Positions 1 through 64,000 of a DNA stretch of 64,000 nucleotides are shown here, piece after piece. Made by a program: the position numbers and the translations under genes. The stretch is from Bradyrhizobium sp. AZCC 2262. GTDB lineage: Bacteria > Pseudomonadota > Alphaproteobacteria > Rhizobiales > Xanthobacteraceae. Where the stretch lies: the NCBI RefSeq assembly GCF_036924535.1, contig NZ_JAZHRT010000001.1, positions 2,294,001-2,358,000 on the forward strand. Direction: 5' to 3'. Every line of letters starts with the position of its first letter. Within the stretch, counting starts at the first letter, position 1. Below the pieces are notes generated by a model. That model searched no databases. It saw only the letters and a list, made by a program, of their open reading frames with translations, and was not told where the DNA came from.

Positions 1-2
1 TG

Positions 3-140
3 ATCGAGGCAACGGTGTCGCTTTGCACCTCCGATCACCTTCCGCTGTCGGAGCCCGCTTTGGCGGTCCGATCCGTGCTGCTCGACGTGATCGAAAAGCT
101 GATGCGCAAGCACCCGCAAGGCATTCGCTCGGCGCCATAA
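3..140 (+). CDS. C-terminal end of an unidentified protein (cut by window edge)
   Basis: An open frame enters from the left edge and runs 45 codons to a TAA at 138-140. The tail holds TSDHLPLSEPALAVRS followed by a helical stretch that ends in GIRSAP. The fragment is too short to assign to a family with confidence; the C-terminal helix of a SIS-type or other regulator is possible but unproven. It points toward the hydantoinase cluster, about 155 bases upstream of the hyuA start, so it could be a regulator or an earlier gene of that cluster. Confidence 0.4.
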   Translation: MEATVSLCTSDHLPLSEPALAVRSVLLDVIEKLMRKHPQGIRSAP

Positions 141-295
141 GCAAAGTCTATAGCGGCAGACCGCACTTGTGTTGGCTGGCGTCAGCGCCATCCCGTACCC
201 TTCAACCCTAACGGGATTCCGGTAGCCCGGGCTCGATGATTCATCGGGTTGCTATTCCCGCGCTGCCTGACGAACTGTCGCTGCCTGAGGAAACC

Positions 296-2359
296 ATGGC
301 CAAGCTCGCATTTGATACCGGGGGCACTTTTACCGATTTCGCCCTGCTCGACGATGACGGCGAACTGCATCTGCACAAGGTGCTGAGCACGCCGAAAAAC
401 CCGGCCGAGGCGGTGGTGCAGGGCGCGACCGAACTGCTCGAGCGCTTCGGCAGCCGTATCGATCTGGCAAAACTCCAGGTGCTCGGCGCCACGACGGTGG
501 TCACCAACGCCGTCCTCGAACGCAAGGGCGTAGAAACCGGTTTCATCTCGACCGCCGGCTTCCAGGACATGCTGCGGATCCGCAACGAGGGCCGCTACGA
601 TCTCTATGATTTGAATCTCCGATATCCCGATCCGCTGGTCACCCGCGCCAACAGTTTTGGCGCCGAGGAGCGCATGACGGCCGACGGCGCCGTCGTCACC
701 GAACTGAAGGAAGACGCGATCCGGGAGATCGCCGGGCGTCTGCGCAGCAAGGGCATCAAGTCGGTCGCGGTCTGCCTGCTGCATGCCTACAAATACCCGA
801 AGCACGAACAGCGCATTGCTGCGCTGCTGCGCGAAGAGAGCCCGGACATCTTCGTCTCGCTCTCCTCGGAAGTCTGTCCTGAGGTGCGCGAGTTCGATCG
901 CGCCTCGACCACCGTCGTCAATGCCTACACCCGCCCGCAGATGGCAGGCCACGTCGCCCATTTGCAGCGCGAATTCGCCAACAAGGGAATCGACCGGCAG
1001 GTGCTTTGGATGACGTCGTCCGGCGGCCTCGTTCCGAGCCTGCGTGCCGCCGAGCTTCCCGTGCGTCTGATTGAATCAGGTCCCGCGGCAGGCGCGGTCG
1101 CCGCCGCCGAGTTCGGCAGAACGGCGGGCGAGGCCAGCGTGTTGTCCTTTGACATGGGCGGCACCACCGCAAAACTCTGCCTGATTCCGAATGGCGAGCC
1201 GACGGTCGGCACCGACCTCGAAGTCGCGCACTACCAGCGTTTTCGCAAGGGGTCCGGATTTCCGCTAAAAATCCAGTCGATCCAGATGATCGAGATCGGC
1301 GCGGGTGGCGGATCGATCGCGGCCAAAAATCAACTCGGCCTTCTCGACGTCGGCCCACGTTCGGCCGGCGCGCTTCCGGGCCCGGCCGCTTACCAACGCG
1401 GCGGCACCGAACCAACGGTTACCGATGCCGACATTCTGCTCGGCTACATGGGCGTCGAATCCTTCGTCGGCGGCTCGTTCAAGGTCTCAAAGGACGCGGC
1501 CCGGGAGGCGATGGAAAAGCTCGCAGCCTCGCTCGATGTCAGCGTTGACCGCTGTGCCTGGGGCATCCACGACCTCGTCAATGAATCCATGAGCAAGGCA
1601 GCCGCCATGCATGCGACCGACCTCGGCGTCGATCCCCGCACGCTGCCGATGGTGGCGTTCGGCGGCGCCGGTCCGGTGCACGCCTACGGCATCGCCCGCA
1701 AGCTCGGCATCAAGCGCGTCATCTGCCCGACCGGTGCCGGGGTCACTTCGGCGATCGGGCTCCTCATCGCGCCGGTGGCGGTGGATCTGTCCGCCAGCTT
1801 TCCGATGGGCATGGACAGTTGGGATTTCGACCAGATGCGGCTGCTGCTCGACGATCTGGCCGCGCAAGGCGCCGAAGTCGTCGTTGCCGCCGGCGTCGCC
1901 AGGGAAGCGATCACCAACCGCTACACCGTCGACATGCGCTATGTCGGGCAGGGCTATGAGATCACGGTCGCGTTGCCCGATCGCAACCTGCCGAAGGACG
2001 AATTTCTCCGGCAGCTCCTGGATAATTTCACAAAACTTTACCGCGAACTGTTCGGCCGCACCGTATCGGCCTCCGTCGAGGTCATCACCTGGCGGCTTCG
2101 TGCTGGCGGAGGCAAGGACCAGGTCACGCGTCCGCATCAGGCGGAAGTGGCCGACGCCCGCAAGGGCAAGCGATCGGTCTATTTCAGCGAACTCGGCGCC
2201 TATGTCGAGACGCCGGTCTACGATCACTACAAGCTACCGCTCGATCAGCCCATCAAAGGGCCAGCCATTATCGAACAGCGCGAATCGACCGCCGTCGTCG
2301 GCCCGAGCGGCACCGCGCATGTCGACGGGCACGGCAATCTCGTGATCAACATTCTCTGA
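296..2359 (+). CDS. hyuA: Hydantoinase/oxoprolinase family protein, HyuA-type subunit
   Basis: Probable ATP-dependent amidohydrolase subunit A of the N-methylhydantoinase/5-oxoprolinase/acetone carboxylase family, acting in the cytoplasm with the HyuB-type partner encoded next. The protein is 687 residues, normal for the family. The N terminus has the actin-like phosphate-binding motif DTGGTFTD (residues 7-14), and a second ATPase motif DMGGTTAK lies near residue 286. GGAGPVHAYG is the usual third glycine-rich motif. An in-frame ATG exists 20 codons upstream at 236, but the ATG at 296 is preceded by a CTGAGGA ribosome site and begins exactly with the family N terminus. The next gene starts 9 bases after the stop. 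The substrate is not shown by sequence: hydantoins, oxoproline and related cyclic amides are all possible. Confidence 0.9.
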   Translation: MAKLAFDTGGTFTDFALLDDDGELHLHKVLSTPKNPAEAVVQGATELLERFGSRIDLAKLQVLGATTVVTNAVLERKGVETGFISTAGFQDMLRIRNEGRYDLYDLNLRYPDPLVTRANSFGAEERMTADGAVVTELKEDAIREIAGRLRSKGIKSVAVCLLHAYKYPKHEQRIAALLREESPDIFVSLSSEVCPEVREFDRASTTVVNAYTRPQMAGHVAHLQREFANKGIDRQVLWMTSSGGLVPSLRAAELPVRLIESGPAAGAVAAAEFGRTAGEASVLSFDMGGTTAKLCLIPNGEPTVGTDLEVAHYQRFRKGSGFPLKIQSIQMIEIGAGGGSIAAKNQLGLLDVGPRSAGALPGPAAYQRGGTEPTVTDADILLGYMGVESFVGGSFKVSKDAAREAMEKLAASLDVSVDRCAWGIHDLVNESMSKAAAMHATDLGVDPRTLPMVAFGGAGPVHAYGIARKLGIKRVICPTGAGVTSAIGLLIAPVAVDLSASFPMGMDSWDFDQMRLLLDDLAAQGAEVVVAAGVAREAITNRYTVDMRYVGQGYEITVALPDRNLPKDEFLRQLLDNFTKLYRELFGRTVSASVEVITWRLRAGGGKDQVTRPHQAEVADARKGKRSVYFSELGAYVETPVYDHYKLPLDQPIKGPAIIEQRESTAVVGPSGTAHVDGHGNLVINIL

Positions 2360-2368
2360 GGACGCGCG

Positions 2369-4045
2369 ATGTCGAGCAACACTCCCGATTTCAACGACCC
2401 GATCAATCTCCAGGTGATGTGGAATCGCCTGATCTTCATCGCCGATCAGGCCGACAACGTTCTGGGGCGCACCGCGTTTTCGCCGATCGTGCGCGAGAAC
2501 CACGATTATGTCACCGTGCTGCTCGACAGCCGCGGCCGGGCGCTGGCCCAGTGCACCTGGTCGATCCCGGTGTTCATCACCTCGCTGCCGGTCGCCGCTC
2601 AAAAATATTTCCTGCCGAAATTTCCGGCTAAAATGCTCAGCGAAGGCGACGTGCTCGCCACCAACGACCCCGAAATCGGCACCGGCCATCTGCCCGACGT
2701 CACCATGATCACGCCGATCTTCAAGAAGGGCAAGGTCGTCGCCTATGCCGGCGCGATCGCGCATCTGCCCGATGTCGGCGGCAGGCCGCTGCATTCGGAG
2801 GCCAGCGACATTTTTGAGGAAGGCATCCGCTTCCCGATCGTGAAGCTGCACAAGGCCGGCGTTCCCAACCAGGACGTGCTCGATATCATCGCCGCTTCCG
2901 TGCGGCTGCCGACCGAAGTGCTCGGCGACCTCGAATCGATGGTCGCGGCGAACAATGTCATGGGGCGGGAGCTGCTGAAATTTCTCGACGAGTATGACCT
3001 CGACGAAATCGACGGCCTCGCCGATGCCATCCATACCCGCTCGGAAGCGCAGACCCGCAAGGCGATCCGGCAATGGCCGAACGGCACCTATACGGCCGAA
3101 GTGCTGCTCGACGGCTACGACGTCGATGTGAAGCTGAAGGCGGCGGTGATCGTGAAGGACGATTCCATTCACGTGGACTATGCCGGCTCGTCGGACCAGG
3201 TGCTGCACTCGATCAATTGCCGGACCAACTACCGTTACGCGCATTCGGTCTATGCCCTGAAATGCCTGCTCGATCCGGACACGCCGAACAATGAGGGCTG
3301 CATCACGCCGATCACGGATGAAGCGCCGGAGGGATCGATCCTGAATCCGAACCAATGGACCGCGGGCAACTCACGCAACCTGATCGGTCACGTCATTCCT
3401 TCGTTGATCTTCAAGGCGCTTGAAAAGGTGGTTCCAGAAAAGGTCATGGGCGACAGCGGCGGCGCGCCGATCTGGGCCGCCAATTGCGTCGGCCAGCGCG
3501 ACGATGGCTCGCAATATGGTTCGGTGCAGAATTTCCATGGCGGGCAGGGCGCGCGTTCGGAGATCGACGGCCTCGACACCCTGAGTTTCCCCTCGAACTG
3601 CAAGGTGACGGCGATCGAGATGTTCGAGATCGCCGTGCCGGTGCTCACCGAGTGCAAGGAACTGATTGCGGATTCGGGCGGCGCCGGCAAGCATCGCGGC
3701 GGCCTCGGCCAGCGGGTTATCCTGCGCAATCTCGGCAAGGGCCCGATGAGCATCTATCTTGCGTCGGAGCGGGTCCGGCATCCCTGCTTCGGGGTGGTGG
3801 ACGGTCAGTCCGGCAGCGCCGGCAAGGTGAATAAAAACGGCCAGCCGCAATTTCCCAAGGGTAAGGTCGTGCTGAAGACCGGCGAGCGGCTGGAAGTCGA
3901 AACGCCCGGCGGCGGCGGGTGGGGCAGGACGTCCGAGCGCGTCGGCGGGCTGATCGAGCTTGATCTCGCCGAGGGACTGATTACCCCTGAGGCGGCCAAA
4001 AAGATCTACCGGCACACGCGCGCAACGCCTGCGGCTGCCGAATAG
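2369..4045 (+). CDS. hyuB: Hydantoinase B/oxoprolinase family protein, HyuB-type subunit
   Basis: Partner subunit of the preceding HyuA-type protein; together they couple ATP hydrolysis to opening of a cyclic amide. The protein is 558 residues, in the family range. Recognisable HyuB features are the start NDPINLQVMWNRL, the motif ATNDPEIGTGHLPDV, the segment HYAGSS-like HVDYAGSSDQV, and the glycine-rich end VETPGGGGWG. GAGG-type ribosome binding sequence lies 5 to 10 bases before the ATG. It is 8 bases from the SDR gene that follows, so hyuA, hyuB, the SDR and the aldolase gene form one likely operon. Substrate specificity cannot be read from the sequence. Confidence 0.9.
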   Translation: MSSNTPDFNDPINLQVMWNRLIFIADQADNVLGRTAFSPIVRENHDYVTVLLDSRGRALAQCTWSIPVFITSLPVAAQKYFLPKFPAKMLSEGDVLATNDPEIGTGHLPDVTMITPIFKKGKVVAYAGAIAHLPDVGGRPLHSEASDIFEEGIRFPIVKLHKAGVPNQDVLDIIAASVRLPTEVLGDLESMVAANNVMGRELLKFLDEYDLDEIDGLADAIHTRSEAQTRKAIRQWPNGTYTAEVLLDGYDVDVKLKAAVIVKDDSIHVDYAGSSDQVLHSINCRTNYRYAHSVYALKCLLDPDTPNNEGCITPITDEAPEGSILNPNQWTAGNSRNLIGHVIPSLIFKALEKVVPEKVMGDSGGAPIWAANCVGQRDDGSQYGSVQNFHGGQGARSEIDGLDTLSFPSNCKVTAIEMFEIAVPVLTECKELIADSGGAGKHRGGLGQRVILRNLGKGPMSIYLASERVRHPCFGVVDGQSGSAGKVNKNGQPQFPKGKVVLKTGERLEVETPGGGGWGRTSERVGGLIELDLAEGLITPEAAKKIYRHTRATPAAAE

Positions 4046-4053
4046 GAGACAAG

Positions 4054-4857
4054 ATGGGTCTGATCGACGGCAAGATTGCCCTCGTCACCGGTGCTGGAAC
4101 CGGCATCGGCCGGGAGTCCGCCATCCTGCTGGCGCGGGAAGGCGCGACCGTCGTTCTCACCGGCCGCCGGATCGGACCGCTCGAGGACGTCGCAGCCGAG
4201 ATCAAGAAGCAGGGCGGCAAGGCGATCGCCCGGACCCTCGACATCGAGTCGCGTGCCGCAATCCTGGTGGCGGTTTCCTGGGTCGGCGCCAATGTCGGCG
4301 CGATCGACATTCTCGTGAACAATGCCGGCAGCGCCAGCAAGGTGTTGAACGCCCGCTTCATCAGCGAGGAGGAGTGGAATTCCACCGTCAACGTCAACCT
4401 CACTGCGGTGTTCAATCTGACCCAGGCGGTCCTGCCTGCCATGATCGCAAGGGGCGAGGGCACCATCATCACGGTGTCGTCGCTGGCCGTACTCAATCCG
4501 AACCTGTTGGGTGGCGCCGCCTATGGCGCGGCGAAGGCGGGCGTCAAGAATTTTATGACCTTCCTGCACAACACCTATCGCAACCAGGGTATCCGCGCGA
4601 CGACGATCCTGCCCGGCGAGACCAACACGCCGATCATGGACAATCGCGCCCGCCCGCCGCTGGAGCGCGAGCGCGCCGTCATGCTCGATCCGCATGATGT
4701 GGCCCGGGCGGTGTTGCTCTGTGCGTCCTTGCAGAAGGGCGCGATGATTCCCGAACTGCATATCTGTCCGACCTTCATGCGCGACACCTCGGCCGATATC
4801 GAGACCGCGCGCTGGGTCGGCGCGCCCGATGACACCCCCGACAAGCCAAAGCAATAG
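4054..4857 (+). CDS. Short-chain dehydrogenase/reductase (SDR family)
   Basis: NAD(P)-dependent oxidoreductase of 267 residues with the classical SDR fold. Visible motifs are the cofactor loop TGAGTGIG (residues 12-19), NNAG in the middle, catalytic Ser near residue 143 in the segment VSSLAVLNP, and the YxxxK pair at Tyr157 and Lys161 (YGAAK). AGGAGA precedes the ATG with good spacing. It sits between hyuB and an HpcH-type aldolase gene, so it probably oxidises or reduces an intermediate released by the hydantoinase pathway; that role is inference. A small insertion-like segment AILVAVSWVGANVG replaces the usual position before the NAG motif. Confidence 0.88.
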   Translation: MGLIDGKIALVTGAGTGIGRESAILLAREGATVVLTGRRIGPLEDVAAEIKKQGGKAIARTLDIESRAAILVAVSWVGANVGAIDILVNNAGSASKVLNARFISEEEWNSTVNVNLTAVFNLTQAVLPAMIARGEGTIITVSSLAVLNPNLLGGAAYGAAKAGVKNFMTFLHNTYRNQGIRATTILPGETNTPIMDNRARPPLERERAVMLDPHDVARAVLLCASLQKGAMIPELHICPTFMRDTSADIETARWVGAPDDTPDKPKQ

Positions 4858-4873
4858 ACCGGAAGGAACGGCC

Positions 4874-5575
4874 ATGAACGGAGCCAAGCTGCGCGAACGC
4901 CTGTCGAAGGGCGAGGCGATCACCATGTTCAATCCGCATCACGTGTCGCCTGGCCTTTCGGCGCGGCTGGTGGAACTCGGCGCGGACTCGATCTTCGTCG
5001 ATTGCGAGCATGGTGCGTGGGGTTTTGAGGATGTGCGCAACGCCGCCCAGGTCATTCGCGGCGCCGGTGGTGCTGCGATCGTGCGGCCGGATTCACACCA
5101 GCGCTCATTGCTGATCCGCTACCTCAACGCCGGCGCTGACGGTTTGATGGTGCCGATGGTCGATACCCCAGCGCAAGCCCGCGCCATCGTCGATGCGATT
5201 CGCTACGCCTTGCCGGCCGATCATGAAAAGCGGCTGGTGGTCTCGATGGTCGAGACGCTGGAGGCGATCGGCAATATCGATCAACTCTGCGCCGTCGAAG
5301 GCATCGACGTGTTCTTCATCGGGCCCGGCGACCTCTCGCAGAACATGGGCTACCCGCCGGCGCCGCCCTTCGGGCAGCCCCGTCCGCAAGCCGTCATCGA
5401 CAAGGTCGGTTACGCCGTCGAGAAGATCCGCGCCGCCGGCAAGATCGCCGGCACGCTGGTGACGTCAGACGAGTTGCCGTACTGGCTCGAAAACGGCGTG
5501 CAGTTCTTCTACGTCCATTCCGACCCGTTCCTGCGGCTCGGGATGAACGGCATCAAGAAGTCGCTGGGGCGGTGA
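4874..5575 (+). CDS. HpcH/HpaI family aldolase
   Basis: Class II (metal-dependent) pyruvate aldolase family member, 233 residues from the ATG at 4874. The family motifs DCEHGAWGFEDV, VRPD, YLNAGADGLMVPMVDT and FFIGPGDLSQNMG are all present; the Glu and Asp of the metal site are in VSMVETLEA and IGPGDLS. A GGAAGG ribosome site is 7 bases upstream of the chosen start; a longer frame beginning at 4829 would overlap the SDR gene and has no ribosome site. It is the last gene of the hyuAB-SDR-aldolase operon. A retro-aldol step giving pyruvate and an aldehyde is the likely role; the exact substrate is unknown. Confidence 0.88.
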   Translation: MNGAKLRERLSKGEAITMFNPHHVSPGLSARLVELGADSIFVDCEHGAWGFEDVRNAAQVIRGAGGAAIVRPDSHQRSLLIRYLNAGADGLMVPMVDTPAQARAIVDAIRYALPADHEKRLVVSMVETLEAIGNIDQLCAVEGIDVFFIGPGDLSQNMGYPPAPPFGQPRPQAVIDKVGYAVEKIRAAGKIAGTLVTSDELPYWLENGVQFFYVHSDPFLRLGMNGIKKSLGR

Positions 5576-5614
5576 ACTTAGCCGGCACATCTTCTGTAAC
5601 GTCCGAATTGCGAG

Positions 5615-5863
5615 TGGCCGCTTCTGGCGGATAGTGTTGAAAAAGTCGAAAATCTAGCGACCCGAAAAATCTCGCGAAAGTTGATGTTTGGATTTTTCTT
5701 CCGCTGCGTCGCTCTTCAAAGCTACTACGGAGGTCTGTGGTCGATTTTGGATGAAACGATATGGTCCCTCACATAGCAGCGCATGAAACGCACGAGCGGC
5801 CCTGAGAATTTTCAGTCCTACGGCCAAAAGGACTTTTTCAACACTATCCGCGCAAAGCGGCCA
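5615..5863. mobile_element. MITE-like or internally deleted IS element with 33-bp inverted ends
   Basis: A 33-bp sequence at 5615-5647 is repeated inverted at 5831-5863 with only three mismatches; the inner 21 bases (5627-5647 and 5831-5851) match perfectly and include GTGTTGAAAAAGTC, a terminus type common to insertion sequences. The 183 bases between hold no transposase domain. The element therefore looks like a miniature inverted-repeat element or the collapsed remnant of an IS. It lies directly beside a truncated MFS transporter gene, which suggests that the insertion, or a deletion driven by it, removed the front of that gene. No clear target duplication was found. Confidence 0.75.
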
Positions 5864-5967
5864 TTGCTCCGAAGCGTCTGGTAGTGTTCGAGCCGGCGCG
5901 CGACCAAATCCGGTTGAGTATGGGGTTCGAGGCGCAGCAGACCTGAGTTTGATCCATCGCGCGACCG

Positions 5968-6213
5968 ATGATCCTTTGGAATGCAAGGCTCAGCCTCCAA
6001 GGTTACCTGACCCGGGTCCGGGCGCTTGGTGTCATCGCTGCGACTGCCTGGTTGCGGTTGGCGTCGATGGTCGGACCGACGATCGTCGGGACGATGTCTG
6101 CATATGGCCTCGGTTCGGTTTTCCTCACCTTCGCCGCGGTTGCCTTGCTCGCGGCCCTCATAGTGACAATCTTCGCCGTTGAGACCAAGGGCGGTGAAGA
6201 ACTTTCGCCATAA
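5968..6213 (+). pseudogene. C-terminal stump of an MFS transporter
   Basis: About 75 codons match the last part of a major facilitator superfamily transporter: TRVRALGV followed by an ATAWLRLASMVGP segment, one long hydrophobic helix (FLTFAAVALLAALIVTIFAVE) and the family ending ETKGGEELSP. The start ATG at 5968 is not a natural start, and no upstream part of the transporter is present; the inverted-repeat element ends only about 100 bases upstream. The sequence is a relic, not a functional gene. The 304 bases after it (6214-6517) show no convincing gene apart from the leader of the next one. Confidence 0.7.
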
Positions 6214-6517
6214 AGGGCGCTCGCCGCACCGCGGGCTGATAGTTGACAGCTTACCCTTGCGCGATGATCGCCAAGCTCCAGAATGCTTGCAGGCTCTGCG
6301 AACCGCCATCTAACGGCAACAGACAATTTCTGTCGATAGAGCTGCGAGGCTCAGCGGGAAACTGCTCCAGCGCTTGGCTAAGGCTATCCGCTAGGCTCGA
6401 CATTAAATTCTGCAAGCGAGTGGAAAAGTGCGCACTCATGCTTCGTCCAAGAGGCACATCAGCGAAATTGATCGCGATTAGGTGCCAAAGATGCCTTGAA
6501 GCATCGACGGAGTCAGA

Positions 6518-8125
6518 ATGAGTAAGGGAATCGTAGTCGCCGAGCAACCCGATGCGGTCGAGGTTGGAGCCCGCATTCTCATGGCGGGAGGCAACGCGAT
6601 TGACGCCGCAATCGCGTGCGCGTTCGCGCAAGGCGTCGTGGACCAGATGAATGGCGGCGTGGCGGGTTATGGTTGCGCTCAGGTCTACCTTCCAGACCGT
6701 GGCCTTCACGAAGGCACGAACTTCCTGTTCCAGGCGCCTGCCGGCGTCGTTCCCGGCATGTGGAATCATCTGCTCGAGCGTGAAACCCCTGACGGGTTCG
6801 GCTTCGTCCTCAAGGGTTACATCAACGATTTCGGCTACAGGTCGATTGCCGTGCCGGGCGCCGTGAAGGGCTGGCATGACCTGCAGCGCCGATATGGTCT
6901 GCTGCCCTGGTCCGATGTGGTGCAACCGGCCATTCGTCTTGCTATTGATGGATACCGCATCACACCGGCCGTACGCGAGCAATGGTTCGTGGTCGATGAT
7001 GCCGGCCGGGCCGACAACATCCACAGGCTGCGGCAAACGCCGGCCTATTCGTATCTGTTCTTCGCACCGGACGGAACAGCCCTGAAAACAGGCGCTGCGG
7101 TCCGCAATCCCGATTATGGGGCGACACTCGAAGCGATCGCCCGTGACGGCGCAGCCGGTTTTCACGAGGGGCGCATCGCCGACGCCATTTCGGCCGATAT
7201 GGAGCGCAATGGAGGCATGTTGCGTCGTGAAGACCTCGAGAGCTACGAGGTCGAGCAGGTCAAGCCGTTATGGGGCAATTACAGGGGGCATCGCATCAGC
7301 GTGCTGCCGCCGCCGACCAGCGGACCCATGCTGCTGCGTATCCTTCATGTGCTGGAGCATTTCGATCTTCGCGGCATGGGGCATAACACGCCGGATTACA
7401 TCGCCACCGTCGCTGAGGTGATGAAGCGGGCCCAGCTTGCCAAGGAAGCGCAGATCGGGGACCCGCGCCATGACGCTGTCGATACCGCTGCGATCATCGA
7501 CCCCTGCGTGTGCCTGCAGGAGGCAGAAGCCATCAAGCGGGGCGAGCGGGTCAGGATCGAGCGGTTGGGGGACACCGAGACAAAGACCACGACCCACATT
7601 TCGGTCATCGATGCCGCCGGGAATGCAGTGACGATGACCCACTCGCTTGGGGCTCAGTCCGGCGTTCTGACGCCCGGTCTGGGGTTCATGTACAACGGGG
7701 CTATCGGAATGTTCGATCCCCGCCCCGGTAATGCGCGTTCATTGGAGCCCTATCGGCGCCGCGTAACCTCCATGACTCCGACCATGGTTTTCGCAGGAAA
7801 CCGAATGCGAATGCTGCTGGGCGCCCCGGGGGGATCGCATATTCCGTTTGGCATCCTGCAGGTCATCCTCAATGTGCTGGATCACGGAATGTCGATTTCC
7901 GACGCCGTGGCCGCACCACGGTTCTCCGCGCCCGGAGACGTAATCGACCTAAGTGCGCGTATTCCATCATATGTTTGCGAGGCTGTGGCGGCTCGAAGCT
8001 ACCGAGTCGCCCGATCCGCGCAGAGTTTTACGGTTGCGAAGGTCCACGCCATTCTTTGTGACGCCGCAGGAACGGCGGAAGGAGCAGCCGATCCTGGGGG
8101 CGGCGGAATGGCGCTCTCGGTCTGA
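6518..8125 (+). CDS. Gamma-glutamyltransferase family protein
   Basis: Ntn-hydrolase of the gamma-glutamyltranspeptidase family, 535 residues. The N terminus GARILMAGGNAIDAAIACAFAQGVVDQMNGG is typical. The self-cleavage and nucleophile motif is TTHISV with the catalytic Thr at about residue 358, followed by GNAVTMTHSLG; the small-subunit motif APGGSHI is also seen. No signal peptide is visible, unlike the periplasmic E. coli enzyme, so this is the cytoplasmic acylase type. A second homologue with a similar plan lies on the other strand at 15958-17574. The gene precedes a complete dipeptide ABC transporter by 188 bases, suggesting hydrolysis of an imported gamma-glutamyl or amide compound. Confidence 0.88.
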   Translation: MSKGIVVAEQPDAVEVGARILMAGGNAIDAAIACAFAQGVVDQMNGGVAGYGCAQVYLPDRGLHEGTNFLFQAPAGVVPGMWNHLLERETPDGFGFVLKGYINDFGYRSIAVPGAVKGWHDLQRRYGLLPWSDVVQPAIRLAIDGYRITPAVREQWFVVDDAGRADNIHRLRQTPAYSYLFFAPDGTALKTGAAVRNPDYGATLEAIARDGAAGFHEGRIADAISADMERNGGMLRREDLESYEVEQVKPLWGNYRGHRISVLPPPTSGPMLLRILHVLEHFDLRGMGHNTPDYIATVAEVMKRAQLAKEAQIGDPRHDAVDTAAIIDPCVCLQEAEAIKRGERVRIERLGDTETKTTTHISVIDAAGNAVTMTHSLGAQSGVLTPGLGFMYNGAIGMFDPRPGNARSLEPYRRRVTSMTPTMVFAGNRMRMLLGAPGGSHIPFGILQVILNVLDHGMSISDAVAAPRFSAPGDVIDLSARIPSYVCEAVAARSYRVARSAQSFTVAKVHAILCDAAGTAEGAADPGGGGMALSV

Positions 8126-8127
8126 CG

Positions 8128-8147
8128 GGGTCCCCTATTGGGGACCC
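8128..8147 (+). terminator. Hairpin after the GGT-like gene
   Basis: GGGTCCCC and GGGGACCC form a perfect 8-bp stem with a TATT loop two bases after the stop codon. There is no T tract, so it may act as a 3' stabilising hairpin or attenuator between the hydrolase gene and the transporter genes. A second inverted repeat (CAAAAGCC at 8247-8254, GGCTTTTG at 8269-8276) lies in the leader of the transporter operon. Confidence 0.45.
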
Positions 8148-8313
8148 ACAGGCGTCACGCCGACGCAGAATCCTACCAATAAGGTCGTCCGCCACCACCT
8201 GTGCCATCGCTTATTCCGATAGAGGGCGTCCTATAATTTGAATTTCCAAAAGCCGAATACCGTCAATAGGCTTTTGACGCTTGAACACATCCCGCCTTGG
8301 TCAGGAGTGCAAC

Positions 8314-9939
8314 ATGAGTGGTTCTTCGCGTCGTCGTCTCGTCGGGCAACGGTTTTTGGGTGTTCTGAACCGACGCGGAATCCTCCTTGGCGCGGCAGCG
8401 GTCCTGATCGGAACGGCCGTGCCGGCGGCCGCCGCCCCGAAGACCATTCGTGCGGTGATGCACGCGCCGCTGCGCTTGATCGATCCGATTACATCCACTG
8501 CCTACATCTCGCGCGACCATGGTTACATGATCTACGACACCCTGGTCGCGGTGGACGAAAATATGCAGCCGCAGCCGCAGATGGCGGACTGGAGCATCTC
8601 GGACGACAAGCGCACCTATACGTTCAAGCTGAGGGACGGTCTGGCTTGGCACGACGGTCAGCCGGTGACCGCTGAAGACTGCGTGGCGTCCCTCAAGCGC
8701 TGGTGGCAGCGCGATACCATGGGGCAACTGCTCGCGACCTACGTCGACTCGCTCGAAGCGACTAATCCGGCGACCGTCACCCTGAAGCTGAAACAGCCGA
8801 TAGGTTTCGTTCTCGATGCGCTCGGCAAGCCGTCGTCCAACGTCCCCTTCATGATGCCGAAACGCGTGGCCGACACCCCCGCAACCCAGCCGATCACTGA
8901 GACCATCGGGTCTGGACCTTTCAAATTCGTCAAGGAAGAGTTTCAGCCGGGCGTTCGCGCCGTTTACGTCAAGAACGACAAATACGTGCCGCGCAACGCG
9001 AAACCAAGCTGGGCGTCGGGCGGCAAAGTGGTGAAGGTCGATCGCGTCGAATGGGTCGTCATGCCGGATGCCCAGACCGCAATCAACGCGCTCGCCAATG
9101 GCGAAATCGACTACATCGACGAGCCGCAGGTCGATCTGCTCAAGCTGCTCGATGGCAACAAGGACACAGTCGTCAAGAACAATAACAAGTTTGGCCTCCA
9201 GGTCATTTCTCGAATGAACTTCCTGGCGCCACCGTTCACCGACGTGAAGATACGGCGAGCAGCCATGCTCGCGTTCAAGCAGGAGAACTTCTTGGCCGCA
9301 ATGGTCGGAGATCCCAGCGGCTACAAGGTTTGCGGGGCGATGTTTGTGTGCGGAACGCCGCTTGCGACGGAGGTGGGCTCTGAATCCCTGTTGAAGGGCA
9401 ACGGAATGGCAGAGGCCCAGAAGCTTCTCAAGGAAGCGAACTACGACGGCAAGCCAATCCGCATCGTTCAGCCGACCGACGTCAATACCCAGAAGGCACA
9501 GCCGATCGTCGGAGCGCAGGCTCTGAAACAGGCTGGCTTCAATGTTGAATTGCTGCCGATGGACTGGCAGACCGCGGTGGCCACGCGCGGCAACGCCAAG
9601 ATGGCACAAGAGGGCGGTTGGCACCTGTTCTTCACGGCGTTCGGCGGCGCCGACGTGTCCAATCCGCTGACCAGTCTGCCGCTGAACGCTGCCGGGATGT
9701 CCGGCTTCGCCGGCTGGCCTGACGACAAGGACATTCAGGCCTTGCGGATTCGTTTTGGCGAAGCGACCGGCGCGGACCAGCGAAAAGAGGTCGCCGCGGA
9801 ATTGCAAAAGCTGGCGTTCGAGCGGGTCATCTATGTTCCACTGGGGCAGATCGCGACGCCGGCTGCATGGAGTGCAAAGCTCACCGGTGTGCTCGACGGG
9901 CCGGCTGTTCCCTACTTTTGGAATATGGACAAGCCCTGA
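8314..9939 (+). CDS. Peptide ABC transporter, substrate-binding protein (SBP family 5)
   Basis: Periplasmic binding protein of the DppA/OppA family, 541 residues. An N-terminal signal starts with basic residues (RRRLVGQRFLGVLNRRG), then a hydrophobic core ending in AAA before PKTIRAVMHAPL. SBP_bac_5 motifs YTFKLRDGLAWHDGQPVTAEDC and the late FFTAFGG segment are clear. The ATG at 8314 has AGGAG seven bases upstream, better than a TTG at 8281. It heads the operon for two permeases and one double ATPase. The ligand is likely a peptide or an opine- or glutamyl-type amide, judged only from neighbouring GGT-like genes. Confidence 0.9.
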   Translation: MSGSSRRRLVGQRFLGVLNRRGILLGAAAVLIGTAVPAAAAPKTIRAVMHAPLRLIDPITSTAYISRDHGYMIYDTLVAVDENMQPQPQMADWSISDDKRTYTFKLRDGLAWHDGQPVTAEDCVASLKRWWQRDTMGQLLATYVDSLEATNPATVTLKLKQPIGFVLDALGKPSSNVPFMMPKRVADTPATQPITETIGSGPFKFVKEEFQPGVRAVYVKNDKYVPRNAKPSWASGGKVVKVDRVEWVVMPDAQTAINALANGEIDYIDEPQVDLLKLLDGNKDTVVKNNNKFGLQVISRMNFLAPPFTDVKIRRAAMLAFKQENFLAAMVGDPSGYKVCGAMFVCGTPLATEVGSESLLKGNGMAEAQKLLKEANYDGKPIRIVQPTDVNTQKAQPIVGAQALKQAGFNVELLPMDWQTAVATRGNAKMAQEGGWHLFFTAFGGADVSNPLTSLPLNAAGMSGFAGWPDDKDIQALRIRFGEATGADQRKEVAAELQKLAFERVIYVPLGQIATPAAWSAKLTGVLDGPAVPYFWNMDKP

Positions 9940-10038
9940 TCGGCCTCGATATTCGTTCGGTCGAGCGCGCGGTCTTCTCGGGCTTCGGTCGGCGAAGGGG
10001 AAAGGAACGACTGGCGGCCGTCCCACAAGGATGCATCT

Positions 10039-10980
10039 ATGTTCGGCTTCATCTTGCGGCGCATGGTCGCTTCAATTCCTGTCATGTTCGTCGTCGCGGT
10101 GGCGATATTCATGGTGCTGCGCCTGACGCCGGGCGATCCGGCTTCCGTTATCGCTGGGGACAACGCAACCGTCGAGCAACTCGCGCGCATCCGCGCACAG
10201 CTCGGCCTCGATCAACCGCTTTATCGCCAATTCGCCGACTGGATGCTGCAACTCGCGCGCGGTGACTTCGGCACCTCGATCATCTCGGGGGCGCCGGTCT
10301 CCCGTCTGATCGCCGACCGCATCGAGCCGACCGTGAGCCTTGCTTTGTCGACGATCGCTTTGTCCGTCATTGTTGCGGTCCCGCTTGGCGCGTTGGCGGC
10401 CGCGCGGCAGGGGACCTGGGTCGATCGTGCGGTCATCGCTCTCTCGGTGGTCGGCTTCTCCGTCCCGGTCTTTGTTATCGCCTACGGCCTGATCCAGATA
10501 TTTGCGGTCGATCTACGATGGCTCCCCGTCCAGGGCTTTGTCAGCATCCGCTCCGGAATGTCTGAATTTGCGCAACGCATGATCATGCCCACGCTGGCGC
10601 TGACGTTTCTCTACGTCGCGCTCATCGCGCGGATTACGCGAACAAGCCTGCTGGAGGTCCTGGGCGAGGATTACATTCGCACGGCACGGGCCAAAGGCAT
10701 TTCCGAAAAGTCGGTCTTCATGCGGCACGCGCTGCGCAATGCGGCCGTTCCGATCATCACGGTGATTGGTATCGGCTTCGCGCTGCTGGTCAGCGGTGTC
10801 GTGGTGACCGAGAGCGTGTTCAATCTTCCCGGCGTGGGTCGATTGACCATCGATGCCGTCCTGGCACGGGACTATCCGGTTATCCAGGCGATCATTCTGC
10901 TGTCGAGCCTTCTCTATGTCCTGATCAATCTGACCATCGACGTGATCTACGTGCTTGTCGACCCAAGGATCCGCTATTGA
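10039..10980 (+). CDS. dppB: Dipeptide-type ABC transporter permease (DppB-like)
   Basis: Inner-membrane permease of 313 residues with six predicted transmembrane segments. It begins MFGFILRRMVASIPVMFVVAVAIF, the typical DppB first helix, and carries LTPGDPA and the EAA loop (EVLGEDYIRTARAKG) that contacts the ATPase. The gene follows the binding protein by 99 bases, and its stop codon overlaps the start of the next permease gene. It forms the heterodimeric channel with that protein. Confidence 0.92.
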   Translation: MFGFILRRMVASIPVMFVVAVAIFMVLRLTPGDPASVIAGDNATVEQLARIRAQLGLDQPLYRQFADWMLQLARGDFGTSIISGAPVSRLIADRIEPTVSLALSTIALSVIVAVPLGALAAARQGTWVDRAVIALSVVGFSVPVFVIAYGLIQIFAVDLRWLPVQGFVSIRSGMSEFAQRMIMPTLALTFLYVALIARITRTSLLEVLGEDYIRTARAKGISEKSVFMRHALRNAAVPIITVIGIGFALLVSGVVVTESVFNLPGVGRLTIDAVLARDYPVIQAIILLSSLLYVLINLTIDVIYVLVDPRIRY

Positions 10981-11870
10981 TGAGCCTGAACCTGTATCTC
11001 GATCCGGTCGCACCGAGGCGGTTCAGCCTCTTCCGGCTGACGTCGGTCTTCCTTCGGGCGCCCCTTGTGGCGCTCTCCGGCGTGTTGCTCTCCATCATCC
11101 TAGTCGCTGCCTTGTTTGCGCCCTGGCTTGCCCCTCACGATCCGGGGCTGCTGGATCCGCTGATGCGCCTGAAGCCGGCAAGTGTGCAGTATCCTCTCGG
11201 CAATGATGCTTACGGCCGCGACCTCCTGTCACGGGTGCTGTACGGCGCGCGCGTGTCGCTCGGCGTGGGGATTGGAGCAGCGGTCTGCAGCGTGGTCATT
11301 GGGCTAACGATCGGTCTCTTCGCGGGCTTTATCGGTTGGCTCGATTCCATCGTCATGCGTATCGTCGACGGCCTGATGGCGATCCCGAATGTCCTGCTCG
11401 CGATCACCATCGTCACGCTGTCCGGCGCGAGCCTGACGACGGTGATCCTCGCGATCACGTTGCCCGAAATCCCACGGGTGATCAGGTTGGTGCGCTCGGT
11501 GGTGCTGACGGTGCGCGAGGAGCCCTACGTCGAAGCTGCCATTTCGCTGGGCAGTTCGATGCGCCGGATCCTGTGGCGCCATCTGATGCCGAATACCTTC
11601 GCGCCACTCATCGTCCAGGGAAGTTATGTCTGCGCATCAGCGATCCTGACGGAAGCCGTGCTCTCGTTTCTCGGCACGGGCATCAACCCGGTGACCCCGA
11701 GTTGGGGGAACATCATGGCTGAAGGTCGCAGCTATTTCAGGCTCAAGCCGGAGTTGATCTTTTGGCCCGGGCTGTGTTTGTCGCTGACGATCCTGTCGAT
11801 CAACATATTGGGAGACGCATTGCGCGATACGCTTGATCCGCGCCTGATCAAACGGGGAGACGGGCGATGA
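10980..11870 (+). CDS. dppC: Dipeptide-type ABC transporter permease (DppC-like)
   Basis: Second membrane subunit, 296 residues. The ATG at 10980 overlaps the preceding TGA (TGATG), which implies coupled translation; a TTG one codon earlier is possible but less likely. The protein has the DppC layout: N-terminal helix, APHDPG and LGNDAYGRDLLSRVLYG motif, then five helices and the EAA loop (EEPYVEAAISLGSSMRRILWRHLMPN). Its end overlaps the ATPase gene by four bases (ATGA). Confidence 0.92.
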   Translation: MSLNLYLDPVAPRRFSLFRLTSVFLRAPLVALSGVLLSIILVAALFAPWLAPHDPGLLDPLMRLKPASVQYPLGNDAYGRDLLSRVLYGARVSLGVGIGAAVCSVVIGLTIGLFAGFIGWLDSIVMRIVDGLMAIPNVLLAITIVTLSGASLTTVILAITLPEIPRVIRLVRSVVLTVREEPYVEAAISLGSSMRRILWRHLMPNTFAPLIVQGSYVCASAILTEAVLSFLGTGINPVTPSWGNIMAEGRSYFRLKPELIFWPGLCLSLTILSINILGDALRDTLDPRLIKRGDGR

Positions 11871-13516
11871 GCGACGCACCGCTTCTCTCGCTCCGCAATC
11901 TTTCGGTGGCGACATCGGAAGGCAGGGCGGTCGTCAGCAACATCTCGCTTGATGTTCGGGCCGGCGAGACGATGTGCCTGGTTGGGGAATCCGGATCAGG
12001 AAAGTCGGTAACCTCGCTGGCGGTGATGGGGCTTCTGCCGCGCAATGCGCTCCGGCCGGTTAGCGGTGAGATTTTGCTCGATGGCGAGAACCTGCTCGCC
12101 GCCAGCGAAACGCGGCTGCGCGCGTTGCGCGCCACCAGCATGGCAATGATCTTTCAGGAGCCGATGACCGCGCTCAATCCCATCGTTCGGGTCGGAGACC
12201 AGATCGACGAAGTCTTGCGGACCCATACGCGGCTTGGATCGCAGGAGAGGCGCAAGCGGGCTCTCGGAATGCTGGAAGAGGTCCACCTTCCGGAGGCCGG
12301 CCGGATCTACCGATCCTACCCGCATCAAATTTCCGGCGGGCAGCGGCAGCGCATCATGATTGCGATGGCTCTCATCTTAAGGCCACGCCTGTTGATCGCC
12401 GATGAGCCAACGACCGCCCTCGATGTAACCACACAAAAGCAGATCATTGCTCTGATCCGTGAGTTGCGCGAGAGCCACGGGACGGCGGTGCTGTTCATTA
12501 CCCACGATATGGGCGTCGTGAAGGAGATCGCGGATCGCGTGACGGTGATGCGTAGCGGAGCCGTGGTGGAAAGCGGATCGGAGCCAGAGGTGCTGGCCAC
12601 GCCCAAGGAAGACTACACCCGGAAGCTCCTGGCTGCGGTGCCCAGTCTCGTGCCTCGCCGACCACGACCGGAGGCGGATGCAAGGGCACTGCTGGCCGTG
12701 CGCGACCTCGGCAAGGTGTACAAGGCACAGGCAATGTTTGGACCCGCACGCGAGGTTGTCGCCGCGCGCAATGTTGATTTTGTTCTGCGCGCGGGCCGAA
12801 CGCTGGGCATCGTCGGTGAATCGGGGTCGGGTAAATCAACGGTAGCGCGTTGTGCCGTCGGGCTGACCGACCCAAGCGAGGGAGCGATCGAACTCGACGG
12901 CCACAAGATGCCCGGCCAATCCTTCCGCGAGCTCAAGCCCTGGCGCCGGCGCGTCCAGATGATTTTTCAGGATCCCTACCGTTCGCTGAACCCGAAAATC
13001 CGCGTCGGTGAATCGATCGTCGAAGGGCCAACGAACTATGGCGTTTCCCATCGCGAGGCCATGGTTGAAGCCCGCCGCTTGTTGGAACTGGTGGGCCTGC
13101 CCGCCGATTCGGCGGCGCGTTATCCGCATCAATTCTCCGGTGGTCAGCGCCAGCGCATCGCCATTGCGCGCGCCCTGGCAATGAAGCCCGACGTTCTCGT
13201 CGCCGACGAGGCCGTTTCGGCGCTCGACGTTTCGGTTCAGGCGCAGGTTCTTGAACTGCTGGCTGAAATACAGGCGCGCCTTGGTGTCGGGATTCTCTTC
13301 ATCACCCATGACCTGCGTGTTGCCGCCCAGATTTGCGACGACGTCATCGTGATGAAGAATGGCTGCATCGTCGAGCATGGGACGGCTGAGGAAGTGCTGT
13401 CGCGGCCGCGGGCCGATTATACCCGGGCGCTATTCGAAGCGGCGCCCGGACGCGACTGGGATTTTCCGAATTGCCGGCCGATTGACCGACGCAGTACTCC
13501 GGCGGCGGCCGAGTAG
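11867..13516 (+). CDS. Dipeptide-type ABC transporter ATPase, fused DppD-DppF
   Basis: One 549-residue polypeptide carries both ATPase domains of the importer. Domain 1 has Walker A GESGSGKS at residues 40-47, signature SGGQRQR and Walker B LLIADEPTTALD. Domain 2 repeats this with Walker A at residues 317-324, SGGQRQR and VLVADEAVSALD. The second Walker B segment has an Ala and Val where EPT is more usual (DEAVSALD), which is known in this family. The ATGA overlap with the permease gene shows a tight operon. Fused DppDF is a recognised arrangement in proteobacteria. Confidence 0.92.
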   Translation: MSDAPLLSLRNLSVATSEGRAVVSNISLDVRAGETMCLVGESGSGKSVTSLAVMGLLPRNALRPVSGEILLDGENLLAASETRLRALRATSMAMIFQEPMTALNPIVRVGDQIDEVLRTHTRLGSQERRKRALGMLEEVHLPEAGRIYRSYPHQISGGQRQRIMIAMALILRPRLLIADEPTTALDVTTQKQIIALIRELRESHGTAVLFITHDMGVVKEIADRVTVMRSGAVVESGSEPEVLATPKEDYTRKLLAAVPSLVPRRPRPEADARALLAVRDLGKVYKAQAMFGPAREVVAARNVDFVLRAGRTLGIVGESGSGKSTVARCAVGLTDPSEGAIELDGHKMPGQSFRELKPWRRRVQMIFQDPYRSLNPKIRVGESIVEGPTNYGVSHREAMVEARRLLELVGLPADSAARYPHQFSGGQRQRIAIARALAMKPDVLVADEAVSALDVSVQAQVLELLAEIQARLGVGILFITHDLRVAAQICDDVIVMKNGCIVEHGTAEEVLSRPRADYTRALFEAAPGRDWDFPNCRPIDRRSTPAAAE

Positions 13517-13552
13517 AGCCTGGTTACGCCCCGTCGGGACGCGCCGCAATAT

Positions 13553-14884
13553 TCATGACGCGGTCCCTTCCTCGAGCACTTCGCGCATGGCTGCAAGAAA
13601 GATATCCGCGTCCGCACGCGAGAAGGGAAGCGGCGGCCGGATTTTTAGGACATTGCCGTCAACGCCGGATGCGCTGATCAGGATGTTCTTGCGTCGGAGG
13701 TCGTTGACCAGCCTCATTGCGATTTCGGGAGCCGGCTCCTTGGTATCGCGGTCGCGAACGAAATCCGCGCCAATGAACAGGCCCGCGCCGCGAACGTCTC
13801 CGATGCACTTGTGCTCAAGCGCAAGCTGTCGCAAGCCGCTCATAATGTAGCGTCCGACTTCCAGCGCGTTATGCTGCAGCTTCTCGGCTTCGATCACTTC
13901 GAGCACCGCAAGCCCGGCAGCACAGGACACCGGATTGCCGCCGAACGTATTGAAGTAGCGCGCTTTGGAGGCAAAGTCGCTCAGCACCTCGGGCCGCGCC
14001 ACGACGCCGGCGAGCGGGATGCCATTGCCCATCGGTTTCCCCATGATCACGATATCAGGCACGACACTATGCCGTTGAAAGCCCCACATGGCGTCGCCGG
14101 TGCGGGCGAATCCTGGCTGCACCTCGTCGGCGATGAAGACGCCACCCGCGCGCCTGACGATGTCGACGGCGGGAGCAAGGAAGCCCGGCGGATCCGACAG
14201 GATGCCGTCGCTGGAGAAAATGGTATCCGTGATAAGGGCCGCGGGCTTGATGCCGTGCCGTTTTAGATCATCGATCGCCCGTTCCACGTCGCCTGCGAAG
14301 ATCTCGCCAACATTTGGTCCCAACCGATAGGCGTCCGGTGCTGGCACCGTTCTGACGTGCGGACCGAGCGGGACGCCCGAGCCTAGCGAGGGCGAGAACT
14401 CCGATACCGCGGCCGTGATGCCGTGATAGGCGTTTTCGGTCACGATGATGCCGGCGCCGCCGGTGAAGTTCTTTGCGACCCTCATCGCAAGATCGGACGA
14501 CTCGCTGCCGGTGCAGGTGAACATGACGTTCGCGAGTTCCTTGGGGAAGGTCGCGATCAGGCGTTCGGCGTAGGTAAGGACGATGTCGTAGAGATAGCGG
14601 GTGTGGGTATTGAGCGTGGCCGCCTGCCGCGCGATCGCCTCCACCACGCGGGGGTGGCAATGTCCCACCGACGGCACGTTGTTGTAGACGTCGAGATATC
14701 GGGTGCCGTCGGCGCCGTGCAGCCAGACGCCTTCGGCGCGGACCACATGGATCGGTGCATCGTAGAACAGCTTGTAGGATGGGCCGAGAACGCGCTTGCG
14801 CCGTTCCAGAAGGCTGGCGACATCATCCGCCAATTGTCCGGCGCGGTCCGGATCGAATGCATTGACCATCAGGGGACGTGACAT
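13553..14884 (-). CDS. Class-III aminotransferase fold PLP enzyme
   Basis: Fold-type I PLP enzyme of 443 residues. The segments YLDVYNNVPSVGHCHPRVVEA, FTCTGSESSDLAMRVAK, IADEVQPGFARTG and MGKPMGNGIPLAG (Schiff-base Lys283) are all present. The NNVPSVGHCHP form and the pairing with an APH-like kinase resemble the ethanolamine-phosphate and phosphohydroxylysine phospho-lyase branch rather than a standard transaminase. The gene starts 3 bases after the kinase gene ends, in one operon GGT-kinase-PLP enzyme. Whether it is a lyase or a transaminase needs biochemical proof; the family assignment is secure. Confidence 0.88.
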   Translation of the reverse strand: MSRPLMVNAFDPDRAGQLADDVASLLERRKRVLGPSYKLFYDAPIHVVRAEGVWLHGADGTRYLDVYNNVPSVGHCHPRVVEAIARQAATLNTHTRYLYDIVLTYAERLIATFPKELANVMFTCTGSESSDLAMRVAKNFTGGAGIIVTENAYHGITAAVSEFSPSLGSGVPLGPHVRTVPAPDAYRLGPNVGEIFAGDVERAIDDLKRHGIKPAALITDTIFSSDGILSDPPGFLAPAVDIVRRAGGVFIADEVQPGFARTGDAMWGFQRHSVVPDIVIMGKPMGNGIPLAGVVARPEVLSDFASKARYFNTFGGNPVSCAAGLAVLEVIEAEKLQHNALEVGRYIMSGLRQLALEHKCIGDVRGAGLFIGADFVRDRDTKEPAPEIAMRLVNDLRRKNILISASGVDGNVLKIRPPLPFSRADADIFLAAMREVLEEGTAS

Positions 14885-14887
14885 GGT

Positions 14888-15961
14888 TTACCTCGTATTG
14901 CCGCGCAGTCGGTCTCGCGCGATTTCGGGAGCGATATGGGCCAGCCGGTCGAGGCCGTCCCAGGCGAGGGCGGTGTTCTTGAGAATGTAGTCGCGGTTCT
15001 CGGGATAGCGCTCGGCGCGCCAGCCGGTAATGAGCACGGTAACAAGGAGGCGCGTCGCGATCAGATCCGGCAGCAGTTCGGTTTCCTCGGGCGCGAGCGG
15101 GGTCACTTCCTGATAGGCGTCGGTGAAATCGCCGGGGCCTTCGAGGACGTCGGCGGACGCCGACAGATGATAGGCTGCGCCGATCGCGACGTCGTTGACG
15201 AGCTGGGTGCGGACGATGTCACCGAAATCCAGCACGCCGGTGATCCTTTCGGGGTCCGTGGGGTCAACCAGCACATTGTAGGCGTTGAGGTCGTTATGAA
15301 CGACCTGTGCTCGCAACCCCGGCAGGCTCGGTCTAACCTTTGTTTCGAAGCGGCGAAAGACCGCCTGCCCAAGATCGAGTTGTTCGCGTCGGCGCACATG
15401 CGCCATCAGGGGTTTCAGGCGGTGAGCATGGGCGATATCCCAGCCAAGTTCGTGGCCTTCGGACGGATGTCGAAAGGCCGCAAGTGCCTGCCCGAGGCGC
15501 GCCAGCATACGGCCGAGTGCGCGGCGCTGGGCTCGCGTCCGCTGTGTCTCGTGCAAGGGCTGTCCCTGCAGAAAACTCAGGAGCCGCACGGTGCGCGGTT
15601 CGCTCGCACCAATCGCCAGGCGCAGCTCGGTTGCGCCGTCGCCGGTTTTTTGGGGGCGTTGAACCGGGAGCTGCGAATCGGTGTCTGCAATCCATTGAAG
15701 CGCGGCGGTCTGCAAATGCGTCACTTCTGGAGGTTCGGCGGGATTGGTGATCTTCAGCAGGTATTCGATCCCTTTGGCGTCGCGGAGGCGGAACATCTCG
15801 TCCCGTTCGCTCGCAAGCCGTTTGGCTGAGGTCTCGAGGCCATAGTGCCGGCGTGCGATTTCGTTCGCCTCGGCGTCCGAGACGCGCGGGGAGGGCGTCG
15901 AAAGCATCGACGACAGGATCCGATCGGGAGGCAATCCGACCGGATTGGCGATCAGCGTCAC
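14888..15961 (-). CDS. APH-fold phosphotransferase (hydroxylysine kinase-like)
   Basis: Small-molecule kinase of the aminoglycoside phosphotransferase/choline kinase fold, 357 residues. The catalytic loop is HNDLNAYN (His222, Asp224, Asn229 region), followed by the metal motif LDFGDIV. The N-terminal lobe holds EMFRLRDAKGIEYLLKITNP with the ATP-binding Lys. Its start codon overlaps the end of the GGT-like gene by four bases, and the PLP enzyme gene follows after 3 bases. By analogy with hydroxylysine kinase plus phospho-lyase pairs, it may phosphorylate an amino alcohol that the next enzyme cleaves. That pathway is inferred. Confidence 0.82.
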   Translation of the reverse strand: MTLIANPVGLPPDRILSSMLSTPSPRVSDAEANEIARRHYGLETSAKRLASERDEMFRLRDAKGIEYLLKITNPAEPPEVTHLQTAALQWIADTDSQLPVQRPQKTGDGATELRLAIGASEPRTVRLLSFLQGQPLHETQRTRAQRRALGRMLARLGQALAAFRHPSEGHELGWDIAHAHRLKPLMAHVRRREQLDLGQAVFRRFETKVRPSLPGLRAQVVHNDLNAYNVLVDPTDPERITGVLDFGDIVRTQLVNDVAIGAAYHLSASADVLEGPGDFTDAYQEVTPLAPEETELLPDLIATRLLVTVLITGWRAERYPENRDYILKNTALAWDGLDRLAHIAPEIARDRLRGNTR

Positions 15962-17574
15962 AGCGCCACTCCGAAAGCGACTCCATCGTGACCGGGGTCG
16001 GCTCCGCCGTCGAGGCGATCGTCGAGCAACCGGATGCCATGGACGGCAGCGAAGCCGAACCCGTAGGGCGAACGGATAATGTCGTAACCGTCCCGTTGCA
16101 GGGCGTCAGTGACATGGCGGGAAATGCGGTTCGACACGTCGATGGCGTCGCTCGTGGACGAGAAACGCGGCGCGCTGACGGCCTCCGTCATCGTCATCCC
16201 GAAATCGACGACGTTCAGGATCGCCTGCAGAACGCCCATCGCGATTTGCGTGGCGCCGGGAGCGCCGATCACGAGATAGGGCCGACCGTCGCGGAACAGG
16301 ATGCTGGGACAGATCGAGCTGAACCTTGCTTTGCCCGGCGCCATGGAATTGGCATGACCCGGGCGCGGATCGAATACGGCCATGCAACCATTGTACATGA
16401 AGCCGAGCCCGTCGGTGATGACCCCGGATGGCTGACCCAGCGAATGCGTCATCGACACGCAGAGACCGTCCTTGTCGACCACTGACAAGTGCGTCGTGTC
16501 TTTGGTCGGAAAACCGCCGCGCAGGCGCGTCACGGTGGCGCGTTTGCCGGATCGGATATCGTCGACCATCTCCGAGGCGTAGGCCTTGCTGGCCAACCGT
16601 TCGATTGGAACGGACAGAAAGGCGGGATCTCCGATGTATTGATCCTTGTCGGAGGTCACGCGCTTCATGGTCTCCGAGACCACGCGCAGATATTCGGTCG
16701 AGTTGTGCCCGAGCCCTGCGAGATCGAAGTTCTCAAGGATATTCAGCATCTCCATCAGCATCACGCCGCCGCCCGGCGGGTGATTGGTGGAGACCTTTAG
16801 TCCGCGATACTCGCCCCAAACCGGGTCGTTCAGTCGTGGCCGAAGCGCGGCGAGATCATCCACCGAAATCAGCCCGCCATTCGACTTCATGTCTTCGGCG
16901 ATCCGATGAGCGATCTCTCCGGTGTAAAAAGTGTCCGCCCCATCGCGGGCAATCAACCGCAGCAATTGACCGAGATCGCGGTTCACAACCTGATCGCCGA
17001 CGCGTTTCGGCGTACCGTCCGCCCGGCAATAGAGCGCACGGCCGGTCCGGCTGAAGGCAATGCGGGCATGATTGGGTGCCCGGCCCATCTCGCCGTCATC
17101 CGACCAGAACCAGTGCACATGCGGCCTGACGGTCCAGCCACTCTCTGCATAACCGATCGCGGGCTGGATGATCTCCGACCACGGTAGGCGCCCATGCGCC
17201 CGATGCGCCGTCTCGTAGGCACGCAGCGACGCCGGCATGGCGACCGAACCGTAGCCGAGATCGTTAACCTGTCCTTCGAGGATGAAGCCGAACCCGTCGC
17301 GGGTTTCGGCACGGATCAGATCCTGCCACATCTCCGGCCGGGCGGCGGCCGGCGCCGGCGCGTGGAAATCGACATAGCCATGGTGACGTCCAGGCACGTA
17401 GATCGCCATGCTGCCAAAACCTGCAACACCACACATCAGGGGATCGATGACGCCCTGGACGAAGGCGCAGGCGATCGCCGCATCGACCGCGTTGCCTCCG
17501 GCCCGCAGGATATCGGCTCCGGCATCGGCAGCTTCCGGTTGCGGTGCGGTGATCATCGCGTTGGCGTGGGGCAC
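15958..17574 (-). CDS. Gamma-glutamyltransferase family protein (second copy)
   Basis: Ntn-hydrolase of 538 residues, related to the enzyme at 6518-8125. It has GADILRAGGNAVDAAIACAFVQGV at the N terminus, the catalytic motif TTHLSV with Thr360, DKDGLCVSMTHSLGQPSG, and GAPGATQIAMG. No signal peptide is evident, so it is probably cytoplasmic. The next codon frame, the APH-like kinase, starts inside its stop (ATGA). An internal Met seven codons in (MITAPQPEA) could be the true start. The operon suggests release of an amino alcohol or amine from a glutamyl or acyl conjugate before phosphorylation; this is inference. Confidence 0.87.
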   Translation of the reverse strand: MPHANAMITAPQPEAADAGADILRAGGNAVDAAIACAFVQGVIDPLMCGVAGFGSMAIYVPGRHHGYVDFHAPAPAAARPEMWQDLIRAETRDGFGFILEGQVNDLGYGSVAMPASLRAYETAHRAHGRLPWSEIIQPAIGYAESGWTVRPHVHWFWSDDGEMGRAPNHARIAFSRTGRALYCRADGTPKRVGDQVVNRDLGQLLRLIARDGADTFYTGEIAHRIAEDMKSNGGLISVDDLAALRPRLNDPVWGEYRGLKVSTNHPPGGGVMLMEMLNILENFDLAGLGHNSTEYLRVVSETMKRVTSDKDQYIGDPAFLSVPIERLASKAYASEMVDDIRSGKRATVTRLRGGFPTKDTTHLSVVDKDGLCVSMTHSLGQPSGVITDGLGFMYNGCMAVFDPRPGHANSMAPGKARFSSICPSILFRDGRPYLVIGAPGATQIAMGVLQAILNVVDFGMTMTEAVSAPRFSSTSDAIDVSNRISRHVTDALQRDGYDIIRSPYGFGFAAVHGIRLLDDRLDGGADPGHDGVAFGVAL

Positions 17575-17674
17575 GGTTGGCTCTCTCGTTTCGAGGTTGA
17601 GTGCGGATGCTGGCTTTGGATGGGCAATCGCGCATCCTCGCAGTTCGGCACGGTGTTTGGAAACGATGCCGCAT

Positions 17675-18118
17675 CTAGCCTCCGGCCGGAAGGATTACCT
17701 TGTAGAGATGATGGTCGAAAAAGCGGCCGTCGGCACGGGCCGTGAAATTGCCGGTCACGATGCCGGTTGCCCCCGCAAACCGGCCGCCGCCACCGATAAT
17801 CGTCCATGCGATGGAACCGGCCGCGACCCCCCCGGGCAGGTCGACGCTGGCGCCAGGATGTATGGTCTCGACGATCAGGTGGCTGCCAATGCCGGAAAAA
17901 TCCACGCGGCCAGCTTCCCAGAAGCGGCCATCCTGGGCAAAGACCATGGTGTTGAAGCTGGCATCACCCGGAAGGCTTTCGATTTGCGCTTCCGGTGAAA
18001 GTCCTTCGGAAGTTACCGCAAGGATGGCGCCCTTCGCTTGTGACTTGATAAAGCCCTTGGCATCCGTCACCGGCGTGCCTTCACCCTCGAAGTGAACAAG
18101 GATCGTCACGATATTCAT
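17675..18118 (-). CDS. Small beta-rich conserved protein, unknown function
   Basis: A 147-residue protein, compact and beta-rich by appearance, with no signal or membrane segment. The C-terminal stretch IIGGGGRFAGATGIVTGNFT resembles the glycine-rich turn in DUF3224-like or allene-oxide-cyclase-like small barrels; that likeness is from pattern only. It lies upstream of, and in the same direction as, the GGT-kinase-PLP operon, separated by 100 bases, so it may be its first gene. No catalytic motif could be named. Confidence 0.6.
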   Translation of the reverse strand: MNIVTILVHFEGEGTPVTDAKGFIKSQAKGAILAVTSEGLSPEAQIESLPGDASFNTMVFAQDGRFWEAGRVDFSGIGSHLIVETIHPGASVDLPGGVAAGSIAWTIIGGGGRFAGATGIVTGNFTARADGRFFDHHLYKVILPAGG

Positions 18119-18358
18119 GCCACCTCACATCGTCAGAAACGACCATCATCGCAGTCAGGAAACGGTAGACGATATCCGTCGATGTTTTTCAGCGAAATCG
18201 CGTGCGGGTCAGGGCCAATTCGCTAAATCCTTCGGCAATATCAGCGAATTTCGCTAGGTCTCTCTGCTAGACTTGGTCAGCATTCCCTGCGCGAGGCCGG
18301 GCGCGATCCTGATATGGATTGGGCCTTTCGGAACTCGCTGAACGACCAAGGGTTCGAC

Positions 18359-20071
18359 ATGACGACGCAGGCATATGACGTTGCGATTATCGGCGCCGGC
18401 CACAACGGATTGGTGTGCGCAAATTATCTGGCGCGCGCAGGACTCAAGGTCGTTGTCGTGGAGGCGCGTGATGTCATCGGCGGGGCCTGCACCACCGAAG
18501 AGTTGATACCTGGCGGGCGCTTCTCGTCCTGCTCCTACATCCAGATGATGTTGCGGCACGAGGTGGTCGAGGATCTCGAACTCAAGAAATATGGTCTGGT
18601 TTCGGTGGCGCCCGAGATGCAGGAGATGGCGCTGTGGAGCGATGGCGATCACGTCATGCTGTGGCAGGAGATCGACCGCACGCTTCGTACCATCGAGGCG
18701 CACAGCAGCGAGGACGGACCGAATTTCATGCGCTTCGCGACCCGGTTGCGGCGTTTCGGCGATATCACGCAATCAGCGCTGCTCAGCGACCCACCTACCG
18801 CGGAGAGCCTGCAGCGTGCGTTCAGCGAAGCAGGGGAGAGCGATCTGTTTGAAGAGTTCGTACTGCTCTCGGCAGAGGAATTGCTGTCCCGTTACGTCAA
18901 ATCAGATCGTCTTCGTGGTTTCATGATGTTCATGGGAATGGTGTCGACATGGGGCAGCCCGACAACCCCTGGCACCGCCTATGTCTACGGCTATCACGCA
19001 CAGGGCGAGTTCGAGGGTAATTTCGGTCGCTACGGTTTGCCGAAAGAGGGCATGGGCATGATCGCCGAAGCCCTGGCCCGCGGCCTGCGCGCTCACGGCG
19101 GCGAACTGCGTGTCGGCACGCCGGTTCGATCCGTGCGGGTGGAAAACGGTGTTGCGACGGGACTGGTGCTGGCGAACGGTGATGTCATCGTTGCAAAGAC
19201 GGTGGTGTCCGGAGCGGATCCAAAGCGATCGCTGGTCGACCTGTTGCCGACGGGCGTACTAGCTGCGCCGGTTGCGGCGAAGGCGCGGGATATCGATCAA
19301 CGCGGTTCCATGGCGCGCATCCATCTTCTTGTCGACGCGCTGCCCGACTATGTCGGCTTTCCAGCCGGCTGCGTTGGACCGCAGCATCAGGGGCTGGCGA
19401 TCCTGGGGCCTACTCCGGCTCTCTACGAGAGGGCCTGGCAGGCGCAACAGCGCGGCGAATTCTGCGACGATTATGTCGTTGAGGCGCTGATCCCGTCAGT
19501 GACCCATCCGAAGCTTGCGCCGCCCGGACAGCACACCTTGTCGCTCGGCGTACAGCAACTGCCGTTTAGTCTCGCTCGCGGAAGGTGGACGGATCGCAAG
19601 GAGGAATGGGCCGATCTCGTCATGGAGATCTATTTCCGTTACGCCCCCAATATGCGGAAACACATTCTCGGCCGTCACGTCATTACGCCGCTCGATCTCG
19701 AGCAGACCTACAACATCACCGGGGGCAACATCTTTCACGCCTCGATGGTCGGGCTCGACAATCTGTTCGAGAAGCGGCCGATCATCGAAGCCTCGACCTA
19801 TCGCACGCCGATCGCAGGTTATTACCTCTGTGGCTCCGGCAGCCATCCCGGCGGCGGCGTCACGGGAGCGCCGGGACACAATGCGGCGCATCGCATTCTG
19901 GCGGATTTGCAGGGACGTCGTGACGAGCGTGTCGCCCGCAGTACGGAGACCTACGATCAGGGCATGCTGGACGGATTCCTGAAGACATCCATCGGTCAGA
20001 AACTGGGATATCAGGTTGCACGTTCGCGGGTGTTTCGGTCCGTCACTGAGCTACTGAATCGCAATCGATAG
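18359..20071 (+). CDS. FAD-dependent oxidoreductase, phytoene desaturase/PYROXD2-like
   Basis: Flavoprotein of 570 residues. The dinucleotide-binding motif GAGHNG (residues 12-17) is followed by NYLARAGLKVVVVEARDVIGGACTT, typical for the phytoene-desaturase-related amine oxidase superfamily. The C terminus has YLCGSGSHPGGGVTGAPGHNAA, the second FAD-contacting motif of this branch. The ATG at 18359 has an AAGGG ribosome site; an upstream ATG at 18314 lacks one. No carotenoid genes are nearby, and the gene lies among amine and amide catabolism genes, so a non-carotenoid substrate is likely. It is divergent from the small beta-rich protein gene. Confidence 0.85.
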   Translation: MTTQAYDVAIIGAGHNGLVCANYLARAGLKVVVVEARDVIGGACTTEELIPGGRFSSCSYIQMMLRHEVVEDLELKKYGLVSVAPEMQEMALWSDGDHVMLWQEIDRTLRTIEAHSSEDGPNFMRFATRLRRFGDITQSALLSDPPTAESLQRAFSEAGESDLFEEFVLLSAEELLSRYVKSDRLRGFMMFMGMVSTWGSPTTPGTAYVYGYHAQGEFEGNFGRYGLPKEGMGMIAEALARGLRAHGGELRVGTPVRSVRVENGVATGLVLANGDVIVAKTVVSGADPKRSLVDLLPTGVLAAPVAAKARDIDQRGSMARIHLLVDALPDYVGFPAGCVGPQHQGLAILGPTPALYERAWQAQQRGEFCDDYVVEALIPSVTHPKLAPPGQHTLSLGVQQLPFSLARGRWTDRKEEWADLVMEIYFRYAPNMRKHILGRHVITPLDLEQTYNITGGNIFHASMVGLDNLFEKRPIIEASTYRTPIAGYYLCGSGSHPGGGVTGAPGHNAAHRILADLQGRRDERVARSTETYDQGMLDGFLKTSIGQKLGYQVARSRVFRSVTELLNRNR

Positions 20072-20085
20072 GTACGTAAAGCCGC

Positions 20086-22167
20086 TCAGGCCGAGCCGCG
20101 GGGGATTTTCTTGACATCCCGCCGGGCATAGATTTCGCGGCCACTTTCGTCGGCGGAAATCCGGGTGTCGACGAGGAAGCTGTCTCCGTCACTTGTCACC
20201 TCGGCATCGACGGCGACTTTTGTTGCCCAATCGCCGCGGCTGAGCGTCCATGTGGCCGACGTCGTGCAGCGCGCCGGCAACGGATCGTGCGCCGTAATCG
20301 AATAGCGCCGTGTCAGCGTCGATCCGAACGTGAGGCCGTCCTGCTCCAGCCTGGTTTCGCCATTGTCTTCGTCGACGACCAGTTCCAACCTCGACGAGGA
20401 GATGTCGAAGCTGCAGCGGCGCCGAAGGCGTGGCGGGCGAGATGCAGTCGCAGGCAGTTTCGGCTGGCTTGTCGGCACGGCGGGCGCGGGGGCCGCACAG
20501 CCTGCGTCATTGGCGCGCAATGGCAGCGCCAGACCGCACCGACTGAGATCGAATGATAAGGTCGCATGGCGCGGCGCCGGCCAGATGATTGGAAAGTAGC
20601 TGGTCGAAATTGCGATGCGAATGCGGTGGCCGGCCGTCATCCGCCATCCGATTGGCGCGAGTGCCAGCCGGACCTCATAAATATTCCCTGGTTCAACTGC
20701 GACGGGTCGTTCGTCGCCGTCGCGGTGGCCGAGGTTGAGGAAGCCGAACGTCATTCGGGTTGACGCGCCGTCCGGCGCGACGTCGCACAGGCGCACGACG
20801 ATCTGGCCGCAATCCTGGTCCGAGCTCACCGCCAGGTTCAGCGTTGGCTGGCCGAGCAAGTCGGTATCCCCTACGACGGGGTCGCTATCAAAGCAGAGCG
20901 ACAGGCCGTCGGCCTCGCGCTGATCTCCGGGCAAATAGGCGCCGGGTCCAGTCGGATACCAAGGCATCCATTCGCCGGCCCCGGTGCCTACGGTCAGGGG
21001 TGATCGTATCGCGAGCGTTGCATCCGACGACAAGCCAACTCCCAGCCGCCCCGGCGCAAAACCGTAGCGCCGCATTTCGATGGAGGGCGATGGCCATATT
21101 TTTTCGGAAACCCAGAGCCCGGGCCGCTCCGCGAGATCGGAGCTTGGCGCGTGCGACTCGATCAGCCACGCGGTAAGGGCAGGAAAGGCTTCCACTCCTT
21201 GCCCGTCGCCTGAGCCTTTCAGCGTGTGATCGAACCAGCGCGCGGCGAGGTCGACAAAATCGATGCCCGGTCCGGGGTGGGCAGTATGCGGAAAACAGTG
21301 CCCCCACGGTCCTGCGATAGCAGCGCGCGGCACAGCGAGGTTGTCGAGCAGCCGTGGCAAGGCCACCGCATAGCCGGTATCGGCCCAACCGACACTCATT
21401 AGGACCGGGCAGGTTATCTTGTGAAGACCGAGCGTGGCTGAGCCGGCATGCCAGTAAGAATCGAAGGTCGGGTGCGCGCCCCAGATTTCAAAATAGTTTT
21501 GATAGGAAGCGAGCCGCTCGAGCCACATGTCGCGCCAGCGCTCGCCGACGACCCAGGGCAGCGGCGGCCGAAGGTGCATCCCGCTGAGTTGGGCCCCATG
21601 CCAAACGGCATAGACGAGAAGACAGCCGCCTTGATAGCGATTCAGATACCGGTCATCAGCGCCATCGACCGGAAAAATCGCGCCAAGCGATGCGGGTTGG
21701 TGCGTAGCCACCATCAGGCTCGCATGGGCAGGCCAAGACAAGCCGGTCATGCCGGTCTTGCCGTTGCACCAGGGCTGCGACGCGATCCATGCCAGCGCCT
21801 CGACGGCGTCGGTCCAGTAGGCCGCATCAAACTGGTCTCGATGCAGACCTTCGGAATTTCCGGTTCCGCGGACGTCGAGCTTGACGCAGGCGTAACCGCG
21901 CGCGGCCAGCGATGCATAGATGCCTTCGTCGGCGAGGGCACTACCGTCAGAACTTCGGTAGGGATGATAGTCGACGAGCGCTGGTACCGGGACGCCTTCG
22001 GCATCGGCAGGTCGCCAAAGACGCGCGCCGAGGGTCAGTCCACTGGCCAGAGGAATAGCCAGGTGGTCAACCCGTACGATGCTGCTGCCCGATGGAATGG
22101 CGCCGTTCACGACATGCCCCCTTTCTGCAAAATCTAGCAGGTGGATGGTGCGAACTTCACTATTCAC
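20086..22167 (-). CDS. CocE/NonD-family hydrolase (peptidase S15 fold)
   Basis: Alpha/beta hydrolase of 693 residues in the X-Pro dipeptidyl-peptidase/cocaine-esterase superfamily. Visible are DYHPYR, LDVRGTGNSEG (residues 98-107), the nucleophile elbow TGLSWPA with Ser144, and the C-terminal jelly-roll domain with VRLCDVAPDG and the EVRLALAPIGWRMTAGHRIRIAIS motif. Substrates may be esters, amides or acylated amino compounds. The gene runs convergent with the FAD oxidoreductase and divergent from a LysR-type regulator 83 bases away, which is therefore its likely regulator. Several upstream starts are possible; the first ATG was kept. Confidence 0.88.
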   Translation of the reverse strand: MNSEVRTIHLLDFAERGHVVNGAIPSGSSIVRVDHLAIPLASGLTLGARLWRPADAEGVPVPALVDYHPYRSSDGSALADEGIYASLAARGYACVKLDVRGTGNSEGLHRDQFDAAYWTDAVEALAWIASQPWCNGKTGMTGLSWPAHASLMVATHQPASLGAIFPVDGADDRYLNRYQGGCLLVYAVWHGAQLSGMHLRPPLPWVVGERWRDMWLERLASYQNYFEIWGAHPTFDSYWHAGSATLGLHKITCPVLMSVGWADTGYAVALPRLLDNLAVPRAAIAGPWGHCFPHTAHPGPGIDFVDLAARWFDHTLKGSGDGQGVEAFPALTAWLIESHAPSSDLAERPGLWVSEKIWPSPSIEMRRYGFAPGRLGVGLSSDATLAIRSPLTVGTGAGEWMPWYPTGPGAYLPGDQREADGLSLCFDSDPVVGDTDLLGQPTLNLAVSSDQDCGQIVVRLCDVAPDGASTRMTFGFLNLGHRDGDERPVAVEPGNIYEVRLALAPIGWRMTAGHRIRIAISTSYFPIIWPAPRHATLSFDLSRCGLALPLRANDAGCAAPAPAVPTSQPKLPATASRPPRLRRRCSFDISSSRLELVVDEDNGETRLEQDGLTFGSTLTRRYSITAHDPLPARCTTSATWTLSRGDWATKVAVDAEVTSDGDSFLVDTRISADESGREIYARRDVKKIPRGSA

Positions 22168-22250
22168 TATCGGAAAAACGCGTCATTATGCTGTTTTGGG
22201 GCCTCAATCCGAGAACCGAAGCCTCGAACCCGCGAGACCAAACGAGTGCT

Positions 22251-23153
22251 ATGCATCTGACTTTTAGGCAGATTTCCTACTTCGTCGCGACGGCCGAGGC
22301 TGGCTCGGTTTCGGGGGCCGCGGCACGCCTCAACATTTCACAGTCCGCTATTACCGAGAGCGTCCGGGCGCTCGAAGCCCAGACCGGAGCGACGCTGTTC
22401 GATCGAAGTTCGAAGGGCGTGACCCTGACCTATCAAGGTCATCAGTTCCTGCGGCACTCCCGCTTGATCATGGCCGCGGTCGCGGATGCCGGCCGGGTGT
22501 TGAAGACCGGTCCGGAGGCGGCTTCCGGCACGCTCCATTTGGGTGTCACGAGCCTGGTGTCGGGGTACTTCCTGGCAGACGTGCTAGCGCGCTTCCGGCG
22601 CATCTTCCCCAATGTATTGGTCAAGGTCGTGGAGGAGGACCGCTCCTTTATCGAACACCTCTTGGTCAATGGCGAACTCAACGTTGCGTTGATGCTGGTC
22701 TCCAATCTGGAGGATCACGACGCGCTGGAAGTCGAGACCTTGGTGCGGTCGCGCAATCGGGTCTGGTTGCCGGCAGGGCACGCGCTGCTCGCGCACGATC
22801 AGGTGGAACTGGCCGCCCTGAACGCGGAGCCGCTGATCGGGCTGTCAATCGACGAAATGCCGCAAACGACTGCAGCCCTCTGGCAGTCCGCGCGGCTTCG
22901 ACCGAATTTCGCCTTGACCACATCCTCGGTCGAAGCCGTTCGCAGTCTGGTCGCGACCGGAGCCGGATTGGCCATTATGCCGGATATGACCTTCAGGCCA
23001 TGGTCGCTCGAAGGCGACCGCCTCGAAGCGCGGCCAATCCAGGGCGTTGAAGTGACCGTCGATGTCGGGGTCGCATGGCGACGCGGTTCCATTATTCCGG
23101 ATGAGGCACAGATTTTCCTGCATCTGGCGCGCGAGTATAGGGGCGAGCGGTAG
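22251..23153 (+). CDS. LysR-family transcriptional regulator
   Basis: DNA-binding regulator of 300 residues from the ATG at 22251. The helix-turn-helix lies at the N terminus ([53 protein letters not shown]) in the classical LysR arrangement, followed by the effector-binding domain. A longer frame from 22092 overlaps the divergent hydrolase gene and adds no conserved sequence. The shared 83-bp region with the CocE-type gene is the usual place for a LysR operator, so it probably controls that gene and itself. Confidence 0.92.
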
Positions 23154-23257
23154 ACCGACCGGGTTTTCCGATAGGAGCCCGTCAGGTTTTTGTATTTCCC
23201 ATGCCCCCGGGGGTCTCGTTAGGGTTCGGTACCAAACGAAAATGCGGAGCCGAGCGG

Positions 23258-24706
23258 ATGAATATCGCCAATCCAACCATCCTCACCAACTTGCTCATCA
23301 ACGGGCAGATGGTCCCAGGTGAGGGACCGGTCGAGACGATCCTCAACCCTGCGACCGGAAAGGCTTTGGCCGAGGTCCCGGAAGCCTCGCACGAGCAAGT
23401 CTCAAATGCCGTGAAAGCAGCCTCGCGCGCCTTCGAGACCTGGTCGCAGACCACGCCTGGGCATCGTGCCGGGTTGCTGCTCAAGGTTGCCGATCGCATC
23501 GAGGCAGACGCGGAGGCTTTTGCCCGGCTCGAATCCCTGAACTGCGGAAAACCCTATTTGCGGATGCTCGGCGATGAAATTCCGGCCATCGTGGATGTCA
23601 TACGCTTTCTTGCAGGAGCGGCGCGCTGCATGACGGGCAGTGCGGCGGGCGAGTATGTCGGCAACCACACCAGCATGATCCGCCGCGATCCTGTGGGTGT
23701 CGTCGGTTCGATCGCCCCCTGGAATTTCCCGTTGATGATGGCGGCGTGGAAGCTTGCTGCGCCGCTTGCGGTGGGCAACACGGTGGTGATGAAGCCGTCG
23801 GAGCAGACTCCGCTGACCGCGCTCAAGCTGGCGCTCATCCTTGCTGAAATCGTCCCGCCGGGCGTCGTCAACATTGTGCCGGGCCGCGGCGACAGCGTCG
23901 GATCTGCGCTGGTCAGCATGCCAGGCGTGCGGATGGTATCGCTAACCGGCGACATCACGACCGGTCAGAAAGTGCTTCAGGCGGCTGTAAAAACCCTGAA
24001 ACGCACCCATCTCGAACTCGGGGGCAAGGCGCCGGTCATTGTCATGGACGACGCGAATCTCGATGAGGTGGTCGCGAGTATCAGGACCGCGGGCTTTTAC
24101 AATGCAGGTCAGGATTGTTGCGCCGCCTGTCGGGTCTATGCCGCGCCGAAGATTTATGACCGTCTCGTCGCGGATCTCTCGAGCTCAGTGAAGACGATCA
24201 AGCTCGGCGCACCGGAAGACGAGTCGACTGAACTCGGGCCTCTTATCACCGAACTCCAGCGCGAGCGTGTCGCCAGCTTTGTCGAGCGGGCGAGCAAGCA
24301 GAAGCATATCGAGATCGTCACCGGCGGCAAGCGTTCGGACCATGCGGGCTTCTATTACCAGCCGACCGTTGTCGCGAATGCACAGCAGACCGATGAAATC
24401 GTTCGCCGCGAGGTGTTCGGACCGGTGGTCTCGGTGACGCGTTTCGATGATGCCGAGCAGGCGATCTCATGGGCCAACGATAGCGATTACGGGCTGGCAT
24501 CTTCGGTCTGGACGCGGGACGCCAAGACTGCCCTCAAGATCAGCTCCCGTCTCCAATATGGCACCGTGTGGGTCAATACGCACTTCACCCTAATCAGCGA
24601 AATGCCGCACGGTGGCATGAAGATGTCGGGTTATGGCAAGGACCAATCGATGTACAGCCTGGAAGACTACACCGTGATGCGTCACGTCATGATGAATTTC
24701 GGCTAA
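23258..24706 (+). CDS. Aldehyde dehydrogenase, aminobutyraldehyde dehydrogenase-like
   Basis: NAD(P)-dependent aldehyde dehydrogenase of 482 residues. Catalytic Cys287 lies in GQDCCAACR and general base Glu253 in [41 protein letters not shown] is the substrate and cofactor segment. The GQDC-x-AACR form is characteristic of gamma-aminobutyraldehyde (PatD/PuuC-like) and betaine aldehyde enzymes. The ATG at 23258 has GGAG about 10 bases upstream; a longer frame from 23201 lacks one. An Lrp-type regulator gene follows closely. A role in amine or polyamine catabolism fits both the family and the neighbours. Confidence 0.9.
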
Positions 24707-24733
24707 TACCAATTGGCGATGGAGCGGCTTGAG

Positions 24734-25291
24734 ATGAGTTCGGTTCAGGTTTTACCCGTCGAAAACGTCAGGCTGCGGCTCGATCGCCTTGATATCAAGA
24801 TCCTGGCCGCGCTGCAGAACGATGGCCGGATGAGCAACCTCAAACTCTCCGAACTGGTCGGTCTGTCGCCGACGCCGTGCCTCCAGCGCGTGCGCCGGTT
24901 GGAAAACGCCGGCTACATCCAGGCGTATGGCGCCACACTCGATATTCGAAGGATCGCGTCGCATATCACGGTTCATACGGATGTGACGTTGCGCAAGCGA
25001 ACTCTCGAGCACACGCAGCAATTCGAACGTTACGTGCGCGATGAGCAGTTCATAGTCGAGTGCTATCTCGTCAGCGGTGGCTTCGACTACGTGGTCAAGG
25101 TTGTTGCGCGCGACGTCGATCACTACCGCGAGATCATGGACGACATGCTTGCCGCGGGGATCGGGATAGAAAGGTTCTCGAGCTTCATCGCGCTGCAGCA
25201 GGTCAAGCAGTCGCGGGGGATTCCGATGGGCCTTATCGGAGTGTCCAGCGCTGAACACGATCAACGGGCCCGCGTGATCAGGCGCGGTTGA
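24734..25291 (+). CDS. Lrp/AsnC-family transcriptional regulator
   Basis: Regulator of 185 residues with the Lrp helix-turn-helix (LDRLDIKILAALQNDGRMSNLKLSELVGLSPTPCLQRVRRLENAGYI) and the AsnC ligand-binding ferredoxin-like domain (FDYVVKVVARDVDHYREIMDDML). The ATG at 24734 has GGAG about nine bases upstream; ATG 24719 is an alternative. It starts 27 bases after the aldehyde dehydrogenase gene and likely senses an amino acid that controls it. Confidence 0.9.
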   Translation: MSSVQVLPVENVRLRLDRLDIKILAALQNDGRMSNLKLSELVGLSPTPCLQRVRRLENAGYIQAYGATLDIRRIASHITVHTDVTLRKRTLEHTQQFERYVRDEQFIVECYLVSGGFDYVVKVVARDVDHYREIMDDMLAAGIGIERFSSFIALQQVKQSRGIPMGLIGVSSAEHDQRARVIRRG

Positions 25292-25356
25292 AAGACGCGG
25301 TTCACCAGCGCTCGTTAGCCGTCGGCCCAGCCTTTGCTACGTGCTTTCGGTTGCGT

Positions 25357-26520
25357 TTAGATGATGCCGGTCTCGCGATACGGCGCGCCGTCCAGTACAC
25401 GCTGCCATCCAAAGCGGCTCAGATCGATGGTCTGATAGCTGCCATCCAGAATCAGTTCGGCTATCGCCCGCCCGCAGCCTGGCGCATGCATCAAACCGTG
25501 CCCGGAGAATCCGGCAACCATGTAGAAATTCGGCATGCCGCCGGTCGATGGCCCGATAATCACATTGCCGTCGAGTTCGTTCTGATCATAGAGGCCGGCC
25601 ATCACGTTTTTTTCCTTCGTCCTTTCGAACGCCGGAAATCGATGCGCGAGCGCGGGCCATACCACGCGTTCAAAATAATCATGCTCGACGTCGAAATTGA
25701 ATCCGCGCGGCTCGCTGGTGTCCGGCACGCCGCCTGAATAGCCCTTGCCCTCCGGTCGAAACGCCAATCGCTGAGTGTCTTTCAGGTACGGAAGCGGCTC
25801 TATCGTGTTTTCGCTTTCGAAGTAATGCTCATAGCGGCGCATCGGCTCGATCGGTACCCGCATCCCCACCATCGCGCTGATCTGTTTCGCCCAGGCGCCC
25901 GCCGCGTTCACCACATGATCCGTCGCGATGATGGCGCCTGATTTCAACGTCACTTCTCGAACGCGTCCACCCCGTGTCTCCAGTCCGACTACTTCGTCGT
26001 CGAGGAACGTCGCGCCTATTGCGCTTGCTTTCCGTCGCAATCCGCGCAGGACGCTGTAGGGATCCAGCCAGCCGTCATCAGGTGAAAAAACTGCAGCCGC
26101 GAGATCGGCTACATTCATCGAGGGGAATTTGCTCTTCAGTCCATTCTGATCGAGCCAGACAGCATTCACGCCGTTCGCTTGCTGCACACGATAGTTTCTT
26201 TCGAGCATGTCGACATCTTTCGACGCGACGATGAACAGATAGCCGTTCTTCCTGAAATCGATTCGCGCGGGCTCGTCGCCCACAGTCATGTCGGCTTCAA
26301 ACCGCTCAAAGAACGGAATGCTGAAGTTGGAAAGGGCGATGTTCTCCGGCAGGGCGAAAAGCCGGCGGACGCCGCCGGACGCACGCGGCGTCGAGGCTTG
26401 CTGATAGGACTTGTCCCGCTCGATGACGGCCACCGAGCAGGCCTTCGGATGACTCCTCAGAAAATAGGCAACGCTCGCCCCAATTGCTCCTCCACCGACA
26501 ACAACGACGTCATAATGCAC
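25357..26520 (-). CDS. FAD-dependent oxidoreductase, DAO family
   Basis: Flavoprotein of 387 residues of the D-amino-acid oxidase/sarcosine oxidase/glycine oxidase superfamily. It begins MHYDVVVVGGGAIGAS with the GGGAIG dinucleotide motif (residues 9-14), then ERDKSYQQASTPRASGGVRR, and ends with the family motif NFYMVAGFSGHGLMHAPGCGRAIAELILDG. The substrate is probably an N-methylated or D-amino acid; the exact one is not shown. Its promoter region is shared with the divergent amino-acid binding-protein gene and holds two ATTGTATA-type operator sequences. Confidence 0.88.
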   Translation of the reverse strand: MHYDVVVVGGGAIGASVAYFLRSHPKACSVAVIERDKSYQQASTPRASGGVRRLFALPENIALSNFSIPFFERFEADMTVGDEPARIDFRKNGYLFIVASKDVDMLERNYRVQQANGVNAVWLDQNGLKSKFPSMNVADLAAAVFSPDDGWLDPYSVLRGLRRKASAIGATFLDDEVVGLETRGGRVREVTLKSGAIIATDHVVNAAGAWAKQISAMVGMRVPIEPMRRYEHYFESENTIEPLPYLKDTQRLAFRPEGKGYSGGVPDTSEPRGFNFDVEHDYFERVVWPALAHRFPAFERTKEKNVMAGLYDQNELDGNVIIGPSTGGMPNFYMVAGFSGHGLMHAPGCGRAIAELILDGSYQTIDLSRFGWQRVLDGAPYRETGII

Positions 26521-26586
26521 GTGCTTCCCCTTACATCGTTTGCGCGCCTGCTGGGGGCGGCAATGAGCCGAACGGTGCTTTTATAG

Positions 26587-26618
26587 ATTGTATAAACTAT
26601 GTTGCTATTGTATACAAT
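26587..26618. promoter_or_regulatory. Paired GntR-type operators between the DAO and SBP genes
   Basis: A perfect 12-bp palindrome ATTGTATACAAT (26607-26618) is preceded at 20-bp spacing by the related sequence ATTGTATAAACT (26587-26598). TTGTATACAA-type palindromes are typical operators of FadR/FCD-subfamily GntR regulators, one of which is encoded at 27667-28422. The same core recurs at 29564-29575. The two-turn spacing would place two dimers on one face of the DNA. Confidence 0.65.
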
Positions 26619-26640
26619 ACCAACGGTTTTGGAGGCGGCA

Positions 26641-27603
26641 ATGAACCAACCTGACGTTAAGACCTTGATTTGCGCGGTCCTAGCCTGTCTCGGGTCGAGC
26701 GCCGACCTCTTTGCCCAGGACAAGTCGGACACGCTCGACAAGATCAGGAGTAGCGGTGTCATTACGCTCGGCCACCGCGATACATCGATTCCGTTTTCGT
26801 ATCTCGACGATGCCCAGCGTGTGGTCGGCTTTTCGATCGATCTCTGCTCCCGCGTCATCGACCAGATCAAAACGGTCACCAAACGCCCCGACCTCCAGGT
26901 CAAGTACCAGCCCGTCACTTCCGCAACGCGAATTCCGTTGCTTGCCAACGGTACGATCGACATCGAGTGTGGATCCACGACCAACACCGTGGAGCGGCAA
27001 GCCCAGGTGGCATTTTCATCCACCACCTATTTGACGACCAGCAACTTCGTCTCGAAGAAGTCGGCCGGTATCCGTGGCTTCGACGATCTCAAGGGCCGCA
27101 CCGTGGTCTCGAGCGCCGGCACCACGAGTCTCCGGCTGCTTAACGAGCTTAACGCCCGAAAAACGCTCGGCATGTCGATCATCCCGGCAAAGGACCACGC
27201 CGAAGCATTCTTGATGGTGGCGACAGATCGCGCGGCGGTGTTCGTGATGGACGACGTGTTGTTGGCTGGATTGGTCGCCAACGCGCAGGACTCATCGACA
27301 TATGCAATCTCGAGCGAGTTTCTGTCCGTAGAGCCTTACGCGATCATGATGCGACGCGATGATCCCGGCTTCAAGCAACTGGTGGACGCTTCGCTCAGTG
27401 AGGCGTTTCGTTCCGGGGATTTCGAACGCACCTATCGGAAATGGTTCGAATCACCGATACCGCCGCGAAACATCAACCTCAAACTTCCGATGAGCGCGGC
27501 CTTGAAGAAGGTCGTTCAGCGCCCCACCGACGCGGCCGATCCCGCTGCGTATCAATGTGCGGTCAAAGCGGCTGTTCGCATCGAGTACCGTTCTATTGCA
27601 TAA
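26641..27603 (+). CDS. Amino-acid ABC transporter substrate-binding protein
   Basis: Periplasmic SBP family 3 protein, 320 residues, similar to glutamate/aspartate-binding proteins. The signal peptide (VKTLICAVLACLGSSADLFAQ) is followed by SGVITLGHRDTSIPFSYLDDAQRVVGFSIDLC, the typical ligand-binding N-lobe, and IDIECGSTTNT. The ATG at 26641 has GGAGG five bases upstream. No permease or ATPase gene is adjacent, so it is an orphan binding protein that must use a transporter encoded elsewhere. It is divergent from the DAO oxidoreductase gene and followed by the GntR regulator gene. Confidence 0.88.
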   Translation: MNQPDVKTLICAVLACLGSSADLFAQDKSDTLDKIRSSGVITLGHRDTSIPFSYLDDAQRVVGFSIDLCSRVIDQIKTVTKRPDLQVKYQPVTSATRIPLLANGTIDIECGSTTNTVERQAQVAFSSTTYLTTSNFVSKKSAGIRGFDDLKGRTVVSSAGTTSLRLLNELNARKTLGMSIIPAKDHAEAFLMVATDRAAVFVMDDVLLAGLVANAQDSSTYAISSEFLSVEPYAIMMRRDDPGFKQLVDASLSEAFRSGDFERTYRKWFESPIPPRNINLKLPMSAALKKVVQRPTDAADPAAYQCAVKAAVRIEYRSIA

Positions 27604-27666
27604 TTTGCAGCGCGATTTTATACGGAATGAGCCGCACTCAAGCGGCGACGGCGGCGATCGCTCATT

Positions 27667-28422
27667 ATGAAAAACGGCACATCGTCAAAGAAGCGGCTTC
27701 GTTCAAATACCCAGTCGGTCAAGCGGCCCGGTTCTGCGAGCCCTGGTCGTGCAGCGAAACGTTCGAAATCATCTGCCCCTGACGTGGTCAGGGACGGGTT
27801 GCGCAAGGCGATTTTTGACGGCGACCTGGTCGCCGGCACGCAACTGCGCCAGGACGAAATCGCCAGCCGCTTTGGGACCAGTCGCATACCGGTGCGCGAA
27901 GCGCTGCGGCAATTGGAGAGCGAGGGGCTGGTCACGCTGCACCCGAACCGGGGCGCGGCCGTATCGTCTGTTTCGCTTGAAGACGTGCTGGAGCTTTTGG
28001 AGATCCGCATCGGGCTCGAATGCCGTGCCCTGAAACTTGCCATCCCGAACATGGTCGGTCCGGATTTTGATTTCGCCGCGGAAATTCTGCGCAGCTATGA
28101 CAAGGAGCCGGAGCCGCAAAAATGGGGCGAGATGAACTGGCGGTTCCACGAAACGCTGTACGCGCCATGCCAGCGGCCGAAGCTGCTGTCGATGATTGAA
28201 TCGAACTACGGCCATGTTGGCCGCTTCGTCAGGCTGCAAGTGTCGATGGCAGCCGGCAAGGAGCAACCCAATCGCGACCATTGGGCCATTCTCGATGCCT
28301 GCCGCGTTGGAGATATCGGCAAGGCCGTGAAATTGCTCGAAGAGCACATCGTGCATACTCAAAAGTCGCTCATGGCGGCGATGCGCAGAACGTCCAGTCG
28401 CGCTTTTGCGGTCTCGCATTAG
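27667..28422 (+). CDS. GntR-family regulator with FCD effector domain
   Basis: Regulator of 251 residues. A basic, low-complexity N terminus precedes the winged helix (LRKAIFDGDLVAGTQLRQDEIASRFGTSRIPVREALRQLESEGLVTLHPNRGAAV), and the alpha-helical FCD domain follows with NWRFHETLYAPCQRPKL and a C-terminal EEHIVHTQKSL. The FCD metal-ligand pattern is largely present. It lies 63 bases after the binding-protein gene. ATTGTATA-type sequences in both flanking intergenic regions make it the likely regulator of the DAO, SBP, Ldh2 and TctC genes. Confidence 0.9.
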   Translation: MKNGTSSKKRLRSNTQSVKRPGSASPGRAAKRSKSSAPDVVRDGLRKAIFDGDLVAGTQLRQDEIASRFGTSRIPVREALRQLESEGLVTLHPNRGAAVSSVSLEDVLELLEIRIGLECRALKLAIPNMVGPDFDFAAEILRSYDKEPEPQKWGEMNWRFHETLYAPCQRPKLLSMIESNYGHVGRFVRLQVSMAAGKEQPNRDHWAILDACRVGDIGKAVKLLEEHIVHTQKSLMAAMRRTSSRAFAVSH

Positions 28423-28455
28423 ATCCTTTTTCCAGCGACGCGAGCATGAACGCAG

Positions 28456-29478
28456 TCATCCGATGCCGACGGCGCCGTTGGCCAATGTGAGCAGGGAGTC
28501 GTGTTCCGCTCTGGTGATGCGGACGCCTTCGGCCAGCGCGCGGCGCCGGTGCTGGTACCTGCGATCGCCGGGCAACCGCGCGGTTCCCGCCTCGACCAGC
28601 GCCGCCAGCAAGACGTTCACCCGCTCGCCGAACCCGGGATTGGCGCGATGGGGATCGATGACGAGCAGAAACTGTCCGCCCCTGGAGGTGGTCGCCGTCG
28701 CGCCGGGAGATTCGTCTTCGAAGCCGAAGGGCGCGCCGGTCAGTGCGGCGGCGAGTAGTTCGACCATCACGGCGATCGAAGCGCCTTTGTGGCCGCCGAA
28801 CGGAAGCAGCGCGCCTGCGTCGAGAATTCTGTAGGGGGAGGTGGTCGGTGTGCCATCGGCATCGCAGCCGACACCCGGTGGGACCTCACGTCCTTCGTTT
28901 GCCGCGAGCAGGACGTCGCCTTGCGACATGACGCTCGACGACTGATCCCAGATCATCGGTAGATGGTCGGCGCGCGGACACGCAAACGCCACGGCATTCG
29001 TACCCGTGACCGGTTTTGTCCCGCCCCAGGCCGCCATCCGCTTCTTCGAGTTCACACAGGTAAGCGCGATGAATCCTTGATCGGCGAAGGGCTCGATGTC
29101 CGGCCACAATGCGGCGTAATGATGCGAATTTCGCGTAAGAAGTATCGCAACCCCGGTCGCGCGCGCCATATCCATCAAGCGATCACGCGTGAGGGTCAGG
29201 CAAACCTGAGCAAAACCGTTATCCGCGTCGATGACGCACATGCTCGCGTGCATCTCGACGATGCGCGGCTGCGCATGGCCGTTGGCCCAACCGACCTGCA
29301 CCGACCGCATGAAGCCGGGCAGTCGAAGCAGGCCGTGGCTTTTGACGCCATCGCGCTCGCAGACCAGCATCGTTTCGGCGACCGGCCCGGCGTTTTCCGC
29401 GCTCATGCCGCCCCGCACCAGGGCGCGCGCGATGAGTGCTCGCAGTTCGACCACCGGCAGGAGCATGACGTCGCTCAT
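28456..29478 (-). CDS. Ldh2-family (malate/lactate/ureidoglycolate) dehydrogenase
   Basis: NAD(P)-dependent oxidoreductase of the Ldh_2 fold, 340 residues from the ATG at 29478. Family motifs are ERDGVKSHGLLRLPGF, DADNGFAQVC, TRNSHHYAALWPDIEPFADQGFI, GTNAVAFACPR and the end PFGGHKGASIAVMVELLAAALTG. Longer frames starting at 29514 or 29562 exist, but the added residues do not match the family and run into the operator. Candidate substrates are 2-hydroxy acids or cyclic imino acids (delta-1-piperideine-2-carboxylate reductases are in this family). It converges on the GntR gene and diverges from a TctC-type gene. Confidence 0.88.
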   Translation of the reverse strand: MSDVMLLPVVELRALIARALVRGGMSAENAGPVAETMLVCERDGVKSHGLLRLPGFMRSVQVGWANGHAQPRIVEMHASMCVIDADNGFAQVCLTLTRDRLMDMARATGVAILLTRNSHHYAALWPDIEPFADQGFIALTCVNSKKRMAAWGGTKPVTGTNAVAFACPRADHLPMIWDQSSSVMSQGDVLLAANEGREVPPGVGCDADGTPTTSPYRILDAGALLPFGGHKGASIAVMVELLAAALTGAPFGFEDESPGATATTSRGGQFLLVIDPHRANPGFGERVNVLLAALVEAGTARLPGDRRYQHRRRALAEGVRITRAEHDSLLTLANGAVGIG

Positions 29479-29555
29479 CGTAAACCAGGCATTCGGTGTG
29501 ACATGTGTCTGCATATCCTCAAGGCTGGACCGGCACAAATGCCATTGGATGCAAT

Positions 29556-29575
29556 TATACATAATTGTATAAAAT
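29556..29575. promoter_or_regulatory. GntR-type operator between Ldh2 and TctC genes
   Basis: TATAC (29556-29560) and GTATA (29567-29571) are inverted around the ATTGTATAAAAT sequence at 29564-29575, which shares the ATTGTATA core with the paired sites at 26587 and 26607. It lies in the divergent promoter region of the Ldh2 and TctC genes, 53 to 75 bases from the two starts. Confidence 0.55.
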
Positions 29576-29630
29576 AGTGCAGCATGCTATACTCTGGTGT
29601 GGTCGGAGAGTTGGGGCAGGGGGTTTTCTG

Positions 29631-30596
29631 ATGTCGCGATTGCCGCATCGTTTCGTTTGGTTGATCGCCTGGCTTTCCATGATCTCCTTGGCGCAGGCGT
29701 ATCCCGATCGGCCGGTGCGGCTGATCGTTCCCTTCGCGGCGGGCGGCGGAACGGATGCGATGACGCGGATCCTGGCCGACCGTCTCCAACAACGTCTCGG
29801 TCCGAGATTTCTCGTCGAAAACGTCACCGGAGCGGCCGGCAACGCGGGCGCGGATCGGGCGTCACACGCGCCGCCTGACGGCTACACGCTTCTGATCGGA
29901 TCGATGGGAGTACTCACGGTGAACCCATGGATCTACACATCGACCGGCACCGCCATTCTCGACCGGCTGGTCCCGGTGTCGATGATATTCGACACCGGAC
30001 ATATTTTCGTGGTCAATCCCGCGCTGAAGGCTACCAGCCTTGGAGAAGTGGCCGAGTTGGCCCGCACTTCGGAGAAGCCGCTCACCTTCGCGTCGGCCGG
30101 AATGGGCACGTCGACGCACCTCTACGCGGAGCTTTTCAGGCTTGCGGCGAAGGCCCCCATGACGCATGTGCCGTACCGGGGCAACGGTCCCGCTCTGACC
30201 GATGTTGTCGCCGGCCATGTCCAGATCATGTTCGATCAGATCGCGTCGGCGAGCGGGCAAGCGAAATCGGGTTCAGTCAGGCCTCTGGCGGTGACGACAA
30301 AGCAGCGCCTGAGCTTTCTACCCAACGTGCCGACAGCGGCCGAGGCCGGATACCCGCAACTCATGGGCACGTCCTGGACGGCATTGATGGCGCCAAAGGA
30401 CGCGCCACCGGACATCATCGCCGTGCTGGGTCGCACACTTACCGAAATCGCAGCCGAGCCGGAGACGAGGGAGAAGATCGAGGCGCTCGGCGCCAATATT
30501 CTGACCAGCACGCCTCAGGAAGCCGGCGAGATCATTGCGCGTGAACTCGAGCGCTGGCGGCCAGTCGTCAAAGCGGCGGGGATCCCCGAGAACTAG
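29631..30596 (+). CDS. Bug/TctC-family tripartite tricarboxylate transporter binding protein
   Basis: Extracytoplasmic binding protein of 321 residues. A signal peptide (basic start, then LIAWLSMISLAQA) precedes YPDRPVRLIVPFAAGGGTDAMTRILA, the signature start of the Bug family; PDGYTLLIG, VPYRGNGPALTDVVAGHVQIMFD and the late APKDAPPDIIAVL also match. AGGGGG is 5 to 11 bases before the ATG at 29631. No TctAB membrane genes are near, which is common for Bug proteins. Ligands are carboxylates or amino-acid-like compounds; its specificity is unknown. Confidence 0.9.
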   Translation: MSRLPHRFVWLIAWLSMISLAQAYPDRPVRLIVPFAAGGGTDAMTRILADRLQQRLGPRFLVENVTGAAGNAGADRASHAPPDGYTLLIGSMGVLTVNPWIYTSTGTAILDRLVPVSMIFDTGHIFVVNPALKATSLGEVAELARTSEKPLTFASAGMGTSTHLYAELFRLAAKAPMTHVPYRGNGPALTDVVAGHVQIMFDQIASASGQAKSGSVRPLAVTTKQRLSFLPNVPTAAEAGYPQLMGTSWTALMAPKDAPPDIIAVLGRTLTEIAAEPETREKIEALGANILTSTPQEAGEIIARELERWRPVVKAAGIPEN

Positions 30597-30946
30597 GGTA
30601 TTGCAAGGAGAATATCTAAGGTTCGGATCGGGAAACGTTGGTCGCTGGTCGTCGATCTTTTGCAGGTGCAGCTCTTCGAGGACGAAGCCCACTCCTAAGC
30701 CTTGCAAAAGCGCAATTCATTGTGGAGCGGCCGCATCTGGCGCGAAGCGGTCGTTGTAGATTCCTCGATAGCCCCCGCGAACTCGACTTAGGCCGAACAA
30801 CTTCCATCTCGATCGATGGGTCGATCTGAATTGGAGCCAATTCAAACACGTGTAGAAACTTTCTCCCAATTGCTTACTCGCGCGAATGAACCGAAACTGA
30901 AGTCTCAGGCTGGGTATGCATATCGCGTTGAAAAACAAAGAAAAGC
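30597..30946. other. Intergenic stretch without supported gene
   Basis: The 350 bases after the TctC gene show short frames only, none with domain-like sequence or a good ribosome site. The stretch ends at a tRNA-Arg fragment. Confidence 0.6.
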
Positions 30947-31001
30947 TGGCGCACCCGACACGATTCGAACGTGTGACCTTTGCCTTCGGAGGGCAACGCT
31001 C
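30947..31001 (-). other. 3' fragment of tRNA-Arg(CCG), probable attachment-site scar
   Basis: Read on the minus strand, the last 55 bases of a tRNA are intact: anticodon stem-loop with CTCCGAA (anticodon CCG), variable loop, a perfect T arm around TTCGAAT, the acceptor strand CGGGTGC and the encoded GCCA end. The 5' part does not complete a tRNA: the D arm is short and the bases in the position of the acceptor 5' strand pair poorly with the 3' strand. A 3' tRNA half with a replaced 5' half is the usual scar left by integrases that use tRNA genes as target. The fragment is not expected to yield a working tRNA. Confidence 0.75.
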
Positions 31002-32004
31002 ATTCTTCGAGCCCAATATGCACCGAAGCTTTCGCTAGCCCGCGGTTCTGATAGCGCGCGTCGCCCCGCCTGAGGACCGCAGCTCGCAAGTTTTCTTGCT
31101 CTATCGCCTCCAAAACTACGACTGCACCTGTTCTGCCCTCGGCATGGTGAGAGCGGCTCATTATTTTGCGGCCGAAGCGAACGGGATCGGTAGAAGGGTC
31201 CAAAGCAGCACGGTACTGCGGAAGCTCATCCGGTACTGCAACGCAGTACCGAGAAGGGGTGCCGTGTTCTAAAGCGCTGGGAAGCCTTCCAAATAAGCAC
31301 TTGAAATGAAAGGAAAATGCCTCGAATGTTAGATTGAAATCTCTGTCGGCCCAAAAAACAGCAACTACCTACCGAGAACGAAAAGCGAAATAACATCAAT
31401 ATGTTATCGCATCGATTTTGCATTGCACCCATGATGGATTGGACCGGGGCATCGCGAAAAGCAAAGCGCGATCAGCACTTAAGAGTTGTCGCCAGAAGCC
31501 ATGTCGTACCAGATGCAGTACCGCCGCTAGTTCGGAGCTTTGATAAGCAAGCGATTTCGGGTTCTTGCGTTCGTTCTGCATCTGCCGCGTAAGGCGGCGC
31601 AGCAGCCAATTCGTGCGGGCCGCTGCCTGCCGCCGCATGCAAGGCATGGCGACGCCTATCAACTCACTTTCCTGTTTGCGTTGCCCGGCTTTCAGTGGGC
31701 GCACTGTTTTTTGCTCGATTGCTACAGACCGCCTTGCTGCACCACCACCGCCACGCACGTTGCTGATGCAGATGCCGCCGATGTCGAATGGTCTGCAATA
31801 GGGGGAGTTCGTTCCTTCGCGAGCGATCACAGCCCGCCCTTCGCCAAACGAAAAACCGGACCGGTCAGCGCATATGCGCATCTTGGTCCGGCTTAGATAT
31901 GTTGTCACTGAACCACATCAAGCCGCGGCAATATCGACTCGCAGTGTCAAAGCCGCGCACGCGCCTTGATGTGTCTCAGCAAAGGTACTGTGTGTCGGCG
32001 ACGA
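31002..32004. other. Gene-poor scar region with GGTACTGC repeats
   Basis: About 1 kb without a convincing gene. The only repeat structure noted is CGGTACTGC at 31211 and 31231 and its inverse GCAGTACCG at 31243 and 31515; the second and third copies form a hairpin with an AAC loop region. A minus-strand frame of 170 codons (31396-31908) and one of 67 codons (31000-31203) have irregular composition and no recognisable domain. Confidence 0.5.
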
Positions 32005-32067
32005 TTACTTCTTTTTCTTCTTGCCGGCCTTCTTTGCCTTCTTCGCCTTCTTCGCTTTCTTAGCCAT
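32005..32067 (-). CDS. 20-residue Lys/Ala repeat micro-ORF
   Basis: A complete 20-codon frame encodes M-A followed by four KKA units, G and five Lys. Fifteen to seventy percent more basic than any neighbour, it has 13 Lys in 20 residues. A near-perfect ribosome site (GGAGGG, 5 bases of spacing) precedes the ATG on the minus strand, which argues for real translation. The repeat resembles the C-terminal tails of histone-H1-like and HU-like proteins and the tail of the Ku protein in this window. It could be a nucleic-acid-binding peptide, a remnant of a larger protein tail, or a chance product of a GAAGAAGGC repeat. Function is unknown. Confidence 0.5.
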   Translation of the reverse strand: MAKKAKKAKKAKKAGKKKKK

Positions 32068-32435
32068 GTTGCCCTCCACGATCCCAAAGTTGGTTCAATG
32101 CAAGTCGACCTCGACCTGCACCAAAACAGAGTACACCACAACTGCAAAATTGATACTGCGCGCTTCGAAGAAGGTAAACGACGGTCACACCTTAGCGCGT
32201 TGCCAGCGGGCGAACCTCTCTTACGATGCGTCAACGCGAGACGTGGACACGGTTTGTTACCCAGCTGGAAACATCCGCGCCGAGATTGACACCGAGTCAG
32301 GCAGCAATGCGAAGCGGCTTGGAGCTGGAGCAATTTTGCTCGGAGCTATAGCGTGCGCCCCGACCAGCGAGCACGGCATATTTGTGGCAAGTCTGACGGG
32401 GCACGATGAAAAACAGGAAGCGGGAATGGCGGCGC
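32068..32435. other. Intergenic stretch without supported gene
   Basis: No frame in these 368 bases has a domain-like sequence. The plus-strand frame across this stretch is antisense to the Lys/Ala micro-ORF at its start and out of frame with everything else. Confidence 0.5.
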
Positions 32436-32696
32436 CTAGCTCGTCAGAGCTGTCATCTCTTTTCGGGCGGCCTCGACTCGCGCATCGAGGTATTTGGCCA
32501 AATCCAGAAGATGGATTCCCTTTGCACATTTCTGGCTAGCTTCCATTCGCACCAGAGGGATCGCTATTTCACCTGTGCTGATCTTCTGCACCAGCTTGGT
32601 TGGATTCAGGTGCGAAAAGTAATCCCGACACACATCCTCGATCGGGACGATGGCCTTACCTCCATACTGCGCCATCAAAAGGAACGCGGTGTTCAT
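32436..32696 (-). CDS. PrtN-like (pyocin activator family) small DNA-binding protein
   Basis: An 86-residue protein starting MNTAFLLMAQYGGKAIVP, followed by EDVCRDYFSHLNPTKLVQKISTGEIAIPLVRMEASQKCAKGIHLLDLAKYLDARVEAARKE. This matches the pyocin activator PrtN family, which in Rhizobiales is often found next to integrase genes in genomic islands and may act as an excisionase or regulator. The ATG at 32696 has AAAGGTAG as ribosome site; a start five codons earlier is possible. No integrase gene is present in the window, so it is probably an orphan of a decayed island between the two tRNA-Arg fragments. Confidence 0.78.
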   Translation of the reverse strand: MNTAFLLMAQYGGKAIVPIEDVCRDYFSHLNPTKLVQKISTGEIAIPLVRMEASQKCAKGIHLLDLAKYLDARVEAARKEMTALTS

Positions 32697-33143
32697 TGGG
32701 CTACCTTTCATATCGACCCGGGCAAGCAGCGCTTCGCAGTCGCTGCATCTCTTGGGCCGATAATCTTCACAAGCTTTGCTTCAGCCGTCCGGTAGCTTGA
32801 CCTAACTTGAAACCTTTGCCCCTTGCGAGATCTTTTCCGTTGTCGGCGGAATTTGGCTTCTCTAGCGTAGTAAAGGTGGGCTCGTACGACGGTATGCATC
32901 CTTAGACAGGGGGCGTTTCTGGTGCCATGATCTGAGGCAGCTCAATAGCTATTCTTTTGAGTCAAACCTGCAGCCAGACCGTTATGAGCGGCAGGATAAC
33001 GGTCGGGTTCGTTGATTTTCCTGCATTTTCGTCCGATTTCGATCGCGTTTTGTTGTGGTTCAGTGTGTTCGTTTCTGGTGCGAAACTGGTGCGGTGCTTA
33101 GGAGCCGCGAATGAAGCACCCAATGGCCGCCGTTGGACCTGCT
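32697..33143. other. Gene-poor scar region
   Basis: About 450 bases. A 63-codon basic minus-strand frame (32708-32899) ends just upstream of the PrtN-like gene but has no recognisable domain. Nothing else is supported. Confidence 0.45.
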
Positions 33144-33189
33144 GACTACGAACTGGGGGTCAGGAGTTCGAATCTCTTCGGGCGCGCCA
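33144..33189 (+). other. 3' fragment of tRNA-Arg(ACG), probable attachment-site scar
   Basis: The plus strand shows a tRNA 3' half: anticodon loop CTACGAA (anticodon ACG), GGGGTC variable part, T arm AGGAG-TTCGAAT-CTCTT, acceptor strand CGGGCGC and GCCA end. The 5' anticodon stem no longer pairs with its 3' strand, and no D arm is found upstream. It is thus a second tRNA scar, of a different isoacceptor and opposite orientation to the one at 30947-31001. Confidence 0.65.
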
Positions 33190-33298
33190 CTTCCGAACAA
33201 ATCTGGGCACTGCTGCCGTCGCCGCGCCCGATATCACCAAACGCTCAAGAACATCGAGCCGGCCGTGAATGCGAATCTCCTCGTCGCGGATGGCGCAG

Positions 33299-33412
33299 AT
33301 GCTTGAGAACACCGGCGCCGCGGCCTTGCAGTTTACGCCTGCGGAACTGGCGGAGCTGAATTCCGCCGTGCCTGCCGTCAAGGTGCGGTGCGCGGCTTCC
33401 CGAGGTTGTTGA
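33299..33412 (+). pseudogene. C-terminal stump of an aldo/keto reductase
   Basis: Thirty-seven codons read LENTGAAALQFTPAELAELNSAVPAVKV and match the C-terminal end of aldo/keto reductases, where an LEENxGAAxxxLTxxELxELN pattern is usual. Upstream sequence does not continue the barrel in frame. It is a relic, next to the tRNA-Arg scar. The following 280 bases up to the cyclase gene show no other gene. Confidence 0.5.
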
Positions 33413-33693
33413 GGTCATGTCAGGGGTCGAAGCCGCTCCTAAAGTGTGACGACGCGCCCTTTCCGGGCCGGCTCAAGGCTGCCCGGCCATACGGGAACCC
33501 GCAGGGAAACTCAGGATCATCCATATGAGCGGAGTGCCGCTGCCTGCGCGCCGCCGGACGGGTCTCAATATTCACGCATATATGAGCTGTGTTGATAACC
33601 GCATGCGGATTGGAAGGTTTAATCTCAAGCCGGCGGCGCGTTAAATGTGCGCAATGCCAGTTTGTGCCTGGCCCCTGTACAGGGAAACCGTTG

Positions 33694-35559
33694 ATGGAAC
33701 GCAAGCTCGCCGCGATCATGGCCGCCGACATCGTCGGCTACAGCCTGATGATGGCCGAAAACGAGGCCTCCACCTATAAAGAGCTGCGCACAGTCTTCGA
33801 TAATTTGATCGAACCCACAGTCGCGCGGCATGGCGGACGCATCTTCAAGATGACCGGGGACGGGTTTCTGGCGATGTTTCCAAGCGTCAACGAAGCCGTT
33901 GATGCGGCCGCTGCTATCCAGCAAGGGTTCGACAACGCCCCGTTTGAGCTGCGCATAGGCATCAACCTCGGTGATGTCATCGAGGATAATGGCGATATGT
34001 ACGGCGACGGCGTTAATGTCGCCACACGGCTTGAGGCGATGGCCGACCCCGGTAGCATCTTTGTCAGCGGCGCTGTCGTCATGGCCGCAGACCGCAATCG
34101 CGGCGAGGTGTTCGCGCGTGTGGGCCGCAGGCGCGCCAAAAACATTCCCGAGCTTCTTAATGTCTACCGGGTACGGCGCGCGCAATCCTCGTGGTCTCGC
34201 TGGCCGAAAGTCCCGCGCGTTCTACGCGGTACCGCTGCGCGCTGGTCGTATGGCGTCGCCGCCGTAGCCCTTGTCCTCATCGGCACCCAAATCCAACCGC
34301 TTTCCCTGGCGGCGATGGTCAGCCGGCTCCCGGCCGCGCTGTCTTTCGACCAGACCCGCGCCGACCCGCGGCCGTCAGTTGCGGTCATGCCCTTTGCGAC
34401 CATGAGCGGCGACCAGTCGTACTTTGCAGACGGACTGACCGAGGATGTGACCACGGCGCTTGCAAGGAATTCCGAGCTTCAGATCATCGCGCGCGACTCC
34501 ACATATGCCGTGCGCGGGCAGGAAAGCGATGTGCGCAAGCTCGGGGTAAAGCTGGGCGTTTCCTACGTGGTGGAAGGCAGCGCGCGCCGCGAGGGGGACC
34601 GGCTTCGCGTCTCGGCGCAGCTGATCGACGTGAAATCGGGCGCGCACCTTTGGTCGCGCAGCTTCGACAGGCAGGTTGCCGACGTCTTCACCGTACAAAG
34701 CGAGCTGACCACGGAAATCGTCGCCCAGCTCGCGCCGTATATCGGCCGAAGTGAAGCCACCGCTGCCGCGCAACGTCCGACCGACAACCTTCAGGCTTAC
34801 GATCTTGTCCTGCGGGCTCGTCATCGATACCGGCATGGCGCCCAGGATGCGGAAGCACTTATGGAGGCACGCGGCATATATCAGCGCGCGCTGGAAATGG
34901 ACCCGGCCTATGCCGCCGCCCGTGCGGGCTTGGCCCTCACTTACATCGCGGATGTGGCCAGGAGGTCGAATGGTCGGGCAACAGCGCATGAGCTGGAACT
35001 AGGTCTTAGCGAAGCGCGCCAGGCTGTGCGCCTCGATCCCAATCTCTCGCTCGGCTATCAGGTGATCAGCTTCGGGCTCGCGGTGCAGGGCGATTATGCA
35101 GGCGGCCTGCAGGCCGCCAAGCGCGCCGTCGAACTGAATCCCAATGACCCGGATAGCATGATGGCATTGGCAAAAGCGCAAGTCCGTTTCGGGGACTACG
35201 CGGACGCCGTTGCCAATGCTGAGCGGGCACGTCGCCTTCATCCCATGGCGCCGGAATATTACGCCTATGTGCATGGCCAGGCTCTTTACGCCGCTGATCG
35301 TCGCGATGAGTCGGCTACCGTGATCGCCGAATGCCTTGTAAGGGCGCCGCGCGATGCCAACTGCCTGCTAATCCAAGCTGCGCTGCAAGGGGGGCGCGGT
35401 GATATAGAAGCGGCGCAGCTGACGATGGCAAACTTGGTAGGGGCCCAACCGACATTTTCGTTAGAGTCAGAGCGCTCTTATCGCCGGTTTGGCAACAAGC
35501 CGCTCATGGATCAGTTCCTAAAGGACCTGACGCGGGCGAAGGCACCGAAGACTGCGTAA
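33694..35559 (+). CDS. Class-III nucleotide cyclase with TolB-like and TPR domains
   Basis: A 621-residue signalling protein. Residues 1-165 are a CYC domain: AADIVGYS with metal Asp12, MTGDGFLAMF with Asp56, and YGDGVNVATRLEAMADPG. A transmembrane helix follows near residues 187-203. Residues about 225-350 form a TolB/FlgO-like domain (PSVAVMPFATMSGDQSYFADGLTEDVTTALAR), and TPR repeats fill the C-terminal half. This architecture is expanded in Bradyrhizobium and Rhizobium genomes. ATP to cAMP is the probable reaction. The ATG at 33694 has an AGGG site; the longer frame from 33589 adds no family sequence. It ends convergent with the giant helicase gene. Confidence 0.88.
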   Translation: MERKLAAIMAADIVGYSLMMAENEASTYKELRTVFDNLIEPTVARHGGRIFKMTGDGFLAMFPSVNEAVDAAAAIQQGFDNAPFELRIGINLGDVIEDNGDMYGDGVNVATRLEAMADPGSIFVSGAVVMAADRNRGEVFARVGRRRAKNIPELLNVYRVRRAQSSWSRWPKVPRVLRGTAARWSYGVAAVALVLIGTQIQPLSLAAMVSRLPAALSFDQTRADPRPSVAVMPFATMSGDQSYFADGLTEDVTTALARNSELQIIARDSTYAVRGQESDVRKLGVKLGVSYVVEGSARREGDRLRVSAQLIDVKSGAHLWSRSFDRQVADVFTVQSELTTEIVAQLAPYIGRSEATAAAQRPTDNLQAYDLVLRARHRYRHGAQDAEALMEARGIYQRALEMDPAYAAARAGLALTYIADVARRSNGRATAHELELGLSEARQAVRLDPNLSLGYQVISFGLAVQGDYAGGLQAAKRAVELNPNDPDSMMALAKAQVRFGDYADAVANAERARRLHPMAPEYYAYVHGQALYAADRRDESATVIAECLVRAPRDANCLLIQAALQGGRGDIEAAQLTMANLVGAQPTFSLESERSYRRFGNKPLMDQFLKDLTRAKAPKTA

Positions 35560-35937
35560 TAGGATTTTTTGTAGCTTAAATTCAATGTGATAGCTGTTCT
35601 CAGTTTCATCTCGTCCGGCGCGCCATTCAATCAAGCACTTACGAAAGCTCACCGTTTGAGAGCGAGAGATTAAAACGGTTTTTCAAACGGTGGATTTTTT
35701 TGGCTATTCTATTTTAGCTGTTCTTATGTGCCGGCCCGGGTAGAGGAAAGTCTCCATCGCTAGAGACTTAGTTAGAGGTGACTGCCACCAGACGGCGGCA
35801 GTCGATTCTGCGTACTGATAGGATTTCTAGCAAATTTTGTCCCCCCGAAGCCGGAGGCTACCGGATCAACGCGGCTTGATCGGCCTGCGAGGGGACCGAC
35901 GACTAAAACGAGGTAACTGGGCGGCGTCGGCTCTTTG
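35560..35937. other. Convergent intergenic region with two hairpins
   Basis: Between the ends of two convergent genes lie two inverted repeats: AAGTCTC/GAGACTT (35748-35754, 35763-35769) and GACTGCC/GGCAGTC (35780-35786, 35797-35803). They may end transcription from both sides, though neither is followed by a T tract. No gene is supported. Confidence 0.4.
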
Positions 35938-38900
35938 TCATTTTTGATCAGCCACTATGGCCGCCTCGAAGCGCTGACGCGTCGAGATCGCGAGCCGGCC
36001 TAGTCTGAAGTGCTCCTGCATGCCGCGGATTAGGTCTTCGTCCTCCTCGAGGCCCTGGGCACGAAGGACATCGGCAAGGCCCGCCAATTCGGGCAGCGGC
36101 ACGTCGCCGTGCTCACGGTCGCCGCCACCACGGTAGGTCGACTTGGCGCCAGGCGCGGTGTTTTGCGGCCAGACGATCTCTCGATCACCGTCCCGGCTTA
36201 TGGAAAAGCGACCTCGTCCAAGGGCCGCCCGGATGATCCGCTGTACGGTTTCGCCCGAACGCTGGAAGCCGTGGGCACGAGCGATGCGGTCGATCAAAAT
36301 GTCGAAATAGATCGGTCCCTCGATTTCGACCACATGGTCAATCATATTGCGGAGATTGCTGCGGTAGGCAATGTCGTAGAAGCGCTCGCGGTCGGGCGCG
36401 GCGACCGTGCTCGGGTCCGCCTTCGTGTACGTGCCCGGCATCCCGGCAGTGTCCGCTGCCGCCGGCGTCGGTCCGCGCGCGTAAACCCTCGGCGCCTCAG
36501 CAGGTTCGCGGTCGTTCGCCGGATGAAGGGGAAGCTGCTGTGGGTGTTGCGACTTGTGCTCCATTCTGTGAGTCGAGTCCGGCGGCGGCTGGTTGGAAGG
36601 TATAACCTCCACCTCTTCCGGCGCATCTTCGACGCTGACTACGGTCTTCTCCTCGCATATCGACGCGTCAGTTTCGATGGCCTCTTCCCGGGAGGTGGCC
36701 GACGGCCGTGACGCGCGGTCCGCTTCGAGATCGGCAGTCAAGCGCGTGTGGATCTTTTCTGCTGCCGACGAGGCGTCCATCCACCACTCGGTGCTCCAGA
36801 TGCGCCGGATACGCCAGCCGAGGCTGGTCAGGACCATCTCGCGCAGCCGGTCGCGATCGCGGGCGGTCGCAGAGCGGTGATAGGTGGCGCCGTCGCATTC
36901 GACGCCGGCGAGATAGCGGCCAGGAAAGTCTGGATGTACAACGCCGAGGTCGATCCGGAAGAACGACACGCCTACTTGGGGGTGAACTTCCCACCCTCGC
37001 TTCTGAAGCGCGCCCATCACTGCATCCTCAAAGGGTGACTCTGTCTCGCGACCCGTGGGCGAGAAGGCCTCTGCGATGGCGCGCGCGCCGTGCTCGGCGA
37101 ATTCAAGGAAGTGCTTGAAGTCGACGACGCCTTTGGCGCCGGTGCGCCCCAAGTCTATCTGCTCGGGACGGAGTGTCGCGAACACCAGAAGCTCGCTGCG
37201 CGCACGCGTGACCGCAACGTTGAGCCGTCGGTGGCCGCCCTCACTATTGAGCGAGGAGATCTGTGCGGTAATGCGGCCGGTCTTGTCGGGCCCGACAGCC
37301 ACCGAAAAGATGATGACGTCGCGTTCGTCGCCCTGAACGTTCTCTATATTCTTAACTAGAATTGGCTCACGGGTCTGGTTTCGGTCGAAATGAGGCTCCA
37401 GGGCCGGATCGCTGCGTCGCGCCTGGTCGAGCATGTTCTCGATCAGCCGCTGCTGGTCGCCGTTGAAGGTGACAACGCCGATCGATTTGGTCGACGTCTT
37501 CAGGCGTCGGACAACCTCCGCGACGACCGCCTCGGCCTCCTTCCGGTTTACCTTGGCACCCCCGCGTTCGTAGACGCCGCCCTCGACGTGGACGTAACGA
37601 ACAGCGGTGTCCCGAGTCACGGGTGAGGGAAAGGTCATCAGCTCGCCGCGGTAGTATTTCGCGTTCGAAAACGCGATCAGGCTCTCGTGGCGGCTGCGGT
37701 AGTGCCACGACAGTCGCATGCTCGGGATATTCGAGGCGAGGCATTCGTCGAGGATGCTCTGCTGGCTCTGCACCGTCGAACCGTCGTCATCCTCGTCGTC
37801 GACGCCCCGCTGGCCGACGCTGGTCGGCGGAAGCTGTTCCGGATCGCCCACGACGATCACTTGGCTGCCGCGCGCGATGGCGCCGATGGCGTCCCAGACG
37901 GGGATTTGTGAAGCCTCGTCGAAGATCACGACGTCGAACGGTTTCGCCTCGGCTGGCAAGTATTGCGCGATCGAAAGCGGGCTCATCATGATGCAAGGCG
38001 CAAGCTGGGTCATGACGTTCGGGATCCGCCCAAAGAGTTGACGCAGCGGCATGTGCCTTGCTTTCTTGCTTATCTCGCGCGCCAGCGTGCCCCATTCCGG
38101 GTCCTTGCCGAAATTGGTTTGCGTTGGTACCGAGGCGCCGATCCTCGCCTTGACGATCTGCCTAGCGAGTTCGCAAACCTTCTCGTCGGCGGCGACGAAG
38201 GCCTCGATGACGGCCTCATGCCTCTCGGCCAGGAAACCGCTCAGCACCTCGTCCTCGTTGACGATGGTCTCTGCCACCCAACGCGCATAGGCGTAGTCGA
38301 ACGCACCGACGAGTTCGTCGCGCGCAACGCGGCCGTCCTCGACGGCATCCACCAGCGGCGAAAGTCCGGCGGCCCGCGCGGTCTTCGCTGCTGCTCGCCA
38401 TGTCGCCCATTGCGGCGCCTTAATGATATTGGCCTTCCAGCGCGCCGCCCGCGCCTGCAACCCATCGATCCAGCCGGGCTCCAGCCGAATGATGTCTTCC
38501 GGGCGATCGAGGCCGATGCGGGCACCGACATCCTTGGCTGCCTGAAGCATAGCCGGGAAGGTGCGATGCATGGCGTCGAATGCCCTACGCACCTGGCCAC
38601 CAGAATGGAAACGCGAGACGTCGTGAGCGAGAAGACCAGCGACGTGGGCGGTTATCCGTTCCGCTGGCACGTCGTCGACCTGGAAGGCTTGGACCGCGGT
38701 TTGTAGATCCTGAGCCCATTTGATCAGGGCCACGATGCGCGCCGGGTCGCTATCCAGCCCCCGCCACAACGGTTCGATGCCGCGGAAATGCGGCCTGAGT
38801 GCTTCCATTCCGCGAAGCAGATCGCAAAGGTCCTGCAGGACGATGAGGTCGCGTCCAATCTCGTCGGGCACCTCGCCGGGGCAGTAGGGCTGCAGATGGA

Positions 38901-41900
38901 GACGTACCTTCTTCTTACGGCCGCTGCGCATCAGCACATTTGATGCGCAGGCTTCGGTCCAGTCCCGCTGAAGGGCCGATAGGTCGAGAAACGCAGCCTT
39001 GAGATCGTATTCGGCCGACAGTTCAGATGCCTTGTCTCGGATGTGGCCGATCACGTCGGCCAAAGCGGTCAGCGCGCGGACACGGTGGGGAGCCTCTTCG
39101 TTGAGCAGCAGCACCCCATCTGCTGCATCAGGGTGCAGCATCAGTGCGACGAGCTTGACGAGCTGTAGCAACGAGCTGTCGTCAGCGACCTCGTTCAGTC
39201 CAAGGGAAGTGACGAGCGCGTCCGCCGCCTCGCGCATTTGCTGCAGCGTGGCCTGTAGCCGATCAATCGCCTGCTGCAAGGATTGTGCCCAGGCAGGATT
39301 CCAGCGGGTCTGCTCGATACCCTGCAACGGATGGACGGATGGGTCGCCGACGGCCTCCAATGCGGTACATATGTCTGCGCAGCTTTCGCGCATCCGGGCG
39401 AGCTGCTCCGGCGAATGCACCGTTCCGGCCGGCCACATCAGTTCGATGTCGGCGAGGCGGCCGCGATCCGCGACCACGCGTCCGAAAGCTTCGTAGGCGG
39501 TCATACCGTTCGCGCGTCTGCGGTGCAGCGCCAAGACCAGTCTGTTCAGCTGATCGCGCCTCTTTTTCAGGTCGCCGGCGGCGGTCGACCAGTGCTCTTC
39601 GGTGACGAGATTGCGCTCGCGCCAAGCGGTCGCGAGTTGCTCCAGCACGTTCGACTTCTGGGCCTTGGTCGAGTGTACCTCGAGACAGTAGTTGCCGAGC
39701 CCGATGGCTTGCATGCGCTGCCTCACGACCTCCAGCGCCGCGGTCTTCTGCGAGACGAACAGCACGGTCTTCTGGTGAGCAAGGCAGTTCGTAATGGCAT
39801 TGGCGATCGTCTGGCTTTTTCCGGTGCCGGGCGGGCCGAACAGCACGTAATCCGCGCCGCGCTGGGCGGCGACGACGGCAGCGATCTGCGAAGAATCGGC
39901 CGAGAGCGGCGCGAATAATTCTACTGGGTCGACGATTTCGTCGATGGTTCGTGCGTCGATGAAGCCCGCTCCGGATCCCTCGTAGCTGTGGGTCGGTGTA
40001 TCGATCAGGTGGCGCACGACGGGATTGCGCTTGAGCAGATCGGAGCGGTCGACGAGGTCCTTCCACATAAGGTACTTGGTGAAGGACAGCGTCGCGAGCG
40101 TCACCTGCTCGGTGACCTCCCAGCCCTTGATGCTCTTGATGTGACGGCGGACAGTCTTCCAGATGCCGGCGACGTCGATACCAGAAGCGTCCTGAGGCAG
40201 TTCGCCGTCGAACTCCGGCATCGACAGATCGAAATCCTGCTTCAACATCTGCAGGAGCGTCGGATTGAAGCGCGCTTCGTCCTCGTGCAGTGCGAGACGA
40301 AAGCCCGAGCGTACGCTCTTGCGCTCGAGCTGTACGGGTATGAGGATCAGGGGCGCTCTGTACGGCCCAGCCCCGTCCTGCGGCACCCATTTCAGGAAGC
40401 CGAGACATAGATAGAGGATGTTGGCGCCGCCCTCCTCAAAGGCGAGTCGCGAAGCCCGATAGAGATCGGTCAGCCGGCCCTCCAGCTCGCTGTCAGCGAC
40501 GTTCGTGTGTAGGTCGCCCCGTTTCATCGCGTCGAGGATGAAGTCCTTGCGCGCGTCCTCGTTCTGCCGATCGGCGAGCAGCGTCGTGTCTCGTCCGTCG
40601 CTACCGTCGAGCACGGCGGTTTTGCCCAGCAGCTTGAACCGGTCGCCGTCGGAAAGCCTATCCTCAAGCATCGCGGGATCGGGGCATTCAATCGCGATGG
40701 TCGATTTCGAATCCTTGAAATTGAGCAGCCGGTTCTTCAGCGATAGGTCGAGAAGGTTACGCTTCCAGATCTCGAGCCTGTCGAGATTCTTCTCGGTTAT
40801 CGGTTCGCGACGCTTGTCGAGATCCTCCTCGAAACGCGGGATTTCACCGACTTCCTGCGCGATGGTCATGGTGTCGGTGATGGGCCGGATCGCAGGTTCG
40901 GCCGAAACCGATAGGTCGAGAGGACGGATCTTGGCACTTCGCGCACGACGCACGTCGATGGCGAGTTCGAACGGCGAGGCGGCGTCCTCGGCAATCAGTT
41001 TCTTGGCCGCTTCGACCGCCTGCTTGAAGCGCGCTGGGTGCGCACCCGTCAGCAGGGTCGTCTCGACCACCACCATTTCTTCCAGCTGCACACGCTTGCG
41101 CAACATCTGGGGGTCGTCGACGACGAGCCCGGAGAAGTCCTCGTCCACCAGCCAAATACCGACAAATGCGTGGCCGTCGGTGAGGGCAACGACCGGGTTG
41201 AGGCCCGCTTGTTCGAGGCAGGACGCGTACAGCAGCGTCAGATCGAGGCAAGTGCCGACCTTGCGTGAAAGGATATCGCTCGGGCCGCGGACCATCTGGC
41301 CCGAGCGCTCGAAGCTTTTCGGCGGCAAGACGTAGGCGATCGAATGTGACACCAGCGCCGCCCAGATCGCGTCGGCCATCTCCCAGGCGCGGGCCTTGGT
41401 GCCCTTGCGGTAGCCGTCCATGGCCCCGTCGCGACCGGCGGTGGTAAGTTTGCCGGAGGCTTCGCGCAGAATGACGTCGATGCTGGGATCGGTCGGCCGG
41501 ACGAAGGCCGCCAGCAGTTCCGGCACTGAATTGACGCCGCCCCAGTGCGAGGGCGGCAGCAGATTGATTTCGACGGCTTGATCGGCGACGACGGTCCCCG
41601 TTGCTTCGACCCGGATGCGAAGCTCGCCGCGCCGCGAAGCATTGATGCCGGCGAGAAAGGCAGGATCCAGCTTTAGATCGAGACTGCGGATATGGTGGAC
41701 AGCTTGGTCCGCGATGCGATCGATGCGCCAAACCCCAGGGGTCAGAAATGGTGGTTCCGACGTGAGGTGGACCGAAATTCCCGTTAGATCGCTGCCCGAT
41801 GCGTTTTCGACCGCGAGATCGCGGATGATCGGCACCGCATTTTGGTAGAAAGCAACGTTGACGTTATCAGCCGTGGTACACGCAATTCTTACGGTTCCGC

Positions 41901-41934
41901 TCACCGCGTTCTCTGATTGGATCCGCTCCAGCAT
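35938..41934 (-). CDS. Giant DUF4011/SF1 helicase/Vsr-like nuclease/DUF3320 protein
   Basis: A 1998-residue multidomain protein. The N-terminal part includes a transglutaminase-like segment with Cys229 (GTCLDLTLLYASCLEQ), His255 (DGHAFVGIWL) and a VVDDP Asp near 273. DUF4011 begins near 388 (NLLDLSLKNRLLNFKD). The SF1 (Upf1-like) helicase has Walker A GPPGTGKSQ near 700, Walker B FDEASQ near 1336, GDPEQLPPTS, and NVAVTRARSEL. A Vsr/DUF559-like nuclease follows at about 1635-1715 (SPFEDAVM, FRIDLGVV, GVECDGATYH), then DUF3320 at the C terminus. Proteins of the DUF4011-helicase-Vsr-type plan have been reported in defence-island surveys. It has its own upstream region and lacks the promoter element shared by the other island operons. 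Confidence 0.9.
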   Translation of the reverse strand: MLERIQSENAVSGTVRIACTTADNVNVAFYQNAVPIIRDLAVENASGSDLTGISVHLTSEPPFLTPGVWRIDRIADQAVHHIRSLDLKLDPAFLAGINASRRGELRIRVEATGTVVADQAVEINLLPPSHWGGVNSVPELLAAFVRPTDPSIDVILREASGKLTTAGRDGAMDGYRKGTKARAWEMADAIWAALVSHSIAYVLPPKSFERSGQMVRGPSDILSRKVGTCLDLTLLYASCLEQAGLNPVVALTDGHAFVGIWLVDEDFSGLVVDDPQMLRKRVQLEEMVVVETTLLTGAHPARFKQAVEAAKKLIAEDAASPFELAIDVRRARSAKIRPLDLSVSAEPAIRPITDTMTIAQEVGEIPRFEEDLDKRREPITEKNLDRLEIWKRNLLDLSLKNRLLNFKDSKSTIAIECPDPAMLEDRLSDGDRFKLLGKTAVLDGSDGRDTTLLADRQNEDARKDFILDAMKRGDLHTNVADSELEGRLTDLYRASRLAFEEGGANILYLCLGFLKWVPQDGAGPYRAPLILIPVQLERKSVRSGFRLALHEDEARFNPTLLQMLKQDFDLSMPEFDGELPQDASGIDVAGIWKTVRRHIKSIKGWEVTEQVTLATLSFTKYLMWKDLVDRSDLLKRNPVVRHLIDTPTHSYEGSGAGFIDARTIDEIVDPVELFAPLSADSSQIAAVVAAQRGADYVLFGPPGTGKSQTIANAITNCLAHQKTVLFVSQKTAALEVVRQRMQAIGLGNYCLEVHSTKAQKSNVLEQLATAWRERNLVTEEHWSTAAGDLKKRRDQLNRLVLALHRRRANGMTAYEAFGRVVADRGRLADIELMWPAGTVHSPEQLARMRESCADICTALEAVGDPSVHPLQGIEQTRWNPAWAQSLQQAIDRLQATLQQMREAADALVTSLGLNEVADDSSLLQLVKLVALMLHPDAADGVLLLNEEAPHRVRALTALADVIGHIRDKASELSAEYDLKAAFLDLSALQRDWTEACASNVLMRSGRKKKVRLHLQPYCPGEVPDEIGRDLIVLQDLCDLLRGMEALRPHFRGIEPLWRGLDSDPARIVALIKWAQDLQTAVQAFQVDDVPAERITAHVAGLLAHDVSRFHSGGQVRRAFDAMHRTFPAMLQAAKDVGARIGLDRPEDIIRLEPGWIDGLQARAARWKANIIKAPQWATWRAAAKTARAAGLSPLVDAVEDGRVARDELVGAFDYAYARWVAETIVNEDEVLSGFLAERHEAVIEAFVAADEKVCELARQIVKARIGASVPTQTNFGKDPEWGTLAREISKKARHMPLRQLFGRIPNVMTQLAPCIMMSPLSIAQYLPAEAKPFDVVIFDEASQIPVWDAIGAIARGSQVIVVGDPEQLPPTSVGQRGVDDEDDDGSTVQSQQSILDECLASNIPSMRLSWHYRSRHESLIAFSNAKYYRGELMTFPSPVTRDTAVRYVHVEGGVYERGGAKVNRKEAEAVVAEVVRRLKTSTKSIGVVTFNGDQQRLIENMLDQARRSDPALEPHFDRNQTREPILVKNIENVQGDERDVIIFSVAVGPDKTGRITAQISSLNSEGGHRRLNVAVTRARSELLVFATLRPEQIDLGRTGAKGVVDFKHFLEFAEHGARAIAEAFSPTGRETESPFEDAVMGALQKRGWEVHPQVGVSFFRIDLGVVHPDFPGRYLAGVECDGATYHRSATARDRDRLREMVLTSLGWRIRRIWSTEWWMDASSAAEKIHTRLTADLEADRASRPSATSREEAIETDASICEEKTVVSVEDAPEEVEVIPSNQPPPDSTHRMEHKSQHPQQLPLHPANDREPAEAPRVYARGPTPAAADTAGMPGTYTKADPSTVAAPDRERFYDIAYRSNLRNMIDHVVEIEGPIYFDILIDRIARAHGFQRSGETVQRIIRAALGRGRFSISRDGDREIVWPQNTAPGAKSTYRGGGDREHGDVPLPELAGLADVLRAQGLEEDEDLIRGMQEHFRLGRLAISTRQRFEAAIVADQK

Positions 41935-42811
41935 GGTTCGCCCTCAGAAAGCTCCGGCAACTCGCGCTCGCCCGACACCTAACGTGCTCGAGAGCATCGC
42001 AGGTGAGGTCCGATCATGAGCTGCTTCATCAATGGGAGGAGTCGGATATTTGCCGACTAATCAAATGGATACGGAAAAGAATCCGATTGTATTATGTCGT
42101 ACGGCGACCGGCCGAATCCCCCACAACAAATGCCCCACTCACTCTTTTGACGGGAGTATAAGTGGATTGCTCGCCCAATTCGAGCATATTCCCTACCTAA
42201 TCCCTCAGAAAATCGAATATATTCCGGCTTAAGTTGGCACGCCGGGGTCTGATAAGCGAATCAATCAGAATTCCCCCTCCGCGCAATAGCCGGCGCGTAT
42301 GAGTGGCAAGGCTCTGCCTAGCGAAATCGCAATCGAATTGCCAACAGGGCTGCAGCTCCAGGCTGTTTACCCACTCCACTCAAGTAGGTCCGTAGGCAGT
42401 AGCTTATTTCATCGTCCCGCGAGAAGGGCACGTCGAATTGTTGGATCGATCGTGTCATCTTTCGCTGCATGTTCAAGAAATCGATGAAGATCGAGTTGTC
42501 CGTTCTGCAAGTTCGATGGTTTCGCCACTAGGCAGCAACTGCGCCCCGCCGGAAGACATCGTTTCGGTGCTTCTTGATATTCTTGCCGTCAGCCCTCTCG
42601 CCTAAGCCAAGCGGACTGATAAGCTTTCGAGCAAAACCTAATCAGTGCCAAACTGGATAGATTTTCGCAGAAAGCTTATCAGTTTGACTTTATCTCATCG
42701 GCCCATTGCTCCAAGGCGCCTTTCTACAACAAAGTCATCTGTGCATCCGAAACCTTTGCTGAAGGATCCATAGGCAGCAATTCGCGAAACTGCAAGCGTG
42801 GACTATCTTGC
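41935..42811. other. 877-bp gene-free region between helicase and E1-like genes
   Basis: No supported gene; lower GC than the flanks. It contains the promoter of the giant helicase gene and one long inverted repeat near the E1 side, listed separately. Confidence 0.5.
42616..42682. repeat. 13-bp perfect inverted repeat, 41-bp spacer
   Basis: CTGATAAGCTTTC at 42616-42628 is repeated inverted as GAAAGCTTATCAG at 42670-42682. The arms lie downstream of the E1-like gene stop and far upstream of the helicase start. It could be a terminator-type structure, a recombination site or a relic of a small mobile element. Confidence 0.5.
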
Positions 42812-44194
42812 CTAGATCGGAACATAACCGGGATTGAGGGGACTGAAGTCCTGCTGCGTCAGCACGGTGCTGCGGTATTCTGGCGCCTTGAGGTCGACGT
42901 CGACGAGCTCATGCACAGCGCCGCCATGCAGAAGGCGCAGCACCTCGCTCAAGGCGAGCGTCGCGGCGACGGCGCCGACGAACGGCGCGCCGACGGCTTT
43001 GCCGGCGAGTAGCGTTACACCACAGCGATCGAGCGCTCCGCTCGCGAGCATGCTCTTGTACGCGGGGCGGTCCTCGACCTGATCGACGGCCTGCGCGCTG
43101 CGCCAGATCTGCGACGCCGACCGCGACGCCGGAAGCGTATGCAGGCGGATCGCTCGAAAGTCCCGGTGCCCGCGGCCCAGCCCCGCCTCCACCACGAAGT
43201 CGAATCCGACTTGATCGAGTGCCTGGCGTCCGGCGCCGTTGTCGAGCCCGCACAGGGCGACGGCAGGCTCATCGTCCTGGCGCCGGAACGAAGCGTCGAA
43301 GAAGCGCTCGTGGATCACGGTCGAAAAGCCCCGGCGCTCGGCCCAAGCCGCCATGGCGCGCGTCTTCTTGATGTTGATGAGCGTGGAGTCGCTCAAGATC
43401 GAGGTGCTCTCGGTCGAGGGCGTGATGACGTCGATGTCCTGCAGGATCAGCCTCAAGTCTTGCGGGCGGGCGAAGGGCAGGAGCCCGAGTGCCCAAAGAT
43501 AGGCCTGGCCAAGATGGCCAAGGCCGATGAGCCACAGCCGCGTGGGCAAGAGCGAGAGCGTCGGCTCGGTGACGGTGGTGCTAAGCCAGTCACACGCGGG
43601 CGCAGGATCCCAGAGCGACAGACCCAGAGCACGGCGTCCCGCGATGCCCACGTGGCCGGAGACATAAAGGTGGCCGGAGACATAAAGAAAGGCTTCACTC
43701 ACGGCGAGCGCGGCGGCGAGCATCGGCGCCAGCGCCATGACGGGCGCCGGCACGGGTGCCGCCTCGGCTGGTGCCGGAACGATCCCGCCGCGCCAGCCGG
43801 CGAACACGGTACGCACATGAAACGGCGCGCGCCGCGCGGACGGCGCGCCGCCGATCTCGATCACCGGCGTGGCGACTGCCGGTTCCCCGATGCTGCCGCC
43901 AAGTCCCACGATCGCTTCGGCGAGCGTGGCGCCGAACGGAAGAGGGACGGCCAGCGGTGTCTCGGGCAGCGGTGCCACGCTCACGCCGCCCAGAAAGACG
44001 CGCCGCGCGAGTACGACGGCGGTCAGGAGGGCTGCTTGGTGATGCCGGTCTCGTGCGGCCTCCTCGCTAATACGCAGCGCAAGGCGATATCCGGCGAAGA
44101 GCGCTTCGGCTTCGGCGATGCTTGCGGCGGCGCCGCTGTCGAGCGCTTGCTTGACCAAGCGGTGCAGCTTGTCGGCGGCGGTGAATGCGGTCAT
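42812..44194 (-). CDS. E1-like ThiF-fold adenylating enzyme of a ubiquitin-like system
   Basis: A 460-residue protein that should activate the Ubl of this operon by adenylating its C terminus with ATP. The Rossmann motif is RLWLIGLGHLG (GLGHLG, residues 224-229), followed by LQDIDVITPSTESTSIL and KKTRAMA, typical for ThiF/E1 folds. A conserved-looking Cys391 lies in ALDRCGVTLLAGKAVGAPFVGA and is a candidate thioester Cys. The N-terminal 200 residues are an extra helical domain. The gene is last in the operon Ubl-E2-JAB-E1 and starts 7 bases after the JAB gene. An 18-bp tandem duplication at 43652-43687 doubles the LYVSGH hexapeptide before the Rossmann part. This gene set corresponds to the Bil/Bub class of bacterial ubiquitin-like antiviral systems. 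Confidence 0.82.
   Translation of the reverse strand: MTAFTAADKLHRLVKQALDSGAAASIAEAEALFAGYRLALRISEEAARDRHHQAALLTAVVLARRVFLGGVSVAPLPETPLAVPLPFGATLAEAIVGLGGSIGEPAVATPVIEIGGAPSARRAPFHVRTVFAGWRGGIVPAPAEAAPVPAPVMALAPMLAAALAVSEAFLYVSGHLYVSGHVGIAGRRALGLSLWDPAPACDWLSTTVTEPTLSLLPTRLWLIGLGHLGQAYLWALGLLPFARPQDLRLILQDIDVITPSTESTSILSDSTLINIKKTRAMAAWAERRGFSTVIHERFFDASFRRQDDEPAVALCGLDNGAGRQALDQVGFDFVVEAGLGRGHRDFRAIRLHTLPASRSASQIWRSAQAVDQVEDRPAYKSMLASGALDRCGVTLLAGKAVGAPFVGAVAATLALSEVLRLLHGGAVHELVDVDLKAPEYRSTVLTQQDFSPLNPGYVPI
43652..43687. repeat. 18-bp tandem duplication inside the E1-like gene
   Basis: Two exact copies of an 18-bp unit (43652-43669 and 43670-43687) follow each other. Because 18 is divisible by three the frame is kept and the hexapeptide LYVSGH is doubled in the protein. 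It looks recent, as the copies are identical. Confidence 0.85.
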
Positions 44195-44201
44195 GGCGGC
44201 C

Positions 44202-44720
44202 TCACAGTCCGATGTGGAAGAAGATGCGACGGGCGGCGGCCGGCACGGTGTCCCAGCGCTTGCCGCCGAGATAGCGGTAGATGCCGACCGATTCCTGCGG
44301 CACCGGCGGCCGCGCGAAATTCGGCAGGATGAATGCGATGTGTCCGGCGCGCGAGATCATCGGGTGATCGCGATCGGAGCTGCTCTGCCCCGCGCCGCCG
44401 GGATGCACGTGCACGTCGGCGACGACGCTTATGCCGCGCTGCTTGCAGATGTCCCAGAGCGTCCCGAAAGACCGGCCGTCGAAATGCACGATGCCGGTGT
44501 CGAGCGCGTGCGGGTCGAGGTCGTCGTAGAGGATGAAGTCGGTGATGCGGGCGCGGCCGTCCGCGTGGTCGCCCAGCAGGAACGCGCCGCTCTCGCGGGT
44601 CGCGTTGCGGCCGCGTTCGCGCAGCCTCGCGCACAGGCGCCGCCACAGAAACCACGAGCAGGAGATCTCATGCCGCGGCGCCCACAGGCGGGCAATAATC
44701 TGCGCAATTGAGAAGTTCAT
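44202..44720 (-). CDS. JAB/JAMM-domain metallopeptidase (deubiquitinase-like)
   Basis: A 172-residue zinc peptidase. The JAMM motif is complete: Glu43 in [10 protein letters not shown], His104 and His106 in DVHVHPGG, Ser115 and Asp118 in the SSSDRD segment. In ubiquitin-like operons such enzymes trim the Ubl or remove it from targets. The start at 44720 lies inside the preceding E2-like gene, 53 bases before its stop, in another frame, so the two are translationally coupled. A long alternative frame upstream would only read antisense-like sequence in the E2 region. It is the third gene of the Ubl operon. Confidence 0.85.
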
Positions 44721-45141
44721 GAACAAGCTCCAGGTACTGATTGATGCCGGCGGCGGGTCGCCAGATTTTCGAGGGCAGCTCGTGCCGCCAGTTGTCGTGA
44801 CCGACGATGCTTTCGCGATCGCAGGGTAGGTAGAGCGCGGTGCCGCCTTTCCAGTCGGGACGGAACACCGTGCTGAGCCGCCCGCCCTTGCTGCGCGGCC
44901 AGCGCGCGACGGGCAGGATCGTGTTCTTCTCAGGATCCCACGGTCCGCCGGTCGGCGGTTGCTGCGGGTACCCGGCGCAGTTGAAGCGCAGGACATAGGC
45001 GCGGCCGTCGGCCGCGGTGACGGCGATCAGCACGTGCGGCCAGGCGATGCCGACGAGATGCCAGCGGCCTTCCGCCTGCGCGAGGCGGAAGGCGGGCTTT
45101 CCGATATCGGCCCGGAAAGCCCGCTCATCCGGGAGACTCAT
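44668..45141 (-). CDS. E2-like ubiquitin-conjugating-fold protein
   Basis: A 157-residue protein starting [10 protein letters not shown] with GGAG upstream. The segment [19 protein letters not shown] resembles the E2 region before the active site, and [26 protein letters not shown] holds the probable catalytic Cys107 and a downstream His. The C-terminal helix [14 protein letters not shown] matches the last E2 helix. It lies between the Ubl (11 bases upstream) and the JAB gene (53-base overlap). It should receive the Ubl from the E1-like protein and pass it to a target. Assignment rests on pattern and operon context together. Confidence 0.8.
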
Positions 45142-45152
45142 CACGCCGCTCC

Positions 45153-45644
45153 CTAGCCGTTGACGCGCTCGTTGGGGACGAGGTCGAAGGCGATCTTGCA
45201 CGCCGGGCAGGACGCGATCGTGCCGAGGTGCGTGCCCGGATCCGGCCGGTCCTTGGTGCCAGCGATCTGCAGCACGTGCTCGCCGGCCTCCTGCGGCGTC
45301 ATGCCGAACTTGCGCTCGGCTGCCCAGGTCTTGACCCGCGCCACGGTCGTGCCGGGACCGAAGGCATGGTGCACCGTCTCGCCGTTGAAGGTGACGGCAG
45401 CCTCCACGTGGCGGCAGCGGTGCAGATGGGCCTTGATGCCGGAGTGGCCGGCGTGGTCGCGGAGCAGGCAGCTCTCATCGACTGGCTCGTCGCGGTCTTC
45501 GAGGTAGATCAGGGTCTCCTTGTCGAGACCGTGCTTCTCGATGATCGCGATCTTGATGGCGGCGAAGCTGTGATCCGGGGCGGCTTCGAAATGCGCGATC
45601 TCGCGGATTCCCTCACCCTGGTAGAAGATGTCGATTGAAGTCAT
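45153..45644 (-). CDS. Ubiquitin-like protein with two beta-grasp domains
   Basis: A 163-residue protein in two halves (about 1-75 and 78-163), each with the length and strand pattern of a beta-grasp domain; the second reads [29 protein letters not shown] and resembles bacterial multiubiquitin domains. It ends NERVNG, with a single C-terminal Gly exposed without processing, ready for adenylation. AGGAG lies 8 bases before ATG 45644; a GTG three codons earlier overlaps the ribosome site. It is the first gene of the operon, 62 bases from the shared promoter element. A two-domain modifier is also the form of the Bil (ISG15-like) systems. Confidence 0.78.
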
Positions 45645-45705
45645 GTGCAGCACTCCTTGCTGGGATCAGGAGTGCGGCCCCTTTGCCATCTCCGTCCCTT
45701 CAAGA

Positions 45706-45737
45706 GGTGATCGGAAAATGCAGGGGGGACCCGGAAA
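45706..45737 (-). promoter_or_regulatory. Shared promoter-like element, copy 1 (Ubl operon)
   Basis: On the plus strand it reads GGTGATCG (45706-45713), 15 bases, ACCCGGAAA (45729-45737); on the transcribed direction it is TTTCCGGGT-N15-CGATCACC. It lies 62 bases before the ATG of the Ubl gene and 50 bases after the end of the helicase gene. Two more copies with identical spacing occur at 50651 and 55669. Confidence 0.75.
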
Positions 45738-45754
45738 GGCGGAGCGCGACTTTT

Positions 45755-48700
45755 TTAAGAAAGGTCGAGCGGCCCCTTCGGCGCCGCTGGGCAAATGAAG
45801 AAATGCGGGCAGCGCGGGCAGGTGACCGGATTGATGTCGGTCGGGAAGTTCCCGGCGTTGATTCCGGAGAGCATGCCTTCCGTCTTGTCGCGCCGGTTGC
45901 CGAACTTCTCGTCGCTGATCTCGACGAACTCCATGACGCCGTCAGTCAGGTGCAAGGCTTCAACCACGAAGCCGTCTTTGAAGTGCACCTCGCCGGCGAG
46001 CCGGTAGAGTGTGTATTCAAGCCCGTCATACTCTTCCTTGGTCCGGTAACCGGTGCGCACACGCCGCAGAACGACCTTGCCGTCGAGCATTTCTGCGCGC
46101 TCATTCGGTTCGACCACGACGCGGCCGTTCGGGAAGTCAATCGCAAGCGGTTCCGACTTCTGGAAGCGGCGGCCAGCGCCAGAACGAACCAGCGCGCCGA
46201 CCAGGCGCGAGGCGAGCTTCCGGTAGTCCCCGGCAAAAGCATGGTCCTTCGGCCCGCGATCCCGCCAGATCGATTCGAAGGCCGCTTCGGCGTCGGCCTC
46301 GGCGGGGTCGCCCTCAAGGCGCGCCTGCGACATCCAGCGGATCAGCTCATAAAGACAGTCATGCGTGCGCGCGAAGGCCGTCGCCTTGCGTGCGCCGCCC
46401 AGTCCAAGGACGTGCGTGTAGAAGAAGCGGCGCGGGCATTTTTGGTAAAGCTCAAGCCGCCGATCGGAGAGGATCCAATCCGGTCCAAAGGTGATTTCGA
46501 TGGGCTGTGGCCGCGGGGCATCGGGCGGCAAGGGGACGGTCGGCGGAGAAGCCGTCTCGTGCACCAACCGCAACAACGGCTTCGTCAGAAGCTTGGATGA
46601 AGAGCGCTTGTCGCCGTTTGCGTAAAAGCGCGTCTGGTAGAGCCGTAAATACGTGCGCGCGCGCGACATCACCACGAAGAAAAGACATTCTTCTTCCATG
46701 GCGTGGGAACGCTTGGCATCATCCGAAACGCTGCCTTCCGCGCCTGCGATGAGCCCAACCGGGGGCGGGCAGCGTTGACCCGTGTAAGAAGTCGGGAAGC
46801 TCCGCGTTGCAAGGCCGGGCACGTGGACCGCCTCGAACTCAAGGCCTTTACTGCCGTGCACGGTCATTAGCCGGACCGCATTCATGTGGAGGGCAGGGGC
46901 GGGAACTTGGCGCAGGTCGCGCTCTTCTGCGAGCAGCACAAGCTGGCGGACGCGATCAAGGGCGCGCTGAATCGGAAAGCCAAACCCGACCGGGCTGTGA
47001 TCACGCAGGAAATTCAGGAATTGCCAGACCGCCACGTTGCGCATCCGCGCCGGAACCGCGGTGGCGCCCGCCATGGTGCGACCGATATCGGTGCGATCGA
47101 GCAGATAGGCCGTAAGGAAATCCCATGGCTGGCTTTGTGGGACGAGTCCCTTCAAGTCAGCGGTGAGCCGCCGGAAACCGTTGCCGGCCTCCGCTGACAG
47201 GCCGGGCAGGTTGGCGAGCTCGTCGACACGCTCCACCGAGCGCTTTCGTTCATCGCGCAAGTGAATAAGAGCCGCGTGAATGTCCTGAAGCGGAATGCCG
47301 TAACGCGGCAAGGCTCCTACGCGAACGAGCGCGTCGCCAAACGGGTCCACAGCGAGACTCATCAGCGCCAAGAGGTCGCGTATTTCGTCGCGCTCGAACA
47401 GGCTTCCCAAATGCAGAACCGGAATATTGCGTGCCTCAAGAGCGGCGGCGATTTCATTCAGGCGTCGGTTGGAACGGCAAAGAACCGCCTGGTCCCGCAG
47501 CCGCACGCCCTTCGTTTCCAATTCTCGGATCGCGGCGGCAATGCCTTCCTCTTCATCTTCATCGCGATCGAACTTGCGCAGATCGAACCCCTCCGGGCCC
47601 ACGCCGCGATCAGGGGTCAACGCGAGCGCCAGCATGTCTTTGGACGCGCCCATGTCCTTCGCGAAAGCCGTGAACGCATCGATAACCTGTTGGGTCGAGC
47701 GGTAGCTGATCCCGAGCTGATCGATGTCGGCTCTTGGAAACAATTCGGCCTTGAAACTCGCCATGTTGACGGAGGAGGCGCCACGAAAGCGGTAGATGGA
47801 TTGCCGCGCGTCACCCACGACCCACAAGCGCTTACCGTCGCCAGCAATGGCTTTCACCAGGCGCACGCTCGCCCGGTTCACGTCCTGATATTCATCGACG
47901 AGAACATGGCGGTGGCGCAACTGAACGGCCGCTTGGATCGCCTTGTTGTTTTCCAGGAGCCGTGTCGGCCCCATGATCAAGTCGCCGAAATCTACGGCCT
48001 TATGATCGGCCTTGGCGCGCTCATAACGTTCGTAGACAGCGGCGATCTCAAGACACTTCATCGCGGCGATCTGCTTCTCTTCGTCCTCGCCGGCGTCGTC
48101 TTCCATCTTCTTCGCGAGGGCGAGATAGCCTTTGTCGTCGTATAGCTCGTCCTTGGCGCGAGAGATCGCGCTCAAAATCTCTTTCAAGATCAGAGCGGGG
48201 TCCCAAAGATTGCGATAATAGACCAGTGGCAGGGTCGGCAGGATTTCTTCCAGGACCGCAATCGCATCGCTGCGATCGAACAGAGCCGGGTCCGGCGGAA
48301 GCTTGAACTCCTCATAATGTCGGCGAACGAGATCGAGCCCGAAAGCATGGAATGTGCCGATCCAAATCTTCGGAGCCTTGTCTGGCGCAGCAGCACTAAC
48401 CCGTTCGGCTAATTCACCGGCGGCACGGTTTGAGAAGGTCAGAACAAGGATGGACGCGGGATCGACACCCTCCTCAAGCAAAGAGAGGATGCGCTTGACC
48501 AGTGTCTTCGTTTTGCCCGTTCCCGGACCGGCTTGGAGCTGAAACGGCGTGCCGCGATGTGCCGCCGCGCGATTTTGCGCCGGGTCCGGCCGAGACGGAC
48601 GGGCCAGGGGGCTGTCGGATTCTTCATCTGTGGGGGGAGGCGGCAGAAGGATCACATCTAGGATTTGCTGACGCACGAGCGGCACCGGCAAATCGAGCTG

Positions 48701-49183
48701 CTTGGCGATGTCGGACGCGCTCAGGGCTTGGTCGACGAACATCCGCCGCGCGAGCGATCGGGGGAATAGAAACGCTCGCGCAAACACATTGGCCTGCAGC
48801 TCCCGGCGCTCGTGCGCGCCGTAGTCCTCAACACGTTGCAGGCCGACCGGCGCGGCTTCCATTGAACGCGAGGGATCCACGTCCTCGGCGCTGCAAGCGA
48901 CGGACCCGGCATGGATGCATTCATGCCCAATCTCGTGCGCGACAACGAGCGCGCGCTGCGATTCATTGCCAATGTCTTCGGCGAATATCGTACCGCTTTG
49001 ATCGTCGAAGACGGCGCGCGCGCCTTTGAGCGCGGGATCGCCCGTCGGAAGCCAAGTCAATTCAAGCTTGAGATGCTTGATTGCGGCATTGACCAGCTCC
49101 ATAGGCTTTCTGGGCGTACCGTCGCCCGCCACCTGATGGTGCAAGTCTTCCGCAGCCTTCCGAATGGGTTCGAACGAATCCAT
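45755..49183 (-). CDS. ImmA/IrrE peptidase-UvrD helicase-RecB-like fusion
   Basis: A 1142-residue protein. Residues 1-180 are an ImmA/IrrE-type zinc peptidase: VVAHEIGHECIH with HEIGH at 83-87 and ELQANVFARAFLFP with Glu128 as third ligand. A UvrD-type SF1 helicase follows, with Walker A AGPGTGKT at 218-225, DEYQDVNRA and VMSRARTYLRL. The C-terminal part has the Fe-S cysteine layout of AddB/Cas4-type nucleases: one Cys in YQKCPRRFFY near 914 and three in the final CPRCPHFFICP. The expected nuclease core D-x-K appears as RRVRTG, so the nuclease may be inactive. It starts 3 bases after the gene at 49187 and is the last gene of the sigma operon. Confidence 0.85.
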   Translation of the reverse strand: MDSFEPIRKAAEDLHHQVAGDGTPRKPMELVNAAIKHLKLELTWLPTGDPALKGARAVFDDQSGTIFAEDIGNESQRALVVAHEIGHECIHAGSVACSAEDVDPSRSMEAAPVGLQRVEDYGAHERRELQANVFARAFLFPRSLARRMFVDQALSASDIAKQLDLPVPLVRQQILDVILLPPPPTDEESDSPLARPSRPDPAQNRAAAHRGTPFQLQAGPGTGKTKTLVKRILSLLEEGVDPASILVLTFSNRAAGELAERVSAAAPDKAPKIWIGTFHAFGLDLVRRHYEEFKLPPDPALFDRSDAIAVLEEILPTLPLVYYRNLWDPALILKEILSAISRAKDELYDDKGYLALAKKMEDDAGEDEEKQIAAMKCLEIAAVYERYERAKADHKAVDFGDLIMGPTRLLENNKAIQAAVQLRHRHVLVDEYQDVNRASVRLVKAIAGDGKRLWVVGDARQSIYRFRGASSVNMASFKAELFPRADIDQLGISYRSTQQVIDAFTAFAKDMGASKDMLALALTPDRGVGPEGFDLRKFDRDEDEEEGIAAAIRELETKGVRLRDQAVLCRSNRRLNEIAAALEARNIPVLHLGSLFERDEIRDLLALMSLAVDPFGDALVRVGALPRYGIPLQDIHAALIHLRDERKRSVERVDELANLPGLSAEAGNGFRRLTADLKGLVPQSQPWDFLTAYLLDRTDIGRTMAGATAVPARMRNVAVWQFLNFLRDHSPVGFGFPIQRALDRVRQLVLLAEERDLRQVPAPALHMNAVRLMTVHGSKGLEFEAVHVPGLATRSFPTSYTGQRCPPPVGLIAGAEGSVSDDAKRSHAMEEECLFFVVMSRARTYLRLYQTRFYANGDKRSSSKLLTKPLLRLVHETASPPTVPLPPDAPRPQPIEITFGPDWILSDRRLELYQKCPRRFFYTHVLGLGGARKATAFARTHDCLYELIRWMSQARLEGDPAEADAEAAFESIWRDRGPKDHAFAGDYRKLASRLVGALVRSGAGRRFQKSEPLAIDFPNGRVVVEPNERAEMLDGKVVLRRVRTGYRTKEEYDGLEYTLYRLAGEVHFKDGFVVEALHLTDGVMEFVEISDEKFGNRRDKTEGMLSGINAGNFPTDINPVTCPRCPHFFICPAAPKGPLDLS

Positions 49184-49186
49184 TAT

Positions 49187-49843
49187 CTAGTCCTGAAACG
49201 ACAGCAACCGGCGTTGCTGTTCTTCGCTTAATCCAGATGTCTTCACCGCTTCTTCGAAGCTTTGTCTTGCCGTTGCAGCGGGCTTTCCTTCCGCTTTGTA
49301 AAGTTGGCGGCCGGCTGCGACGGACTCTTGTGGCGCATAGAGGTGCGCAACCATTGCTTCTGTATCCTCATCCATCTCCTGCGCGAGATGCCGGCAATAT
49401 GCTTTTGGAATCGAAATAGGTTCTATCGTCCTATCCCGCAGCTTCGAAAGGAAGGCGTTGTTGACGTCGAGCTGTGATACGAGCGCACGAAATCCTTGCC
49501 GGTCGAGCGCTGCGAAGGGATTTTCCACGGAAGCTGTCGCGGCGCGCGCGGGCGGGGTCGCCGCGCGCGCCTGCCGGCGTTCGAAGAGCTGGTTTTCAAA
49601 CTGGCTCATGACGCGCGACACCACGTCGCTGATCGCGTCGGCATCGGCGGGGACATCTTCCTCGTCACTCCGGTGCATGAGCGAGTCGATCGCAAGTTCA
49701 ATGGCGAATTCGGTGAGCGCGTCGGCATACTTCGGGTAGAGGCGCGCGAATTCGTCGAGCAGTTCGGCGTCCGGAACAGCCTTCGCCAGTGACATGGCGT
49801 ACATGGCGTCTCGCAGGGACGTTTGGGTGGCGGTCATGATCAT
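49187..49843 (-). CDS. Unknown acidic protein coupled to the sigma-like factor
   Basis: A 218-residue protein without recognised domain. It begins MIMTATQTSLRDAMYAMSLAKAVPDAELLDEFARLYPKYADALTEFAIELA, helical and acidic, and has a middle linker rich in Ala and Arg (RRQARAATPPARAATA). The C-terminal half (FRALVSQLDVNNAFLSKLRDRTIEPISIPKAYCRHLAQEM) has the helix spacing of a small adaptor or antitoxin. ATGA overlap with the sigma-like gene and a strong AAGGAGG show coupled translation. Position after a sigma gene makes an anti-sigma or adaptor role possible; nothing in the sequence proves it. Confidence 0.75.
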   Translation of the reverse strand: MIMTATQTSLRDAMYAMSLAKAVPDAELLDEFARLYPKYADALTEFAIELAIDSLMHRSDEEDVPADADAISDVVSRVMSQFENQLFERRQARAATPPARAATASVENPFAALDRQGFRALVSQLDVNNAFLSKLRDRTIEPISIPKAYCRHLAQEMDEDTEAMVAHLYAPQESVAAGRQLYKAEGKPAATARQSFEEAVKTSGLSEEQQRRLLSFQD

Positions 49844-50589
49844 AGGTCCTCCTTCATAGTCTTGAGCTGCTTGTCGGCGGCAGCGAGGCGGTAGCGAATC
49901 GTCCGCTTGTCCACCTTGCAAATCTTTGCGGTCTGTTCCTCGGTGTGCCCGATGATGCGGCGGAGGACGGCCGCCTCCTTTTGGTCGGCGGGCATGCGAT
50001 CCAGGGCGGCGATAACCTCGGGTAGATAAAGAGCATCTTCTTGCGACGGACCGATGCTCGCCATTCGGGACAACCGCGCCAGCATTTCCTCATCGAATGC
50101 GGCCTCGCCCTCGCCGTCGTCGGCTTCGGGCAGATCAGTCAGCTCCTTGCGCTCGGACAGCGCCTTGCGGACATGATCGATCCGAAGGAATCGCAACGCC
50201 CGTAGAAATTTGCATTCATAGAAGTCCAGTTCGTCCTCGTGCCCTTCTGTACCGTCTTGTGTGAACACCATCGCGAGATCGCTGAGAATCTCGTGCCGGA
50301 CCGACTCGGCGTCGCGCATCCGGCTGTCCGGCACCGTGCGCTCGAGATTGGCCTCGGCGCGTTTGAGGAGCTGCGGCATCAGCACCCTCGCGATACGGTC
50401 CTCGCCGCGGCGGATGGCATCCCGGAGAAGATGGACGAGACATTCCGACGGCAGGAAATCGCCGGATTGCGGATTCGTCTCGCGCGCGCGCCGGGAAAGG
50501 GTGGCCCAATCCTGGGTCAGCGCGATGTCGATCTTCCGTTCGATACCCGGCGGGCGGGCCAGGTTCTTCTTCAACAACGGACGTGCCAT
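49840..50589 (-). CDS. Sigma-70-like (ECF-type) regulator of the island
   Basis: A 249-residue protein from the ATG at 50589 (AAAGGGG site). The middle part FYECKFLRALRFLRIDHVRKAL is like region 2 of alternative sigma factors. The C-terminal part (LPEVIAALDRMPADQKEAAVLRRIIGHTEEQTAKICKVDKRTIRYRLAAADKQLK) is a region-4-like helix-turn-helix. Its own gene lies 62 bases from one of the three promoter-like elements, and the other two copies precede the Ubl and YhaON operons. It is therefore the best candidate for the factor that reads them. A one-component activator with a sigma-4-type fold is the alternative. Confidence 0.75.
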   Translation of the reverse strand: MARPLLKKNLARPPGIERKIDIALTQDWATLSRRARETNPQSGDFLPSECLVHLLRDAIRRGEDRIARVLMPQLLKRAEANLERTVPDSRMRDAESVRHEILSDLAMVFTQDGTEGHEDELDFYECKFLRALRFLRIDHVRKALSERKELTDLPEADDGEGEAAFDEEMLARLSRMASIGPSQEDALYLPEVIAALDRMPADQKEAAVLRRIIGHTEEQTAKICKVDKRTIRYRLAAADKQLKTMKEDL

Positions 50590-50650
50590 ATCGCCCCTTT
50601 CAGCAGCGGGTTTTACCGGGCGTCCAATTCGTTCGGCCCACCCTTCACTA

Positions 50651-50682
50651 GGTGATCGAAAAAAAGAGGGGGTACCCGGAAA
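50651..50682 (-). promoter_or_regulatory. Shared promoter-like element, copy 2 (sigma operon)
   Basis: GGTGATCG (50651-50658), 15 bases, ACCCGGAAA (50674-50682), read toward the sigma-like gene start 62 bases away. The identical distance as for the Ubl operon supports a promoter at a fixed place before the start codon, and suggests autoregulation. Confidence 0.75.
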
Positions 50683-50774
50683 ACTGAACCTGAAAATTTT
50701 TGAAGCCAAATTTTGTCAAGCAATATCAATATGTTAGATGGAGTGATAGCATAAACTGTGGGAATCCCGGGCCG

Positions 50775-53700
50775 TTATGCGGCCTGGGAACGTGGAGGCA
50801 GCGGGCTTGCGGCCACCGGCAGCGTAACGCCGCTGATCGGCGCGCCCAAGGCCTTTCGCGCGACCTCCAGCAGGTGCTCGTGGTGGGTGAAGAACAAGAC
50901 TTGCGTCTTCCTGGCGAGCTCGCCCAAGACGCGGAAGCCGGCTGCCGCGCGCTTGTCGTCGAAGTTGATGAACAGGTCGTCCGCGATGAACGGCATGGGC
51001 TCGGCATGGTCGAGATAATCCTCGATCGCGGCGATCCGGAGCGCGAGGTAGAGCTGGTCCGCAGTGCCAGTGCTCATGCCGCCAACCGGGATCTGCCGGC
51101 CGTCGTGACGCAGGCCGGCGAGCTGCATGTTGTCGTGTTCGTCGAATTCGAGCTGCAGCGTTTGGAAAGACCCGCAAGTGAGGATAGCGAACAGCTCGCC
51201 CGCGCGCTTGAGCATGGGCGCCTGCTTCTCACGCCGATAGCGATCGATCGCCCACTGCAACAATGCGACGGCGGAGCGAAGGCGCACATACTGCTCGGCG
51301 ATCTCGGTCATCTCGGCAAGCGCCGCCTGCCGATCCGCGGCGTCCCTCGCTGCCCGGTCGTCACCGCCGATGGCCTCGAAGGTCTGGCGCGCGGTGTTGC
51401 GGGTCTCGCGCGCTTCCATCAGGCGATTGCGCAATTCCTGCACTTCTTCGGTGACCGTCTGGTCCTTGGCCGCGATGGCGTCGAGGTCGATGCCCGAGCA
51501 CTCGGTTGCGAGCTCCGCAACCGAAAGGCCATCTCCATCCTGCGTCAGCGCGGTCGTGAGCCGATCAAGCTCGGCGCTGAACTTGCGCATCTCGTCGGAG
51601 CGCTGAACTGCAATCCGCAATTCGTCGGTCGATGCGACACCGGCCTTCTGCTGGAGCTGTGTAATGGTTTCGCGTGCTTCGCGGCTCGATTCACGGCAGT
51701 CATCGATCTTCTCTTGCAAGCTGGCGATGTCGGAATCCTTCGCGGACCTCAGGCCCCGCACGCGTGCTGCGCCTGCAGCCTCGCGATCGAGTTCCAAGAC
51801 AGCTTCCTCGGGATCAGTGCCATTCAGGCGCGGTGCGATGGCTTGCGCTAAGGCCACCACGTCGGCCTCGAACGCTTTCACATCGCGCTCGATCTTTTCG
51901 ATGCGCTCATGCCGCAGTTCGTTGATCCGGACTGCCGCCTCGCGCATGTCATCGATGGCGTTGATCTGCGCTTCGGCCGTCTCAGGCGTCGCCATTGCGG
52001 CGAGTTGCAGCGCTTTCAGGGCGGCTTGCCACGCGCTCGTCCACTCCGTCCACTCAGCCTCGGCCTTTTCCAAATCCTTGCGTTTGCGCACAACCACGCC
52101 CGTCGCCTTGCGGTGTGCCTCATTGAGGTCGCGGGCCGTCTTGGCAGCGTTTTCGTGCCGGCGCTCCTGCGCCGCCGCGGTCTCGATGATGAGATGGAGC
52201 GGCTGGGCAGCAAGAGAAGTTGTGGAAACCCCCAACGTCTCAAGCTCGTCTAAGACCAGACGTTTGCCTTCGTCCTCGCGCTGTTGCCATCCTCCCGTAT
52301 GCAGCTCAGCCGCCGAGAGCCGCGCGTTCACGTCCAGGATCTCGGACCGCGTGCGCAGCCACTCGATCATCACGTCCGGATCTTGCGGCCTGATGGAGCT
52401 GCCCGACCACAGCGCGGACCAGGCGGCATCCAGGGTTGTGCGCTCTTGCGCCAACGCCTGTTCTTCCAGGCCCAAGGATTCCAGCAGGTCGTCCTGCTCG
52501 CTGATCTGGCGGCCAATGACCGCAAGCTGCGCGGCAGCGTCGGCGTGCTCGAAGCGCCGATCAGCAGCCGAGTCTGCACCACGCATTGCGGCTTCGAACT
52601 CCTGCGCCAACGCATCGGGCGGACCGAAGGCGTCCATCTCGTCTTCGGAAACCGCAACACGTTCTACATGGCGGCGGCGGATGATTGACCAACCGGTGTC
52701 ACGCCGGCCGCGCAAGCGTTCAAGCTCGTCGGCCGACACGACGTGTTTGTCAGCGATGATGCGTTCATAGGCCCTCTGGTGCCGGACGCGCTCCTGCTCG
52801 GCATTGCGGATCCGTTCGCGGCAGGTCCGCTGCCGCTGCTCCAGGCTTCGGCACGCGTCTCGGTGGGCCTCCACCGAAGCCCGCGGGGGAACCGGCGCCG
52901 ATTCCAGGACGGCAGAATCGGCGACTGCCGGCCGCAGGGCCTTCAGCAAGCGTGTAATTGCGGTCAGCGCCTCCTGCTCCTCGCGCTTCGAGTTGGCGAT
53001 CTGGCCGGCGATGTCGCCAAGTTCGCGCATGGCCTTGATCACTGTCGCGAGCTTCGAGACATCTGTCACCGGCCCATGGGCCTCGATTTCCGCCCCGATC
53101 TCGCCGAGCTTCTCCTCGGCTTCGGTCACGGCGTTCTTCGCATTCTCTACCGCGCCGGATTGCGCCCCGCGGCGGTTGAGCAAAGCGCGAAGGACCGCAA
53201 CCTTGGCTTTGGCGGGGATGCGCGCGATCAACTGATCGATATCGCCGCTCCATTCGAGCTCGCCGGCGAGGCGATTGAGGGTCGTTTCTGCCGCGGCCAA
53301 TTCCGCCCGCCGCTTGGGGAGATCGGCCTTCCCGGCGCGGACCTGGATGCGGCGATCACGGAGCTGCGCGATGTCTTCGGCACGTGCCAGCAGGGCTTCG
53401 TCGAAGATCAAGGCCGCGCATTCCGCCTCAAGCGCCGCGATTTGCTCGCTCAGGGTCGCGATGCGCGCCGTGGCGGCCGCTTCGTCCTTTGCGGCCTTCT
53501 CCAGAATCTTGGAAGCGTCTGCATCAAACGGGATGACCTCGCGGAGCGAGTCGATAGCGCTTTGAGTCTCGGCGCGCTTGCGCACGTCGCGGCAAACCCG
53601 GCGGATGCGGTTGAGCTTGAGCAACTCCGCCGATTTGAGCTCGATTTCGCTTTCGATGACGCCATAAGCATCGTTGGCGGTCTCGAACGCGCTCTTGAGT

Positions 53701-54329
53701 GCCTGCCACTTGGTCGTCGTCACGACATCGTCGCGCATCGAGGCTTCGGCAGCCTTCAGACGTTCCTCTGCCTGGAAATACTTTCGGTGCGCCGCGCGGC
53801 GCGAGGCCCAAAGCGCGTCGGCTTCGGCCTCCATGGTCTTGAGCGTCTCGCGCAGGCCCATAATCCCGGCGCTCGCCGAGAACAACATCTGGCCGACATC
53901 CTCTTGTGCTTGCAGAATTTCCTTGCCGCCCTGGCGCAGGCGCTCGTGATCGAGGCTGAACATCCGCGTGTAAAATCGGCGATCGGCGCCGGCAAGAAAC
54001 GGCGCGAGCGCGCCCTCGCCCGAAGGGATGGGCGTGTCATTGTCGCCCAGCAACGTGTCTTTGTTGCCCTTGCGGCGGCGCATCTTAAGCGTATCGCTCC
54101 CCTTCTCCAGAAGCGCGCCTACCCGCATGGCGCTGTACTCGTGCAGGAAGTTACGTGAAGAGTTGGCCGGGATGCCGAAGAGCAGGTCTTCGACGCCGTT
54201 CATCGCCGTCGACTTTCCGGCTTCATTCTCGCCGAGCAGCATCTGAAAATCCTGCTTGCCGGCCGGCAAAGCGATGATGGCGTCCGTGAAGTGACCGTAT
54301 CGAAGCAAATCGAGCTGACGGATACGCAT
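50775..54329 (-). CDS. YhaN/SbcC-like SMC-type ATPase
   Basis: A 1184-residue protein. The N-terminal half-ATPase starts MRIRQLDLLRYGHFTDAIIALPAGKQDF and has Walker A LLGENEAGKST (residues 32-41). Long coiled coils fill the middle. The C-terminal half has the ABC signature GGMSTGTADQLYLALRIA, Walker B PFIADDLFINFDDKR and the H-loop FFTHHEH. This is the YhaN branch of SbcC/Rad50 proteins. It starts 2 bases after the YhaO-like gene, and the two should form a DNA-end processing complex. The start at 54329 is set by the family N terminus; the frame extends upstream only as antisense of its partner gene. Confidence 0.9.
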   Translation of the reverse strand: MRIRQLDLLRYGHFTDAIIALPAGKQDFQMLLGENEAGKSTAMNGVEDLLFGIPANSSRNFLHEYSAMRVGALLEKGSDTLKMRRRKGNKDTLLGDNDTPIPSGEGALAPFLAGADRRFYTRMFSLDHERLRQGGKEILQAQEDVGQMLFSASAGIMGLRETLKTMEAEADALWASRRAAHRKYFQAEERLKAAEASMRDDVVTTTKWQALKSAFETANDAYGVIESEIELKSAELLKLNRIRRVCRDVRKRAETQSAIDSLREVIPFDADASKILEKAAKDEAAATARIATLSEQIAALEAECAALIFDEALLARAEDIAQLRDRRIQVRAGKADLPKRRAELAAAETTLNRLAGELEWSGDIDQLIARIPAKAKVAVLRALLNRRGAQSGAVENAKNAVTEAEEKLGEIGAEIEAHGPVTDVSKLATVIKAMRELGDIAGQIANSKREEQEALTAITRLLKALRPAVADSAVLESAPVPPRASVEAHRDACRSLEQRQRTCRERIRNAEQERVRHQRAYERIIADKHVVSADELERLRGRRDTGWSIIRRRHVERVAVSEDEMDAFGPPDALAQEFEAAMRGADSAADRRFEHADAAAQLAVIGRQISEQDDLLESLGLEEQALAQERTTLDAAWSALWSGSSIRPQDPDVMIEWLRTRSEILDVNARLSAAELHTGGWQQREDEGKRLVLDELETLGVSTTSLAAQPLHLIIETAAAQERRHENAAKTARDLNEAHRKATGVVVRKRKDLEKAEAEWTEWTSAWQAALKALQLAAMATPETAEAQINAIDDMREAAVRINELRHERIEKIERDVKAFEADVVALAQAIAPRLNGTDPEEAVLELDREAAGAARVRGLRSAKDSDIASLQEKIDDCRESSREARETITQLQQKAGVASTDELRIAVQRSDEMRKFSAELDRLTTALTQDGDGLSVAELATECSGIDLDAIAAKDQTVTEEVQELRNRLMEARETRNTARQTFEAIGGDDRAARDAADRQAALAEMTEIAEQYVRLRSAVALLQWAIDRYRREKQAPMLKRAGELFAILTCGSFQTLQLEFDEHDNMQLAGLRHDGRQIPVGGMSTGTADQLYLALRIAAIEDYLDHAEPMPFIADDLFINFDDKRAAAGFRVLGELARKTQVLFFTHHEHLLEVARKALGAPISGVTLPVAASPLPPRSQAA

Positions 54330-54331
54330 GA

Positions 54332-55597
54332 TTACACCTTCTCCGCTGTGAGACGTGCGCTGAGATACGCACCGCCATGGGCGATCAAGCTTGCGATGTT
54401 GCCGTCGATGGCGGCTTTGAGCACTGCGTCGTGCGCATCCGAACGGATGTCGTGAGGCAGCTTGCGGACGAGATCGCCAAGATCCGTCGCGAGCCGCGCC
54501 TGCAGCTCGGCGTCGCTGCCAGCGCTCTCGATGATGCGCTGAAGGTCGCCCAGCGCGTCCTTGCGTGCGGCTGCGGTTTCGGGGCCCGCAGTTGCAACGA
54601 CGAGGCGCTCGATCCACGCGACCTCCTCGCCCAAGCCCAGAGCTGCGGCCTTCGCCTCAGCAAGGAGATGATCTGCTGACGCGAGCAGTTCGCCGTGCAG
54701 TTCGGTCTGCCCGGTCAGTTCGATTCTGCAGGCGAGCAGACGCCCTTGCGCGTCGCGCTCGACGGCTTCTTCGATGGCCTGCCGAACACGATCGACGGCG
54801 TCGGCGACAGCGCTGCACTGTTCCACCGGAACCGGCAAATGGATCCAGCGCACGCAATCAACATGGAGCGGCGAAATCTCCCCGATCTGGCCGTCCTCGA
54901 CCGTAACCAGCGAAGCGCCTTTCGGGCCGCTTTCCCGGATGTGGCGGCCCTGCAGATTGCCGCAGAACACGACATGGGGCCGCTCGTGGAGGACTGCGGC
55001 TTGGTGCACATGCGCGAGCGCCCAATAGTCGTAGCCCTTGTTGATCAGGTCTTCGATGGCGCATGGCGCATAGTTCGCGTGTCCCGGCATGCCGCCCAAG
55101 CCGGTGTGCAAGACACCGATGTTGAAGCAACCGGCAACCGGCGGCGGATAGGCGGGAACCAGATTGTCCGTGATGTCGCGCTGCCGGAAGCTCTGGCCGT
55201 GCAGGGCTACATTGAGATGTTGAAGGCGGAAGGTTTCGGCCTTGCGCGCCGAAAACACGCTGACATTGGTCGGCAGCGTGAGCTTGCGGGTGATCTGGCT
55301 TTCGGCGTCGTGATTGCCATGAAGCAGGAAGACGGGGATCTTAGCCTGTGCCAACCGGCCCATCTGTTTTACGAAGAAGAGGCCGGTTTGGTAGTCGCGC
55401 CAATCGCCGTCATAGAGATCGCCGGCGATGATGACGAAATTGACCTCGTCCTCGATCGCCTGGCTGATAAGGTTCTCGAACGCCGTTCGCGTAGCGGTCC
55501 GAATCCGTCCGGCTGCCGCGTCTTGCTGTCCGGAAAGTCCTTTCAGGGGGCTGTCGAGATGAATGTCGCCGGTGTGGATAAAGCGAAATGATTGCAA
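54332..55597 (-). CDS. YhaO/SbcD-like metallophosphoesterase (Mre11-like nuclease)
   Basis: A 421-residue protein of the calcineurin-like phosphoesterase family. Metal motifs are FIHTGDIHLD (residues 7-15), IIAGDLYDGDW, LLHGNHDAES and ALAHVHQAAV. Nuclease partner of the ATPase encoded next. The likely start is a TTG at 55597, nine bases after GGAGG and right before QSFRFIHTGDIH; an ATG at 55666 would start almost inside the promoter-like element. The TTG start may limit expression. Confidence 0.88.
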   Translation of the reverse strand: MQSFRFIHTGDIHLDSPLKGLSGQQDAAAGRIRTATRTAFENLISQAIEDEVNFVIIAGDLYDGDWRDYQTGLFFVKQMGRLAQAKIPVFLLHGNHDAESQITRKLTLPTNVSVFSARKAETFRLQHLNVALHGQSFRQRDITDNLVPAYPPPVAGCFNIGVLHTGLGGMPGHANYAPCAIEDLINKGYDYWALAHVHQAAVLHERPHVVFCGNLQGRHIRESGPKGASLVTVEDGQIGEISPLHVDCVRWIHLPVPVEQCSAVADAVDRVRQAIEEAVERDAQGRLLACRIELTGQTELHGELLASADHLLAEAKAAALGLGEEVAWIERLVVATAGPETAAARKDALGDLQRIIESAGSDAELQARLATDLGDLVRKLPHDIRSDAHDAVLKAAIDGNIASLIAHGGAYLSARLTAEKV

Positions 55598-55668
55598 GAC
55601 AGAAATCCTCCAATTCGATCCAAGCAGTGACGGCAGAGTCATCTGCTTCTGCAGCTGATCTCTCACTG

Positions 55669-55700
55669 GGTGATCGGAAATCAGAGGGGGGACCCGGAAA
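55669..55700 (-). promoter_or_regulatory. Shared promoter-like element, copy 3 (YhaON operon)
   Basis: GGTGATCG (55669-55676), 15 bases, ACCCGGAAA (55692-55700). Distance to the TTG start of the YhaO-like gene is 72 bases. The three copies also share a run of five or six G in the right half of the spacer. The remaining bases to 56006 show no gene. Confidence 0.75.
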
Positions 55701-56006
55701 GCCAGACTCAGCTATTTTTTATTGATAACCGACTTCGAACATAGAGTGAACGATCTAGTGGCGTCAAAGCCCCGATTCCCCAATATCTTGTGGGCAGGCA
55801 AGCAGCCTTGAGACCACGTTTTTGGCGGCATTTCCGGCGGCGAAGGATGAACAGCCGTTCGAACCGGTGGGACGTCAAACCGGCCCTCCCGAACGTCTCG
55901 ACCCCGAGCTGTTCTGAATCGGAGTTTTGCATATGGCGCCTGCGCGCCAGTTGAGAGGGTTTTCTGGGTCTGTCGCTCGTCCGTGATCTGCGAGACCATC
56001 TGAAGC

Positions 56007-56243
56007 GTGGATATAGTGGCGATCGGCCGCGTGGTGTTGACCAACCGGGAGCACATCGTCGCACTTGAGCCGATGGAAAATGGGCCTCGCAGGCACGCTG
56101 CTGCGTATCCCTACAAAGTCCGCTCGGAAGCCGACTATTTCGATGTGATCCAGGACGTTATGGTTTCGAAGGATACACGAGTCAGGCTCACCGGAGCACT
56201 TCCGTTGATGACGGTCTTAATCGATTATATCGTACCGTCATGA
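56007..56243 (+). pseudogene. Partial second copy of a Ku gene
   Basis: The frame reads VAIGRVVLTNREHIVALEPME, then YPYKVRSEADYFDVIQDVMVSKD, which matches the middle of the Ku protein encoded at 58555-59488 nearly residue by residue over about 53 codons. Upstream beta-barrel sequence and the downstream C-terminal part are missing. The start codon at 56007 is fortuitous. This is a diverged fragment of another ku gene, useful because it shows the expected frame (IQDV) at the site where the main copy is frameshifted. Confidence 0.75.
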
Positions 56244-57256
56244 AGGTGCTGGAATTAACGGATAGAGCAGTTTTAGAGAGCAGTATTGCTTCGAAAAGAT
56301 GCTTTGCCTGCGGCGGTCCATCGAGCGGCGGCAGCGGCGAGCATGTAATCCCTAAGTGGCTTCAGAATGAATGCAGTCTGTTCGATGAGCGGCTGACGCT
56401 GCTGAACGGAACCCACATTCCATACCGAAGTCTGACTGTGCCATGCTGCATTGACTGCAATACTGGATTCTTGTCGACCATTGAGGGCGCCGTTCAGCCG
56501 CTCTTTCGCCGTGGCCATGTGGTGCGCAGTGAGGAGAGGCTTGCGTTGGCCCGTTGGCTTTCCAAGATCCTGTTAGGCATATTGATCAAAGAAACGAGTC
56601 TCTTGTTCGACCGTTCACTGCCGGATCGCGGGTTAATCGTCGATCCGGGACTTATCGACGAGCTTCGCCACTGTCACTTCGTATTGCAGAGTGCGCGAAA
56701 GGCCACCTCGTTCACCTGTCTTCACGGTGAGTTTCCCTTCTCGTTTTATTCTTACAAAGTGCCAGAATACAGGAAAGGTCATGAGTTCGATCTGTCGACA
56801 AACGTCGCAGGACAATCAGTTGCAATCAGAGTGGGTCAACTGGGTGCCATATTCATAAATGACGGCGGCTTCCAAATGCATGTTGGCTCAAAAGGACCTT
56901 TTGAGCTGTCAGGTGCGGAGTTGTCGGAAATTCAGTTCAGGGAAATTTCGGCGCGCGTGCACTACAAGGCGGCTCTCAGGGACGCGACGCATTTCTATCT
57001 GACGTTTGAGAATGAGGACGTAATCCAAGTAGAGCAACTACATGTAAAATCGTTTTCGGGATTGCTGCCCGGGAGTGACGAGTTGCGGATCTTCCGCGAT
57101 TGGAATGAAACCGAGCTGAGTCATGCCATGTCGGCATATATGCGAGTAGACCGGTCGATGATTTTCGACGAAGAGTCTCAGACGTGCCGAACAACGCTCT
57201 CACTGCCGCCCCGATCTGATCGCGGAGGTCAGCGCCCAGATGATCGCAGCAGTTAA
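56240..57256 (+). CDS. HNH-like zinc-ribbon protein, unknown function
   Basis: A 338-residue protein. The N terminus has an HNH-type metal core: CFACGG (Cys21, Cys24), EHVIPKWL (Glu34-His35), and CCIDCNTG (Cys70, Cys73, Asn74). This CxxC-EH-CxxCN arrangement is that of small HNH endonucleases. The remaining 260 residues have no recognised domain. GC content is lower than in the flanking genes, a sign of transfer. The gene overlaps the end of the Ku fragment by four bases, and no good ribosome site precedes the ATG. Confidence 0.7.
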   Translation: MKVLELTDRAVLESSIASKRCFACGGPSSGGSGEHVIPKWLQNECSLFDERLTLLNGTHIPYRSLTVPCCIDCNTGFLSTIEGAVQPLFRRGHVVRSEERLALARWLSKILLGILIKETSLLFDRSLPDRGLIVDPGLIDELRHCHFVLQSARKATSFTCLHGEFPFSFYSYKVPEYRKGHEFDLSTNVAGQSVAIRVGQLGAIFINDGGFQMHVGSKGPFELSGAELSEIQFREISARVHYKAALRDATHFYLTFENEDVIQVEQLHVKSFSGLLPGSDELRIFRDWNETELSHAMSAYMRVDRSMIFDEESQTCRTTLSLPPRSDRGGQRPDDRSS

Positions 57257-57355
57257 GCCTGCGCCTACTCTTTCGAGTATCGTTCAAGAAATCCCCGATC
57301 GGAGGACCTAGACTCGTCGGAGCGCGCTCGTAACAAGCGCGCCGAACTCTGTCTT

Positions 57356-57730
57356 TCATGGGTCTGTCGTCAAAGGTGGTGCGCGCGAGCTTCGTCCGTT
57401 TGAAAGCGCGTCAATAATCTCGGCTTCTCGGTCCAGAGGGAGAAACTTCGCGACCGCTGTAACGAGCGTCGATTCTTGTTTACACGCGCCTACCAAGAGA
57501 GGCACGATAAGGGCCCGTCGTTTTGGCAGGACGCTCAGTGCCTGTGCAGTTTCAACGACACGATCCTGCCGTGCGCAGGCCCCGATAGCCAACGCAACGG
57601 CCACGGATACACCTTCGTTTCGCTTGGTAACTTGCTGGACGGTCAAGCGCGCCGCCGTGTCTTCCTCCACTTTGTCGGCGGCTGCAAAAAGCGCCCATGC
57701 GGCGGCGGTAGATATTTTTATGTTCTCCAT
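57356..57730 (-). CDS. Hypothetical 124-residue protein
   Basis: A helical protein (STAAAWALFAAADKVEEDTAARLTVQQVTKRNEGVSVAVALAIGACAR) not assigned to a family. It begins inside the end of a truncated conserved gene, at what looks like a recombination junction near 57735. It may be real or part of the inserted material; no ribosome site is strong. Confidence 0.4.
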   Translation of the reverse strand: MENIKISTAAAWALFAAADKVEEDTAARLTVQQVTKRNEGVSVAVALAIGACARQDRVVETAQALSVLPKRRALIVPLLVGACKQESTLVTAVAKFLPLDREAEIIDALSNGRSSRAPPLTTDP

Positions 57731-57968
57731 TCACGGCCTGGTCGATGGTGGGCGACGGATCGATCGGTTCGCCGTCGCTCCACATCCGCTCGTTCCAGCT
57801 TTCGCAAAGCAGCCTGTCAGCTTGCTGGATCATCGCCTCGCCCTTGGCCCGCATCTCCGCCGATGGGGCGGCAAGAATGTTGGCCATCGCGCGTGCCTTG
57901 CCGAGCTCGTTCGCCAGAGCCTTGCGATCGCCGCCCGACAGGGGCGTAGGGTGATACTTCGGAGCCAT
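57552..57968 (-). pseudogene. Truncated Rhizobiales hypothetical gene
   Basis: The first 80 or so codons look genuine: MAPKYHPTPLSGGDRKALANE, then LAAPSAEMRAKGEAMIQQADRLLCESWNERMW and DGEPIDPSPTIDQAVNG. From memory of this family, a zinc-ribbon segment (WLEIECSRCKT-like) normally follows; here the sequence changes abruptly to EHKNIYRRR and then to arginine-rich out-of-frame text. The gene is therefore cut at about 57735. It lies 46 bases downstream of the gene at 58015-58410, in the same direction. Confidence 0.5.
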
Positions 57969-58014
57969 CCGGACATCCAAGCGCAAAGAGATCGGATCGG
58001 CGATCCGGAGCGGG

Positions 58015-58410
58015 TTACGGCGTCTCGAACGCCGGCCAGCACCCGTCTTCTTCATGCCTGCCAGTGCGCTGCTGGCAGGTGTTGTCGAGCAGCCGCTGCG
58101 CCACGTCCTTCCAGACCGCGTTGCGGCCATATAATCGGACTGCATCGGCGGTCTGGATTCCCACGGTCCGCTCGCAGCGACGGCAGGAGATGCGCAGCAC
58201 GTGGCGCTGAATTTCCGACAGACGTCGCTGTCGCAGCTGGGTCCCGGTCGCGCCGGCGCGAGGGCCTTTAAGTACCGATTCCCAGTATCCAGCCGGGAGG
58301 GGCGCGTCGGGAGCCGCAGCGGAGGGGCCCGGCCGAAGGGCGGCTTCAGCGGCCAGTTTTTCCATCTGCTTTTGGGTCGGCATGCGCCAGCTCGCGGGTC
58401 GATCGGTCAT
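58015..58410 (-). CDS. Conserved Rhizobiales hypothetical protein with Cys pair
   Basis: A 131-residue protein. The C-terminal part LRISCRRCERTVGIQTADAVRLYGRNAVWKDVAQRLLDNTCQQRTGRHEEDGCWPAF has a CxxC and further Cys residues, likely a small zinc-binding fold. Proteins with this ending are frequent in Bradyrhizobium. Function unknown. It is divergent from the ku gene. Confidence 0.65.
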   Translation of the reverse strand: MTDRPASWRMPTQKQMEKLAAEAALRPGPSAAAPDAPLPAGYWESVLKGPRAGATGTQLRQRRLSEIQRHVLRISCRRCERTVGIQTADAVRLYGRNAVWKDVAQRLLDNTCQQRTGRHEEDGCWPAFETP

Positions 58411-58554
58411 CCTGAATTAGAACATAAAGAGAACAAAAGTCGAGTCCGCTCAAGCTCGCTCGTGAAAAAATCGTCCTGTTGGAAGGGTCGCGATGTCGGA
58501 ACCAAGCCGGGCCATTCGTCTTGAATCCGGCATCAGTAATGGAGTTCCCCCGCC

Positions 58555-59488
58555 ATGGTCCCCCGCGCGAACTGGAAAGGCTTCCTGCGTCTTTCCCTCG
58601 TCACCTGTTCGGTCGCGCTCTATCCGGCCACGTCGGAATCCGAAAAGGTCTCGTTCAACCAGCTCAACCGGAAGACCGGCCACCGGATCAAGTACGCCAA
58701 GGTAGACGCGGATACCGGCGAGGAGGTCGCCAACGAGGACATCGTCAAGGGCTACAAGGTCGACACCGACACCGTCATCGAGGTGACGAAGGAGGAACTC
58801 GAGAACGTCGCGCTGGAATCGACGCGAACCATCGAGATCGACGAGTTCGTCGACCGCAGCGAGATCGACCCGAGGTATCTGATCCGTCCCTACTACTTGG
58901 TGCCCGACGGGAAAGTTGGCCACGACGCCTTTGCCGTCATCCGCGAAACCATCCGTGAGATGAACAAGGTCGCCATCGGACGGGTGGTGCTGACCAACCG
59001 TGAGCACATCATCGCCCTCGAGCCCATGGACAAAGGCCTGATGGGAACGCTGCTGCGCTATCCTTACGAGGTGCGTTCTGCGAACGAGTATTTCGACGAT
59101 ATTCAGGGACGTCAAAGTCACCAAGGACATGCTCGATCTTGCCAGGCACATCGTCAATCAGAAGGCAGGTCATTTCGAGCCGGACAAGTTCGAAGACCAG
59201 TACGAAACCGCCCTCATCGATCTCATCAACCAGAAGCGCGCTGGTAAGCCGATCACCGCGAAGGAGCGGCCGCGCGGTGAGAACGTGGTCGACCTGATGG
59301 ACGCGCTGCGCAAAAGCATTGGAGGAGGCGCGGCAGCCGCGACAGAAGCGCCGAAGAAGTCAGCTAAGAAGCCGCGCAAGGCGGCGGCCGGGCAGAAGGA
59401 AATGCTTATGCCGATCGCTGGCAAGAAGCCAGCGAAGGAGGCCGCGTCGAAGAAGCCGGCGGCCAAACCTCAGCGAAAGTCGGCTTGA
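58555..59488 (+). pseudogene. ku: Ku end-joining protein gene with +1 frameshift
   Basis: Ku binds DNA ends in bacterial non-homologous end joining, usually with LigD. The front part (MVPRANWKGFLRLSLVTCSVALYPA to YPYEVRSANEYFDDIQ) is intact Ku barrel. At the GGG run 59106-59108 one extra G shifts the frame; without it the text would be DIQDVKVTKDMLDLARHIV, as the partial copy at 56007 also shows. The C-terminal part continues to 59488 and ends with a Lys/Ala-rich tail (KKSAKKPRKAAAGQK). Full length would be about 310 residues. The defect may be real or a base-calling error. No ligD is in the window. Confidence 0.85.
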
Positions 59489-59555
59489 GCGTATCGTGAA
59501 GCATCCGGTGACGCCGGACGGCCGCTAATTCGTCGTCCGCGGTAGGCTCTGGCGG

Positions 59556-59831
59556 ATGGCGAAACCCAGTCTCGACGAGGTCAAGCGAGCCGATCTCGTC
59601 GGCCGGCTGATGACGGCCCGGCGGGCGGTACGCGACGCCAAGAAAGCGGCCGATCCGGAGGCCGAAGCAACGGCGCATAGGGCCGTGGACGAGGTCAAGC
59701 AGGCGCTCGGCGAGCGCGGTCCGGTGTGGTGGGACGACGGCTCACCGGATCTCAACCGGCACATGGTGAAGAACACGCTTTATGCCGACTGGTATGCGAA
59801 ACTAGCTCGCTCCGACCATGGAGGACTGTGA
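59556..59831 (+). CDS. Conserved small Rhizobiales protein, unknown function
   Basis: A 91-residue protein (MAKPSLDEVKRADLVGRLMTARRAVRDAKKA, WWDDGSPDLNRHMVKNTLYADWYAKL) with an N-terminal helical, charged half and a conserved-looking WWDDG/DLNRHMVKNT/YADWY end. The stop codon is one base before the TTG start of the next gene, so both are probably co-transcribed. Confidence 0.7.
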   Translation: MAKPSLDEVKRADLVGRLMTARRAVRDAKKAADPEAEATAHRAVDEVKQALGERGPVWWDDGSPDLNRHMVKNTLYADWYAKLARSDHGGL

Positions 59832-59832
59832 G

Positions 59833-60495
59833 TTGCCAAAAGCCGCTATCTTCGATCTGGACGGCACGCTTCTGGACTCGGTGGATCTCCACGCGCTGGC
59901 ATGGCAGGAAGCCATGCTCAAGTTCGGCCACGATGTGAGTTTCGAACAGGTGAGAGGCCAGATCGGCAAGGGGGGAGACAAGCTCATTCCCGTCTTCCTG
60001 TCCGCTGACGAACAGCGAGACCACGGCAATGAATTGGAAGAGTGGCGCGGCAATCGTTTCAAGACCGAATATCTGCCGCTTGTGCGTCCCTTCTCGGCGG
60101 TGCCGGACCTGCTGCGACGCGTTCGCGACGCTGGACTTCGGATCGCGGTTGCTTCCTCGGCCAAGGAGGATGAAGTCGATGAGTACCTCAACATCGCGGG
60201 CATTACTCACCTGGTGGACCTGACGACTTCTTCCGACGACGCCGAGGAATCGAAGCCGGCTCCGGACATCTTTGAGATCGTTCTCAAAAAGCTCAAGGTC
60301 GACGGCGCCGATGCCATCGCGATCGGTGATACGCCCTACGATGCCGAAGCAGCGGGAAGGGCTGGCATCGCGACCATCGGCGTGCTTTGCGGCGGGTTCA
60401 CCGAGAGCTCGCTGAGGCAAGGCGGATGTGTTGAGATATATCCCGGCCCGGCTGGGCTGTGCGCTCGCTTTGGGAACTCCCTGCTTGCAAGGTAG
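59833..60495 (+). CDS. HAD-family hydrolase, beta-phosphoglucomutase-like
   Basis: Cytoplasmic phosphatase of about 220 residues. The nucleophile motif is FDLDGTLLDS, the Ser motif VASSAK, the Lys in SKPAPDIFEIVL and the acidic motif IGDTPYDAEAAGRAG. The likely start is the TTG at 59833, 8 bases after GGAGG; an ATG at 59818 lies before that site and overlaps the previous gene. The substrate is a phosphorylated small molecule, not further defined. Confidence 0.85.
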   Translation: MPKAAIFDLDGTLLDSVDLHALAWQEAMLKFGHDVSFEQVRGQIGKGGDKLIPVFLSADEQRDHGNELEEWRGNRFKTEYLPLVRPFSAVPDLLRRVRDAGLRIAVASSAKEDEVDEYLNIAGITHLVDLTTSSDDAEESKPAPDIFEIVLKKLKVDGADAIAIGDTPYDAEAAGRAGIATIGVLCGGFTESSLRQGGCVEIYPGPAGLCARFGNSLLAR

Positions 60496-60542
60496 ACGGA
60501 ACGACGGATCGTACGGTCGCGTCGGTGGGCAGGGTGCGTGTC

Positions 60543-61157
60543 ATGGCGAGAAAACTGAAGACCTACCAGACTTCGCTGGGCTTCTACGATCTAGCCATGG
60601 CAGCTCCCTCCATGAAAGCGGCTCTGGAAGCGTGGGGCGCAGACAGCAACCTCTTCCATCAGGGCGTGGCAAAGGAGTGCCACGATCCGGACGTCATCGC
60701 CGCGACCATGGCAAAGCCCGGCGTCGTTCTCAGGCGCCCGGTCGGATCCGACGGGTCTTTCAACGAACATGCCGAGCTGCCCACCAATCTTGGCGGCGGC
60801 GGCCCAACAAAAGCCGCCCGCAAGTCGAAAGGCCCTAACGCGAAGAAGCCTCCCTCTCGCCCCCTCGATAAGGCTGCGGAGCGAAAGGCCGCTTTCGACT
60901 ACGAACGGGAACAGAGGCGCCGCGATCTTGAACGGGCGAGGGAAGAGGCCGCCAGGCAGAAGGAGCGTGAACGCCGTCAGCAGGCGGTCGACAAGGCGCA
61001 GGCTGCGTTGGACAAGGCCGAGCAGGAGCACGCGAAGCGGGCCGCCGCCATCCAGGCCGAGGTCGAGGCCCTCGAGAAGAGATCGCAAACGGAAGATGCC
61101 CGCTGGCGTAAGGAGAAGGATCGATTGGAAGCTGCGCTGCGGCGCGCGCGGGGTTAG
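60543..61157 (+). CDS. Coiled-coil hypothetical protein
   Basis: A 204-residue protein with an N-terminal globular part (MARKLKTYQTSLGFYDLAMAAPSMKAALEAWGADSNLFHQGVA, DPDVIAATMAKPGVVLRRPVGSDGSF) and a long charged coiled coil rich in Lys, Arg, Glu and Ala. The first part is found in Rhizobiales proteins often labelled TolA-like; there is no membrane helix, so a true TolA role is unlikely. Confidence 0.7.
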   Translation: MARKLKTYQTSLGFYDLAMAAPSMKAALEAWGADSNLFHQGVAKECHDPDVIAATMAKPGVVLRRPVGSDGSFNEHAELPTNLGGGGPTKAARKSKGPNAKKPPSRPLDKAAERKAAFDYEREQRRRDLERAREEAARQKERERRQQAVDKAQAALDKAEQEHAKRAAAIQAEVEALEKRSQTEDARWRKEKDRLEAALRRARG

Positions 61158-61182
61158 TTAGCGGTAACCGCGGCACTTGCCC

Positions 61183-61446
61183 TTAGTTAGGGGGGCATTC
61201 TGGGCAGGTATCGCCGATCGATTCTAGAACCTCGCGGACCTCCACCGCGGCTTCATCAGGGGAGACACCTGGTGGCAGATCTTGGCGAGCAATATCGAAG
61301 GCCCGTTCCCGCGCATGCGGATCGGCGCGATCCTGCATCCAACCGTGCTCCTCGCACTCGCGGATGGCGCCTGCTTCCTGGAGCACGTGGATTGCCCATC
61401 CGCGAAGCGTTCGTGTTGTCGGCCTTCGATCACTGGTCATCGGCAT
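61183..61446 (-). CDS. Small conserved hypothetical protein
   Basis: An 87-residue protein beginning MPMTSDRRPTTRTLRGWAIHVL, with ECEEHGWMQDRADPHARERAFDIAR and a Cys pair near the end (TCPECPPN). GGAG is 8 bases before the ATG at 61446. The pattern is that of small Rhizobiales proteins of unknown role. The 328 bases upstream (61447-61774) hold no other gene. Confidence 0.6.
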   Translation of the reverse strand: MPMTSDRRPTTRTLRGWAIHVLQEAGAIRECEEHGWMQDRADPHARERAFDIARQDLPPGVSPDEAAVEVREVLESIGDTCPECPPN

Positions 61447-61774
61447 TGAGATAACTCCGAATACAATGAATCCGATGGCCCGTCGTCCGTTCCGGCTGCT
61501 AACACAAGGCTGAGATTCCCAGTCAGCAAAGGACGAAGGTTTTCCCCTTCTAAGACCGCTGTGAAAAATGCCAGCCCATTCTCGTGGGGTCCCCTGCACC
61601 AAGTTCGATTAGGCTGCTGACGGCGGCTTTCGCGGGCGACCCGGCCCGGGGTTGACGACCCAATCATGCTTAGCGAGAACGCGGCCGACCGTGGAAGGAT
61701 GGACCTCGAACGGGCGGGTCGGCCTCGGACGTGCTCGCATTGGTCACTCTTCGCCGTCTGTCTTCGTATTGCGC

Positions 61775-62212
61775 TCAGCTGAGTTCTTGGGCGAGTCCAA
61801 TGAGAAGCCCTTCAGGCCCACGGATGTAGCAGAGCCGATACGCGTCTTTATACTGGACTACTTCGCCTACGAGCTGCGCGCCGCGCGTGCGGAGCCTTTC
61901 AAGCGTCTCGTCGATGTCGTCCACGGCGAACATGACGCGGAGGTAGCCCAGGGCGTTGACCGAGGCGTTCCGGTGATCTGCGACGACAGGCGGCGTGAGG
62001 AAGCGGGAGAGCTCGAGCCGGCTGTGGCCGTCCGGTGTGCGCATCATGGCAATCTCGACACGCTGATCGCCCAGTCCAGTGACACGTCCGGCCCATTCGC
62101 CTTCGATCGTGGCCCGTCCCTCGAGCTCGAGGCCGAGCTCGCGAAAGAAATCAATCGTCCCTCCGAGGTCTTCGACGACGATTCCTACGTTGTCCATCCG
62201 CTTGAGCGCCAT
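61775..62212 (-). CDS. VOC/glyoxalase-family protein
   Basis: A 145-residue member of the vicinal oxygen chelate superfamily, with two beta-alpha-beta-beta-beta modules: DNVGIVVEDLGGTIDFFRELGLELEG and GYLRVMFAVDDIDETLERLRTRGAQLVGEV, ending YIRGPEGLLIGLAQEL. Metal-ligand-like His/Glu positions are only partly visible, so it could be a binding protein or a lactoylglutathione-lyase-like enzyme. Confidence 0.85.
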   Translation of the reverse strand: MALKRMDNVGIVVEDLGGTIDFFRELGLELEGRATIEGEWAGRVTGLGDQRVEIAMMRTPDGHSRLELSRFLTPPVVADHRNASVNALGYLRVMFAVDDIDETLERLRTRGAQLVGEVVQYKDAYRLCYIRGPEGLLIGLAQELS

Positions 62213-62500
62213 GTTTCCAATCTCCAGGGTGTCGTTCCAATCTACAACGTGTCGCCTAGTCTAGAGGGACGCTTGAGGTGCCCCCAACACCGGCGGATTC
62301 GCTACTGTCCACATCAGAAGCTTGAATCATGGACCGCCTCAAACCGCCGCCCCGTTTTCAAACGGTCTGTTAGGTCTTTCACTGCGTCGGCGCGTGCGGC
62401 AAGCGCCGCACCGGGCTCTCGTGTTGGGGTGGACGGCCCCCTTCCGCCGGTCTGCGTGGCAAGATGGGGTCGTCGATGACCTCAAACGAAGGAGCCGCCC

Positions 62501-63545
62501 GTGGAAACGATCGTTCGCATCGGTTTGGACACGTCAAAGAGCGTATTTCAGTTGCATGGCGTTGACGAGAACGAGCAGCCGGTTTTGCGGCGCAAGTTGA
62601 GGCGCGGCCAGGTTCTGGCGTTCTTTAGTCGTTTGCCGCCTGCGCTTGTCGCGCTGGAAGCTTGCGGAGCATCGCACTATTGGGCGCGGGAGCTGCGATC
62701 ACTCGGGCATGAGGTGGCGATGATCCCGCCGCAATATGTCAAGCCGTATGTGCAGCGCGGGAAATCCGACGCTGCGGATGCAGAGGCGATTTGCGAGGCG
62801 GCGAGTCGGCCGAAACTGCGCAAGAACTTTGTGCCGATAAAAAGTCCCGAGCAGCAGGGCGCACAGATGCTGACGCGCGTGCGCACCCAGTTCATCGGTA
62901 GGCGCACCCAGCTCGCCAATTCGATCCGCGGATACGCCGCAGAGTTCGGCTTCACCGCGCCCAGGGGGCTTTCGCGGCTTCAGCAATTGCTGGTCGATAT
63001 TCGGGCTGATGCGACAGTCCCCGATTTGGCGATGGAGTTGGTGGAAGCATTGGCGACAGAACTGGCGCGCGTCGATGGTCAAGATCGCCAAACTCGACAA
63101 GAAGCTCATGCAGCTGCACCGGAGTAACGAGATGAGCCGACGACTGGCGACTATTCCGGGGGTGGGTCCGATCGGCGCGACGCTGCTGTCAATCAAGGTC
63201 GTGGATGCACGCGGGTTCAAGTCGGCAAGAAACTTTGCCGCTTGGCTTGGCCTGACGCCAAAGAATCACTCGACGGCCGGAAAGAATCGGCTCGGCGTGA
63301 TCACCCGCGCCGGCGACGGCATGTTACGAGCCGTTTTGGTGGCTGGCGCGACCGCTGTGATCGCAGATATGCGACGACGCGGGAGTCGCTCTTGGCCCTG
63401 GCTGAAAGACATGATCGCGCGCAAGCCGCCGAAGCTGGTGGCCATAGCGTTGGCAAACAAGCTGGCACGGATCGCCTGGAAACTGATGGTCAGCGGCGGG
63501 CTGTATCGGCCTGTTAGCGCCATGCCGATGCCGACGCCGGCATAG
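62501..63545 (+). mobile_element. IS110-family transposase, frameshifted
   Basis: The front frame (GTG start at 62501, AAGGAG upstream) has the DEDD RuvC-like domain: RIGLDTSKSVFQLHG, LVALEACGASHYWARELRSLGH and RGKSDAADAEAICEAA. The Transposase_20 part (IPGVGPIGATLLSIKV, NFAAWLGLTPKNHSTAGKNRLG, RAGDGMLRAVLVAGA) continues in another frame from about 63075. One extra G in the GG at 63077-63078 explains the shift; joined, the protein would be about 348 residues, normal for IS110. The element lacks terminal inverted repeats, as usual for the family. Flanking non-coding sequence (62213-62500, 63546 onward) may include the bridge RNA. Confidence 0.85.
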
Positions 63546-64000
63546 ACTCGAACGAAATGCAGAGCTTGGCGCCAGTCCGGCAGGTTTGACGCTGAGGCCG
63601 GAACTTGCAGGATAGGAAGAGGTGGTACGTTCGGCGCGAGCCGGTCATGTGAGGTGCTCCGATCGGTTTACCGGCAGCGAATGCCGCTCTCGTGTTTGGA
63701 TCTCACTGTCCGCGAAGCCCATCTTGGCCAGTGGTCGCAAGACCCGAAAACAGGCCGGACATATGAGCGCAAGCGATCCGAGCATGCTGCCCGAGCCAAT
63801 CCTTGCAAGTCGGGGGCCGTCCACATATGAACCGAGCCCCAAGAGGGTCTCGGCCTGGCGGCTTCGATCCTCGCGCTCATTTTGAGTTGCTCGCCGGAGG
63901 CACTCGCGAGAAGGGCCCGCCGCTTTGCGGCGTCGCTATCACTGCCCGTCGCGCGGGTGCCTTGTTAACCGGTCTCGCAACTGCACTCGCTGTCAGGGCC
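63546..64000. other. Non-coding sequence after the IS110 gene to window end
   Basis: No supported gene in 455 bases. The first 200 to 300 bases are probably the right end of the IS110-type element. Confidence 0.5.

What the first reader, a model, noticed from the sequence alone, without database searches (positions are those of the whole stretch)
45644..55700. Three defence-type operons share one promoter-like element, with a sigma-like gene in the set
GGTGATCG-N15-ACCCGGAAA occurs at 45706, 50651 and 55669, always with exactly 15 bases between the halves and a G run in the spacer. Each copy lies upstream of an operon start (62, 62 and 72 bases from the chosen start codons): the Ubl-conjugation operon, the sigma/unknown/ImmA-UvrD operon, and the YhaO-YhaN operon. 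The middle operon encodes a sigma-70-like protein. The simplest reading is a private sigma factor that switches on protein modification, a helicase and an SbcCD-like nuclease together. I do not know a described system of this composition.
Basis: partly seen in the sequence, partly recalled or inferred. Interest (0 to 1): 0.92.

Follow-up and report, generated by a model that had tools for sequence, protein, structure and literature searches.

The report
Private sigma switch for ubiquitin-like immunity
A bacterial defence island carries its own RNA-polymerase sigma factor, and a matching promoter sits in front of the sigma gene and of a ubiquitin-like antiviral operon in relative after relative, which suggests that this immune system is turned on by a dedicated transcription switch.

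Summary
The three elements are exact only here in the 9.48 Mb genome. The Ubl operon is BilABCD, a known antiphage system. The sigma-like protein has a clear sigma region 4 and models as an ECF-type sigma factor. In 35 of 35 clade I loci (window included), TTCCGG-N16/17-[CT]GAT[TC] lies 55-66 bp before sigma; in 28 of 28 it lies 55-68 bp before bilA; before yhaO in 5 of 9. Other ORF starts: 0 of 444. Over 25 genomes a stricter form matched 46 times, 43 in the islands; reversed control 0.

The same sigma / unknown / ImmA-UvrD cassette under other phylum labels precedes a different Ubl system (Multi_ubiq), with TT[TA]CCGG-N16-CGATT between them in 10 of 10. Three more divergent loci carry altered but matching promoter pairs. 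Seventeen Ubl loci without detected sigma lack the element.

Best reading: a dedicated sigma factor with an island-local immune regulon. How sigma is released is inferred: the ImmA/IrrE-type protease-helicase may destroy the "unknown" protein, a putative anti-sigma, on sensing DNA. No expression data. Nine searches of an open-licence library showed no description of it.

The parts
45706..45738 (-). Promoter-like element before bilA; on the minus strand CTTTCCGGGT-N15-CGATCACC; -35 core TTCCGG at 45731-45736, -10 core CGATCA at 45708-45713; A/T tract at about 45750-45757
50651..50682 (-). Promoter-like element before the sigma gene (predicted autoregulation); here TTTTCCGGGT, without the leading C
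55669..55701 (-). Promoter-like element before yhaO-yhaN
49840..50589 (-). Sigma factor, 249 aa; Sigma70_r4_2 at residues 191-238; model resembles ECF sigma factors
49187..49843 (-). 'Unknown' protein; putative anti-sigma / HTH-like partner; an in-frame ATG overlaps the sigma stop (ATGA)
45755..49183 (-). ImmA/IrrE-like peptidase (HEIGH at 83-87) fused to UvrD helicase and a RecB-like domain with four conserved Cys; nuclease motif looks degenerate
45156..45644 (-). bilA, ubiquitin-like protein, 163 aa
   Evidence: PDLC03844, 3.5e-62
44668..45141 (-). bilB, E2-like
   Evidence: PDLC03845, 2.5e-61; DUF7665
44202..44720 (-). bilC, JAB-like deconjugase
   Evidence: PDLC03846, 8.8e-68; Prok-JAB below cut-off
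42812..44194 (-). bilD, E1-like
   Evidence: PDLC03847, 1.5e-168
50775..54329 (-). YhaN-like SMC/SbcC-type ATPase (AAA_27)
54332..55597 (-). YhaO-like SbcD/Mre11-type phosphoesterase (Metallophos)

Best explanation
The island carries a dedicated ECF-type sigma factor whose promoters lie in the island: its own operon (sigma, unknown, ImmA-UvrD), the BilABCD ubiquitin-like conjugation operon and, in this lineage, yhaO-yhaN. Sequence and comparison show the matched promoters, the sigma resemblance, the conserved cassette and the matching change of promoter pairs in divergent loci. Inferred steps: (1) RNA polymerase carrying this sigma reads TTCCGG / CGAT[TC]A. (2) At rest the sigma is held by the co-translated 'unknown' protein acting as an anti-sigma. 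(3) The ImmA/IrrE-like peptidase, fused to a DNA helicase and a RecB-like domain that looks catalytically dead, senses phage or damaged DNA and cleaves that anti-sigma. (4) Released sigma amplifies itself and switches on Ubl conjugation and the SbcCD-like nuclease together.
Confidence: 0.83

Rival explanations
1. The element is an operator bound by the HTH-like 'unknown' protein, as CapH binds its operators, and the sigma-like protein is secondary.
For: One divergent unknown protein (L070) matches HTH_31 at 0.0019, below its cut-off, and the window protein's middle domain gives weak HTH-type fold matches. ImmA-type peptidases are known partners of HTH repressors (CapH+CapP, passages). The unknown protein is better conserved into L070 and L071 than sigma is.
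Against: The element is two boxes 16-17 apart with an A/T block upstream, as a promoter is, and I see no palindrome in it (by eye). The spacer sequence is largely free and its length varies by one base, as in sigma promoters.
Confidence: 0.08
2. Sigma and promoters are as proposed, but the ImmA-UvrD protein is an effector made under sigma control, and sigma is released by another signal.
For: L110 has sigma and the unknown protein without ImmA-UvrD. UvrD helicases occur in defence systems such as Gabija (GajB models are among its PADLOC matches). Pfam reports a PD-(D/E)XK domain.
Against: HEXXH and four Cys are invariant over 13 sequences of clades I-III, while the place where I expect the D-x-K motif (recalled) reads RRVRTG or alike, which fits a sensor better than a DNA-degrading effector.
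Confidence: 0.35
3. The repeats are intergenic repeats or terminators shared by duplication inside the island, without regulatory meaning.
For: In the window the bilA and sigma copies also lie just after an upstream gene.
Against: Spacers and flanks have diverged while two boxes stay fixed; distance to the sigma start is fixed although the upstream gene varies; no terminator-like site lies on the three copies; divergent loci have divergent but matching pairs; sigma-less Ubl loci lack it.
Confidence: 0.02

Closest known systems
Bil (BilABCD, bacterial ISG15-like antiphage system)
   Same: All four genes in the order A-B-C-D match the PADLOC Bil models over almost their full length.
   Different: The described Bil locus is, from recall, the four genes alone. 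Here sigma, unknown protein and helicase precede it and share its promoter type. Five sampled Bil loci show no sigma.
CapH+CapP, CapW/BrxR and CapK+CapS controllers of immune operons (PMC13373217, passages read)
   Same: Small regulatory cassettes next to Ubl, CBASS and other immune operons; an ImmA-type peptidase and a possible HTH-like partner recall CapP and CapH.
   Different: All three are repressor-based in that paper. Here the regulator is a sigma factor with its own promoters at up to three separate operons, and the peptidase is fused to a UvrD helicase.
ECF sigma / anti-sigma pairs
   Same: Sigma region 4, 16-17 spacer, autoregulation in clade I, co-translated neighbour.
   Different: The regulon is an immune island. 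TTCCGG / CGAT[TC]A is not a promoter motif I know (recall). Most structural matches begin at about residue 36-60 of the model, and Pfam recognises only region 4 above cut-off.
IrrE(PprI)-DdrO of Deinococcus (PMC10904395, listing and start of abstract only)
   Same: ImmA-type metalloprotease that releases transcription on DNA damage.
   Different: There the target is a repressor; here it would be an anti-sigma, and the protease carries its own helicase.
YhaO-YhaN / SbcCD
   Same: Metallophos plus AAA_27 domains.
   Different: Placed under the island sigma promoter in part of clade I only.

Membership tests
Bil system | BilA, BilB, BilC, BilD adjacent and intact | tested here: met
   PADLOC E 3.5e-62, 2.5e-61, 8.8e-68, 1.5e-168, near full length
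Bil system | Protects against phage by Ubl conjugation | not testable with these tools
   no wet-lab data
ECF-type sigma factor | Region 4 (-35 binding) domain | tested here: met
ECF-type sigma factor | Region 2 (-10 binding, core binding) domain | tested here: inconclusive
ECF-type sigma factor | Directs transcription from a cognate -35/-10 promoter | not testable with these tools
   Matched promoter motif in all testable clade I loci; activity not measured
ECF sigma / anti-sigma pair | Anti-sigma that binds the sigma | not testable with these tools
   Unknown protein co-translated; fold search found no match
CapH+CapP | ImmA-type peptidase with HEXXH | tested here: met
   Peptidase_M78 27.4 bits against 22; HEXXH 13 of 13
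CapH+CapP | HTH repressor cleaved by the peptidase, binding the operon's operator | tested here: inconclusive
   HTH_31 0.0019 in the L070 partner only; weak HTH-type matches in the window model; cleavage not testable
Multi_ubiq Ubl systems (clade II) | Multi_ubiq, DUF6791-ThiF E1, DUF6527 | tested here: met
   L059, L061, L053 by Pfam; by tblastn Multi_ubiq in 10 of 10 cassette loci, E1 and DUF6527 in 9 of 10 (not seen in L051)

The most novel reading that the evidence does not exclude
Bacterial ubiquitin-like conjugation systems of at least two architectures, in genomes labelled Proteobacteria, Planctomycetes, Acidobacteria, Verrucomicrobia and Myxococcota, are driven by one family of dedicated sigma factors. 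A DNA-sensing protease-helicase destroys the anti-sigma, so phage or damaged DNA turns into a positive, self-amplifying transcription burst. The same promoter recruits neighbouring effectors (an SbcCD-like nuclease here, a caspase in Aquibium) into an immune regulon that travels on plasmids and islands.
Probability: 0.45. Interest if true: 0.93.

Novelty: new variant of a known kind. Interest (0 to 1): 0.86.

Why it matters
The immune-operon controllers in the paper I could read (CapW, CapH+CapP, CapK+CapS) act through repression. A dedicated sigma factor would be the opposite logic: off by default, then switched on as a coordinated regulon. It gives Bil systems a likely trigger, it points to effectors from promoter sequence alone (the caspase in L027), and it offers natural sigma/promoter pairs that diverged together. 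A two-plasmid reporter in E. coli would test the core claim directly.

Tried and rejected
Rejected: intergenic repeat or terminator. Rejected: a genome-wide regulon; 3 of 46 strict matches lie outside the islands. L086 lies in an ABC-transporter gene and L087 between two other genes (by eye); G785:C23:31699 was not examined. Rejected: ProA (35938-41934) as a regulon member; the 877 bp before it hold only a 2-mismatch match, 592 bp from the start. Motif look-alikes inside sigma genes (for example 180 bp before the unknown gene in L026, L031, L038; also in L150) follow, I think, from a conserved peptide F/Y-R-...-A-I and were not counted. yhaO of L071 and the SbcCD-WYL-WGR operons of L015, L016, L044, L046 show no element. 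The scan of viral contigs found no relative of sigma. The fold of the unknown protein stayed open (low Z). L061 has a loose look-alike before sigma that I did not count.

Limits of the counts. 'Other ORFs 0 of 444' misses the L027 caspase because the ORF caller took an upstream start there. Distances run to the start of the tblastn match. Rows dropped before that count: L045 and L038 (same records as L015 and L018); L019 and L050-L061 were not in it (clade II or fragments). L019 and L050 have no strict element before the sigma hit; L060 is a 44-residue fragment. Sigma-less Bil loci L072/L116, L073, L111, L114, L115 come from random samples; the truncated BilD loci L074 and L075 were left out. 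Of the 12 sigma-less Multi_ubiq loci only five (L138, L141, L145, L147, L148) have a strong DUF6791-type E1; the others are more distant Ubl systems and weaker controls. A still more divergent sigma could have been missed in any of the 17, and only the clade I/II form of the element was sought there. The sigma profile contained L070, L071 and L110 themselves; one search repeats it without them. The clade II, III and IV elements were first seen by eye.

Literature: nine answered searches in an open-licence PMC library listed no report of a sigma factor or ImmA-UvrD cassette with Bil or Multi_ubiq; I saw listings and starts of abstracts, and subscription papers are mostly absent. PMC13373217: passages read. 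PMC10904395: listing and start of abstract. PMC1779556: listing only (0 occurrences of 'sigma factor' and 'uvrd'). Bil papers by Millman, Chambers and Hor: not read, named in PMC13373217.

Full report
What is there. The window lies in a 9.48 Mb single-contig genome. From right to left on the minus strand stand yhaO-yhaN, then sigma / unknown / ImmA-UvrD, then bilABCD, then a ProA-like antiphage gene. The three elements precede the first three groups. They are exact only there in the whole genome, and 100 dinucleotide shuffles of the window never gave three matches at up to 3 mismatches.

The genes. The Ubl operon matches all four PADLOC Bil models. The 249-aa sigma protein passes the Pfam cut-off for sigma region 4 only; weaker profile matches run over both sigma domains. 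Its predicted structure (mean pLDDT 76, pTM 0.57) is matched first by sigma factors, six of the first seven named ECF, though none at E below 0.001. Region 4 superposes at 0.8 A over 62 residues; SigK aligns over 145 residues spanning both domains at 5.4 A. The helicase protein starts with an ImmA/IrrE-type peptidase domain, goes on with UvrD, and ends in a RecB-like domain. Over 13 aligned sequences of clades I-III the HEXXH, the Walker A and four Cys positions (916, 1122, 1125, 1131) are invariant. Where I expect the nuclease D-x-K motif (motif recalled) the sequences read RRVRTG or alike, so I think the nuclease is dead, although Pfam still matches the domain. The unknown protein of the window has no family or fold match. 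One divergent relative matches an HTH model at 0.0019, in line with weak HTH-type structural matches to the window protein's middle domain.

Related loci. The sigma gene is rare: 4 of 397 genomes sampled from the order, this one included, at E 1e-10. Plasmids gave 4 records, all with sigma-unknown-helicase-BilABCD in the same order. A pattern-led scan of 84,980 species genomes gave 42 loci. Of 35 clade I loci (Alphaproteobacteria, one Paraburkholderia, the window; duplicates removed), 27 have the cassette and all four bil genes, five end with the contig before bil (L021, L029, L036, L037, L048), L046 shows only a piece of bilA, and L047 and L049 have a truncated or broken sigma gene without a recognised cassette. 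In the subset nearest the window (L017, L020-L025) yhaO-yhaN stands directly upstream.

The promoter. Of the clade I loci with 150 bp upstream, 35 of 35 sigma genes, 28 of 28 bilA genes and 5 of 9 yhaO genes have TTCCGG-N16/17-[CT]GAT[TC]; 0 of 444 other ORF starts have it, and 200 shuffles of the 63 sigma and bilA regions give a mean of 0.025. With CGAT alone the counts are 34 of 35 and 27 of 28; the odd one is L043. TTCCGG and GAT are fixed by the pattern, but the following A (65 of 68), the T two bases after TTCCGG (66 of 68) and the A/T block peaking at 93% some 15 bases upstream were free to vary. The spacer is 16 in 44 and 17 in 24 sites; sigma and bilA have the same spacer in 25 of the 28 loci where both were measured. 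A stricter pattern searched over 25 genomes (about 140 Mb) matched 46 times with 0 matches of the reversed control. Of these, 41 lie in the fetched islands and two more on separate contigs that prove to be bilA promoters. One of the 41, in Aquibium carbonis, lies 61 bp before a caspase-domain gene.

Other clades. Clade II (records titled Gemmata, Zavarzinella, Gemmataceae, Phycisphaerae, Terrimicrobiaceae, Acidobacteria, Myxococcus, Bosea, Aerophototrophica and a Proteobacterium) has the same three-gene cassette but then Multi_ubiq, with an E1 of DUF6791 and ThiF and DUF6527 in 9 of the 10 loci. L056 and L057 are close relatives under different phylum labels, so one label may be wrong. TT[TA]CCGG-N16-CGATT stands between helicase and Multi_ubiq in 10 of 10 (200 shuffles mean 0), and again in an eleventh cassette found later by its Multi_ubiq gene (L150). 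It is absent before sigma in 9 of 9 clade II loci with 300 bp. Clade III (L070, L071) has a sigma-like gene that tblastn did not find, with CTTCCG[GT]TTTTT...TTCGCT before both sigma and bilA. Clade IV (L110, Burkholderiales) has sigma and the unknown protein but no helicase, and a third paired element, at unequal distances from the two starts. Profiles built from clades I and II alone find the unknown proteins of L070, L071 and L110 at 8.7e-11, 3.2e-7 and 2.5e-7, and their sigmas at 0.003, 0.3 and 1.1e-6. Within-locus pairs agree at 26-28 of 34 positions, against a shuffle maximum of 21-23, in the six loci tested. In L043 both -10 boxes read TGATTA.

Negative controls. Five Bil loci without detected sigma (L072/L116, L073, L111, L114, L115) and twelve Multi_ubiq loci without it (L138-L149) have no such element before the Ubl operon; one match in L147 lies about 3.5 kb away. 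So the element follows the sigma gene, not the Ubl system. Of the BilD loci met by sampling, leaving out the two centre genomes and the truncated ones, 3 of 8 carry sigma (G765, G733, G863 with; G646, G410, G1318, G1303, G1024 without).

Mechanism. Shown by sequence: matched promoters, sigma resemblance, conserved cassette, and an ATG overlapping the sigma stop in frame with the next gene (17 of 22 by the match itself, 5 by eye). Inferred: sigma reads these promoters (about 0.9); the unknown protein is its anti-sigma (about 0.55); the ImmA-UvrD protein removes it on sensing DNA (about 0.45). The analogy is to CapH+CapP, whose protease is activated by ssDNA and cuts the repressor (PMC13373217, passages), and to PprI/IrrE (PMC10904395, listing).

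Limits. No transcription, binding or phage data. Loci are related and counts are not independent; the motif was refined on the same loci. The literature library holds open-licence papers only.

Noticed in passing
35938-41934 (-): ProA-type antiphage gene (NF058533, 2095 bits) next to bilD, without the element; L036 also has a ProA-like gene before sigma.
   Followed up: partly
58555-59488 (+) and about 55930-56200 (+): A Ku gene that by eye runs over two reading frames (first part matches Ku, 8.8e-50) and, by eye, a second Ku remnant beyond the start of yhaO; the Rhizobium plasmid locus L013 also has Ku genes about 14 kb from its cassette.
   Followed up: no
62501-63545 (+): By eye an IS110-type transposase in two frames on the right side of the window.
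   Followed up: no
L015, L016, L044, L046; also L072: SbcCD-like ATPase and nuclease with WYL (and, except L072, WGR) genes stand beside the cassette, in L072 beside a Bil locus without sigma. A second kind of SMC-nuclease neighbour, without the element.
   Followed up: partly
L027:8245-9705: Caspase-domain protein (PF00656, 3.1e-41) with its own sigma-type promoter 61 bp upstream: a predicted extra effector.
   Followed up: yes
L110:3664-4978 (-): Burkholderiales Bil locus with sigma and unknown protein but no ImmA-UvrD; promoter pair of a third type.
   Followed up: partly
L047, L049: Sigma gene appears truncated or broken behind an intact element, with no recognised cassette following in the stretch held.
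   Followed up: no
L046: Only a piece of bilA and no bilB-D were found after a helicase match that spans 4.2 kb; the operon may be disrupted there.
   Followed up: no
G1391 (L056 and L150): One genome titled Acidobacteria carries two sigma cassettes, each before its own Multi_ubiq gene.
   Followed up: partly
45755-49183 (-), residues about 1030-1060: RecB-like domain keeps its Cys cluster but reads RRVRTG where a nuclease motif is expected.
   Followed up: partly
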